36,057 bases of DNA from a virus: positions 1 to 36,057 of the IMG/VR virus record IMGVR_UViG_3300033144_005398. One strand, 5' to 3'. The position numbers and the translations under genes are program-made. Position 1 is the stretch's first letter; the number at the start of each line of letters is the position of its first letter. Shown in pieces: positions 1-36,057 of the stretch. Below the pieces are notes generated by a model that worked only from the letters and a program-made list of their open reading frames with translations, was not told the DNA's origin and made no database searches.

Positions 1-3000
1 CGTGCCCGCCTCTAGCGCAGCGACCACGGGGCTGGGTGCCATCGGTGCGTCACTGGTGATGTTCCACCGGCGTTTGTCTTGCGGCCGGCGCGCCATTACG
101 AAATTAACCGCGCCGTTGATGTCGTGGCCTTCCGCGACGAGCTGGTCGAGAACGTCTTGATGCGTGCCGAGCATCGCCGAGAAGACGAAGACCTCCTCGT
201 TGGCGAGCTGCACGCCTCGGATGGAACTGTTGAGCACATCCTGGGCTGACGCGACGGCGCCGAGCTGCCGCGCCTCGGTGTTCAGGAAACGCTCGAGCTC
301 TTGCGGGCTCGGGTCCGAGATGGCACCGAACTGATCAGGCGCCCCCGGCAGTCGGAGGTGCGCCCGCGGCGTAATGTCTATTGTTTTGGTGCGGGCGCTT
401 TGCTCGAGCGTGCGGCCTTCTTGGCCCTCCACGCCTCGGCTGACTTCCGCGGCGCGCTCTTCTTGTGCCCGCTTAGCGTCTGCAGCTCGAGCTTGCGCGC
501 GGCGGCGTCGAGTTCCGGCCTGTATTGCTCTCTTGATGTCTTTTGGGTCATGGCCTGCCTCCTCGGCTAGGATCTGAAACTCGATCGAATAGTCTGTGGG
601 AGCCGTCCTCTTGTTACCCGTGCCGAGGACGTTCCAGAGCTCCTTCTCAGGATACCATATCAGCGCCTGAAAGTCAGCAATCTCGAGCTCGATGCCGCGC
701 TCGTTCAATTCGTCGACGGCGATCTGCGTGGCCTGGCGCATGTAGTTCCGGTGCTCGCCGCCGCTGGGCTGCGCGAGGATTTCCTTGTGCATGTCGACCA
801 GGCGCTGCGCGGCGAGGAAGACCACGTCGCGCTGCATCTTCATCTTGGGCGAGCCGTCCTCGTTGAACTTGAGCTCGCCCTTGTTGTTGGTCTCCTGGCG
901 CAGCGCCTTCTGCCAGCCGCGCTTGCCGGTGGTGTTCAGCTTGTTGAGCTGGACGGCAATCTCAAAAAGCTGCTCGTCGGTCATGTCGCGGACGCGACCC
1001 TTGTGGCCGGCGTGCTTGATCCACTCTCGGGTCAGCGTGCTGCGCATGCGGGCGTACTGCTCACGAGGCCTGGCCGGATCGAGGTCGGGGATCATACCCC
1101 CACTCAAGCGGCCCCAGGTCCGCATGTACCAGAGATCCATGGTGAGGTGCGAGAAGTTGCCCTGCAGGTTGGGGAAGAACCCGCCGCCGACCTTGGGGCC
1201 GAAGATCACCGCGGTCGGCACGACGGTGTCGACGGTCTCGCCTGAGATCTTGTAGCCATCGGCTTGCAGATCGCCGACCTTGCGCTCGACCATGAGCCAC
1301 TCGATCAACCCGGCCACGTCACCGTTCCACTCTGCCTCGAGCGTGTTCCACAGCTCGAACGCTTTCTTCATCGCCACGGTCTCGGTGCCGAAACCCCAGT
1401 CGGGCATCTTGCCGGTGGCCTTGTACTCCCGGTAGACCGCCCAGCCGTTCTGTGAATTCTCGGGCACCGACGTGCCGTTGCTGGTGATGGCGAGCGCGAA
1501 GTTGAACGCGCCCCGCATGGCCGGATCCTTGGCGAGCTCGGGGAACTCGAGCGCCACCACGTCGTGGGCCTCGGCGACCTTGTCGCGATACCAGGTCGTC
1601 GCGTTGCCGTCGGCCTGGACAGCGTACAGCGCCTCCTCGACCATCACGTTGGCGATGGCCTGGGCGTTCTCAGGGGAGAATTCGGTGCGGCTGACCGAGA
1701 GGTCTCGCAGGATCTCGGCGACCTGGCGCACGGTGCGCCGCACCCGTGGCGCGGGCGGGCCGACGAAGTGCATCAGGTCGATCGTCGTGACCGCGAGCTC
1801 CTCCGCGGTCAACGGCTCGCGGTCCTCGAGCGCCTGCTCGGCAGCCTGGGTCACGTCGGCGGCGGACTGGTACAGAATATTCGGGTTATTCGGATCGTAG
1901 GTGCCGCGGTTGTTGACGCTCTTGATCTGGGTCGGCTCGAAAGCGACGTAGCTATCGGCGCTGCCCTCGATCGTGTTTTTATAGACCAGACCGTCGTGGC
2001 CCTCGGCCTTGGCCTTTTCGATGACCGGCCCCCAGTCACCCGCGCCAACATCGGCAACCCTCTTGGGGTTCTTCAGCGAGAGGTAGGCCTCGGTGAAGAT
2101 GCCCATCTCGTCGGGCTCGATACCTTCATCTACGCTGTTGTCGAAGTCGTCCATCGCCTGGCTCTCGCCAAAACCTTTAGCGGCCGTCTCGCTGGGGTAT
2201 CCTTTCTCGGCCCCTGCGTCGAACGAGGTGGTGCCGTCCCTAAGCGCCCAGTGCCAGGCACCCGTGTCATCGTCTTGAAACGTCGTTACGCCGGTGAGCT
2301 CGCGCTCGTACTCCTTGCCTGCCGCACGTTCGTACGCTGCGCGGTAGGTGCCGAAGTGCATGCCCGATCGGGGAATGTCATTGTTCTGCTCGTCGAAGTC
2401 ACCGTGATGGTAGACGACCATCGGATCGCCGCCCTTGTTGACGATCACGCTGCCTTCGAACCAGGCCTGGAACGCAGGGTCGGCCAGCGGCGCCTGCTCG
2501 AGCGTCGTCTCGGCGTCGACCACCAGGCTGAGCGCGTCGTTGGCCTCGCGCGCGGCCTCGCGAGCGGCCAGGATGCGCTCGTGCAGCGATCCGGTGTCGG
2601 TGTCGCCTACCTCGACAATGCCCTGTGTCGGGCTGTCAGGCGTTCCTAGAGCGTCGAGCTCCTCGACCTGCTGCGCCTCGAGCGCGCGGATCTCGGCCTC
2701 GGCCTCGATCACAACGTCGACCGCGGCCTTGACCTCGGGCGATCCGCCTGGCGGGGGCGGGGTGATCTGGTCTTGCGTGGTGGTGCCGGCGACAACCTCG
2801 CCAGCCTCACCGGCTCGGATCTCAAGCGTGTCGACCCACGCCGGCATCTCGCCGTACATGGCCAGGGCTGTCGCGGCACGGGCACGTAGCAGGGAGGCCT
2901 CCACGCGGGCCACCGAGGGCGTCTGGCCGGCGGCGAGGAGCTGGCCCTCGAACTTCTCTTGGATGGCCTCGAGCGGCGTCTGGGCGGCGTCGTGGGCCGC

Positions 3001-4725
3001 GGCAAAACGCTCGGCCTCGGCGAGCTCCAAGTCCCAGATCTCACTCGACTTTTCGTTAAACTCTGCCGCCTGGTTGAGCGACATCTCGTCCTGGCCGAAT
3101 TTAATATCGTTGACCAACGCCTCACCGGCCGGCGTGCCGGCGATGTGAGACTGGAAGAGCTCGAGCGGGATCGCGACGAAGTCGCCCCGCGTCTGAGCGT
3201 CGAGCAGTTCCTCGACGAAGTCCTGCCCGCCGATCTCGTCGAAGTCGAGCTTCTCGCTCTGCTGCAGCCCGATGACGATCTCGGGGTCCATGTAGATCTC
3301 GCTGGGCGAACCCATGCTCTCGTACGCATGGCGGATCCAGTCGGCGTAGGCGCTGGGCGACCGCTCGCGCAGCGTGGACGCCTCGGCGCTGCTGTTGAGC
3401 ATCTCGAAATACTCACGGTTCCGCTCGGCCCGCTCGGCGATCGTATAGTCGTTGTACAGGCCGTTCCCGCCGCGCCGTAGGCCGAGCGCCGTGCGCATGA
3501 TGGCGGCGACCGTGCCGGCGGTGAGGCCCTCCTTGAGCATGCCGTCGATGTCGCCGCCCACCTGGCGGTTGGGGTCGTACGTCAACGCCGTCACGACATC
3601 TTGGCCGAGCTTCTCGGCGATCTCTTGCGTGGCCTCGATGCCGAACGCCACGGCCTTGTCGGCCAGCCAGCGCATCGCCTTGTTTCTGATCTCGGGCGGC
3701 ACCCGGTTGAGGATCTTGTCGAGCCCGATCTTCTCGGCCATTGCCGTGACCAGGCCGTAGGATGTCGTCACGACGTGGCGGTCGTGCTCGGAGACCGTCT
3801 CGCCGGTCTTCTTCTCGTGAGCGGCCATGTCCTCGAGCGCCTGGTCGACGCCGCTGCCGAACATCATGACGATGCTCGGGATCACGGTAGTGCCGCCGGT
3901 GGCGATGCCGAGCACGACCTGGCCGGTCATCTGGCCGAGGCCGGCGGCAACGTCGGTGCTAAAATTCCGACGCTCGGGCGCCGGCTTCATATCTTCGCCC
4001 CAGTCCTTGAGAACCTCGCCCGGCTTCGAAGCGATCTCGCCGAGCTTGAGATACCACGGCAGGCTGTCGTCGAGGTTGTCGAGGAAATCGGGTAGGGTCT
4101 CGAGACCCATCAAGCGCATATCGTTGGTCACGCTGCGCGCCAGGCCGCTGATCCACTCGCCGACCCCATGGACGCCCATACCGGCGAAGTCCTTGACGAC
4201 GCCGCCAGCGAAGGCCCCGGCCTCGTCTTGGATGATCCCCTTCGCCCACTTCTCTTCCCAGTCGATGAGCTGATCGATCACGTCGTGGGTGATCCTGGCG
4301 TTCTCACCGGCGCCCTTGGTGTACCAATCGCGTGTGACGGGCGCGCCCGTCAGTTTTTCCGCCGTCTCTTTGGCATCCTTTTCCTGCTTGGCCGCGGGGA
4401 GGTTGCGCTCGGCGACATCGGCCGGGATGCCGGTGGTGTTCTCGATGCGCTTCGCCTCGGCCACATCGTCGGGCTTGGCGGCGGCGCCTACACGCGTGGC
4501 GCTCTCGAGCTCACCGATCTCCTTCTCTCTCTTGAAGAACGCATCGTAGCCGGGGTCGGGCTCAGCCTCGGGCGCGGGGCCGGTCTCGACCTCGGGCGCC
4601 CGAAGCGAGATGTCCTTGCCCTGGAAGAACGCGTCGTAGCTGTCAACGTCGGGATCCGGCACGACAGGGTCGGGCTCCTCGCGCTGCTGCTTCACGAACT
4701 CATCGAAGTTGAAGACTTCAGCCAT
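1..4725 (-). CDS. Giant polyvalent internal virion (ejection) protein with ADP-ribosyltransferase-like domain, C-terminus cut off by window edge
   Basis: An uninterrupted frame of 1575 codons starts at the ATG at 4723-4725, which overlaps the upstream TAA by one base, and runs off the window at base 1. Near the N-terminus a short YDAFF motif occurs twice. A glycine-rich hydrophobic stretch (about residues 255-290) could contact membrane. Residues about 750-955 resemble the ART-PolyVal domain: VVYHHGDF near 770, then GMHFGT, FEPTQIKS, and the usual closing motif DPNNPNILYQS. Residues about 1065-1230 (starting near FALAITSNGTSVPENSQNG) resemble a second domain common in phage polyvalent proteins (DUF7178-like). 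Position directly after internal virion proteins B and C matches T7 gp16, so co-injection with DNA is inferred. ADP-ribosylation of host targets is plausible but unproven. No lytic transglycosylase motif is visible in the part present. Confidence 0.85.
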   Translation of the reverse strand, partial: MAEVFNFDEFVKQQREEPDPVVPDPDVDSYDAFFQGKDISLRAPEVETGPAPEAEPDPGYDAFFKREKEIGELESATRVGAAAKPDDVAEAKRIENTTGIPADVAERNLPAAKQEKDAKETAEKLTGAPVTRDWYTKGAGENARITHDVIDQLIDWEEKWAKGIIQDEAGAFAGGVVKDFAGMGVHGVGEWISGLARSVTNDMRLMGLETLPDFLDNLDDSLPWYLKLGEIASKPGEVLKDWGEDMKPAPERRNFSTDVAAGLGQMTGQVVLGIATGGTTVIPSIVMMFGSGVDQALEDMAAHEKKTGETVSEHDRHVVTTSYGLVTAMAEKIGLDKILNRVPPEIRNKAMRWLADKAVAFGIEATQEIAEKLGQDVVTALTYDPNRQVGGDIDGMLKEGLTAGTVAAIMRTALGLRRGGNGLYNDYTIAERAERNREYFEMLNSSAEASTLRERSPSAYADWIRHAYESMGSPSEIYMDPEIVIGLQQSEKLDFDEIGGQDFVEELLDAQTRGDFVAIPLELFQSHIAGTPAGEALVNDIKFGQDEMSLNQAAEFNEKSSEIWDLELAEAERFAAAHDAAQTPLEAIQEKFEGQLLAAGQTPSVARVEASLLRARAATALAMYGEMPAWVDTLEIRAGEAGEVVAGTTTQDQITPPPPGGSPEVKAAVDVVIEAEAEIRALEAQQVEELDALGTPDSPTQGIVEVGDTDTGSLHERILAAREAAREANDALSLVVDAETTLEQAPLADPAFQAWFEGSVIVNKGGDPMVVYHHGDFDEQNNDIPRSGMHFGTYRAAYERAAGKEYERELTGVTTFQDDDTGAWHWALRDGTTSFDAGAEKGYPSETAAKGFGESQAMDDFDNSVDEGIEPDEMGIFTEAYLSLKNPKRVADVGAGDWGPVIEKAKAEGHDGLVYKNTIEGSADSYVAFEPTQIKSVNNRGTYDPNNPNILYQSAADVTQAAEQALEDREPLTAEELAVTTIDLMHFVGPPAPRVRRTVRQVAEILRDLSVSRTEFSPENAQAIANVMVEEALYAVQADGNATTWYRDKVAEAHDVVALEFPELAKDPAMRGAFNFALAITSNGTSVPENSQNGWAVYREYKATGKMPDWGFGTETVAMKKAFELWNTLEAEWNGDVAGLIEWLMVERKVGDLQADGYKISGETVDTVVPTAVIFGPKVGGGFFPNLQGNFSHLTMDLWYMRTWGRLSGGMIPDLDPARPREQYARMRSTLTREWIKHAGHKGRVRDMTDEQLFEIAVQLNKLNTTGKRGWQKALRQETNNKGELKFNEDGSPKMKMQRDVVFLAAQRLVDMHKEILAQPSGGEHRNYMRQATQIAVDELNERGIELEIADFQALIWYPEKELWNVLGTGNKRTAPTDYSIEFQILAEEAGHDPKDIKRAIQAGTRRRRAQARAADAKRAQEERAAEVSRGVEGQEGRTLEQSARTKTIDITPRAHLRLPGAPDQFGAISDPSPQELERFLNTEARQLGAVASAQDVLNSSIRGVQLANEEVFVFSAMLGTHQDVLDQLVAEGHDINGAVNFVMARRPQDKRRWNITSDAPMAPSPVVAALEAGT

Positions 4726-6812
4726 TATTTAGTGCCCGCCCACTTCGTCCCATAACGCTCATTGATGTAGTTGTTGTAGGCCTCGAGCAGTTGCTCGTCC
4801 GAAGGCACGGTGCCCTTGCTGTTGATGTACGATTGCTTGAACCTATCGATCACCAGGTCGGGAATGTCATCGAGATCCGACAGGAAGAACACCTCGCCCG
4901 GCCTCATTTCGTACACCCGCTTATCGGGATCGTAGCTGTGGCCGAGAGGCTTACCGCGGACCTCGCCGTCCAGGTACAGCTCGTCGGCCATCCGGCGGAT
5001 ATCCGCCGACGACGCCTTGCTTTTGGTCTTCTCCTCGAGCTGGGCGATCTCAGTGTCCAGCCGGCGGTTGAAATCGTTGATATTGTCGGCGTTGGTAACG
5101 CCCTTCAGCACGTTCGCGACGATCTGGCTCTTCGTCTGCATGGCCGTCTTGGCAGCCACCGGGTTCTTCAGCAGCGCGCCCTGCTCGGCTGCAAACCGCT
5201 TCCATTCCTCCACGGTCAGACCGAGCAGGTAGTCTTTCTGGAGTAGATCCTCCTTCGCGAACTTGGCGGGATCTTCCTTCATCTTGGTTAGCTTGTAGAA
5301 CACACGCGGGTCACCCATGATCGGCGCCTTGCGGTTCGCGCGTGCCGAGAGCATCTGCAGCGTGTTGTTCATGTTGCCGCCGACCTCGGCCAGCACGGCG
5401 GCGGGGATCTTGTCGTACTCGCCCGCCCGCGCCGAAGCCACGGCCTCGGTTTTCCTCGCCCGCATCTGCTCCTTCTGAATGGTGAGCCTGGAGCTGATGC
5501 CAGCCTTGACCTGCTTGACCAGCTCGTCCCGCATGCCGGTCTTGTCTTTGTCGATCGAACCGTCTTTGTTTGTGTACTGCTTCTCGGCTGCCTTGACAGC
5601 CGTCTCGATGTTCCCGCTCTTATCATAGACCCCTATGATATTGTCGAAGTCTCCCGCCACCGTCACGGCCTGCTGGCGCGATTTCTCCTTCTGATACCAG
5701 CCGTGGAATTTCTTGATGTTGGCCTCGACCTCGGCACGCACGAGCACGTCCTTGATCTTGGACGCTGCTTTCATATTGACCGTGAGATCGTCGCTATCGA
5801 GGAGAATTTCGTCGGCGAGCCGGCGACCTTCCTGCGTGACCGTATGCACCTCGAGTGTCTTGGACATCCGCGCCTGGTCGTCGGCGCTGAACGGGTTGTT
5901 GTTCTCCTGCTCCTTGACCCACTCCTTGAGGATCTTGATATCCTTTTCGACATCCTTCTCGGCCGAGCCCTCGGCCCGCACGATCGCCTCGGCGTTGCTG
6001 ATGTTGTCGTTCTTGTTGTACTCGATCTCGATAGGGTTATCGCCATTCGTGTGCGTCGGGCGCCCCGCGGCGATGTGCCGGGCTGCTTCCAGGTCTCCTG
6101 CTTCACGCGCGCCAAGGAAGGCCCCTGTCGCGAGATCCCTGCTCGCCTTTTCCAGCCGCTCGAGCTCCTGGCGCGTCGAGAAGACGTTGCTAAAATCGCC
6201 ATGCACATCGAGCAATTTCTGGCGTTCGTTGTTGTACGTTATGTAATTCTCGCGCACGCGCGTCACCGACGCCGCCGTGGTGTGGTCAAGCGTGACTTCC
6301 GCCTTGGCACGGTTCGTATCGACGACGTTCTTGGCGGTGCCCTGGCTCGCGCGAAGCCTCGCCGCCTCGAGCCGCGGGCCAAGATTGCTCGCGCCTCGGT
6401 TCGTCAAGCCGCCTTTCGAGGCGTCCTCCATCGCGATCTGGAGTTGCGTGGCAAAAAACTCGTCCTGGGTGGATTGGTGCGAAGGGTCGGACGCGTCGTC
6501 CTCGTTCTCCGATCGGAGCATCTCGGCGGCGATCTTGGCCTCGTAGTCGAGCACCGCGGTGGCGCTCGCGTTGGCGTCATTCAGCGCGATCTGCTTGCCC
6601 GCGTAGCTATTGACCAGGCCTTGAAACTCTTTGGCGGCAGCCGCCGTCTGCCTCCCTCCGAACGCGTCGGGGTGCAGGTTGACGCCAGGGTCGTGCGCAT
6701 ACTCGGTCTTGCCCGGCATGTTCTCGAGGCCGGGCGCCTTGGCAGGGCGCGCCTTACCTTGCGGCCCCGCGTTGTGGGGCCGCGTCTGGAGCAGGATTTC
6801 GTTCTCGGCCAT
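4725..6812 (-). CDS. Internal virion protein C-like (T7 gp15-like core protein)
   Basis: A 695-residue soluble protein, rich in charged residues and Ala, predicted mostly helical, without signal peptide or membrane segment. No catalytic motif is visible. The call rests on size, helical composition and position: it lies between the short gp14-like protein and the giant gp16-like protein, the standard order of podovirus ejection proteins. In T7, gp15 forms part of the internal core and joins the DNA-ejection conduit. The ATG at 6810-6812 lies two bases after the previous stop, without a strong ribosome site, so translational coupling is likely. The final TAA overlaps the start of the giant gene by one base. 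Sequence identity to known gp15 proteins is probably low, so the family is inferred from context. Confidence 0.7.
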   Translation of the reverse strand: MAENEILLQTRPHNAGPQGKARPAKAPGLENMPGKTEYAHDPGVNLHPDAFGGRQTAAAAKEFQGLVNSYAGKQIALNDANASATAVLDYEAKIAAEMLRSENEDDASDPSHQSTQDEFFATQLQIAMEDASKGGLTNRGASNLGPRLEAARLRASQGTAKNVVDTNRAKAEVTLDHTTAASVTRVRENYITYNNERQKLLDVHGDFSNVFSTRQELERLEKASRDLATGAFLGAREAGDLEAARHIAAGRPTHTNGDNPIEIEYNKNDNISNAEAIVRAEGSAEKDVEKDIKILKEWVKEQENNNPFSADDQARMSKTLEVHTVTQEGRRLADEILLDSDDLTVNMKAASKIKDVLVRAEVEANIKKFHGWYQKEKSRQQAVTVAGDFDNIIGVYDKSGNIETAVKAAEKQYTNKDGSIDKDKTGMRDELVKQVKAGISSRLTIQKEQMRARKTEAVASARAGEYDKIPAAVLAEVGGNMNNTLQMLSARANRKAPIMGDPRVFYKLTKMKEDPAKFAKEDLLQKDYLLGLTVEEWKRFAAEQGALLKNPVAAKTAMQTKSQIVANVLKGVTNADNINDFNRRLDTEIAQLEEKTKSKASSADIRRMADELYLDGEVRGKPLGHSYDPDKRVYEMRPGEVFFLSDLDDIPDLVIDRFKQSYINSKGTVPSDEQLLEAYNNYINERYGTKWAGTK

Positions 6813-6814
6813 GA

Positions 6815-7372
6815 TCAGTACCCGCTGCTGCTGTACGGCCCGCCACCACCACCGCTGTAGCTGGCGTAGTTGCTGTAGCCGGTGCCTTGGGTCGTGTACG
6901 ACCCACCACCACCACCGCCGATGCCGCTGGCAATGGCCGAGCCGCCGCGTGCGAGGCTGCCCGCTGCTTGCCAGTAGCCCGCCGTTTTCGCGTTCTCGCC
7001 GGCAAACATCAGGCCGGTGGCCTCTTGCTCGAGCCGGGTCGCGCGGTCTTCGCCGCCGGCCTCGAGCAGCGCGGCCTTATATTCCGCATCCGCATCCAAG
7101 GTATCCACGACCAGGCTCTCCGATCGGCCAGGGCTGTCGCCGCCGCGGCTACTGAGGACGAGCCGTCGGCGTGCCTGGTGGGCGCTGCTCTCGCGCTTGA
7201 GATCTCTCGCTTTCATGATGGCGATCTCGCGCTCACGCTGAGCCTGTTGCTCCTTCACCTCGGCCTGGTAGTTGAGCATCTTCTGCTGCTGCTTGGCAGC
7301 AGCCATCTGTGACGCGGCGGTGATCGCCGCCGAGATCGCCATCATGATGATGAGTGTTGTCGTCGCGACCAT
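6815..7372 (-). CDS. Internal virion protein B-like (T7 gp14-like)
   Basis: A protein of 185 residues. The chosen ATG (7370-7372) overlaps the upstream TGA by one base and has GGGAGAGG a few bases before it. A GTG at 7390 would add six residues but lies inside the previous gene. The N-terminus is a hydrophobic helix (TTLIIMMAISAAITAASQMA), followed by a charged coiled-coil-like stretch rich in Gln, Lys and Glu, then a Gly/Ser/Tyr-rich flexible tail. This plan (membrane helix, AAxQQQ-type coiled coil, Gly-rich end) is typical of podovirus internal virion protein B, which inserts in the host envelope during ejection. The neighbours fit: GNAT and tail nozzle genes upstream, gp15-like gene downstream. 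Confidence 0.75.
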   Translation of the reverse strand: MVATTTLIIMMAISAAITAASQMAAAKQQQKMLNYQAEVKEQQAQREREIAIMKARDLKRESSAHQARRRLVLSSRGGDSPGRSESLVVDTLDADAEYKAALLEAGGEDRATRLEQEATGLMFAGENAKTAGYWQAAGSLARGGSAIASGIGGGGGGSYTTQGTGYSNYASYSGGGGGPYSSSGY

Positions 7373-7836
7373 CAGGCCTCTCCCATCCACAGGGTTTGCA
7401 CCGGGCGCATGCCCATCCGTTTATAAATCTTGCCGAGCCTCGAGATGGGCACGTCGTCCTCGTTGTCGTGGAGCTCGCTCCACTCTTGGATCTTCACGCC
7501 GTTGATACTCTTTCGCTGCTCGACCTTGCGCATCAGCATCAACAGCGCCATCGGCGGGGCGTCGTCGGCCATGAGCATGAAGACCTCGGACGCCAACTTG
7601 CGTTTAGGGTTCCAGCAAAAAGGCCCGTAGCTCATTCCGATCGCGCCCACGATATAGCCGTCTTCATTCTCCGCGACCACCACCTCAACACCTGGAATGC
7701 CCAGTATCCAACCCAGCCCGCCGGCGAGTGCGTCGTCACCCATGGGCACGAACCCTTCCAGCGCGCCGTACCGGTACGTCTTGTTGAGTTCGAAGAGCGC
7801 CAGTGCATCTCGGTCCTCGTACATTCGAACGATCAT
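7372..7836 (-). CDS. GNAT-family acetyltransferase-like virion-region protein
   Basis: A protein of 154 residues. The N-terminus (MIVRMYEDRDALALFELNK) matches the first strand and helix of GNAT folds. The central VVVAENEDGYIVGAIGMSYG matches the beta-hairpin before the acetyl-CoA site. EVFMLMADDAPPMALLMLMRKVEQ would be the CoA-binding strand and helix, though a clean Q/RxxGxG/A loop is not obvious. The C-terminal RLGKIYKRMGMRPVQTLW is typical of GNAT ends. GNAT-like genes recur between tail nozzle and internal virion protein genes in many podoviruses, and their target is generally unknown. The start overlaps the upstream stop as ATGA. It could also be a structural protein with a degenerate fold. 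Confidence 0.75.
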   Translation of the reverse strand: MIVRMYEDRDALALFELNKTYRYGALEGFVPMGDDALAGGLGWILGIPGVEVVVAENEDGYIVGAIGMSYGPFCWNPKRKLASEVFMLMADDAPPMALLMLMRKVEQRKSINGVKIQEWSELHDNEDDVPISRLGKIYKRMGMRPVQTLWMGEA

Positions 7837-10781
7837 GTCATCGGCTTCACATCAACCTCGGGGATCATGTCGAGCAACGTGAACGGCGTCGGACTGTCGC
7901 TCTCGATGTAGAGCCTGGGATCTTCCTCCCAGTCGCCCTCGGTCTCGTGGAAGAACTGTCCGCTGAACAGCGGCGCCGCGGTGTCGATCTCATCCGCGAC
8001 CTGCCGGAAATCGTGCTCGATCAGGTCGCCCTCGTTGGTGCCGAACGTGATGCCGTGCGAATTCAACAACGCGAACGTCACGCCGCTGATGCGCTGCACG
8101 CGACCGACCGCGGTGCCGCTCGGGCTGCCGCCCTCGTGCGGCAGGGTCTTGAGCTTGTGCGTGTAGCCGAGCCCGATCTGCACGACCGACGCCGGCTCGT
8201 CGAGCGTGATCGACCCGCTCGCCACCGTCTTGTCAGCCTGCACCGCGCCGTCGGCCAAGACTTTCACCACCTGGCCCTCGAGGTGCGTTATGCCGGTTAT
8301 GGTATCAGTTATGTTACCGTCGTACGTGACCAAGGCGTCCGAATAATACGCGTCCTCCTGCTCGTGCCCGTTCTCGTAGTCGCGCTCGAACACCTCGATA
8401 TAGCGCACGGTCGCGCCGTTGATCGTGCGCTTGACCTGGCACCACACCTCGTCGCGGCTGGTGCTGTCCTGCACCTGGCCACTGCCGTTTGTGCCGGGGA
8501 TGACCGTGATGCTCTCGACAACGGCGGCGGTCGTTTCCTGAACGAAGAGCTGGTCGATGATGGGATTGGTCGAGTAGACCGTCGTGACACGCGCGCGGAC
8601 GTAGTACTGCGCCTTGCCGATCTTGACCGTGCTCTTCTCCCAGTCGGTCGGCATCGTCCACGTTACAGTGAGACTATCGGCGGCAGCGGTCGTAAAACCC
8701 ACGGTCCCATCTGTGAGGCCCGATACCGCGGTCCAAGCAGTGCCGTTCCAGTATTCCCACGCCACGACACCTCCGACGCCAGCAGTGCCATTCGCGTAGT
8801 CGAAAGTAAGTTGCGCAAAGGTACTGTCGAACCCGAACGCAACGTAATCCCCGACGGCTTCCGAGGCGGGAAAAAGCGTGACATCAGCGTCGGTCGTGCT
8901 CTTGGCATCGTTGGTTTCCTCGACGTAGGTATCGGCGCTGGCGTCGTACTGCCACACCCGCTTGGCGTTGGCGATGTCGTTCTTGAACTCGCCACCGATG
9001 ATCTGCCGGGTCCAGCCGACGACATCCTCGTCGCGGCGGAACGTCATGGTCGGGACCACGCCATCCTCGCGCGGCGCCCAGACCAGACTGTTGGGTTCCT
9101 CCGCGTAATCCATCTCGACGACGCCGCCGCGGGTGATGTGGAACGCCAGGCGCGTCATGTCGAACGCCTCGAGGCCGTTGGCCTCGAACGAGTAGGCGAG
9201 CTCCCAGATCTTGCGCTTGGCCTTCTGAACGAACAGCACGGCGCGGCCGACGCGCAGCGGCTGGATCTCGGCCGAGCCATGGCTGGTCGCCTTGTGGACG
9301 GCGATGTCGTCGGGCGCCAGCGCGGCGCCGACCGAGCTCGGCTGCCACTCGCCACCGCGGGTGCCGATCTGCAGGCTCTCTTCGCCGGCCGACATCCAGT
9401 TGATGGCCTCGACGGTATTGGATCCAACCCGCCAGTCGATGCTGTCGTCGCCCTCGACCGTGCCGTCGAACGTGCCGGCGGTCGGGTCGCTGTCGGGCGC
9501 CATGTTCTGAAAATCAGCGACGTTCGATCCCCAGAAATTCTGAGGCTCGAGCGTGGTGTGGAACGAGAACAGCCGCTGGTCGAAGAACACGCCGCCGCTG
9601 GGGTAGCCCGTCGTGGCCGACCAGCTCCCCAGGATCCACTTGGTCTCGGCCGTCGTCGTGTTCATCGTGCGCCGGATGTCGACCTTGACCACCGTCGTGG
9701 ACGTGACCGATACGATGACGCCCCAGCCCCAGTCCACCGTGGCGTCGGTGTAGCGGATCAGGCGCCCCACGTCGGTCGACTGGAAGCCGGTGTCGTTGTT
9801 GATGCCGAGGATCGATGACGCCGTGAGATCGATGCCGAGCCCGGTGGCCGCGGTGGGCGTGATCGTGGTGGCCGTCTCGTTCTCGTTGAGCCAGGGACCG
9901 TCCTGCCAGTCGACCTGAACGATCGCCCAGCGCGCGTGGCCGCGTCGCTCGAGCTTATGGGTCGGGTGGGCGACGTTGTACAGGTAGAGCACGTCGGCGC
10001 TCTGTGGCCCTTCGACCCGGTACAGCACCGCCTCGGGCCATGGTGTGGTAACTTCAAGTGGCGCGTCGTCGATCAGACTGACATCGTCGATGTGCAGCGC
10101 CTTGTTGCGCACGCTGCCGTCGTTGATGAATTGAACGTAGAAGGTGGCCCCGGTCGCGGTGAAACTGTAGGCGTGCCAGCCGACCTCGGCCTTGAAATCG
10201 AGAACCAGTTGCGAGCCCGTCGAGGCCGTGCCGATGCGGAGCTTGACGCTGTCGCCAGGCGCGCCCAGCACGCGGAAGTGCAGGACGTGCTCGCCCGACA
10301 CCGTGTTCGAGACCGCCTGCTCGGTCCACGCCAGGTCGGTCGTGGCCGTGCCGCCGGGCGTGAGCTTTATGGCGTTGTTGCCGCTGTCGTGTGCCTGGGC
10401 ACCGCTGCCCGTCGAGCGGTCGGTCCAGCTCGTGAGATCACTGTCGAACGTACCGTTGGCGATCGCGCTGTCGGTGTTCTGAACGACGATCTGCGCCTGG
10501 TCTTTGAAGAACCGCATGTTCTGCTCGCCGACCTCGAGCACGTACGCCTGCTCGGTCGAGTACTCGAACCGCTTGATGCGGCTCTTGACCGTGGCGCCGG
10601 TCTTGGTCGCCGCGACATAGCGTGCGCCGGCCCGGCGGAAGACACCGCCCTCGGGCAGGCAGACCACGTTCTCGCCGCGGGACAGCGCGTTCTTGAATTT
10701 CGAAAAGTCGGTTCGATACTCGAGCCGCTCGCTGAACTCACCAGCGTTGAAATTCTGTTGGGGCGGTTGGGTGCGGGGCAT
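7833..10781 (-). CDS. Tail tubular protein B-like (T7 gp12-like tail nozzle protein)
   Basis: A protein of 982 residues. The N-terminal signature QNFNAGEFSERLEYRTDFSK, then FKNALSRGENVVCLPEGGVF and RRAGARYVA, is the hallmark opening of podovirus nozzle/stabilisation proteins (FNAGExSPxLxGRxD ... N xxxxPxGGxxRRPGT). The rest is beta-rich, with an inserted carbohydrate-binding-like sandwich near residues 100-240. The C-terminal half carries DSIDWRVGSNTVEAINWMSA and later ETEGDWEEDPRLYIESDSPTPFTLLDM-like segments typical of this family. The nozzle closes the tail and binds the adaptor encoded just upstream. The gene starts one base after the tail tubular A stop and ends overlapping the GNAT gene by four bases (ATGA). 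Confidence 0.92.
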   Translation of the reverse strand: MPRTQPPQQNFNAGEFSERLEYRTDFSKFKNALSRGENVVCLPEGGVFRRAGARYVAATKTGATVKSRIKRFEYSTEQAYVLEVGEQNMRFFKDQAQIVVQNTDSAIANGTFDSDLTSWTDRSTGSGAQAHDSGNNAIKLTPGGTATTDLAWTEQAVSNTVSGEHVLHFRVLGAPGDSVKLRIGTASTGSQLVLDFKAEVGWHAYSFTATGATFYVQFINDGSVRNKALHIDDVSLIDDAPLEVTTPWPEAVLYRVEGPQSADVLYLYNVAHPTHKLERRGHARWAIVQVDWQDGPWLNENETATTITPTAATGLGIDLTASSILGINNDTGFQSTDVGRLIRYTDATVDWGWGVIVSVTSTTVVKVDIRRTMNTTTAETKWILGSWSATTGYPSGGVFFDQRLFSFHTTLEPQNFWGSNVADFQNMAPDSDPTAGTFDGTVEGDDSIDWRVGSNTVEAINWMSAGEESLQIGTRGGEWQPSSVGAALAPDDIAVHKATSHGSAEIQPLRVGRAVLFVQKAKRKIWELAYSFEANGLEAFDMTRLAFHITRGGVVEMDYAEEPNSLVWAPREDGVVPTMTFRRDEDVVGWTRQIIGGEFKNDIANAKRVWQYDASADTYVEETNDAKSTTDADVTLFPASEAVGDYVAFGFDSTFAQLTFDYANGTAGVGGVVAWEYWNGTAWTAVSGLTDGTVGFTTAAADSLTVTWTMPTDWEKSTVKIGKAQYYVRARVTTVYSTNPIIDQLFVQETTAAVVESITVIPGTNGSGQVQDSTSRDEVWCQVKRTINGATVRYIEVFERDYENGHEQEDAYYSDALVTYDGNITDTITGITHLEGQVVKVLADGAVQADKTVASGSITLDEPASVVQIGLGYTHKLKTLPHEGGSPSGTAVGRVQRISGVTFALLNSHGITFGTNEGDLIEHDFRQVADEIDTAAPLFSGQFFHETEGDWEEDPRLYIESDSPTPFTLLDMIPEVDVKPMT

Positions 10782-11390
10782 TTAGCGCGGCCAGAATTGT
10801 CGCTGGCCACCGCGGACACCAGCCCACGTTCCCTGTGGCCGGCGCGCGGCGGGCATCCCGATCGCGTCGGTCGCCCTGGCCTTGGCCATCCCTACCCGAA
10901 GCTCATCTCGCAGCTCTCGCATGAGGAGGCGAGAGTTGGCGATCGGGATCGCCATGTCCATGGCCAACCAAAGCGACAGCGCATACCGAAAATCCGAGGT
11001 CATCAGATTTGGGTCGTCCTCGAGCCTGACGTACCGGAGGTAGACATCCTCCTCGTCAGCCATGATGACACGCGCGCCATCCTGCTGCTCGACCTTGTGA
11101 TCCATGCTGGCGTAGCCGCTGTCGTTGTCATGCGCGCTGATCGTGCGCACCCAGTCGGCCGGCAGCACGTAGGCGTAATTGTAGCCGTACACCGGCGTCT
11201 CCGAGCTCCGCGCGAGCTTGGCGCGGGCGGTGGCGAAATTCCACGGCGACGAGCGGAGGCAAGCCTCCAGCACGCCGTCGTAGATGTCGTTCGCGACGTT
11301 GGCATTCTTGTCGCCGGCGAGACGACTGGAGACCGTCTTCGCCCCGATCTTACGGAGCGCGACGTTGATGATGTCGGTCGTGTCAGCCAT
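10782..11390 (-). CDS. Tail tubular protein A-like (T7 gp11-like adaptor)
   Basis: A protein of 202 residues, the usual length of gp11-like adaptors. Motifs of the family are visible: an opening DIINVALRKIGA, then ANVANDIYDGVLEACLRSSPWNFATARAKLA, then YGYNYAYVLPADWVRTI, and a helical C-terminal half ending with the Arg/Trp-rich GGQRQFWPR. The adaptor ring bridges portal and nozzle. The ATG at 11388-11390 follows an AGGGA ribosome site about seven bases upstream, and the gene directly precedes the nozzle gene with no gap. The family usually shows W-N-F-A after SSPW, which is intact here. Confidence 0.92.
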   Translation of the reverse strand: MADTTDIINVALRKIGAKTVSSRLAGDKNANVANDIYDGVLEACLRSSPWNFATARAKLARSSETPVYGYNYAYVLPADWVRTISAHDNDSGYASMDHKVEQQDGARVIMADEEDVYLRYVRLEDDPNLMTSDFRYALSLWLAMDMAIPIANSRLLMRELRDELRVGMAKARATDAIGMPAARRPQGTWAGVRGGQRQFWPR

Positions 11391-11399
11391 GGCGCATCC

Positions 11400-11768
11400 C
11401 TATGCAGCTTTCTTGGGTTTCGCTTTCGGCACGGTGTACTTATCCCAACCCCTGATGCTGTCCGACCAGGGCGTCGTCATGATGATGTTCCAGCGCGTCG
11501 ACGGGACGCGTGTGGGGTTGCCGTGGGTGTCCTCGAGCTCCGCGATGTAGTCCTCGCGCTCGACGAGGTACTCGCAGAAACTGTTGATGATCGTGCGCTC
11601 GTGGTTGCACGTCTGGATGATGAGCCGGTCGCCGAAGCCGAGGTTCTTATTCTTGACCTGCTGCAGGATCATCTTCTCGGTGATTTCTTCCGGCGGACAG
11701 CGGGTCAGGATCTGCAGCCCGAACTCGAGGATGCGGACTTCGTCGTTCACAAATCTAAACGTCGACAT
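11400..11768 (-). CDS. Hypothetical phage protein (122 aa)
   Basis: The preferred start is the ATG at 11766-11768 (MSTFRFVNDEVRIL), which has a strong GGAGGGAAGA site upstream and overlaps the previous gene by 14 bases. A longer version starting at 11810 would be embedded in the neighbour. The protein has charged helices, a middle segment NHERTIINSFCEYLVEREDYIAEL and a basic Lys/Pro/Ala tail. I do not recognise a family. It sits between the last glycosyltransferase of the sugar cassette and the adaptor gene, so it could be either a small tail/virion protein or the last cassette gene. The strong ribosome site favours a structural role. Confidence 0.7.
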   Translation of the reverse strand: MSTFRFVNDEVRILEFGLQILTRCPPEEITEKMILQQVKNKNLGFGDRLIIQTCNHERTIINSFCEYLVEREDYIAELEDTHGNPTRVPSTRWNIIMTTPWSDSIRGWDKYTVPKAKPKKAA

Positions 11769-12375
11769 AGTGGTCTTCCCTCCATTGCGTGTAGATGGCC
11801 CGGTCGGCATCGCGGTCGTCTTTTCGGTAGGTCTGATCCATCAACGCCATGCCATTGGAAAAGTGATGGTGGGTCAGCTTAACATGGGCGAGATACCGAC
11901 GTACCCCAATATTCTTGGCGTAGTCGTTCCACACCGTGTCGATGTAGAGCCTCGACAGTCCTGGCAGCGCGAGCACGCCGACCCGGCGCACCAGGTCGCC
12001 GCCGAGAACGAAGTGCGTGCCGAACTTCTCACCATTGATGCCGTCGTCACCGAACGCCATGCCGTCCTCGGCCGCGGCGGCGATCAATCGCTGGTCCCAG
12101 CCGTAGGTCACGGGCATGACATCGTCGGCCAGGAAGCCGTACCATGGCTGTGTCTCGTGGCTGAAGAAGAACTCGTTGTAGAGCTCGGCGAGACCCGTAC
12201 GCTTGCGGATGAGCAGAGCCCAGTGCTCGGGGAGCTCGAGCTCTATGTAGCCGCCGATCATAGGATCGTCGTCGTCGACCATCACGATGGCCGGTGTCGA
12301 CATATCAGTCTGCTCGCAAGCGATCGCGAGGCACTGAAGCCTATGTGCGCGCGACCGGCTCGGGATGATCCACAT
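11755..12375 (-). CDS. Glycosyltransferase-like protein, GT-A/family 2 type
   Basis: The chosen start is the ATG at 12373-12375 (MWIIPSRSRAHRLQ), giving 206 residues. It overlaps the upstream gene by 35 bases, and a longer frame to 12453 is mostly shadow. The opening IIPSRSRAHRLQCLAIACEQ is the usual first strand and helix of GT2-like proteins, and VMVDDDDP (about residues 31-38) looks like the nucleotide-sugar/metal DxD region. A later GYGWDQRL-like segment and THFVLGGDLVRRVG may form the acceptor side. It probably acts in the cytoplasm, transferring the sugar made by the cassette, but donor and acceptor are unknown. It is a compact form without membrane helices. Confidence 0.65.
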   Translation of the reverse strand: MWIIPSRSRAHRLQCLAIACEQTDMSTPAIVMVDDDDPMIGGYIELELPEHWALLIRKRTGLAELYNEFFFSHETQPWYGFLADDVMPVTYGWDQRLIAAAAEDGMAFGDDGINGEKFGTHFVLGGDLVRRVGVLALPGLSRLYIDTVWNDYAKNIGVRRYLAHVKLTHHHFSNGMALMDQTYRKDDRDADRAIYTQWREDHYVDV

Positions 12376-13246
12376 GCGCTGCGTCCAAGATCGAGGAATA
12401 GATTTGGCGCGCAGTATACCGATGCCGCACCTCTTCCGATAGGCGGCGGGCAAACCACCGGGCGTCGGCGAGCCTGGTGGTCTTGATCAGCTCAGCCGCA
12501 TGCGGCGGATCCCGGTAGGTGATGTAGCAATCGTCGGGGAACCAATCGCCGATCGGCGAGTGCTCGGGCTCGAGCAGGCAGCACTCGGCAAACCCGGCCT
12601 CGAGCACGCGACCCTTGATGTGGTGGCGGTGGCCGGATCCGGTCCTCGACACGTTGAGGAGCATCTCGCACCGCAACATGAAGGCGGCGTGGTCGGCGTA
12701 GGAGCGCGCTGGGTCGCGGGGAGCGATCGTGAGGCCCCCGAACCACTCGAGCGCCCTAACGATCTCTGAGCGAGGGCTGGGACTGCCTACCGACCCGCTA
12801 AAACCGCACAGGATGTCGCGGTCGGGAACGTGCTGGTCGAACGCCCGGTCGTCGACCGGCGTCAGCGTGATCAGCTCGAGCTCCGACGGCCCCCCGCCGT
12901 CGATGCTGACCTGGGCGGCGAAGCAGCCCAAGGCGTTGTAGTCTCGCAGCAGCGCGTGCCACGGCTTGTCGGTCGCATCGCACACCAGGTGGATCATCGG
13001 CACCATCGTGCCGAGCTGGCGCAGCGTGTCGACCGTCGGGGTGCCAGGCGCATTCACCGCGCCGATGTAGAACATGATGTCAGGGCTCTCGAGCTCAGCC
13101 GCCTCGATGAGCTGCCAATCGTTGCGCACGACATTGCGGCCGGAATGGAGGAACCGCATGTCCGCGGCGGGACCGTAGACGCTCTCCCACGCGCGCATAT
13201 GGTTCTCGCAGTCGGCCGTCTCGGTCATGAGAAAGAGGGCCTTCAT
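12341..13246 (-). CDS. Glycosyltransferase-like protein, GT-B/CgeB-like type
   Basis: A protein of 301 residues beginning MKALFLMTETADCENHMRAW. The C-terminal third carries the clearest signal: RGRVLEAGFAECCLL-like residues (KGRVLEAGFAECCLLEPE), followed by FPDDCYITYRDPPHAAELI, matching the donor-binding end of GT-B enzymes of the CgeB/Glyco_trans_1_2 type (G-R-x-x-E-x-x-A-x-G ... E). The middle IMFYIGAVNAPGTPTVDTLRQL and MIHLVCDATDKPWH match the N-terminal Rossmann half. It starts with an ATGA overlap to the TPP-enzyme beta half and overlaps the next transferase by 35 bases, so the two transferases are probably coexpressed. Confidence 0.72.
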   Translation of the reverse strand: MKALFLMTETADCENHMRAWESVYGPAADMRFLHSGRNVVRNDWQLIEAAELESPDIMFYIGAVNAPGTPTVDTLRQLGTMVPMIHLVCDATDKPWHALLRDYNALGCFAAQVSIDGGGPSELELITLTPVDDRAFDQHVPDRDILCGFSGSVGSPSPRSEIVRALEWFGGLTIAPRDPARSYADHAAFMLRCEMLLNVSRTGSGHRHHIKGRVLEAGFAECCLLEPEHSPIGDWFPDDCYITYRDPPHAAELIKTTRLADARWFARRLSEEVRHRYTARQIYSSILDAAHVDHPEPVART

Positions 13247-13767
13247 AGCTGGCTGCTGTCCTCGACCACGATCGAACTGTAGGGGGACGCGAAGGCGTGC
13301 TGGTAGGCGCCCAGGATCTCGTCCGCCTTGTCGAGGTGGATGACCTCGATCGTATGGAGCATCTGCTCGACCGCACCTGAGAAGTCACCCAGGTGCTGCT
13401 CGCCTGGCCACAGCGGCGTGACGGCGCCGATGCCAACCCTGATGATCACCTTGGGCCGGTAGTCCGACATCGACGAGTATTTGTCGAGGTGGTTGACGAG
13501 CTGGTTCATGGCGAGCAGCAGGAAATTCCAACGCGGGTAAATCGAGATCGGCAGATACCCTGCGAGCGACATGCCGGTGCATATGCCGAGCTGCATCTCC
13601 TCGGCGACCGGGAGCTCAATACGCTTCTCCATGGGCACGCCGGCGAGCGTGCCGAACATGGCGGTGCCGGGGTAGGCGACAGACTGGCCGAGGAAGACGG
13701 TGCCGTGCTGCTCACCCAGCCACGTCATCGCCGCGGTGAGCTCAGAACTGTATTCGCTTGCCGGCAC
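13243..13767 (-). CDS. Thiamine-diphosphate enzyme, E1-beta-like pyrimidine-binding half
   Basis: About 174 residues from the GTG at 13767. An ATG at 13821 would add 18 Ser/Pro-rich residues and overlap the alpha half by 80 bases, so I prefer the GTG, though neither start has a good ribosome site. Family features include YSSELTAAMTWLGEQHG, the conserved ELPVAEEMQLGICTGMSLAG containing the Glu that activates the cofactor aminopyrimidine, and the IVNQ-like MNQLVNHLDKYSSM. LWPGEQHLGDF is the usual G-x-QHS region. The normal C-terminal transketolase domain (about 130 residues) is missing. It should pair with the alpha-like half just upstream. Pyruvate-type two-carbon transfer to a sugar is one inference, and transketolase activity is another. 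Confidence 0.75.
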   Translation of the reverse strand: MPASEYSSELTAAMTWLGEQHGTVFLGQSVAYPGTAMFGTLAGVPMEKRIELPVAEEMQLGICTGMSLAGYLPISIYPRWNFLLLAMNQLVNHLDKYSSMSDYRPKVIIRVGIGAVTPLWPGEQHLGDFSGAVEQMLHTIEVIHLDKADEILGAYQHAFASPYSSIVVEDSSQL

Positions 13768-14314
13768 CAGCGTGGGGCCACTTTGACTTGTATTCGAAGG
13801 AGGTGATGTTGGGCTTTCCATGCGGCATTATCTCGCTGGTTGGGGTGCAAACCGAAAGGTCATTGTCCTCGACAATGAAGCGTATCGGCAAATCTACGCT
13901 CCACTGCGCACACTCCATCGCGATGCCGCTGCACGCAGTCATGTCGCCCATGAAGCAGTGAACCTTGGTCGTGTAGGCGCTGCGCTTGATCGCCATGGCG
14001 ATGCCGACCGCGATCGGGATCGAGCCGCCGACGATGGCCGACGACAGCACACGGTACTCAGGGAAGCACAGCGCCATCGATCGGCCCATGTGGATCGCCT
14101 CGAGCACCTCGTCCTCGGGCACGCCCTTGAGCAGGCACTTAAGGTGGCTGCGCCAAGAACAGATGACCCAGTCGTGGTATCCTATATCCTTGAATACACC
14201 GATCAACTGTTGTTCATTGCCGTTCTCAAGATGAACCGGGAACGGGATGGCGCCTGCGTTGAAGGTCTCGGCGATGTACTCTTCGAACGCCTGGAGCTCC
14301 TCGACGGTCTTCAT
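13742..14314 (-). CDS. Thiamine-diphosphate enzyme, E1-alpha-like diphosphate-binding half
   Basis: A protein of 190 residues. WVICSWRSHLKCLLKGVP (about 49-66) matches the E1-alpha segment seen in TPP enzymes of nucleotide-sugar clusters (typically RSHYHYLLKGG). VGGSIPIAVGIAMAIKRS (about 95-112) precedes the metal/diphosphate motif: GDM at 123-125, then EDN ending at Asn151, which fits GD-x(24-28)-N. The usual third Gly of GDG is Met here. The protein ends shortly after this motif, so it is about 130 residues shorter than dehydrogenase E1-alpha. The stop overlaps the beta-like half by 26 bases, which implies coupled 1:1 synthesis. Confidence 0.78.
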   Translation of the reverse strand: MKTVEELQAFEEYIAETFNAGAIPFPVHLENGNEQQLIGVFKDIGYHDWVICSWRSHLKCLLKGVPEDEVLEAIHMGRSMALCFPEYRVLSSAIVGGSIPIAVGIAMAIKRSAYTTKVHCFMGDMTACSGIAMECAQWSVDLPIRFIVEDNDLSVCTPTSEIMPHGKPNITSFEYKSKWPHAGAGKRIQF

Positions 14315-14634
14315 CTTACCACCTTCGCCAGCGTGCGCATGTCCTCGAGGTGGTAGCGCACCGCCGTGAGCTCATTCGTCATATCCTTGGCGCCCTTGGG
14401 CCGTAGGCCGAGCTCCCAACCACAGTCCATGGCAGCCTGCAGGAAGCTCTCGACCTGGTCGGCCGGGATCACCTGCTCGCTCGTCGGCATCAGATGGGTC
14501 CGCGGTATGGTCTCGAGCCCCATGTTGACGACCACGGCCTTACCGTCGCCATCCTCGCGGATCATCGCGAACTGGTGGCCTTGCAGGTCGGGCTGCCACT
14601 GCGCCCACATGCGCCAATGGTTTCGGTAGATCAT
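14311..14634 (-). CDS. Hypothetical protein (107 aa) in sugar cassette
   Basis: A protein of 107 residues, joined to both neighbours by four-base ATGA overlaps. It starts MIYRNHWRMWAQWQPD, unusually rich in Trp, and contains EDGDGKAVVVNMGLETIPRT and a helical C-terminus (RYHLEDMRTLAKVV). No family is recognised. The tight coupling between the small gene at 14631-14819 and the TPP-enzyme alpha half argues that it is a real gene. A similar gene next to the tail region of other phages cannot be excluded. Confidence 0.65.
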   Translation of the reverse strand: MIYRNHWRMWAQWQPDLQGHQFAMIREDGDGKAVVVNMGLETIPRTHLMPTSEQVIPADQVESFLQAAMDCGWELGLRPKGAKDMTNELTAVRYHLEDMRTLAKVVR

Positions 14635-14819
14635 TCCTGTGCCTTCTGCTGGGCGTGCCGGTAAATCGCGGTCGCCTGGTGAGCTCCGACCTCGCGCAGG
14701 TAGGCCTGATCGTGGAGCTGATCGAACGTAATCTGCTCGCTCGTGTAGACCGTACCCTCGGGCGCGTCGGTGATATAGGTCTCACCTTCCGGCAGCAACA
14801 TCATCACGAGCTGCATCAT
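14631..14819 (-). CDS. Small hypothetical protein (62 aa)
   Basis: A short frame starting at the ATG at 14817-14819 (MMQLVMMLLPEGETYI) that overlaps the kinase stop as ATGA and ends overlapping the next start as ATGA. The product has a hydrophobic Met/Leu-rich start, an acidic middle (DAPEGTVYTSEQITFDQLHD) and a basic, Gln/Lys-rich end (RHAQQKAQE). It is too short for a domain call. Evidence for coding is the exact fit between two genes with four-base overlaps on both sides. A longer reading upstream to 15047 would only be a shadow of the kinase gene. Confidence 0.6.
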   Translation of the reverse strand: MMQLVMMLLPEGETYITDAPEGTVYTSEQITFDQLHDQAYLREVGAHQATAIYRHAQQKAQE

Positions 14820-15781
14820 GAGATCACCAGCTCGGTGCCGTTGGTGCCGAACGTGAACGGGCACTCGAGCAGCTCGGGGAGCTCGGCGCGCAGCTTGCCG
14901 GGGTCGCGCGTGTAGAACAGCATGAAGCCGCCGCCCCCGGCGCCGAGCACCTTGCCGCCGAGCGCGCCCGCGGCCATGGCCCGCTGGTAGATCAGATCGA
15001 TCTGTGGGTTCGAGACCTCGGTGGCGAGCGCACGTTTCAATATCCACGTCTCGTCGAGCAACGCACCGAAATCGTCGAGCCGACCCTTTATCAGATAGTC
15101 CACGGCTCTAGGCACCAGCTCCTGAATGCCGGCGAGCTCGTTCTCTCGACGGGCCTCGACCTGCTTGGCCTGGATCTCGGTCGAGTACCGCTGGATGCCA
15201 GTGAAGAACAGCAGCAGCCGGTCCTTAAGCGTATCCCGCGTCGTGTTCGCCAGCGGCAGCGGGGCCACCGTCCAGGTGCCGTCGGTCTTGAATGTGATCA
15301 CGTTGAGCCCGCCGATGGCACAAGCGATCTGGTCTTGCAGCCCGACGGTCTCCTGCAGGATGTTCTGCTCAACGTGAACGGCCTCGCGCGCGAGCCGTCG
15401 TCGATCGACGCCGCCGTTACCCTCCATGACGTGCAGCGCGTGCAGCATGCCGACCGTGAAGGCCGAGCTCGAGCCCAGCCCCGACCGCGCCGGCAGGTCG
15501 CCGGCATGGTTGACCTCGACGCCTTGCTTGATGTCGAGGGCCTGCAGGCAGCCCCGCACACCGTTGTGCTGGATCTCCTCGATCGTGTCGCACTTCTCGA
15601 ACTTGCTCCAGACGACCCGGTACTTGGTTCCGAGGTAGGCCGGCATCTCACGCAGGCTGACGTAGCAGTACTTGTCGAGCGTCGAGCTCAGCACGACGCC
15701 ACCATGCTTGCCGAACCAGGCGGGGAAGTCGGTGCCGCCGCCGAAGAACGAGACCCGGTACGGTGTGCGTGTGATGATCAT
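14816..15781 (-). CDS. GHMP kinase, HddA-like sugar kinase (heptose 7-phosphate kinase family)
   Basis: A protein of 321 residues from the ATG at 15779-15781, which overlaps the nucleotidyltransferase stop as ATGA. All three GHMP motifs are present: the N-terminal RTPYRVSFFGGGTDFPAW (5-22), the phosphate loop PARSGLGSSSA (97-107), and the C-terminal KVLGAGGGGFMLFY. The N-terminal FFGGGTDFPxW form is characteristic of HddA, which phosphorylates D-glycero-D-manno-heptose 7-phosphate at C1, and of close relatives acting on other sugars. It probably feeds the nucleotidyltransferase encoded directly upstream. No isomerase (GmhA-like) or phosphatase (GmhB-like) is present, so the host would have to supply those steps if the substrate is a heptose. 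Confidence 0.85.
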   Translation of the reverse strand: MIITRTPYRVSFFGGGTDFPAWFGKHGGVVLSSTLDKYCYVSLREMPAYLGTKYRVVWSKFEKCDTIEEIQHNGVRGCLQALDIKQGVEVNHAGDLPARSGLGSSSAFTVGMLHALHVMEGNGGVDRRRLAREAVHVEQNILQETVGLQDQIACAIGGLNVITFKTDGTWTVAPLPLANTTRDTLKDRLLLFFTGIQRYSTEIQAKQVEARRENELAGIQELVPRAVDYLIKGRLDDFGALLDETWILKRALATEVSNPQIDLIYQRAMAAGALGGKVLGAGGGGFMLFYTRDPGKLRAELPELLECPFTFGTNGTELVIS

Positions 15782-16179
15782 TGCATGGCCCTTTTCACAA
15801 GTTTGTCGGACGACTGCACCTTGGCGCCGCCGACGATCTCCGTGATGCCGAACTCCTCGCACACCGCGTGCTCGGCGTCGGAATGGTTGTCCCATGTGCG
15901 GTCGCCACCGTTGACGAAGAAATCCGGCTGGTAGAGGCGTAGGGTCTCCGCGACGTGGCCAGGCGCATCGTTCGCCTCGACGACGTTCTGCACGCCCTCG
16001 ATGGCGCCCATGATGCGTCGGCGCTCGGGGTAGGGCATGAAGACATATCCCTTCTTGGACATGAGCCAGGCGTCGGTGTTCAGGATGACCATGACGGCGC
16101 CGTGCTTGCCGGCTGCCTCGATCAGGTCGAGGTGGCCAATGTGGAGCGGGTCGAACCCGCCTGAGATTGCAGCGATCAT
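15778..16179 (-). CDS. Cytidylyltransferase-family nucleotidyltransferase (RfaE2/TagD-like)
   Basis: A compact protein of 133 residues. The signature SGGFDPLHIGHLDLIEAA (about 6-23) contains the HIGH motif that binds the nucleotide, and the C-terminal KVQSSDKLVKR corresponds to the second ATP/CTP-binding loop (RTSSTxLIxRI in relatives). FFVNGGDRTW is the conserved middle strand (D-x-x-x-x-G-x-D). Enzymes of this size activate sugar 1-phosphates or polyol phosphates with a nucleotide. RfaE2-type members make ADP-heptose and TagD makes CDP-glycerol. Next to an HddA-like kinase, heptose activation is the simplest inference, but the nucleotide cannot be read from sequence. Confidence 0.82.
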   Translation of the reverse strand: MIAAISGGFDPLHIGHLDLIEAAGKHGAVMVILNTDAWLMSKKGYVFMPYPERRRIMGAIEGVQNVVEANDAPGHVAETLRLYQPDFFVNGGDRTWDNHSDAEHAVCEEFGITEIVGGAKVQSSDKLVKRAMQ

Positions 16180-17174
16180 CGGATGAGGTGTGTCCCTGTT
16201 TTGACGCGCTCGCGCCAGTAGTCGAGCAACGAGCGCATCGTGTCGTCGTAAGAAATCTCGGGCACCCAGCCGGTGTGCTTCTCGAACTTGCTGACATCAG
16301 GTATCTGCATCGTCACGTCGGCCGGGCGCATGCGATCGGAATCATGCGCTGAACCGATCCGGTGGGCCGACATTGCGATCAGCTCATAGAGGATGTCCTG
16401 AACCGTGCGCGTCGTCGTGCCGCCGATATTGTAGACCTCGCCAGCCTGGGGATCGACGGTGAGCAGCATGTGGTAGGCACGCACGGCATCACGCACGTCG
16501 GCGATCGTGCGCACGCTATCGAGGTTACCGTGATTAACGAGTGGCGGGAAATGCCCGTTTTCGATCATGGCGATCTGCTTGGCGAACGAGCTCTCGGCGA
16601 AGACATCACCTCGGCGCGCGCCGGTGTGGGTGAACATGCGCGTCGTCACGATACGCATACCGTAGGCTCGCGCGTAGAGCTGGCCCATCTCGTCAGCAGC
16701 CATCTTGCTGATGCCGTACGGTGACTGAGGGCGCATCGGCTGGTCTTCAGTTATCGGCGTGTCCTCCTGGGCCACCTGGCCGTAGACCTCCGAGCTCGAG
16801 CAGTTGTGGATCCACGCCGTGCGTGCGTGATCCTTCAGCGCCTCGAGGAGGTTCGCCGTCCCTTGGATGTTTGTCTCGTAGGTATCGTTGGGGGCCGTGA
16901 AGCTGGTGAGCGGGTAGGATTGGGCCGCGAGGTGAAAGACGTAGTCCGGTTTAACCTTGCGGACGACATCTCGCATAGACCATGCATCTCGGAGATCGCC
17001 GTAGATGAAGCTGACCCGCTGCCGTTCGTTAGCCAGGGGAGCCAGTCGCACCAGGTTGTCGGTCGGGTCGCTCCAGCGGAGCATGCCCCAGATATCCCAA
17101 TCAGTATTGTCGACAAGATACTCGGCGAGATGTGATCCAACGAAACCTCCACATCCGGTGATCAAGGCCTTCAT
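16176..17174 (-). CDS. NDP-sugar 4,6-dehydratase/epimerase-family SDR (GDP-mannose dehydratase-like)
   Basis: A protein of 332 residues. The NAD(P)-binding glycine motif GCGGFVG (Gly7, Gly10, Gly13) opens the Rossmann fold. VFHLAAQSYPLTSF, the SSSEVYG block (126-132) and the catalytic YGISK (Tyr153, Lys157) are all intact. HTGARRGDVFAESSFAKQI (near 190) recalls GDP-mannose 4,6-dehydratases and GDP-4-keto-6-deoxymannose reductases. It likely forms a 4-keto-6-deoxy nucleotide sugar, the substrate type used by the aminotransferase-fold enzyme encoded just before it in transcription order. A dehydratase versus reductase role cannot be settled by eye. It is joined to both neighbours by ATGA overlaps. 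Confidence 0.85.
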   Translation of the reverse strand: MKALITGCGGFVGSHLAEYLVDNTDWDIWGMLRWSDPTDNLVRLAPLANERQRVSFIYGDLRDAWSMRDVVRKVKPDYVFHLAAQSYPLTSFTAPNDTYETNIQGTANLLEALKDHARTAWIHNCSSSEVYGQVAQEDTPITEDQPMRPQSPYGISKMAADEMGQLYARAYGMRIVTTRMFTHTGARRGDVFAESSFAKQIAMIENGHFPPLVNHGNLDSVRTIADVRDAVRAYHMLLTVDPQAGEVYNIGGTTTRTVQDILYELIAMSAHRIGSAHDSDRMRPADVTMQIPDVSKFEKHTGWVPEISYDDTMRSLLDYWRERVKTGTHLIR

Positions 17175-18277
17175 GAGTAGATCCTCATGAAGCGATCGAA
17201 GACGCCCTCGATGTAGGCGACCGAGCTCTCGGTCATGCCCTGGTGGCAGCCGATCGACAGCCCGTGCGTCATGATGTGCGACGCGACCGATAGATCGGTC
17301 GCGACACGGTGTGGGAACTTCTTCATGGCCGGTTGGTTGGCCATGTTGCCGGCGATGATGGGCCGGTTCTCAATCCCGTTCTTGGTGAGCCAATCCGAGA
17401 GCGTCTTGCGATTGAACGCCGCCTTGTCTCGGATCGTCATGGCGAACCCGAACGGCGACGAGCCACCGGGCATGCGTTGGAGCGTGAGGTCTTTATGCTT
17501 CGACAGCACGTCCAGCAGTCCCGCGTGGTTAAGTTGCCGGGCCGTGACGATCTCGTCGAGCTTCTCGAGCTGCACCAGGCCGATGGCCGCGGCGACCTCG
17601 GTCATGCGCAGGTTGTAACCCATGTCGATGAACAGGAACTTGGGGTCGATCCGCGGGTGCTCGGCGGCGATCTGAGCCTTGTCCTCCCGGTCTCGGATCC
17701 AGCCGTGGCTGCGCAAGGCGCGCATCTGGTCGGCGACCTTGATGTCGTCGACGCCGACCATGCCGCCCTCGAACGTCGTCATGTGGTGGCTGTAGTAGAA
17801 CGAGTAAGTCGACAGCGTGGTCGCTGTATGAGCGCCCAGCGCCTCGCAGTTATCGAAGACGGTGGGCAGGTTCCAGGTATTGCCCCGGTACGGGTTGCCG
17901 TAGACCGAGATTGGCACCGCGGCCTTCACCTCCTCGACGGGCGCGGGGATGTTCATGTTGAGCGACCACGGGTCGGCGTCGCAGAACACGGGAATGAGCC
18001 CGCACTGGATGACCGGCCACACCGTGGTCGGCCACGCCAGTGCGGGAACGTAGACCTCATCCCCCGGCTCGAGCAGCCTCGACATAGCGGTAATGGCCAG
18101 CAGATTTGCCGAAGACCCGCTGTTACACGCCACCGCGCGCTCGTAGCCGAACTTGGTGGCGAAGGCCTCCTCGAACTCGGCGACCTTCTCCCCTTGAGTG
18201 ACCATGGTCGAACGCATCACGTCGACCGCGGCAGCTATCTCCTCTTCGCCGAACGTCGGTTCATGCAGCTTTATCAT
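17171..18277 (-). CDS. DegT-fold PLP enzyme with His in place of the Schiff-base Lys; ColD/RfbH-like sugar 3-dehydratase
   Basis: A protein of 368 residues of the DegT/DnrJ/EryC1/StrS family: ACNSGSSANLLAITA (50-64), EVYVPALAWPTTVWPVIQCG, the PLP-ring Asp in FDNCEALGA (141-149), and FYYSHHMTTFEGGMV (160-174). In ordinary sugar aminotransferases this last segment reads SFHATKNLTTGEGG, with Lys forming the Schiff base. Here His164 sits at that position. This is the hallmark of ColD (GDP-4-keto-6-deoxymannose 3-dehydratase) and RfbH, which remove the C3 hydroxyl instead of adding an amine. The neighbouring SDR would supply the 4-keto sugar. ColD uses glutamate as amino donor, and no separate reductase gene is seen. 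Confidence 0.85.
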   Translation of the reverse strand: MIKLHEPTFGEEEIAAAVDVMRSTMVTQGEKVAEFEEAFATKFGYERAVACNSGSSANLLAITAMSRLLEPGDEVYVPALAWPTTVWPVIQCGLIPVFCDADPWSLNMNIPAPVEEVKAAVPISVYGNPYRGNTWNLPTVFDNCEALGAHTATTLSTYSFYYSHHMTTFEGGMVGVDDIKVADQMRALRSHGWIRDREDKAQIAAEHPRIDPKFLFIDMGYNLRMTEVAAAIGLVQLEKLDEIVTARQLNHAGLLDVLSKHKDLTLQRMPGGSSPFGFAMTIRDKAAFNRKTLSDWLTKNGIENRPIIAGNMANQPAMKKFPHRVATDLSVASHIMTHGLSIGCHQGMTESSVAYIEGVFDRFMRIYS

Positions 18278-19694
18278 TGTAGGCCCTCTTGAGTTTCTTT
18301 TCGGTCATCTGCTCGATCTGGCGCCGAGCGTGATAGCCGAACTCGCGCGACACCATCTCGAGGTAGCGCGGGTTGCTGTAGTACGCGTTGAACGACGCGT
18401 CGCGGAACCCGACCACCTGGTCGCTGGTCAGCTTCGCCGTCGGCAGCGGCTGGCAGTCGTAGCTGTGCTGGCTGAAACCCGACCAGGCCGGGGGGAGGTC
18501 GCCCGGCGGGGTCTGGAGCCAGAGCGGGCTGCCGGGGTACGCCATGGCGCTGTAGAAATTCGCGAACTCACAGTTCAACCCCATCGCCAGGGTCGTCGTG
18601 TCGATCATGGTCTCGACGGTGTCGTCGGGCAGGCCGTAGATGAAATTGCCGATGACGCGGATGCCGGCGCTTTTGATGTCGCTCACGACCTGATGGATGT
18701 CGTCCTTGTCGATCGGCTTGTCGGCGCCGTCGCGTACGTGCTCGCTGCCGCTCTCGATGCCGAGCGCGAGCCACCTGATGCCGGCGCGCCGGAAGAGTTC
18801 GAGGTCTTCCTTCTTGACCGTGTCGATGCGCGCGTAGGCCCAGATGTTGAGCTCGCTGGCGAACGGTAGCGCCGCCAGGCCCTCGCAGATCGCCGTGTAG
18901 TGGCGCTTGTTGAGGACGAACATCTCGTCGGTGATCTTGAAGATCTTCACGTCGTGCATGCGGTAGAGGTACGACACCTCGTCGATCACGTCAGCCGGGT
19001 CGCGCATGCGGTAGGCATGGCCGCCGAACGGCGCGTTGATGCAACAGAACACGCACGCGTACGGGCAGCCGAGGCTGGTGTAGATCGAGGCGTACGGGCT
19101 CCTGGGCGAGCCGTCGAAGCATTGCCAGTTGTGGGCACGATAGTTGTCGAGGCTCGGCAGCAGATCCCACGCGCGCCCGTGGAGCTCCTTGGGGCCGATC
19201 AGCAGCGCCGACTTGTTGGCGCGGTACACGCCGTTGTGCAGCCAACCGAGACCGAGCACGTCGAGCTGGTTCATCTTACCTTGCAAACCCAGCAACACCA
19301 GGTGGACCGTAGCTGGCCCCTCGCCGGTGCAGACCCAGTCGGCCTGGCTCTCGCGCAACGTACGCTCGGGCAAAGCCGCGACGTGGCCCCCGACCAGGAT
19401 GATGTGGGCATCGGGGCGCATCTCCCTGAGATCCGCGGTGAAGCCCAAGACCTCGGGCATGGTGTGTGTGGATGCATTTGGTTGATGACCGTACGCCACC
19501 ACGCAATACAGCCGCGCCTCGGGCAGATCCTTGAACGTCGCGATCTGCTCGTCTTGGATCGCGACATCCCAGCCGCGGTCACGGCAGTAGCCGGCGATCA
19601 GGCGCGCCCACAGCGGCGGCTCGATCGCGGTGAGCTCGCCAAGGTCTTGATAGCTGGCGCCGTCACCTGGATGGATCACAAGGAGGTCTAACAA
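18261..19694 (-). CDS. B12-binding-domain radical SAM enzyme
   Basis: A protein of 477 residues from a TTG start (19692-19694) preceded by an AAGGAG ribosome site about eight bases upstream. The N-terminal 165 residues look like a cobalamin-binding Rossmann domain (IILVGGHVAALPERTL, CTGEGPATVHLVL). The radical SAM cluster motif is CPYACVFC, with Cys210, Cys214 and Cys217, followed by ADVIDEVSYLY, LNIWAYARIDTV, LALGIESGSEHV and VIGNFIYGLPDDT, all typical of the class B (B12) group. Such enzymes methylate unactivated carbons or rearrange rings. In a sugar cassette, C-methylation of the sugar or of a lipid acceptor is a reasonable inference. Its stop overlaps the DegT-fold gene by 17 bases. Confidence 0.88.
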   Translation of the reverse strand: MLDLLVIHPGDGASYQDLGELTAIEPPLWARLIAGYCRDRGWDVAIQDEQIATFKDLPEARLYCVVAYGHQPNASTHTMPEVLGFTADLREMRPDAHIILVGGHVAALPERTLRESQADWVCTGEGPATVHLVLLGLQGKMNQLDVLGLGWLHNGVYRANKSALLIGPKELHGRAWDLLPSLDNYRAHNWQCFDGSPRSPYASIYTSLGCPYACVFCCINAPFGGHAYRMRDPADVIDEVSYLYRMHDVKIFKITDEMFVLNKRHYTAICEGLAALPFASELNIWAYARIDTVKKEDLELFRRAGIRWLALGIESGSEHVRDGADKPIDKDDIHQVVSDIKSAGIRVIGNFIYGLPDDTVETMIDTTTLAMGLNCEFANFYSAMAYPGSPLWLQTPPGDLPPAWSGFSQHSYDCQPLPTAKLTSDQVVGFRDASFNAYYSNPRYLEMVSREFGYHARRQIEQMTEKKLKRAYNDKAA

Positions 19695-19836
19695 TGTCCT
19701 GCTCCTTCAGAATTTCGAGTGTGCGCTTGATGAGCGGCTCGAGAACCATCTCGGCATAACGTCGGTTCATCTCGTGCTCGCGCCGGCTCTGCACCAGCGT
19801 GTCGTGGCGGATCTTCGTCGCGGTCAGATATCCCAT
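19663..19836 (-). CDS. Small helical protein (57 aa) overlapping the radical SAM start
   Basis: The frame starts at the ATG at 19834-19836 inside the last codons of the GT8-like gene, with GGAAG about nine bases upstream, and ends with TGA at 19663-19665 inside the radical SAM gene. It fills the otherwise empty 130 bases between those genes. The product starts MGYLTATKIRHDTLVQSRR and continues as one amphipathic helix rich in Arg, Glu and Met, ending RPPCDPSR. No family is recognised. Similar short helical proteins with many charges are common in phage operons. Coding is inferred from position, coupling and sensible amino acid composition. Confidence 0.6.
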   Translation of the reverse strand: MGYLTATKIRHDTLVQSRREHEMNRRYAEMVLEPLIKRTLEILKEQDIVRPPCDPSR

Positions 19837-20423
19837 GGTTTCGGCTTCCCGTGAAAGATGATGGCCTTGGTGTCGTTGTGCGCGTTCGCGATGTTCCGAT
19901 TGAGTGAGATCTTATAGCTCGGGAACCACTCGGGCGGGAACGTCGGCATGATGCTGTTGGCCGCGATGTAGTCCTGGTCGCCGTGAAAGATGTCCATGGC
20001 CCGCGGGATCCACCGCTGGTGCAGGTAGTCGAGCACGCCCGCGTCCCAGACCATGACCGAGCTGTTGTAGGTGTGGGGATTGAGATAGTCGCGGATGATG
20101 CAGCAGTCGCCGTGGCTGTAATCCACGACCGGCCCCAGGTCACCCGTGATCGTTATGTCGAGGTCGAGGTAGAGCACCCGGCCACTGAACATGCCGGGCG
20201 TGAATAGATCGATCTTGCCCCAGAAACCAGGCTTGTCCGACCCAGACAGGATATGGGCGTTGAAAGGTCGCTTGAGGTGCTGCTCCACCATGCCGTAGAG
20301 GCGCTTGACGTGGTCGTGGGTGTACTCGCCGCCAGGCGTGAACACCGTCGCCACGGTGAGCAGGCTCTCTATCCTAGCAAGTCCCTGGTGCGCCCCGACA
20401 TCGACCGGCACATCCGATGCCAT
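19824..20423 (-). CDS. Glycosyltransferase, GT8-like with DxD motif
   Basis: A protein of 199 residues. The ATG at 20421-20423 has an excellent AGGGAGGAAA site upstream, so I keep this start despite a 55-base overlap with the preceding gene. Family features: LLTVATVFTPGGEYTHDHVK, then FWGKIDLFTPGMFSGRVLYL with the metal-binding DLD at 87-89, and YNSSVMVWDAG further on. This combination (KIDLFTP ... LYLDLDI ... NSSVMxW) occurs in capsule or LPS glycosyltransferases and in phage relatives. It probably transfers a hexose from a nucleotide sugar. It is the first clearly enzymatic gene after the capsid-region terminator and may prime or extend the glycan. Confidence 0.78.
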   Translation of the reverse strand: MASDVPVDVGAHQGLARIESLLTVATVFTPGGEYTHDHVKRLYGMVEQHLKRPFNAHILSGSDKPGFWGKIDLFTPGMFSGRVLYLDLDITITGDLGPVVDYSHGDCCIIRDYLNPHTYNSSVMVWDAGVLDYLHQRWIPRAMDIFHGDQDYIAANSIMPTFPPEWFPSYKISLNRNIANAHNDTKAIIFHGKPKPWDI

Positions 20424-20854
20424 TTCGTTTCCTCCCTAATCCCTTGCAAGAGGCGATCGACGATCTCAGGGTCTTCCATGAAACCGCCCATCGAGTGATT
20501 GCCGACATACGGCCCTGGTATCATCGGGCAACCACAGAGCACCACCATAGAGAAACCTATGAGGGATGCAAGCTTCCTCGCGCCCCATACGGACCCGCCC
20601 CTCATGCCGGTCGATGGCCAGACGTAGTCGGCGCCCTTGACCGGCGCGTGCGTGGACACCGGGCCGAACCGCTCGACCTGGGTCTCGAGCCACTTGAGCT
20701 CGACGAACCGCTCGGGGTGGAAGGAGTAGAGCGCGAAGGCCTTGAGCTCGCGCGCGGCGCCGTTGACGGCGATGACCGAGATGTCGGAGTAGATCTTGAA
20801 AGCCGCGGCCAGGTCGTCGTGGAGACAGGCCGCGGCACCGGCAACGATGCACGT
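20369..20854 (-). CDS. Hypothetical Rossmann-like protein with no normal start codon
   Basis: A coding-looking frame of about 161 residues begins around TCIVAGAAACLHDDLAAAF and continues SVIAVNGAAREL, KGADYVWPSTGMRGGSVWGA and VVLCGCPMIPGPYVGNHSMGG. The opening resembles phage proteins that start with a CIVxGxGxSL loop then VIAVNxA, a Rossmann-like fold sometimes related to DUF115-type transferases. I find no ATG, GTG or TTG in frame between the capsid-region terminator and this motif. The first position given is an ACG at the expected place, so the start is unresolved. The frame is also open upstream, in the -1 frame of the capsid-associated gene. It overlaps the GT8-like gene by 55 bases. 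Confidence 0.6.
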   Translation of the reverse strand, partial: TCIVAGAAACLHDDLAAAFKIYSDISVIAVNGAARELKAFALYSFHPERFVELKWLETQVERFGPVSTHAPVKGADYVWPSTGMRGGSVWGARKLASLIGFSMVVLCGCPMIPGPYVGNHSMGGFMEDPEIVDRLLQGIREETKWHRMCRSMSGRTRDLLG

Positions 20855-20874
20855 ACCGCTGTGCTGAACAGAGT

Positions 20875-20898
20875 AGGGCGGGGCCGAAGCCCCGCCCT
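20875..20898 (-). terminator. Strong hairpin after the capsid genes, UUCG tetraloop
   Basis: A perfect 10-bp GC-rich stem with a four-base loop. On the transcribed strand the loop reads TTCG closed by a C-G pair, the extra-stable UUCG form. It lies 22 bases after the stop of the capsid-associated gene and is not followed by a clear run of U, so it may terminate partially or protect the 3' end of capsid mRNA. A second, weaker 5-bp stem (20915-20929) has the stop codon of that gene in its loop. Confidence 0.75.
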
Positions 20899-20919
20899 TG
20901 AGACCCTGCCGAGGGGGGA

Positions 20920-21240
20920 TTAGTTCCCCGACGAGATCGCACCGGTGGTCGCAATGCCGTATTCCGCGACGTTGACGTTGCCCGCCGAGGCGGCGGCGTC
21001 GTTCGCGATGACATTGGTCACGATGAATTGAGAGACACGAGAGATCGTGCCGCTCCGAACCGCGGTGGCCCATGTGACCAACGTGATGAGGTCGCCACGC
21101 GCGAGGCGCAGGTTGTCATCGACGTTGTTGAAGTAGCCGGCCGTCTCGACCGTGACTGGAGTGTCCAGCGTGTCGAGGCGATACGTGCCGAAGCCGTTGC
21201 CGTCCGCGAGTTGGGTGAGGTCGCCTGTGGCGTAGGTCAT
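20920..21240 (-). CDS. Capsid-associated structural protein (decoration-like)
   Basis: A protein of 106 residues beginning MTYATGDLTQLADGNGFGTY, followed by LDTPVTVETAGYFNNVDDNL and RLARGDLITLVTWAT. The pattern 'single-sugar-like YRTxD... AGYFNN... L..GDLI' is common to small proteins encoded just after the major capsid gene in many phages. They are assumed to decorate the shell or complete the head. The start has an AAGGAGGG site at 21246-21253 with ideal spacing, which suggests expression as high as the capsid gene. It is 14 bases downstream of the capsid stop. The exact role is inferred from position. Confidence 0.75.
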   Translation of the reverse strand: MTYATGDLTQLADGNGFGTYRLDTLDTPVTVETAGYFNNVDDNLRLARGDLITLVTWATAVRSGTISRVSQFIVTNVIANDAAASAGNVNVAEYGIATTGAISSGN

Positions 21241-21254
21241 AGGTTCCCTCCTTC

Positions 21255-22151
21255 CTACGTCACGATGACGCTGGCGGTGTCATCGATGTTCGCTTCGATG
21301 ACGCCAGTGTCGTCGATCATGACGGCCTGGCCGGACATCAGGTGATTGACCCAATGCGCGGCGCGGTCGCCGTGCCAGGTGATATCGGCGGCGACGCTGT
21401 TGTTGCCGGCGATGTTGCCGGCCGCGGCAGCAGACGCGTAGCCGATGGCGGTTTGGTGCCAGATGAAAGCCTTGGACGCGCTGGTGCCCATGCCGGGCAT
21501 GCCCGTCTGCATCTTCCATTTGACGCCCATCCAGTCCCGCCATTTGCCCATGCCAACCATCGGACCCTGCGTGTAGGCCTGGCCATCGGCACCGACAAAG
21601 TCGGAATTCTGGAACTGTGGGAGAACCATGAGCTGGCTCCAGAAACGCGGGCTCACGACGCCGTAGATCTGGCCGTCGTTGGGCACGTCGTTCGTCCACA
21701 GGGCTTCGACCCAGGTCAGCACGGAACCCAAGAACGCAGCCGCGGTGCTGCCTTCCGTGATGCCGATGACCGCCTGGGAGGTGGTGTCGAGGACCGTGGT
21801 GATCTGGTCATCGCACTTGCGGCCGAGAGCCATGGCGCCGCCGTTGGCGTACGCCTTTCTCACGTCCATGTTCGTTTTGGCTTCGTCGAGCTTGTCGACC
21901 CAATCGCCCGCGTAGAAGTCCACGAGGACACAGCTCGGGGCCGTGTGCTCCTGGTTCATCGGGGTGATGGTGCCGTGTCTCGCTTTCGTGACCGCGACGC
22001 CGGTTCCGATCTTATGGAACGAGCAGGTCGAGCCGACGATGCCGCTCTTGTGGAAGACTGCCGGCATAAGGTACGAGCCCTTACGCTGGAAGACTTCATG
22101 CACATCACTGTTGTATTGAGTGATGAAGCTTTGGTCTACTGAGGTGGACAT
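21255..22151 (-). CDS. Major capsid protein (HK97-fold, Phage_capsid_2-like)
   Basis: A protein of 298 residues: MSTSVDQSFITQYNSDVHEV at the N-terminus, then QRKGSYLMPAV, TVTKARHG-like VTKARHGTITPMN, and DKLDEAKTNMDVRKAYANGG (the spine-helix region). QIYGVVSPRFWSQLMVLPQF and KAFIWHQTAIGYASA follow in the order seen in podovirus capsid proteins of the Phage_capsid_2 group. It assembles the icosahedral shell on the scaffold encoded upstream. The gene has its own predicted promoter and an AAAGGAGGG ribosome site, matching the need for hundreds of copies. There is no N-terminal delta domain or protease gene nearby, consistent with an unprocessed capsid protein. Confidence 0.93.
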   Translation of the reverse strand: MSTSVDQSFITQYNSDVHEVFQRKGSYLMPAVFHKSGIVGSTCSFHKIGTGVAVTKARHGTITPMNQEHTAPSCVLVDFYAGDWVDKLDEAKTNMDVRKAYANGGAMALGRKCDDQITTVLDTTSQAVIGITEGSTAAAFLGSVLTWVEALWTNDVPNDGQIYGVVSPRFWSQLMVLPQFQNSDFVGADGQAYTQGPMVGMGKWRDWMGVKWKMQTGMPGMGTSASKAFIWHQTAIGYASAAAAGNIAGNNSVAADITWHGDRAAHWVNHLMSGQAVMIDDTGVIEANIDDTASVIVT

Positions 22152-22157
22152 GCCTGT

Positions 22158-22166
22158 CCCTCCTTT
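22158..22166 (-). promoter_or_regulatory. Strong ribosome binding site of the major capsid gene
   Basis: Reading on the minus strand gives AAAGGAGGG ending six bases before the ATG at 22149-22151. It is one of the best Shine-Dalgarno matches in the window and fixes the capsid start. Confidence 0.85.
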
Positions 22167-22266
22167 GGTGAAGAGGAAGCAGGTCTTCAGGAAGCCGGTG
22201 CGGGTGTTCGCGGGAAGCCGTTGCCGGGGCCGCTATGCGCCCTACACCAGGGCATCAGACGTTGCA

Positions 22267-22306
22267 GGATCGGAGCAGGGCCGTTGCCGGGAAGCCGCTC
22301 CGATCC
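22267..22306 (-). promoter_or_regulatory. 10-bp perfect inverted repeat at predicted 5' end of capsid transcript
   Basis: The arms ggatcggagc (22267-22276) and gctccgatcc (22297-22306) are perfectly complementary around a 20-base loop. The predicted start of transcription falls at about 22304-22306, so the mRNA would begin within or at this stem. A 5' stem-loop can protect mRNA from decay. Alternatively it could be an attenuator or a protein-binding operator. It sits in the 168-base gap between the Cys-rich gene and the capsid gene, the largest gap in the window. The rest of that gap holds only the promoter and ribosome site. Confidence 0.6.
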
Positions 22307-22311
22307 GCAAG

Positions 22312-22339
22312 TCTATACACTACATCTTGTTTTCGTCAA
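22312..22339 (-). promoter_or_regulatory. Sigma70-like promoter upstream of the major capsid gene
   Basis: On the minus strand there is a -35 box TTGACG (22334-22339, five of six consensus bases), a 16-base spacer, and a -10 box TATAGA (22312-22317, four of six). The -35 box lies within the last codons of the Cys-rich gene. It points into the capsid gene about 160 bases downstream. Host-type RNA polymerase would recognise it, which suits a phage with no visible polymerase gene in this window. Confidence 0.6.
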
Positions 22340-22568
22340 GCTTATGATCACCACAGAAATCGCTCTCGAACATGGTCGGCCAGCCGTTCAGGGTCGGCGC
22401 GTGCTTGCGGCATCGGCCGATCGAAGTCTCGGCCATAGGATCGGCGGGCGCCTTGGAGACGAACCACATGCAGGTTCGACAGCTCATCTTGGCGCTGCGG
22501 TGCTTCCAGTTGTCCGCGACAGCGTTGTTGTCGGCCGTAGCGGTACTGCTGCCCTCGAGCTCGCTCAT
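22320..22568 (-). CDS. Small Cys-rich (zinc-ribbon-like) phage protein
   Basis: A protein of 82 residues. The first 25 are polar and probably disordered. The core has CRTCMWF (Cys30, Cys33), GRCRKHAP (Cys53, His56) and SDFCGDHKLDE (Cys72, His75), a spacing that could bind one metal ion. Proteins with this CxxC ... RCRRxxP ... DxCGxxK pattern are common near capsid assembly genes of podo- and siphoviruses. Their role is unknown. Its start overlaps the scaffold stop as ATGA. Its 3' end contains the capsid promoter. Confidence 0.75.
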   Translation of the reverse strand: MSELEGSSTATADNNAVADNWKHRSAKMSCRTCMWFVSKAPADPMAETSIGRCRKHAPTLNGWPTMFESDFCGDHKLDENKM

Positions 22569-23563
22569 ACCGTCACTCCAGCCTGGCCGACGACGGCGCC
22601 GCCGCCGTCACGTCTGGCGATGAGCTCGCGCTCCTCGTTCGACAGCTTGTTGGCCATGGCGCGGTTGCCGGCGCGATTGGCCTCCTCGGCGCGCTTACGC
22701 ACGTCGAGGATCTGGTCGTCGATCGTCTCGCGCTCGGTGTTGTTCAATGCCGGTCCCAAACCTCCATCACCCATCTCACGGCCGAGCCGCGCGAACGCCT
22801 TGATCAGCAGCGGGTTGTCCAACACGTAGCGCCCGGTGCTGTCCTCGAGGTGCCTCGCGTCGGCGAGATCCTCGCCGAAGTACGCGGTCAGCGCGCGGTT
22901 CTGATACTCGATGTTGGCCTCGTACTCGTTGCCCCACTCGGTGCGCAGCGCGGCCTCGCTCGCGCGAGCGTGCTGCTCGTCAGCCTCTTTGATGTTGGCC
23001 AGGTTGGCGAGATCCTGAGTGACCACGCGATCGACCGCGGCCCTGGCCTGGGCCGCGGTGTAGTGGTGCTCCTTGAAGAACGCCGACCACTCCTTGCGAT
23101 CGTCGACGCTCTCTTGCGGGAGCTCCACGCCATCGGGCACCTCGGGCCACCAGTACTCACTCTCGTCGGCCGGCACGCCGATGGCCTTGTGGTACTCGGC
23201 GAGCTCGGCGTCGTCGGCGTTCTTGCCGGGGAGTGAGATGGTCTTGGAGAGCTGCACCCGCTGGTCGACGTTACCTTTGACCAGATCGTCGAGCGAGTTG
23301 AACCGGCTGGCGTGCTCTTTCAGCTTGGCGTCTACGATCCCGTCTCGCCAGGAGGTGTCGGTGTCGGCTGCCGCGGCGGCGGCAGCGGCTTCGTCCTCGG
23401 CGGTTTTGGCAGCCGCGGCAGCGGCGGCAGCCTCGGCATCACCGTCGCCATCACCGTCGCCATCCCCGCCATCGCCATCGTCATCACCATCGGCGAAGAG
23501 ACAAAGACGCTGCTCGAGTTCGTAAGCCGGATCGAAATCAGTCGTCGGTTTGCGTAGGCGCAT
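22565..23563 (-). CDS. Scaffolding / capsid assembly protein
   Basis: A protein of 332 residues. After a short start (MRLRKPTTDFDPAYELEQRL) comes a very acidic Asp/Gly tract (about 25-42), then an Ala/Glu-rich tract with two runs of about eight Ala. The remainder is helical: SRFNSLDDLVKGNVDQRVQL, the conserved-looking LPGKNADDAELAEYHKAIGVP (which matches scaffold segments 'P...DA..EF...LG.P...Y'), and a charged C-terminus. Position directly upstream of the capsid gene, acidic helical composition and size all fit T7 gp9-like scaffolds. The low-complexity start is encoded by a short GC-rich repeat prone to slippage. Confidence 0.85.
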   Translation of the reverse strand: MRLRKPTTDFDPAYELEQRLCLFADGDDDGDGGDGDGDGDGDAEAAAAAAAAKTAEDEAAAAAAAADTDTSWRDGIVDAKLKEHASRFNSLDDLVKGNVDQRVQLSKTISLPGKNADDAELAEYHKAIGVPADESEYWWPEVPDGVELPQESVDDRKEWSAFFKEHHYTAAQARAAVDRVVTQDLANLANIKEADEQHARASEAALRTEWGNEYEANIEYQNRALTAYFGEDLADARHLEDSTGRYVLDNPLLIKAFARLGREMGDGGLGPALNNTERETIDDQILDVRKRAEEANRAGNRAMANKLSNEERELIARRDGGGAVVGQAGVTV

Positions 23564-23864
23564 CGGTAATCCCCTTGTTCTGCTGTGTCGGCCGCTGGGC
23601 CGGCGGTTGGATATGTATCGTGCGATTGATGGTCAAGGCAAGAGCTCGAGCGCCCTCGGCTGCCATGACGCGGTGCGGGTCGATCGGGCTCGGCATCGAT
23701 GTCGCGGTCTTGCCGACGTGCCCCCACGCCATGATCTGGCGCAGCACGCGCTCGGTCACCTCGTTCGCAAGGAACGTGGATCGGAAGTCGGCGTGCATCT
23801 GAGCGGGGTCGTAGGGCTCGGCCGGCAGGAGTGCGTCGTCGAGACCCTCGAGGTCGTCAGGCAC
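23538..23864 (-). CDS. Bbp19-like phage protein
   Basis: The segment MHADFRSTFLANEVTERVL, followed by RQIMAWGHVGKTA and MAAEGARALALTINRTIHI, matches the small Bbp19-like family (named from Bordetella phage BPP-1), where a 'F..p.G..VL..il..' helix is followed by a '..REG.R..al.i' helix. The function is unknown, but these genes sit near portal and scaffold genes. Two GTG starts are possible: 23864 (108 residues, eight-base overlap with the previous gene) and 23912 (124 residues). Neither has a good ribosome site. I prefer the shorter because the extra residues look like a shadow of the neighbour. Confidence 0.65.
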   Translation of the reverse strand: MPDDLEGLDDALLPAEPYDPAQMHADFRSTFLANEVTERVLRQIMAWGHVGKTATSMPSPIDPHRVMAAEGARALALTINRTIHIQPPAQRPTQQNKGITDAPTQTDD

Positions 23865-24147
23865 TCGCCGCTGCCGCGGGCATGCGGATCTTGGGTTTGT
23901 CGCCGGGCTCACCGCTAATGGCGTAATGCTTGTCGATGATGCCGCGCAGGATCAGCGCCTGCTCGGCGCCCAGGTTCTCGACCAGCATGTCGTAGTCGAT
24001 CGACATGTTGCCGCTGAACCCGGTCTTGATCCCGAACGTCTCGGTGAGTGAGCGCAGCTTCGCCTTGAGCTGCTCGCCCGCCTCACGCGCTGTCTCGATG
24101 CGCGCCTCGGCGCTCTGAGCTCGATGGATTAATTCTGTCTCGTTCAT
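23857..24147 (-). CDS. Hypothetical phage protein (96 aa)
   Basis: A protein of 96 residues: a coiled-coil-like N-terminal helix (MNETELIHRAQSAEARIET and onward), then FGIKTGFSGNMSIDYDMLVE and a second helical part containing ALILRGIIDKHYAIS, ending in a Pro/Ala tail. No family is recognised. It overlaps the portal stop as ATGA. A position between portal and scaffold suggests a head-assembly accessory. Coding is supported by composition and by precise gene coupling. Confidence 0.65.
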   Translation of the reverse strand: MNETELIHRAQSAEARIETAREAGEQLKAKLRSLTETFGIKTGFSGNMSIDYDMLVENLGAEQALILRGIIDKHYAISGEPGDKPKIRMPAAAASA

Positions 24148-25841
24148 GGCTGGGCCGCTGCCTCCTCAAGGGCGGGCGATCCAGTGGACCCTTGGATACC
24201 GCTCGCCTGTGCTGCCGCGGCCATACCCTGGCCGGCGACTTTCAGGTTCTCAAGCTGTTGGGCGTTTGCCTCTTGCTCAGCCATCGCTTCTTGCGCCTTC
24301 GCGCGCTCCGAACGCTTGGCTTCGACCTCGCTCTCGCTGTTCATGAGATCGAGCGGCAGGCCGATCGCGTCGGCGCCAAACCTCGCGTATTTATCCATGT
24401 TGATGATGTCGAGCACCTCGGGGTCACCGGTATTGCCGGCGTAGTTGACCAGGCCGTTGAGCCACATCTCGGCCGCTTGGCTCTCGATCTGCTGGCGCAC
24501 GCGCTTGACCGGGCTCTCGTACTCGAACCTGATGTTCTGGCCCTCGAGCTGCTCGGGGATCGGCAGCAGCCGACCGGTGCGCATCAGGATCTTGAAGGCG
24601 AGCTGTACGATCGGCGCCGTGTAGTCGGTCTCGAGCCGGCCGAACACCGGGCCGATCTCGCGAATGAATTCCTCTTTCCTCTGAATGACCTCGGTCGCCG
24701 TCATCTGAGGCCCCATCACCGGGAGCTGCAGCACGTTGCGGAAGAACGCCGCGAAGATCTGCTCGCGGATGTCCTGCTGCATCTCGCGCGTGAGCGGGAC
24801 GTTGCCGCCGTTGCCCACTTCGAAAAAGGGATTTTTGCCGCCGGCCGTGGTCGGGTCGTAGTACAGCAGCCCGCCGGGGTAGGTGTTGTACTCGGAGAAG
24901 ATGCCGTCGCTCGGCACCGCCAGCGCCGGGTCGGCCGCGCGCTGGCCGGCGACCAGCAGCGTCTCGCCGATGGCCTGGAGCGTCAAGCTGTCGGGCAGCC
25001 CGATCATGCCAGGGCTGCGCCCGTAGTCCTCACCGGAGCTCGTGTCCCACCTGGGCACGACGAACGGGAAGTCTTCGAAGCCGCCGTTGTGGACGATGTG
25101 CTCCTGGGCCACCTCGATCCAGGTGTCGGTCCAGGGCAGGTTGCGACCGAGCAGCGCGCCCTTGAACCCGCGGTCGCGTATCACGACGCAGTGAACGAAT
25201 TCGATCCGCTCTTCGCCGCGGTCGTTGCCGCCCTTGGTCGTGAGGAGCTCGCGGCTCTCTTTCGACAGCTTCTCTTCACCCCACACGCCGGCAGCCTGGC
25301 GCACGCTCAGCTTACGAAAACGGTACATACCACGGGGAACGCCAGCAGCGTCGAAGTAGACCAGCCCGTCCTTCAGATGAACAGACTGGAAAAGCAGGCT
25401 GTCGCGTTCCGGCGTCTCGTTCTCGAACAAGACGCCTGTACCGAAGACCACCAAGTCCAGATCGCATTCGCCGGTGGCCTGGCCAAAGCGAGATCGAGGG
25501 TCGTCGAAGGCCGCGCGGATCTTGTCTTCACAGTCGTTGAGCCAGTACTTGACCTGCTCTTGCTCGTCGAGCTTGTCGTCTGTGGTCTTGATGAAGAACC
25601 ATTTCTGGCCGTCGGGGCGGACGATGCCGCCGAGCGCGTTGGCCAGTCCTCGAGCCGCCACCATGGGCGTGCCGTCGAAGATCTCCTCGGTGCGCTGGGC
25701 GCCGTCTACCTGGGTGGACGCAAAGCCCTCGCGCCTGGGCAAGAGCACGCGCGCGAGCTCATCCCAGTGGTTGTTCCAGACGCCGCGGTTGGAGCGTAGG
25801 CTCCGAGCCCGCGCGATATGCTCTTTGACGCTATCGGGCAT
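24144..25841 (-). CDS. Portal protein (T7 gp8-like head-tail connector)
   Basis: A protein of 565 residues. Family features: RSNRGVWNNHWDELARVLLP near the start, GTPMVAARGLANALGGIVRPD, FGQATGECDLDLVVFGTGVL, the segment MYRFRKLSVRQA, and YPGGLLYYDPTTAG, then MTATEVIQRKEEFIREIGPV and FGRLETDYTAPIVQLAFKIL, in the order of podovirus head-to-tail connecting proteins. Twelve copies form the DNA gate at one capsid vertex, to which terminase and the adaptor dock. The C-terminus is a helical Ala/Gln/Glu-rich barrel-like extension. Length is typical for the family. It overlaps the upstream coiled-coil gene by 11 bases. Confidence 0.93.
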   Translation of the reverse strand: MPDSVKEHIARARSLRSNRGVWNNHWDELARVLLPRREGFASTQVDGAQRTEEIFDGTPMVAARGLANALGGIVRPDGQKWFFIKTTDDKLDEQEQVKYWLNDCEDKIRAAFDDPRSRFGQATGECDLDLVVFGTGVLFENETPERDSLLFQSVHLKDGLVYFDAAGVPRGMYRFRKLSVRQAAGVWGEEKLSKESRELLTTKGGNDRGEERIEFVHCVVIRDRGFKGALLGRNLPWTDTWIEVAQEHIVHNGGFEDFPFVVPRWDTSSGEDYGRSPGMIGLPDSLTLQAIGETLLVAGQRAADPALAVPSDGIFSEYNTYPGGLLYYDPTTAGGKNPFFEVGNGGNVPLTREMQQDIREQIFAAFFRNVLQLPVMGPQMTATEVIQRKEEFIREIGPVFGRLETDYTAPIVQLAFKILMRTGRLLPIPEQLEGQNIRFEYESPVKRVRQQIESQAAEMWLNGLVNYAGNTGDPEVLDIINMDKYARFGADAIGLPLDLMNSESEVEAKRSERAKAQEAMAEQEANAQQLENLKVAGQGMAAAAQASGIQGSTGSPALEEAAAQP

Positions 25842-26340
25842 TCCACATATCGGTGATGCGGGTGATCATGGTCTCGCGTGTCGCGACGTTGAGCTCGCGA
25901 ACGCTCAGCGCCGTTTCACGTTTCTCCAACGCTGTGTTCTGTATCTCGAGCGCCTTGAATTCGATCTTGTTCTCCGTGCGGGTCGCCGCAACCTCGGCCA
26001 GGCCGGTCTTGAGTGAGGCAGCCTTGTCGGCGTGGGTCTTCTGCTGCTTCAGCTCGGCCGTCTCGATCGCGATACGGCGTGTGCGCAGCATATCGGTCGA
26101 CTGGGCGTGCGCGCGGCTGTTGGCGTTGGTGACCTTCACGAGCTCGGCGAGCGCGGCCTCGGCGCCGACCTGGGTCTTGGCAGCCGCGTTGCGCTCGTCG
26201 CGCAAGAGCTCCATAGCCGCGCCGTGGCGCTTGGTCGCGGCATCGAGGCGCTTGATCTGTGTTCCGATCTCTTTCGGGTCCAGGCTCGCGACAGCGTCGG
26301 CGAGACTGGCGGTCTTGGGTGTGGCTTTCGCTCCGACCAT
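25831..26340 (-). CDS. Coiled-coil phage protein (169 aa), function unknown
   Basis: A protein of 169 residues, almost entirely helical, with heptad-like Ala/Leu/Glu/Lys patterns, for example LAELVKVTNANSRAHAQSTD and FKALEIQNTALEKRETALSV. There are no Cys residues and no recognisable domain. It is encoded just before the portal gene and overlaps it by 11 bases. Comparable coiled-coil proteins occur in this position in other phages and may be virion or assembly components. I cannot tell which. Confidence 0.7.
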   Translation of the reverse strand: MVGAKATPKTASLADAVASLDPKEIGTQIKRLDAATKRHGAAMELLRDERNAAAKTQVGAEAALAELVKVTNANSRAHAQSTDMLRTRRIAIETAELKQQKTHADKAASLKTGLAEVAATRTENKIEFKALEIQNTALEKRETALSVRELNVATRETMITRITDMWNAR

Positions 26341-26341
26341 G

Positions 26342-26647
26342 TTACAGCCTTTCGATGACGCTGATGGTGTGCCCAGCTTCGATGTCGAAGTACTCGGGGT
26401 TCTCGGCGCCCATCATGCGACCCTCGGTGCCGTCGTTGAGCGCGGTGACACCGGCGCCCCAGGTCACCCAGGCCTTGGCGTCGCACATGATACGAACCCT
26501 GCGCTTGACGCGCTCGCCGTTGGGCTGGCCGATGATGGCCTCGCTGGGTGCGGCGGTGTCACTGATCGCGACCGCGCCCTCCTGCAGGACTGGCCCGACC
26601 GCGACCTCGGCCGCGGCGGTCCAGACGGTGTATTGCATTGTCGCCAT
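26342..26647 (-). CDS. Hypothetical beta-rich protein (101 aa)
   Basis: A protein of 101 residues with alternating hydrophobic strands: MQYTVWTAAAEVAVGPVLQE, VRIMCDAKAWVTWGAGVTAL and GHTISVIERL at the C-terminus. The ending pattern (E-Y-F-D-I-E-A-G-H-x-I-S-V) is often seen in small phage beta-sandwich proteins that bind the virion surface. Family assignment is not possible by eye. Gaps to both neighbours are only one or two bases. Confidence 0.65.
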   Translation of the reverse strand: MATMQYTVWTAAAEVAVGPVLQEGAVAISDTAAPSEAIIGQPNGERVKRRVRIMCDAKAWVTWGAGVTALNDGTEGRMMGAENPEYFDIEAGHTISVIERL

Positions 26648-26649
26648 GA

Positions 26650-26895
26650 TCAGCTCCCGGTGTAGGTGTCGTCGCTACCGCTGCCGAGCTGTGATCCGCC
26701 GCGGGTGTTCGCGTCGCCCATCTTGGCGCCGGTCTGCACCAGGCGGGTCTTCGCCTTCTTGCGGTTCTTGGTGATGTTCTGGAGACGCCGCTTTTCCTTG
26801 GCCGCGGCGATCGCCTCGTCGTCACGTTGCGGCAGCGGCTCCAGTGGCTCCACCGCTGGCGGGCTCGCACTTTTGAAGCCTGGAAGAATTCGCAT
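26650..26895 (-). CDS. Small basic protein (81 aa), MRxLPG type
   Basis: It begins MRILPGFKSASPPAVEPLEP, has a basic middle (EKRRLQNITKNRKKAKTRLV) and a Gly/Ser/Thr tail. The ATG at 26893-26895 has GGAGA upstream. It overlaps the previous gene by 74 bases, more than usual, so either this start or the end of that gene deserves checking. The opening MRILPGF parallels MRLLPGYG of the gene at 27250-27525, so the two may be distant paralogues. The function is unknown. Confidence 0.6.
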   Translation of the reverse strand: MRILPGFKSASPPAVEPLEPLPQRDDEAIAAAKEKRRLQNITKNRKKAKTRLVQTGAKMGDANTRGGSQLGSGSDDTYTGS

Positions 26896-27253
26896 GCGCC
26901 TGTCTCCGCTTCAGATGATTGTAGAGCTGCCAGGGCGTCTGAGCCCACGGCGCGCGGATGCATAGTACAGCTTTCACCAACCCAACGCAGTTATTAATCA
27001 TGAGCGGCGAGAGCACGGGCCTGGTGCCCTGCATCGTGTCGATGACGGTGCAGTCGTTGTCCTCGTAGAACGCGACGGGATCCCAGTCGACGCCGGCGAG
27101 CGGGTCGACCACCGGCACGCCGATCTGGGCGTCGATGCGGATCCAGATGTCGTCGACGAGCACCACGGCAAATACGTGGCTGAAGCCGTCCTTGAGATAC
27201 CGACCGAGCGGATGGCGCTCCTCGCCGCTCGAGAATACGAGGACCGCCCTCAT
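26822..27253 (-). CDS. Possible permuted NlpC/P60-like cysteine peptidase or amidase
   Basis: A protein of 143 residues. It begins MRAVLVFSSGEERHPLGRYL, followed by GFSHVFAVVLVDDIWIRID, where His26 starts a hydrophobic strand. Later comes NNCVGLVKAVLCI, with Cys89 at the start of a helix, then APWAQTPWQLYNHLKR. A His strand before a Cys helix is the arrangement of permuted NlpC/P60 (YiiX/LRAT-like) proteins, and phage proteins with 'CVxxVKxxLGIxxxxxxTPxQLYxxL' are frequent in this position. Peptidase or amidase activity is a hypothesis only. The last 25 residues overlap the next gene and are low complexity. Confidence 0.6.
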   Translation of the reverse strand: MRAVLVFSSGEERHPLGRYLKDGFSHVFAVVLVDDIWIRIDAQIGVPVVDPLAGVDWDPVAFYEDNDCTVIDTMQGTRPVLSPLMINNCVGLVKAVLCIRAPWAQTPWQLYNHLKRRQAHANSSRLQKCEPASGGATGAAAAT

Positions 27254-27525
27254 CTACCCATGCCGGTGTGGTCGGGGTGCTCGGGGTTGTTGGGGTCGTC
27301 AGCCATCAGCGCACCGGTGCGCCGCTTGTTCTCAGCCCTGCGCGCATCGGTCTTCTCTTTGTAATCCGCGGCCTCTTTGTCCTGCTTATACTTGGCGTTG
27401 TGGGGATCGAACATGCCGGTGCCACCCATCATATCGTCGACCTTCTTGGCGCCCGGCTGGAACTTGGCGACCAGCTTATTGCCGGGGAGCTTCGCGAACA
27501 TGCCGTAGCCTGGGAGTAGCCTCAT
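27250..27525 (-). CDS. Small protein (91 aa), MRxLPG type
   Basis: The chosen start is the ATG at 27523-27525 (MRLLPGYGMFAKLPGNK), which overlaps the upstream stop as ATGA and has GGTGGAGAA upstream. A start four codons earlier lies inside the neighbour. The product contains DDMMGGTGMFDPHNAKYKQD, a Lys/Glu-rich helix and a Pro/Asn/His-rich end (PNNPEHPDHTGMG). The function is unknown. The shared MRxLPG opening links it to the 81-residue protein on the other side of the peptidase-like gene. Confidence 0.65.
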   Translation of the reverse strand: MRLLPGYGMFAKLPGNKLVAKFQPGAKKVDDMMGGTGMFDPHNAKYKQDKEAADYKEKTDARRAENKRRTGALMADDPNNPEHPDHTGMGR

Positions 27526-27761
27526 CGTTTTCTCCACCGATGTGGGTGTAGCCGTTTCTGTCTCGCTGGTCTGGTCCCTGGTCGGAAAACCGGATCATGC
27601 ATTATGACGCCATTCGCAGCGCGTGTCCGCTCCTCGATATAGTCGGTCAGCTTGTCGGCCGTCCAACCGTTGCGTCGCTCTTCCTCGTTGGGCTCGATGA
27701 GCACGCGCAGGTCGGGATCGATGCCGCGTCGCCGCCTGCTGGTCTTAGCGGTGCTGCGCAT
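27522..27761 (-). CDS. Small basic phage protein (79 aa)
   Basis: A protein of 79 residues, strongly basic at both ends (SRRRRG near the start, LHPHRWRKR at the end). The centre is acidic (LIEPNEEERRNGWTADKLTD) and resembles short phage proteins found immediately after the large terminase gene with 'GWTxEKLxxYxxER'. The function is unknown. It overlaps the terminase stop by 17 bases and the next start by four. Confidence 0.65.
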   Translation of the reverse strand: MRSTAKTSRRRRGIDPDLRVLIEPNEEERRNGWTADKLTDYIEERTRAANGVIMHDPVFRPGTRPARQKRLHPHRWRKR

Positions 27762-29007
27762 GCGGGTTGTACCTGCTGTTGGCGCGCACCGGCGGGTTCA
27801 CGAGCCGCTTCTGCACCAGGCGCGGGAAGAGCTCGCTGAAGGCCCACACCAGCGCGTCGACGCGATCGGGTGAGCCTTCGCCCTCGTACCCGCCGGCGGT
27901 CATCAGAACCATCTGTGCCTCGAGCTCGGGGAAGCTGCCGATGTGGCTGATCCGGCCGAGGCCGTACAGGCTCGAGATCGGCTCGGCGCGCACATGCTTG
28001 CCGCGGGACGCCACGACCTGGACGATCGGCGCGTTGGGGTGGACCGACCTGATTGTGTGCGCCACGAGATCGCCGCCCATATTTCGCTCTACCACGTAGG
28101 CGTCGGCTTCCCACTCGTAGAACATCACCCGCGCCGCGGTCGCCCACTGCGCCGGATCGCCACGCATCGAGGCGTCGTCGAGCACGTAGCCGCGCCCGTC
28201 CATGCCTTTGCCGGCGACGATGATGCCGTGCTCGTCGGAGTACTCTTCGCTCGAGACCGCGTGATCGATGCTGACCAGGATGCGGTCCATCTCGGGCGCC
28301 TCGCGACGGCGATGCTCTCGGATGTTGTTTAAATTCCAGATGGCGCCGAGGGCTTGAGGCTGGTACTCGCCCCTCCAAATATGTGTATATCGATCCGGCA
28401 CATTTATCTTGTCGTACAGGCGCTCCTGCTCGAGCACGTCAGGAAAAAACGGGTTGTCGTAGTAGTTGGCCTGGATGACGATCGCGTCGGGTGGCGGCTC
28501 GGGGCCACGGAGGAGTTGATCTACCGGGTCCGTTGCAGACCGCGGGTTCCAGCTAAACCACAGCTCCGAGCCTGGGGAGCGGATCGTGGGGCGCAGCATC
28601 TCGAGCGACCCGGCGGTCATCGTCTGTGCTTCCTCCACGTACCCGATCTCAAAATTCTCGAGTGATTTTACGCTTTCCTTGGTGTGCTCTTGCATGCCCT
28701 GGAACAGGATGAGCCCGTCGCGCAGTGTGCGGATCTGTTGGTCTTGGACGTTGAACTTGTCGGCCACGCCGAGGTCGAGGATACTGTCCTCGATCAAAAG
28801 CTTGACGCTTTCCTTCAGAGATTTTTGCACCTCTCTGACACAGACCAGGCGCGAGCCGGGGTGCTTGATGGAGTAGTCGACGAGCTTGCGCGCGAAGAAC
28901 CAACTTTTGCCGCTGCCCCTTCCGCCATGTGCGCCTTTGTAGCGTGACGGCTTCTCGAACGGTTCGAAGATGTGCGCGGTCGGGATGACCAGGTTACTGC
29001 CGTCCAT
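27745..29007 (-). CDS. Large terminase subunit (Terminase_3/PBSX-type)
   Basis: A protein of 420 residues. The packaging ATPase domain has Walker A GGRGSGKS (28-35), and Walker B with catalytic Glu in IGYVEEAQT (121-129). A coupling motif is suggested by WFSWNPRSATDPVDQL (about 150-165). The nuclease domain has candidate metal-binding acids Asp248 (LVSIDHA), Glu307 (YVVERN) and Asp381/Asp384 (SPDRVDALVWAF). This is the usual plan of PBSX-like terminases. It cuts and pumps DNA through the portal. It starts as TGATG overlap with the DUF5681-type gene, its likely small-subunit partner. Confidence 0.93.
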   Translation of the reverse strand: MDGSNLVIPTAHIFEPFEKPSRYKGAHGGRGSGKSWFFARKLVDYSIKHPGSRLVCVREVQKSLKESVKLLIEDSILDLGVADKFNVQDQQIRTLRDGLILFQGMQEHTKESVKSLENFEIGYVEEAQTMTAGSLEMLRPTIRSPGSELWFSWNPRSATDPVDQLLRGPEPPPDAIVIQANYYDNPFFPDVLEQERLYDKINVPDRYTHIWRGEYQPQALGAIWNLNNIREHRRREAPEMDRILVSIDHAVSSEEYSDEHGIIVAGKGMDGRGYVLDDASMRGDPAQWATAARVMFYEWEADAYVVERNMGGDLVAHTIRSVHPNAPIVQVVASRGKHVRAEPISSLYGLGRISHIGSFPELEAQMVLMTAGGYEGEGSPDRVDALVWAFSELFPRLVQKRLVNPPVRANSRYNPHAQHR

Positions 29008-29342
29008 CAGTCGTCCTCGTCTCGAGGCTCGGGCCGGATGTAGTGGTAGGTGATCGTCGTCAACGGCGGGCCTTCCTCGTCACCGCTGATCGGCTGCACC
29101 GGCTTGCCCTCGGTGCGATCGACGAGCTTCTCGATCGTGGCGGCGTCGCCATTCATCGCCTTGTGGAACATCTGGCGCGCCAAGCGGGTGGCGTTAGTCT
29201 CATCAGGGCAGTCGTCGAGCACGTTGACCGGGTCGCGCGTGTCCAAGATGACCCGAAGCGCATCGGTCACCGGCTTGCTCTTGGGGCGCCCACCGGGGTT
29301 GCCGCTGGTGCCTTTCTGGAACAGGCCTCGGTGATTTTTCAC
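29007..29342 (-). CDS. DUF5681-type protein, likely small terminase subunit
   Basis: A protein of 111 residues. Near the start FQKGTSGNPGGRPKSKPV is the signature of DUF5681 ('F..G.SGNP.GRP'). It is followed by a helical region, ARQMFHKAMNGDAATIEKLV, and DRTEGKPVQP, also typical. Proteins of this type commonly precede large terminases in phages and gene transfer agents and are taken as DNA-recognition small subunits. The acidic C-terminus (PEPRDEDD) could contact the large subunit. It has a four-base overlap with the upstream gene and a one-base overlap with the terminase. Confidence 0.75.
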   Translation of the reverse strand: MKNHRGLFQKGTSGNPGGRPKSKPVTDALRVILDTRDPVNVLDDCPDETNATRLARQMFHKAMNGDAATIEKLVDRTEGKPVQPISGDEEGPPLTTITYHYIRPEPRDEDD

Positions 29343-29557
29343 AGCATCTTACCCACGTTCTGCCTAAATCCCTCGTGTCGCAGCGCCAGGTCGGCAGGCG
29401 TCGCCGCTACCTTGCCGTCGAACGACCCGTACCTCATGCGGGTGCCGCCGTATAACCCCATGCGCGTGTAGCCCTCGCGCAGGGGGATGAACAGCGTCTT
29501 GCCGCTGAACTCGCCGTACTGGCCTCGAGAGCCACCATAGAGGCCGAGGCGCGTCAT
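29339..29557 (-). CDS. Small YGG-repeat protein (72 aa)
   Basis: A protein of 72 residues made of two copies of an 18-residue unit: RLGLYGGSRGQYGEFSGK and RMGLYGGTRMRYGSFDGK. A linker (FIPLREGYT) separates them, and a helical tail ends LRHEGFRQNVGKML. The repeats are about half identical. Small phage proteins with LYGG/YGxFxGK units are known near tail-fibre or terminase genes, but I know no established function. It is coupled to both neighbours by four-base overlaps. Confidence 0.65.
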   Translation of the reverse strand: MTRLGLYGGSRGQYGEFSGKTLFIPLREGYTRMGLYGGTRMRYGSFDGKVAATPADLALRHEGFRQNVGKML

Positions 29558-32352
29558 ACGATCTTGATGGCGGACCCGGCGCTCGGCGCGACGGCCAGCA
29601 CATCCCCACTGTAGATCACCACGCCGTCGGCGCTGATGTAGTCGTCGATGACACCGCCCTCGCCGTCGGCGTCGCCGCCGGTGAAGATCACGACCCGGCC
29701 GATGAGCTGGTCGTTCTCGTAGCCGGCCAGGTCGGTCGTGACCGCCGAGGTCGTGCCGGCCGACACCGATGTCGTGGCGCCGTAGATGATGCCCTTGTTG
29801 AGATCGGTGACCACTGTCGAGATGGCCGCGGCCACGGCGCTGGTGGCCACACCGCTGATCTGGGCACTGATCGCATACGCGCTGGCCAGGATCGTGCGGG
29901 CAATCATCTCGGCGTCGGTCGGCGGGTCGTACTGGGTGAGCGCACTGAGCGCGGCGCCCGACACCTGGGTCGCGATCTTGCTGATGGCGTCGGCGCTGAG
30001 CACCGCCGAAGTGATGGCGCTGGCCGCGAGCGTCTTGGCCGACACGACCTGCGCGCTTGTGGCGATGGCGCTGGACACGATCGTGCGCGCGATCATCTCG
30101 GCGTCAGTCGGGGGATCGTAAGAGGTGAGCGCGCTGAGCGCCGCGCCCGACACCTCGGCCGGCGAGGCATTGGCCACGACCTGTGTCGAGGTGGCGTAGG
30201 CGCTCGAGAGGATCGTCCTAGCCGCGACCTCGGCGCTGGTCGGAGGATCGTACTGAACGAGGGCCGACAGCGCCGCACCCGACACCTGGGCCGGTGTGGC
30301 ATTGGCCGCGACCGCGGTGCTGATGGCGTAGGCGCTGGACAAAATCGAGCGCGCGATGTGCTCGGCGCTGGTCACATAGCTGGCCGTCGGCATCGTGCGC
30401 GCCGCCACCTCGGCCGAGGTCGGCGGGTCGTACTGGGTGAGAGCTGACAGCGCCGCCGCTGATTGGAGCGAGGGGGCATTCGCCACAACCTGCGCCGAGG
30501 TCGCATAGGCTGATGCGACCTGCGTACGAGCTGCCACCTCGGCGCTAGTCGGCGGGTCGTACTGAACGAGCGCGCTGAGCGCCGCGCCCGATGTCTGTGT
30601 CGCTATCTTGCTGATGGCGTCGGCACTGAGAACCGCGCTCGTGATGGCGCTGGCCGCGAGCGTCTTGGCCGCCACGGCCTGGGCGCTGGTGGCGTAGGCG
30701 GACGTGGCCAGCGTGCGCGCGATGACCTGGGTGCTGGTGACGTAGGCGCTCGCGAGCTGCGTCCTGGCCGCGACCTCGGCGCTGGTCGGCGGGTCGTAGG
30801 CCGTGAGAGCTGACAAAGCTGCTTGGGACACGGCTGCCGCGTCCGCACCACCGGCTGCACCGGCGATCTCGGACACGACCGAGCTCGCCACCGCGGCCGA
30901 GATGTCATCGACCTCGACCGTGAACATGGCGCCGGCGATAGCCGACACGACAGGTAGGGCAGCGACCGCCGTCGAGATGGCGTAGGCGCTGGCCAAAATC
31001 GTGCGTGCCGCCACCTCGGCGCTGGTCGGCGGGTCGTACTGGGTGAGGGCCGACAACGCCGCGGTCGACACCTGGGCAGCGGTGGCGCCGCCGGCCGCGC
31101 TCGCGATCTCGGACACGACCGAGCTCGCCACCGCGCCTGAGATGTCGTGCTCGGCGAGCGTGAACATAGCGTCGGTGATGGTGCTGACCACGGGCAAGGC
31201 CGCGACCGCCGTGCTGATGGCGTACGCCGATGCGAGGATCGTGCGTGCCGCCACCTCGGCCGAGGTCGGCGGGTCGTACTGGGTGAGAGCTGACAGGGCC
31301 GCACCCGACACCTCGGCCGGCGAGGCATTGGCCACGACCTGCGCGCTGGTGGCGTAGGCGCTCGCGAGCTGGGTGCGCGCAATGTGCTCGGCGCTGGTCA
31401 CATAGCTGGCCGTCGGCACCGTGCGAGCCGCGACCTCGGCGCTGGTCGGCGGGTCGTACTGGGTGAGAGCTGACAGCGCCGCCTCCGACACCGCGGCAGC
31501 GGTGGCGCCGCCGGCCGCGCTCGCGATCTCAGACACGACCGAGCTCGCGACCGCGCCGCTGATATCGTGCTCGGCGAGCGTGAACATAGCGTCGGTGATA
31601 GCCGACACGACCGGCCGTGCAGCGACCAGCGTGCTTGTGGCGATGGCGCTCGACACGATCGAGCGCGCGATGTGCTCGGCGCTGGTGACATAGCTGGCCG
31701 TCGGCATCGTGCGTGCCGCCACCTCGGCCGAGGTCGGCGGGTCGTACTGGGTGAGAGCTGACAGCGCGGCACCCGACACCTCGGCCGGCGAGGCATTGGC
31801 CACGACCTGCGCGCTGGTGGCGTAGGCGCTCGCGGCCTGTGTCCTGGCGAACACCTGACCACTGTCGACATAAGCGCTCGCCACGAGCGTGCGAGCAGCC
31901 ACCTCGGCGCTGGTCGGCGGGTCGTAGGCGACTACGGCGCTGAGTGCGGCAGCCGACTGGAGCGAAGGCCTGTTGGCCACGACCTGGGCGCTGGTCGGCA
32001 TGACCGCGGCGCCGGCCGAGAAGAACGCGTCGTAGATCGCCTGCTCGATGACTTGGAATTCCTTGAACACCGGCAGCGCCGCGCTGTCGTCTTGCACGAC
32101 GACGGTCATGGCGCCGGGCGTGTCGGTGTCGCCTGTCGTGAGCGTGAGATTGTACCAGCCGTCGGCGCTCGTCCTGGCCGACCAGGTGCGCGCGCTAATA
32201 TCGGATGGCGCCGCGCTCGTATTGTACTTGAGCACGAAAGCATCGTCGGCTGCCGAGATCAGGATGCCGGTAACCGGGGCCACGGCGGTGGCGCTGTTCA
32301 AGAACGGCCCGACCTGGACAATCTGCTGGGTGCTCTCGCGAAGGTACTGCAT
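29554..32352 (-). CDS. Repetitive tail-fibre-like protein (932 aa)
   Basis: The N-terminal 115 residues form a beta-rich virion-attachment-like domain: VGPFLNSATAVAPVTGILIS, DGWYNLTLTTGDTDTPGAM and ALPVFKEFQVIEQAIYDAFF. This matches a domain common in phage fibres ('WYxVPL...TDTxGxLxLxV...ALPVWxxFMVLPANVYDxL'). Residues about 135-860 contain 11 units starting YDPPT(S/D)AE(V/M)xART, rich in Ala, Ser, Thr and Val. The C-terminal 80 residues (starting near KGIIYGATTSVSAGTTSAVT) form a second globular domain, probably trimerising or binding. It probably builds a long shaft and distal tip. It overlaps the upstream glycosyltransferase stop by one base (TGATG). Confidence 0.82.
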   Translation of the reverse strand: MQYLRESTQQIVQVGPFLNSATAVAPVTGILISAADDAFVLKYNTSAAPSDISARTWSARTSADGWYNLTLTTGDTDTPGAMTVVVQDDSAALPVFKEFQVIEQAIYDAFFSAGAAVMPTSAQVVANRPSLQSAAALSAVVAYDPPTSAEVAARTLVASAYVDSGQVFARTQAASAYATSAQVVANASPAEVSGAALSALTQYDPPTSAEVAARTMPTASYVTSAEHIARSIVSSAIATSTLVAARPVVSAITDAMFTLAEHDISGAVASSVVSEIASAAGGATAAAVSEAALSALTQYDPPTSAEVAARTVPTASYVTSAEHIARTQLASAYATSAQVVANASPAEVSGAALSALTQYDPPTSAEVAARTILASAYAISTAVAALPVVSTITDAMFTLAEHDISGAVASSVVSEIASAAGGATAAQVSTAALSALTQYDPPTSAEVAARTILASAYAISTAVAALPVVSAIAGAMFTVEVDDISAAVASSVVSEIAGAAGGADAAAVSQAALSALTAYDPPTSAEVAARTQLASAYVTSTQVIARTLATSAYATSAQAVAAKTLAASAITSAVLSADAISKIATQTSGAALSALVQYDPPTSAEVAARTQVASAYATSAQVVANAPSLQSAAALSALTQYDPPTSAEVAARTMPTASYVTSAEHIARSILSSAYAISTAVAANATPAQVSGAALSALVQYDPPTSAEVAARTILSSAYATSTQVVANASPAEVSGAALSALTSYDPPTDAEMIARTIVSSAIATSAQVVSAKTLAASAITSAVLSADAISKIATQVSGAALSALTQYDPPTDAEMIARTILASAYAISAQISGVATSAVAAAISTVVTDLNKGIIYGATTSVSAGTTSAVTTDLAGYENDQLIGRVVIFTGGDADGEGGVIDDYISADGVVIYSGDVLAVAPSAGSAIKIV
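29895..31940 (-). repeat. Eleven tandem-like repeats within the fibre gene
   Basis: The core encoding YDPPTSAEVAART recurs 11 times, at roughly 29924, 30111, 30241, 30421, 30550, 30787, 31027, 31267, 31447, 31736 and 31917 (position of the ggcgggtcgta-like core). Spacing is irregular because three kinds of insert separate the cores: short ones near 43-60 residues, and longer ones carrying DISGAVASSVVSEIASAAGG or KTLAASAITSAVLSADAISK. Near-identical DNA stretches over 100 bases long recur, which favours recombination and length change. Confidence 0.85.
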
Positions 32353-33176
32353 CAGGCGTTCTCGCTAATCGTCTGCAGGATCGTCACGGCTCGCTCCTTG
32401 GCTACGAGGTACGACGCTGTTACCGGGTGCTTGTCGCCTTGCGTCTCCTCCACCTCGGGGATCGTGGCCCGGTACTCCTCGTTGGGGCAGAACGTGTCCA
32501 TCACCGCGGTCATGTCCTCGAGCCTGCGCTCGGGGTAGAGCTTGTCGGCGATCGCTTTGGCCTCGACCAGGCGAGCCCCGCGGGTCGCGTGGTAGAAGTC
32601 GTCCCAGAACATCATGTCGCGCATGCGCGTCGTTGCCATCGGACAGTCAGCGAGCTTGGCGCCTTCGATGCGAGGGACTTCGAAGCCCGTCACCATGATG
32701 CCGACCTCGCGGATCCACACGTCATCATACCAGCAAGGGAACAGGTCTGTGAAGATCCGACCGGTGACCGCGCGCCAGGTCTCGGTGACGATCGGGTAAA
32801 TGGCCTTGCGATCGTCGAACGCATCCCACCACCACAGCCCGCGGGGGTTGGCCTCGACCGCCTCGGCGATCGCCTTGTCCCACTTGGGCGAGACGCAGAT
32901 CACGTCGTCGCCGAGCGTCGTGTACACGTCGGCCGGCACCGCCGTGGCAAGCTGGTTGTGGTAGCTGCCGAGCGCCGGCAGGCGGGAGAAGAGCGACATG
33001 CTCGCCCGGTGTGTCTGGGTACACCGGGCCGCGGCCTCGATCGATGCCGGGTCGTCGTTGTCGACGCCGATCGAGTAGACGACCTCGTGCTCGCCACTCT
33101 CGAGCATCGAGAGCGCGTGGACGCAGCCGCCGATGAAGGTGGCTCGCCTGGTCGGGATCATGCATGTGATCTTCAT
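32352..33176 (-). CDS. Glycosyltransferase-like GT-A protein among fibre genes
   Basis: A protein of 274 residues. The opening MKITCMIPTRRATFIGGCVH is a typical GT-A first strand and helix. VYSIGVDNDDPASIE (about 33-47) and VYTTLGDDVICVSPKWDKAI (about 84-103) carry the two acidic motifs expected for nucleotide-sugar and metal binding. The segment GLWWWDAFDDRK is unusually Trp-rich. It could modify the fibres encoded on either side, or a host surface sugar. It is linked to the C1q-module gene by an ATGA overlap, so production is coupled to the fibres. Donor and acceptor are unknown. Confidence 0.65.
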   Translation of the reverse strand: MKITCMIPTRRATFIGGCVHALSMLESGEHEVVYSIGVDNDDPASIEAAARCTQTHRASMSLFSRLPALGSYHNQLATAVPADVYTTLGDDVICVSPKWDKAIAEAVEANPRGLWWWDAFDDRKAIYPIVTETWRAVTGRIFTDLFPCWYDDVWIREVGIMVTGFEVPRIEGAKLADCPMATTRMRDMMFWDDFYHATRGARLVEAKAIADKLYPERRLEDMTAVMDTFCPNEEYRATIPEVEETQGDKHPVTASYLVAKERAVTILQTISENA

Positions 33177-35338
33177 GCCTGGTGCATCCTTCGAAGGTGT
33201 TGGTGCTTAGGAGGAATGGTGTCGCCACCAGCCGCTTCGACTACCGTATAGGTGAACGTCTGGGTGTACGTGTCGAGATCGGTCCCATCATTTAACTCCA
33301 GACGGATCGTACCTGTTTCGCCGTTGGCGACGTTCGTGCTGTCGATTTGAAACGAAAGTGCAGCAACAAATGCAGTATCTGTAACCAAATCCGCAGCAAG
33401 AGAAAACGTCCCGTCTTCGCTGGCGGCATTATTATTGGCGACATAAGTACCGCTGCCGGATAGGATCTCGGAGATATCGTCGTTGTTTAGATATGCCGCC
33501 GTCGCCACCGCTTTAACGTGTGTTGAAACTGTCGTGATCGCCGTGTCACCGCCGCTGTTGTGATTATACGCCCAGCGGAAATCAGCCGTTCCCGTCGCAC
33601 CGCCGCTATTATAGGCGCGGGCCAAAATGATGTACGTGACATCCACATCGAGGCTGGCATCCGCGTTGAGAGCAGCGTGTTCCTCGGTCGTTACCGTTAT
33701 TGCAAAACCGCTAGACCGGGTGGTAGAGCTATCTTCGACAATGACATAGTGTGTGCGGAAAAGCTCTAAATCGTCAGTGAGGGCACCGGTGGTCGTAATC
33801 TCTTGGATATCGACCTGTATTGACGTGTCAGCCCAAGTATCAACGGCTATCTCGACGTATGTACCTACTGCTCCCAGCGTCGCAGTCTCCGACACATATA
33901 CTTTACCCGTGGTGCCGCCGAAGTCCGTTCCGGTGATCGTAACGTCTTGCTCACCATCCCAGACCACTTCGTCACTGTTAACATCAGTAATGGCGGGAGT
34001 CGTACCCGCCAAAGAGCCAAGACGTAGCAACGACATCTGCGCCGATTGCGCCGCTATAGCTCCCGAAGCCGTACCAATCCTATCATTCCGGCTATAAATA
34101 CTATCACCAGCCGTCAGGCCCGTGAGTAACCCACCACATGAGATGCTGGCTGTCGCTGATGTGCTATTGCGATTGTATGTACTGCCGCCGGTGATCTCGA
34201 TGTCTGTCGTATTGACGCGGAACTGGATTGCCGGGACGGCGCGACTGACACCAATAGAAGACGTTCGAGCGTGTGTGGCAAAAACGAAATAATCGTCATT
34301 CACATCCACATCCACGTTGGCATTAGTTGCCGTGTGGGTGAACCCGGCTGTATCGATGTGGGGAACGGTATCCCACGCAAAGTTTGTCGCAGCGGCGTTG
34401 AAGTTGCCTGACGTAGCTTCAACGATGCAGGTCTCGGCACCCGCTGGCAGTTGCCAAATCTCCAGCGACGAACCCGCAAGATAGTTTACAGTCGAGCTTT
34501 CGCCGTCTGCGCGAACATGACGAAGAACCAAGACATCCAATGCAGCGACATCAATAATGCCACCCCATGACAGACACCCGTCATCAGAGTTGTCCGTTGT
34601 CCGTAGATAGGTCTGCGTGTGAGAGCCAGCGACAGCGACGGTATCTAGTTCGAGATGCGACAGAAGCTCATTTCTAGAACCCGAGCCAGATGCGTCCAAA
34701 GGAACAGAATAACTGATAAAGTACCGGCCCGCAGATGTAATCGTAATGCTGTCGGTGGACCGGGAAAATCCCGTGTCTTGCTCATCATTGGTATCCCAGA
34801 CAATCGATGCCTCGGACCCATTACCTGTTACGACAGCCTTGTTCGATGATGTCGAATAACGACCAAACGCATCGCCATCATCAAGTTTAAGAATTGAAAT
34901 ACCAGACCGATCACCAGCTTGGCGTGTCGGCGAGCCTGTCGTCGAGTTATCCCTCCTGTCTGAACGAATTAACAATGATTGCGAAGACGTAGAAACATTG
35001 ATGATCGCAAAGCCGCTGACAATATACTCTTGAGAGCCACCGCTCTTCCGAATATAGCCACTGGACTGCCCAGGAACGATGTTCGCGCCATTGAGGCGCA
35101 AATATGTCATCCAGTTGATGCGTTCGTTGTTGGTCGTACTCGTCGTGCCAAAATGGTCTGAATAAGTGACCAGATAATTGCCGGTATCGACAAGCGTAAA
35201 TGTGCCAGCAGAATATGTGACTGCCGTTCCGCTAACCGCTACCTGCGTATCCCAATCGTGATCGAGGGTCGATCCCGTGGTCGGCAGGGTTGATGTATCC
35301 GACGCATTGCGTCGGACCATATAATCTAGGTTAGCCAT
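33173..35338 (-). CDS. Fibre-like protein with three C1q/TNF-like modules and an IPT/TIG-like segment
   Basis: A protein of 721 residues, almost wholly beta. Three successive modules of about 130-150 residues share the C1q-like plan (a strand with 'F.v...G.Y.isYs', later 'R....YLRx', then 'G...L.L.Rt.R'). They run about 1-155, about 165-300 (INTERNAL cue ITSAGRYFISYSVPL) and about 305-455 (cue VDVDVNDDYFVFATHARTSS). An IPT/TIG-like segment follows (PAITDVNSDEVVWDGEQDVT, then ITGTDFGGTTGKVYVSETAT). The end is Asp/Thr-rich with a final short basic tail, RRMHQA. A receptor-binding or adhesion role is inferred. Codon third positions are less GC-rich than in the packaging genes, suggesting module import. 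Confidence 0.7.
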   Translation of the reverse strand: MANLDYMVRRNASDTSTLPTTGSTLDHDWDTQVAVSGTAVTYSAGTFTLVDTGNYLVTYSDHFGTTSTTNNERINWMTYLRLNGANIVPGQSSGYIRKSGGSQEYIVSGFAIINVSTSSQSLLIRSDRRDNSTTGSPTRQAGDRSGISILKLDDGDAFGRYSTSSNKAVVTGNGSEASIVWDTNDEQDTGFSRSTDSITITSAGRYFISYSVPLDASGSGSRNELLSHLELDTVAVAGSHTQTYLRTTDNSDDGCLSWGGIIDVAALDVLVLRHVRADGESSTVNYLAGSSLEIWQLPAGAETCIVEATSGNFNAAATNFAWDTVPHIDTAGFTHTATNANVDVDVNDDYFVFATHARTSSIGVSRAVPAIQFRVNTTDIEITGGSTYNRNSTSATASISCGGLLTGLTAGDSIYSRNDRIGTASGAIAAQSAQMSLLRLGSLAGTTPAITDVNSDEVVWDGEQDVTITGTDFGGTTGKVYVSETATLGAVGTYVEIAVDTWADTSIQVDIQEITTTGALTDDLELFRTHYVIVEDSSTTRSSGFAITVTTEEHAALNADASLDVDVTYIILARAYNSGGATGTADFRWAYNHNSGGDTAITTVSTHVKAVATAAYLNNDDISEILSGSGTYVANNNAASEDGTFSLAADLVTDTAFVAALSFQIDSTNVANGETGTIRLELNDGTDLDTYTQTFTYTVVEAAGGDTIPPKHQHLRRMHQA

Positions 35339-35355
35339 CTAAATCTGAAAGGGCA

Positions 35356-35907
35356 TCAGTCATTCACCCCCTTTTTATAGACTCGAAATGACACTTGCTG
35401 ATATGTAACAGCCACCGTCGCCTTCTTAAAGACTGCAATGACACCTGACCATTCGTCGCTAGAGGTCGAGGTCAGGTTCGCGGTCAGTGCCGTCGTAGCG
35501 GATGTGATCTGACTGCCGGAACAGGACGAGTTGTCGCCCGATCCTCCGGGGTTAAAGGTGTAGTTTTGTGTCCAACCATCGCCACTGTCGATGGAGATGT
35601 CGCCACCAGTGTCCTGACCTGCGACAAAGATGGCGTAGTTGTCGGCTTGCGCCAGCGTGGCCGTCGCTCCAATGGAGAAGGTGGACGAGGGGCTTGTCAC
35701 GCTGTTGACGGCGGTCAGGTCGAGCGGGGTAGCGTCAAACGCACCCTCAATCTCAAACAGGCCGATACTAAGCTGTTCGTCGTTTGTCCAAGCAACAAAA
35801 GCCTCGGTCTCATCACCATGAGAAATCTTCAGCCGAGACCTCAAAAGCCGCTTGGGTCCAGAAGTCCCCGGAGCCATCCTCATCCCGAACGGTGGGGTCT
35901 TCGACAC
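35356..35907 (-). CDS. Second part of a frameshifted fibre-like gene
   Basis: The frame is open from a GTG at 35907, but the meaningful part starts near 35814 (DETEAFVAWTNDEQLSIGLF). The first 30 residues are a shadow of the other frame. The sequence FSIGATATLAQADNYAIFVA, then SIDSGDGWTQNY, is a second copy of the domain seen in the upstream part (ELGATATLGNLLIVALNWDK ... GSGDFWTQAA). The two parts join if one base is skipped at the UGA at 35813-35815. It ends SFRVYKKGVND, 17 bases before the next gene. The gene is real, but whether both parts are made as one protein is uncertain. Confidence 0.6.
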   Translation of the reverse strand: MSKTPPFGMRMAPGTSGPKRLLRSRLKISHGDETEAFVAWTNDEQLSIGLFEIEGAFDATPLDLTAVNSVTSPSSTFSIGATATLAQADNYAIFVAGQDTGGDISIDSGDGWTQNYTFNPGGSGDNSSCSGSQITSATTALTANLTSTSSDEWSGVIAVFKKATVAVTYQQVSFRVYKKGVND

Positions 35908-36037
35908 CCTTGTCCCAGTTCAGAGCAACAATCAGCAGATTACCGAGCGTGGCCGTCGCGCCAAGCTCCTGTGTGTGGTCGGGGGTGGTGGCAACATTAC
36001 CGTCGAAGGACGAGTTTACTACGCTACCGAACGCCAT
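35813..36037 (-). CDS. First part of a frameshifted fibre-like gene
   Basis: A 74-codon frame from the ATG at 36035-36037, with an AGGTGG site upstream. It encodes one small beta domain: ELGATATLGNLLIVALNWDK, then GVEDPTVRDEDGSGDFWTQA, and ends AEDFSW at a TGA directly followed by a second TGA. Family relatives of this domain normally continue with a strand such as 'G.ET.AFVAW...' and '..L.EI.G.D', exactly what lies in the +1 frame downstream. So the reading is a single gene split by a frameshift, whether a mutation, a sequencing error or programmed. The window starts about 20 bases upstream, so nothing before it can be seen. Confidence 0.6.
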   Translation of the reverse strand: MAFGSVVNSSFDGNVATTPDHTQELGATATLGNLLIVALNWDKGVEDPTVRDEDGSGDFWTQAAFEVSAEDFSW

Positions 36038-36057
36038 GACGAGACCACCTGTTCCAG

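Follow-up and report, generated by a model that had tools for sequence, protein, structure and literature searches.

The window, a stretch of 36,057 bases that is an entire virus record and was not cut from a longer one, begins with the gene of a giant protein which we read, with a probability of roughly 0.55, as a polyvalent ejection protein at the T7 gp16 position, joining a glycosylase-fold core that acts on DNA to an NAD+-using ADP-ribosyltransferase (ART) module with an H-H-S active site. Two vague labels, DUF7178 and ART-PolyVal, thereby become testable enzymes. Polyvalent ejection proteins with ARTs are already known (Iyer et al., 2017, PMC5512222); relative to these, a consistent H-H-S/E subfamily and a DUF7178-type core with a predicted glycosylase fold appear to be new, as far as the literature covered allows. 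In the literature searched, which included the main text of the 2017 paper, neither the subfamily nor such a fold of the core was described and DUF7178 was not named; that main text makes no mention of a glycosylase domain in polyvalent proteins.

The giant gene and its place among the virion genes

The gene occupies bases 1..4725 of the minus strand, with its ATG at 4725, and reads through 1575 codons without a stop codon up to window base 1. What is present is therefore an N-terminal fragment of 1575 aa, and since the window is the whole record, the 3' part of the gene lies beyond the contig end. The sequence-only reading had taken the protein to be at least 1575 residues long, in agreement with this real minus-strand ORF running off the contig and with the full-length syntenic giants of three complete phage genomes, Limnohabitans phage DC33 (3,125 aa), ctQRb9 (3,209 aa) and ctEw122 (2,792 aa). 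DC33 (PQ492659.1) is filed under Inoviridae; its genes are podovirus-like and the taxonomy line looks wrong.

All on the minus strand as well, the gp15-position gene (4725..6812, 695 aa), which has a relative at the same place of another locus (E 4e-26), overlaps the start of the giant gene by one base and follows an internal virion protein at the gp14 position (6815..7390; phrog_418, E 1.3e-13), tail tubular protein B (7833..10781; phrog_376, a tail protein family, E 8.8e-172, and flanked by the tail tubular A and internal virion protein genes) and tail tubular protein A (10782..11390; phrog_394, tail protein, E 6.5e-44; phrog_9239, tail tubular protein, E 3.6e-23). The order on one strand, tail tubular A, tail tubular B, internal virion protein, gp15 position and giant, is that of T7, gp11-12-14-15-16-17. 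In ctQRb9 and ctEw122, tail tubular A is followed by a stabilization protein, a small protein, a gp15-position gene annotated as lysozyme or M23 peptidase, the giant and a tail fibre, and DC33 has the same gene sizes and order, with a gp15-position gene matching an endolysin PHROG. The place of T7 gp16, which had been assigned to the giant from the sequence, is thus supported by the gp11, gp12, gp14 and gp15 equivalents before it and by a like order in three complete podovirus genomes, genes 14, 15 and 16 being consecutive in T7 (PMC8954989). In the interval from the capsid gene to tail tubular A, the minus strand carries a sugar/cofactor gene island (12341-20423) with a glycosyl transferase, a GHMP kinase, an epimerase of the GDP-mannose dehydratase type, a DegT aminotransferase, a B12-binding radical SAM protein and a two-part thiamine-type E1 enzyme (13243-13821, 13742-14314); also on the minus strand, at 29554-32352, a 932-aa protein is built from numerous repeats of a unit resembling ALSALTQYDPPTSAEVAARTxxASAYxTSAQVVA.

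Besides the two domains treated below, the giant possesses an LPD22 domain at aa 75-160 (4246..4503; PF18834, E 3.1e-12, 47 bits at a cut-off of 28.6), a single candidate membrane segment at aa 268-290 (3856..3924) and a conserved mid domain at aa 412-629 (2839..3492; phrog_9880, E 3.6e-26), the PHROG of which also spans the last ~1,300 aa of the complete relatives. The membrane segment, claimed from the sequence, has the top hydropathy of the protein (mean 1.79 over the 19 residues 270-288) and is hydrophobic enough for a membrane helix. An NCBIfam search of the giant gave no match. With at least two distinct polyvalent-type domains among LPD22, the ART fold and the DUF7178-type domain in one large protein, the polyvalent make-up proposed earlier holds, and the giants of DC33, ctQRb9 and ctEw122 score above the cut-offs for LPD22 and ART-PolyVal in three of three cases. 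The described polyvalent ART proteins (PMC5512222; PF18760, PF18834) are likewise very large, combine LPD22, an ART and further domains, are encoded near virion genes and are predicted to enter together with DNA.

By analogy, the giant is very probably injected with the DNA by a short-tailed phage. With T7 gp16 and other podoviral ejection proteins (PMC8954989) it shares the place after the gp11, gp12, gp14 and gp15 equivalents, the large size and the candidate membrane segment, whereas its complete relatives, at 2,800-3,200 aa, are about twice the size of gp16, a transglycosylase domain was not found in the 1575 aa present, and a phmmer search of PDB chains with E values up to 1 gave no T7 gp16 hit. 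The N4 virion RNA polymerase (PMC12633501) is a comparable giant (~3,500 aa), a multi-domain ejected protein with enzyme cargo; the cargo differs, as an RNA polymerase domain was not found in the N-terminal 1575 aa of the giant.

An ART fold with an H-H-S active site

Residues 748-964 (1834..2484, minus strand) adopt, beyond doubt, an ART fold, close to the span of about 750-955 in which the sequence-only reading had placed an ART-PolyVal-like domain, and belong to the subfamily with H-F-G in strand 2 (HFG). The Pfam match to ART-PolyVal (PF18760) at aa 902-939 is weak, scoring 22.4 bits when the whole protein is searched and 29.3 bits when the domain is taken by itself, below the cut-off of 31.2, because the model matches the second half of the domain only; relatives score far above the cut-off, and each of the 60 aligned ART members gives a PF18760 match with E no higher than 0.01. 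A profile built from 59 relatives, with the window left out, recognized aa 748-964 with 165.6 bits (E 1.5e-49); when the protein was shuffled 2,000 times, the top score was 7.4 bits. The structure prediction that had been suggested as a check gave an AlphaFold model of the domain (pLDDT 87.2) whose 50 listed PDB matches in VIA-align were solely ARTs, namely PARPs, tankyrases and the toxins NatT and MbcT (Z 6.0-6.6), and whose best 50 listed Foldseek matches were PARPs throughout (best E 0.04). These Z values are middling, so the case rests on sequence and structure jointly.

An H-Y-E/Q active site had been proposed, with some doubt as to the first histidine of VYHHG. The doubt is settled, since this residue, His773 (2407..2409), aligns with the strand-1 histidine and is intact; it is invariant in the 67 HFG sequences, and the strand-1 histidine is near invariant among 212 distinct phage ART sequences. 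The following residue varies (VYHHG, VYHSG and VYHAG in the nearest relatives, which share with the window the unusual VYH-[HSA]-G-x-F), and the second histidine of VYHHG was ruled out as catalytic on account of this variability. The remainder of the proposed site did not survive alignment, which gives H-H-S and a nearby glutamate: the place of the strand-2 tyrosine is taken by His790 in MHFGT (2356..2358; strand 55-58 of the model), that of the strand-5 catalytic acid by Ser925 (1951..1953; strand 190-194 of the model, present in 65/67), and the loop before strand 5 holds a subfamily-specific acid, Glu920 (1966..1968; 63/67), all on the minus strand. At the front of strand 5, the window has D-S-Y-V-A-F against N-E-Y-I-V-Y in PARP1, with the next glutamine equally spaced; Asp924, directly before Ser925, is not conserved in the HFG subfamily. 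In strand 2, most other ART-PolyVal sequences have an aromatic residue and PARPs have Y-F-A (PMC7955679), as against H-F-G in the window.

At the level of sequence, the H-H-S set is a conserved subfamily. Among 67 non-redundant phage sequences with the strand-2 histidine, serine recurs at strand 5 in 65 and glutamate five residues earlier in 63, while the serine column of the other 135 ART sequences holds E, T, N, H, V or S; this recurrence argues for a conserved subfamily and against decay, which was ruled out because 67 sequences that diverge from each other retain H-H-S and Glu920. In a tree built without the trait columns, the HFG group is strongly clustered, with 5 changes compared to 28.5 in shuffles, although the 5 changes and weak deep branches mean that a single clean HFG clade was not recovered. 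Both types can share one chain: a Dolichospermum phage protein (locus L016, 6438-13601) has at least four ART-PolyVal domains of the aromatic and HFG types.

Triad motifs of ARTs are given in PMC7955679, which lists the clades H-H-h, H-Y-[EDQ] and R-S-E (citing Aravind and co-workers), and the active site of polyvalent ARTs has been given as H-Y-D (PMC5512222); H-H-S matches none of these exactly. Compared with the H-Y-D of the polyvalent ARTs, the giant has a strand-2 histidine, a strand-5 serine and the subfamily-specific glutamate. Asp911 of GHDG, nearly invariant in both ART groups, may be the D meant in the 2017 paper; the model places it before the preceding strand (178-182) and not in strand 5 (190-194). 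The H-H-h ARTs (KptA/TRPT1) share histidines in strands 1 and 2 with the giant, yet have a hydrophobic residue instead of serine at strand 5, and the sequence kin of the giant is ART-PolyVal, not PTS_2-RNA. With H-H-S and a nearby glutamate as active site, ADP-ribosylation cannot simply be assumed. The ART-PolyVal group splits by active site, and as one large conserved subfamily is devoid of the residues from which ADP-ribosylation is commonly concluded, annotation transfer would mislead.

A DUF7178-type core with a predicted DNA-glycosylase fold

The segment described as DUF7178-like from the sequence corresponds to aa 1011-1380 (586..1695, minus strand). The window itself gives no match to DUF7178 (PF23802); kinship is supported by 16 of 66 aligned relatives that do match (best E 2.7e-4). 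A leave-out profile recognizes aa 1011-1380 with 354.8 bits. The family has 533 confirmed matches in IMG/VR.

According to its structure model (pLDDT 89.3, mostly helical), the domain folds like DNA glycosylases with the Lys/Asp pair intact. The best fold matches are the queuosine salvage enzyme QNG1/DUF2419 (Z 10.5; 212 residues aligned at 3.7 A), AGOG, which is an 8-oxoguanine glycosylase of archaea (8.5), and PUGT, a base-modifying enzyme of phages (8.1); the ten best all belong to the DNA glycosylase superfamily (Z 10.5 to 7.0), with the next match at 3.9. The candidate glycosylase-type residues Lys1178 (1192..1194) and Asp1197 (1135..1137), both on the minus strand, are invariant in 106 of 106 sequences within the motif G-P-K-[IV]-G-x-G-F ... 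L-T-x-D-x-W-x-x-R. They are 19 residues apart in 101 of the 106 sequences, compared to 18 in E. coli Nth, and, as in Nth, one stands just before a helix and the other just before the next. QNG1 entries among the fold matches include the mutants K199C and D231N, and K199/D231 is presumably the counterpart of the pair.

Model fold and the order and spacing of lysine and aspartate are therefore like those of the DNA glycosylase superfamily (QNG1/DUF2419, AGOG, Nth, PUGT), whereas the domain of the giant is set in an ejection protein and has no significant sequence-profile match. HhH-GPD (PF00730) gave no match in the domain at E up to 1, with 14 of 14 control genomes matched; profile comparisons with Nth and PUGT gave non-significant probabilities of 0.2% and 1.3%, respectively, the Nth alignment pairing a conserved TSNG-x-x-V-x-x-N stretch with the SAQATDVSVN motif; Foldseek with the model against the PDB gave no E below 0.001; and PDB sequence searches with either the ART or the DUF7178-type alignment gave no credible relative. 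As sequence profiles do not provide a link to glycosylases, the assignment is one at fold level, on a predicted model. With it, DUF7178 can be assigned a predicted fold, two candidate catalytic residues and a position in the machinery of genome entry, and hundreds of phage contigs carry such a domain.

Among 114 ORFs with a DUF7178-type domain, 38 also contain an ART, before or after it, which is of the HFG type in seven (the window included and one locus counted twice). Some ORFs of 433-793 aa have the domain but no ART, and in three cases the locus is the same: in L178, L182 and L183 the domain is a separate protein of 651-793 aa at the gp16 place, followed by a protein of ~1,000 aa which is similar to the C-terminal region of two other giants. 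Portal and capsid genes of L178 and L182 are related to those of the window, in L183 the capsid gene alone. As these are separate proteins at the same locus in related phages, the giant looks like a fusion, with the more conserved DUF7178-type domain as core and the ART as an exchangeable added module.

Proposed role at genome entry and rival readings

Judging from gene position, T7 gp16 and the N4 virion RNA polymerase, the giant would be made late and packed in the head, and then pass into the cell together with the leading DNA and be anchored near the inner membrane. The DUF7178-type core, expected on the cytoplasmic side, probably grips entering or host DNA, as its fold and residues suggest, and, with its lysine and aspartate, probably acts on a base or an N-glycosidic bond. 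The ART module would still use NAD+, with a chemistry that fold and residues place nearer to the H-H-h enzymes (KptA/Tpt1) than to PARPs, and would serve early takeover or counter-defence. Activity of either enzyme would make ejection proteins carriers of cargo, at work on the cell ahead of any phage gene expression. The wider generalization, that a widespread podovirus group injects an active DNA-glycosylase-type core acting on host or incoming DNA at entry, in some phages along with an ART of a new H-H-E/S site and non-PARP chemistry, is tentative.

For the ART module, the alternatives concern what replaced the canonical residues. The weak ART-PolyVal match and the PARP-like fold might suggest that the module modifies proteins as a canonical ADP-ribosyltransferase of the H-Y-E/Q kind, but tyrosine is replaced by histidine and glutamate by serine in the giant and its subfamily, which already refutes the residue set and makes this reading highly improbable. 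As the canonical tyrosine and glutamate are absent, the module may bind NAD+ or ADP-ribose only, and a non-catalytic reader of NAD+, ADP-ribose or an ADP-ribosylated host molecule, which could for instance shield or sense products of NAD-based defence, would agree with the fact that 65 of 67 members have lost both the tyrosine and the acid of strand 5. Such a reader is conceivable, albeit doubtful, since the strand-1 histidine is invariant, the subfamily-specific glutamate and the serine are kept at 94-97%, and TRPT1, an H-H-h ART that has neither the tyrosine nor the glutamate, is given as active on RNA (PMC7955679). With both histidines, the loop glutamate and the serine all kept, the module is more probably still an NAD+-using enzyme.

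The core raises a parallel question, as the giant could serve, like T7 gp16, essentially as a structural conduit that clamps DNA, with a DUF7178-type domain that only holds DNA and an ART as dispensable passenger. Its gp16 position, the binding of DNA without sequence preference by T7 gp16-C (PMC8954989) and the lack of an ART in most DUF7178-type relatives speak for such a clamp, while the invariance and nearly fixed spacing of lysine and aspartate in 106 sequences exceed what holding DNA needs, and we consider it the less probable role. That the domain is no glycosylase relative at all, the fold match reflecting a common helical arrangement, is unlikely: although the model is mostly helical, Z values under about 13 can be spurious for helical folds and a sequence-level glycosylase match is absent, all ten matches at Z of at least 7 fall into one superfamily before the drop to 3.9, and lysine and aspartate each stand just before successive helices, 19 apart, as in Nth. 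A glycosylase-fold core acting on DNA, combined with an NAD+-using H-H-S module, hence remains the preferred reading.

A scan of bacterial genomes found 18 relatives, mostly in metagenome bins, with one Polynucleobacter isolate and one Methylobacterium hispanicum, which does not fix the host of the window. In Polynucleobacter sp. UK-Kesae-W10 (locus L264, 2505 onward), a 3,485-aa ORF with ART and DUF7178-type domains is located on a 1.18 Mb contig, probably as part of a prophage.
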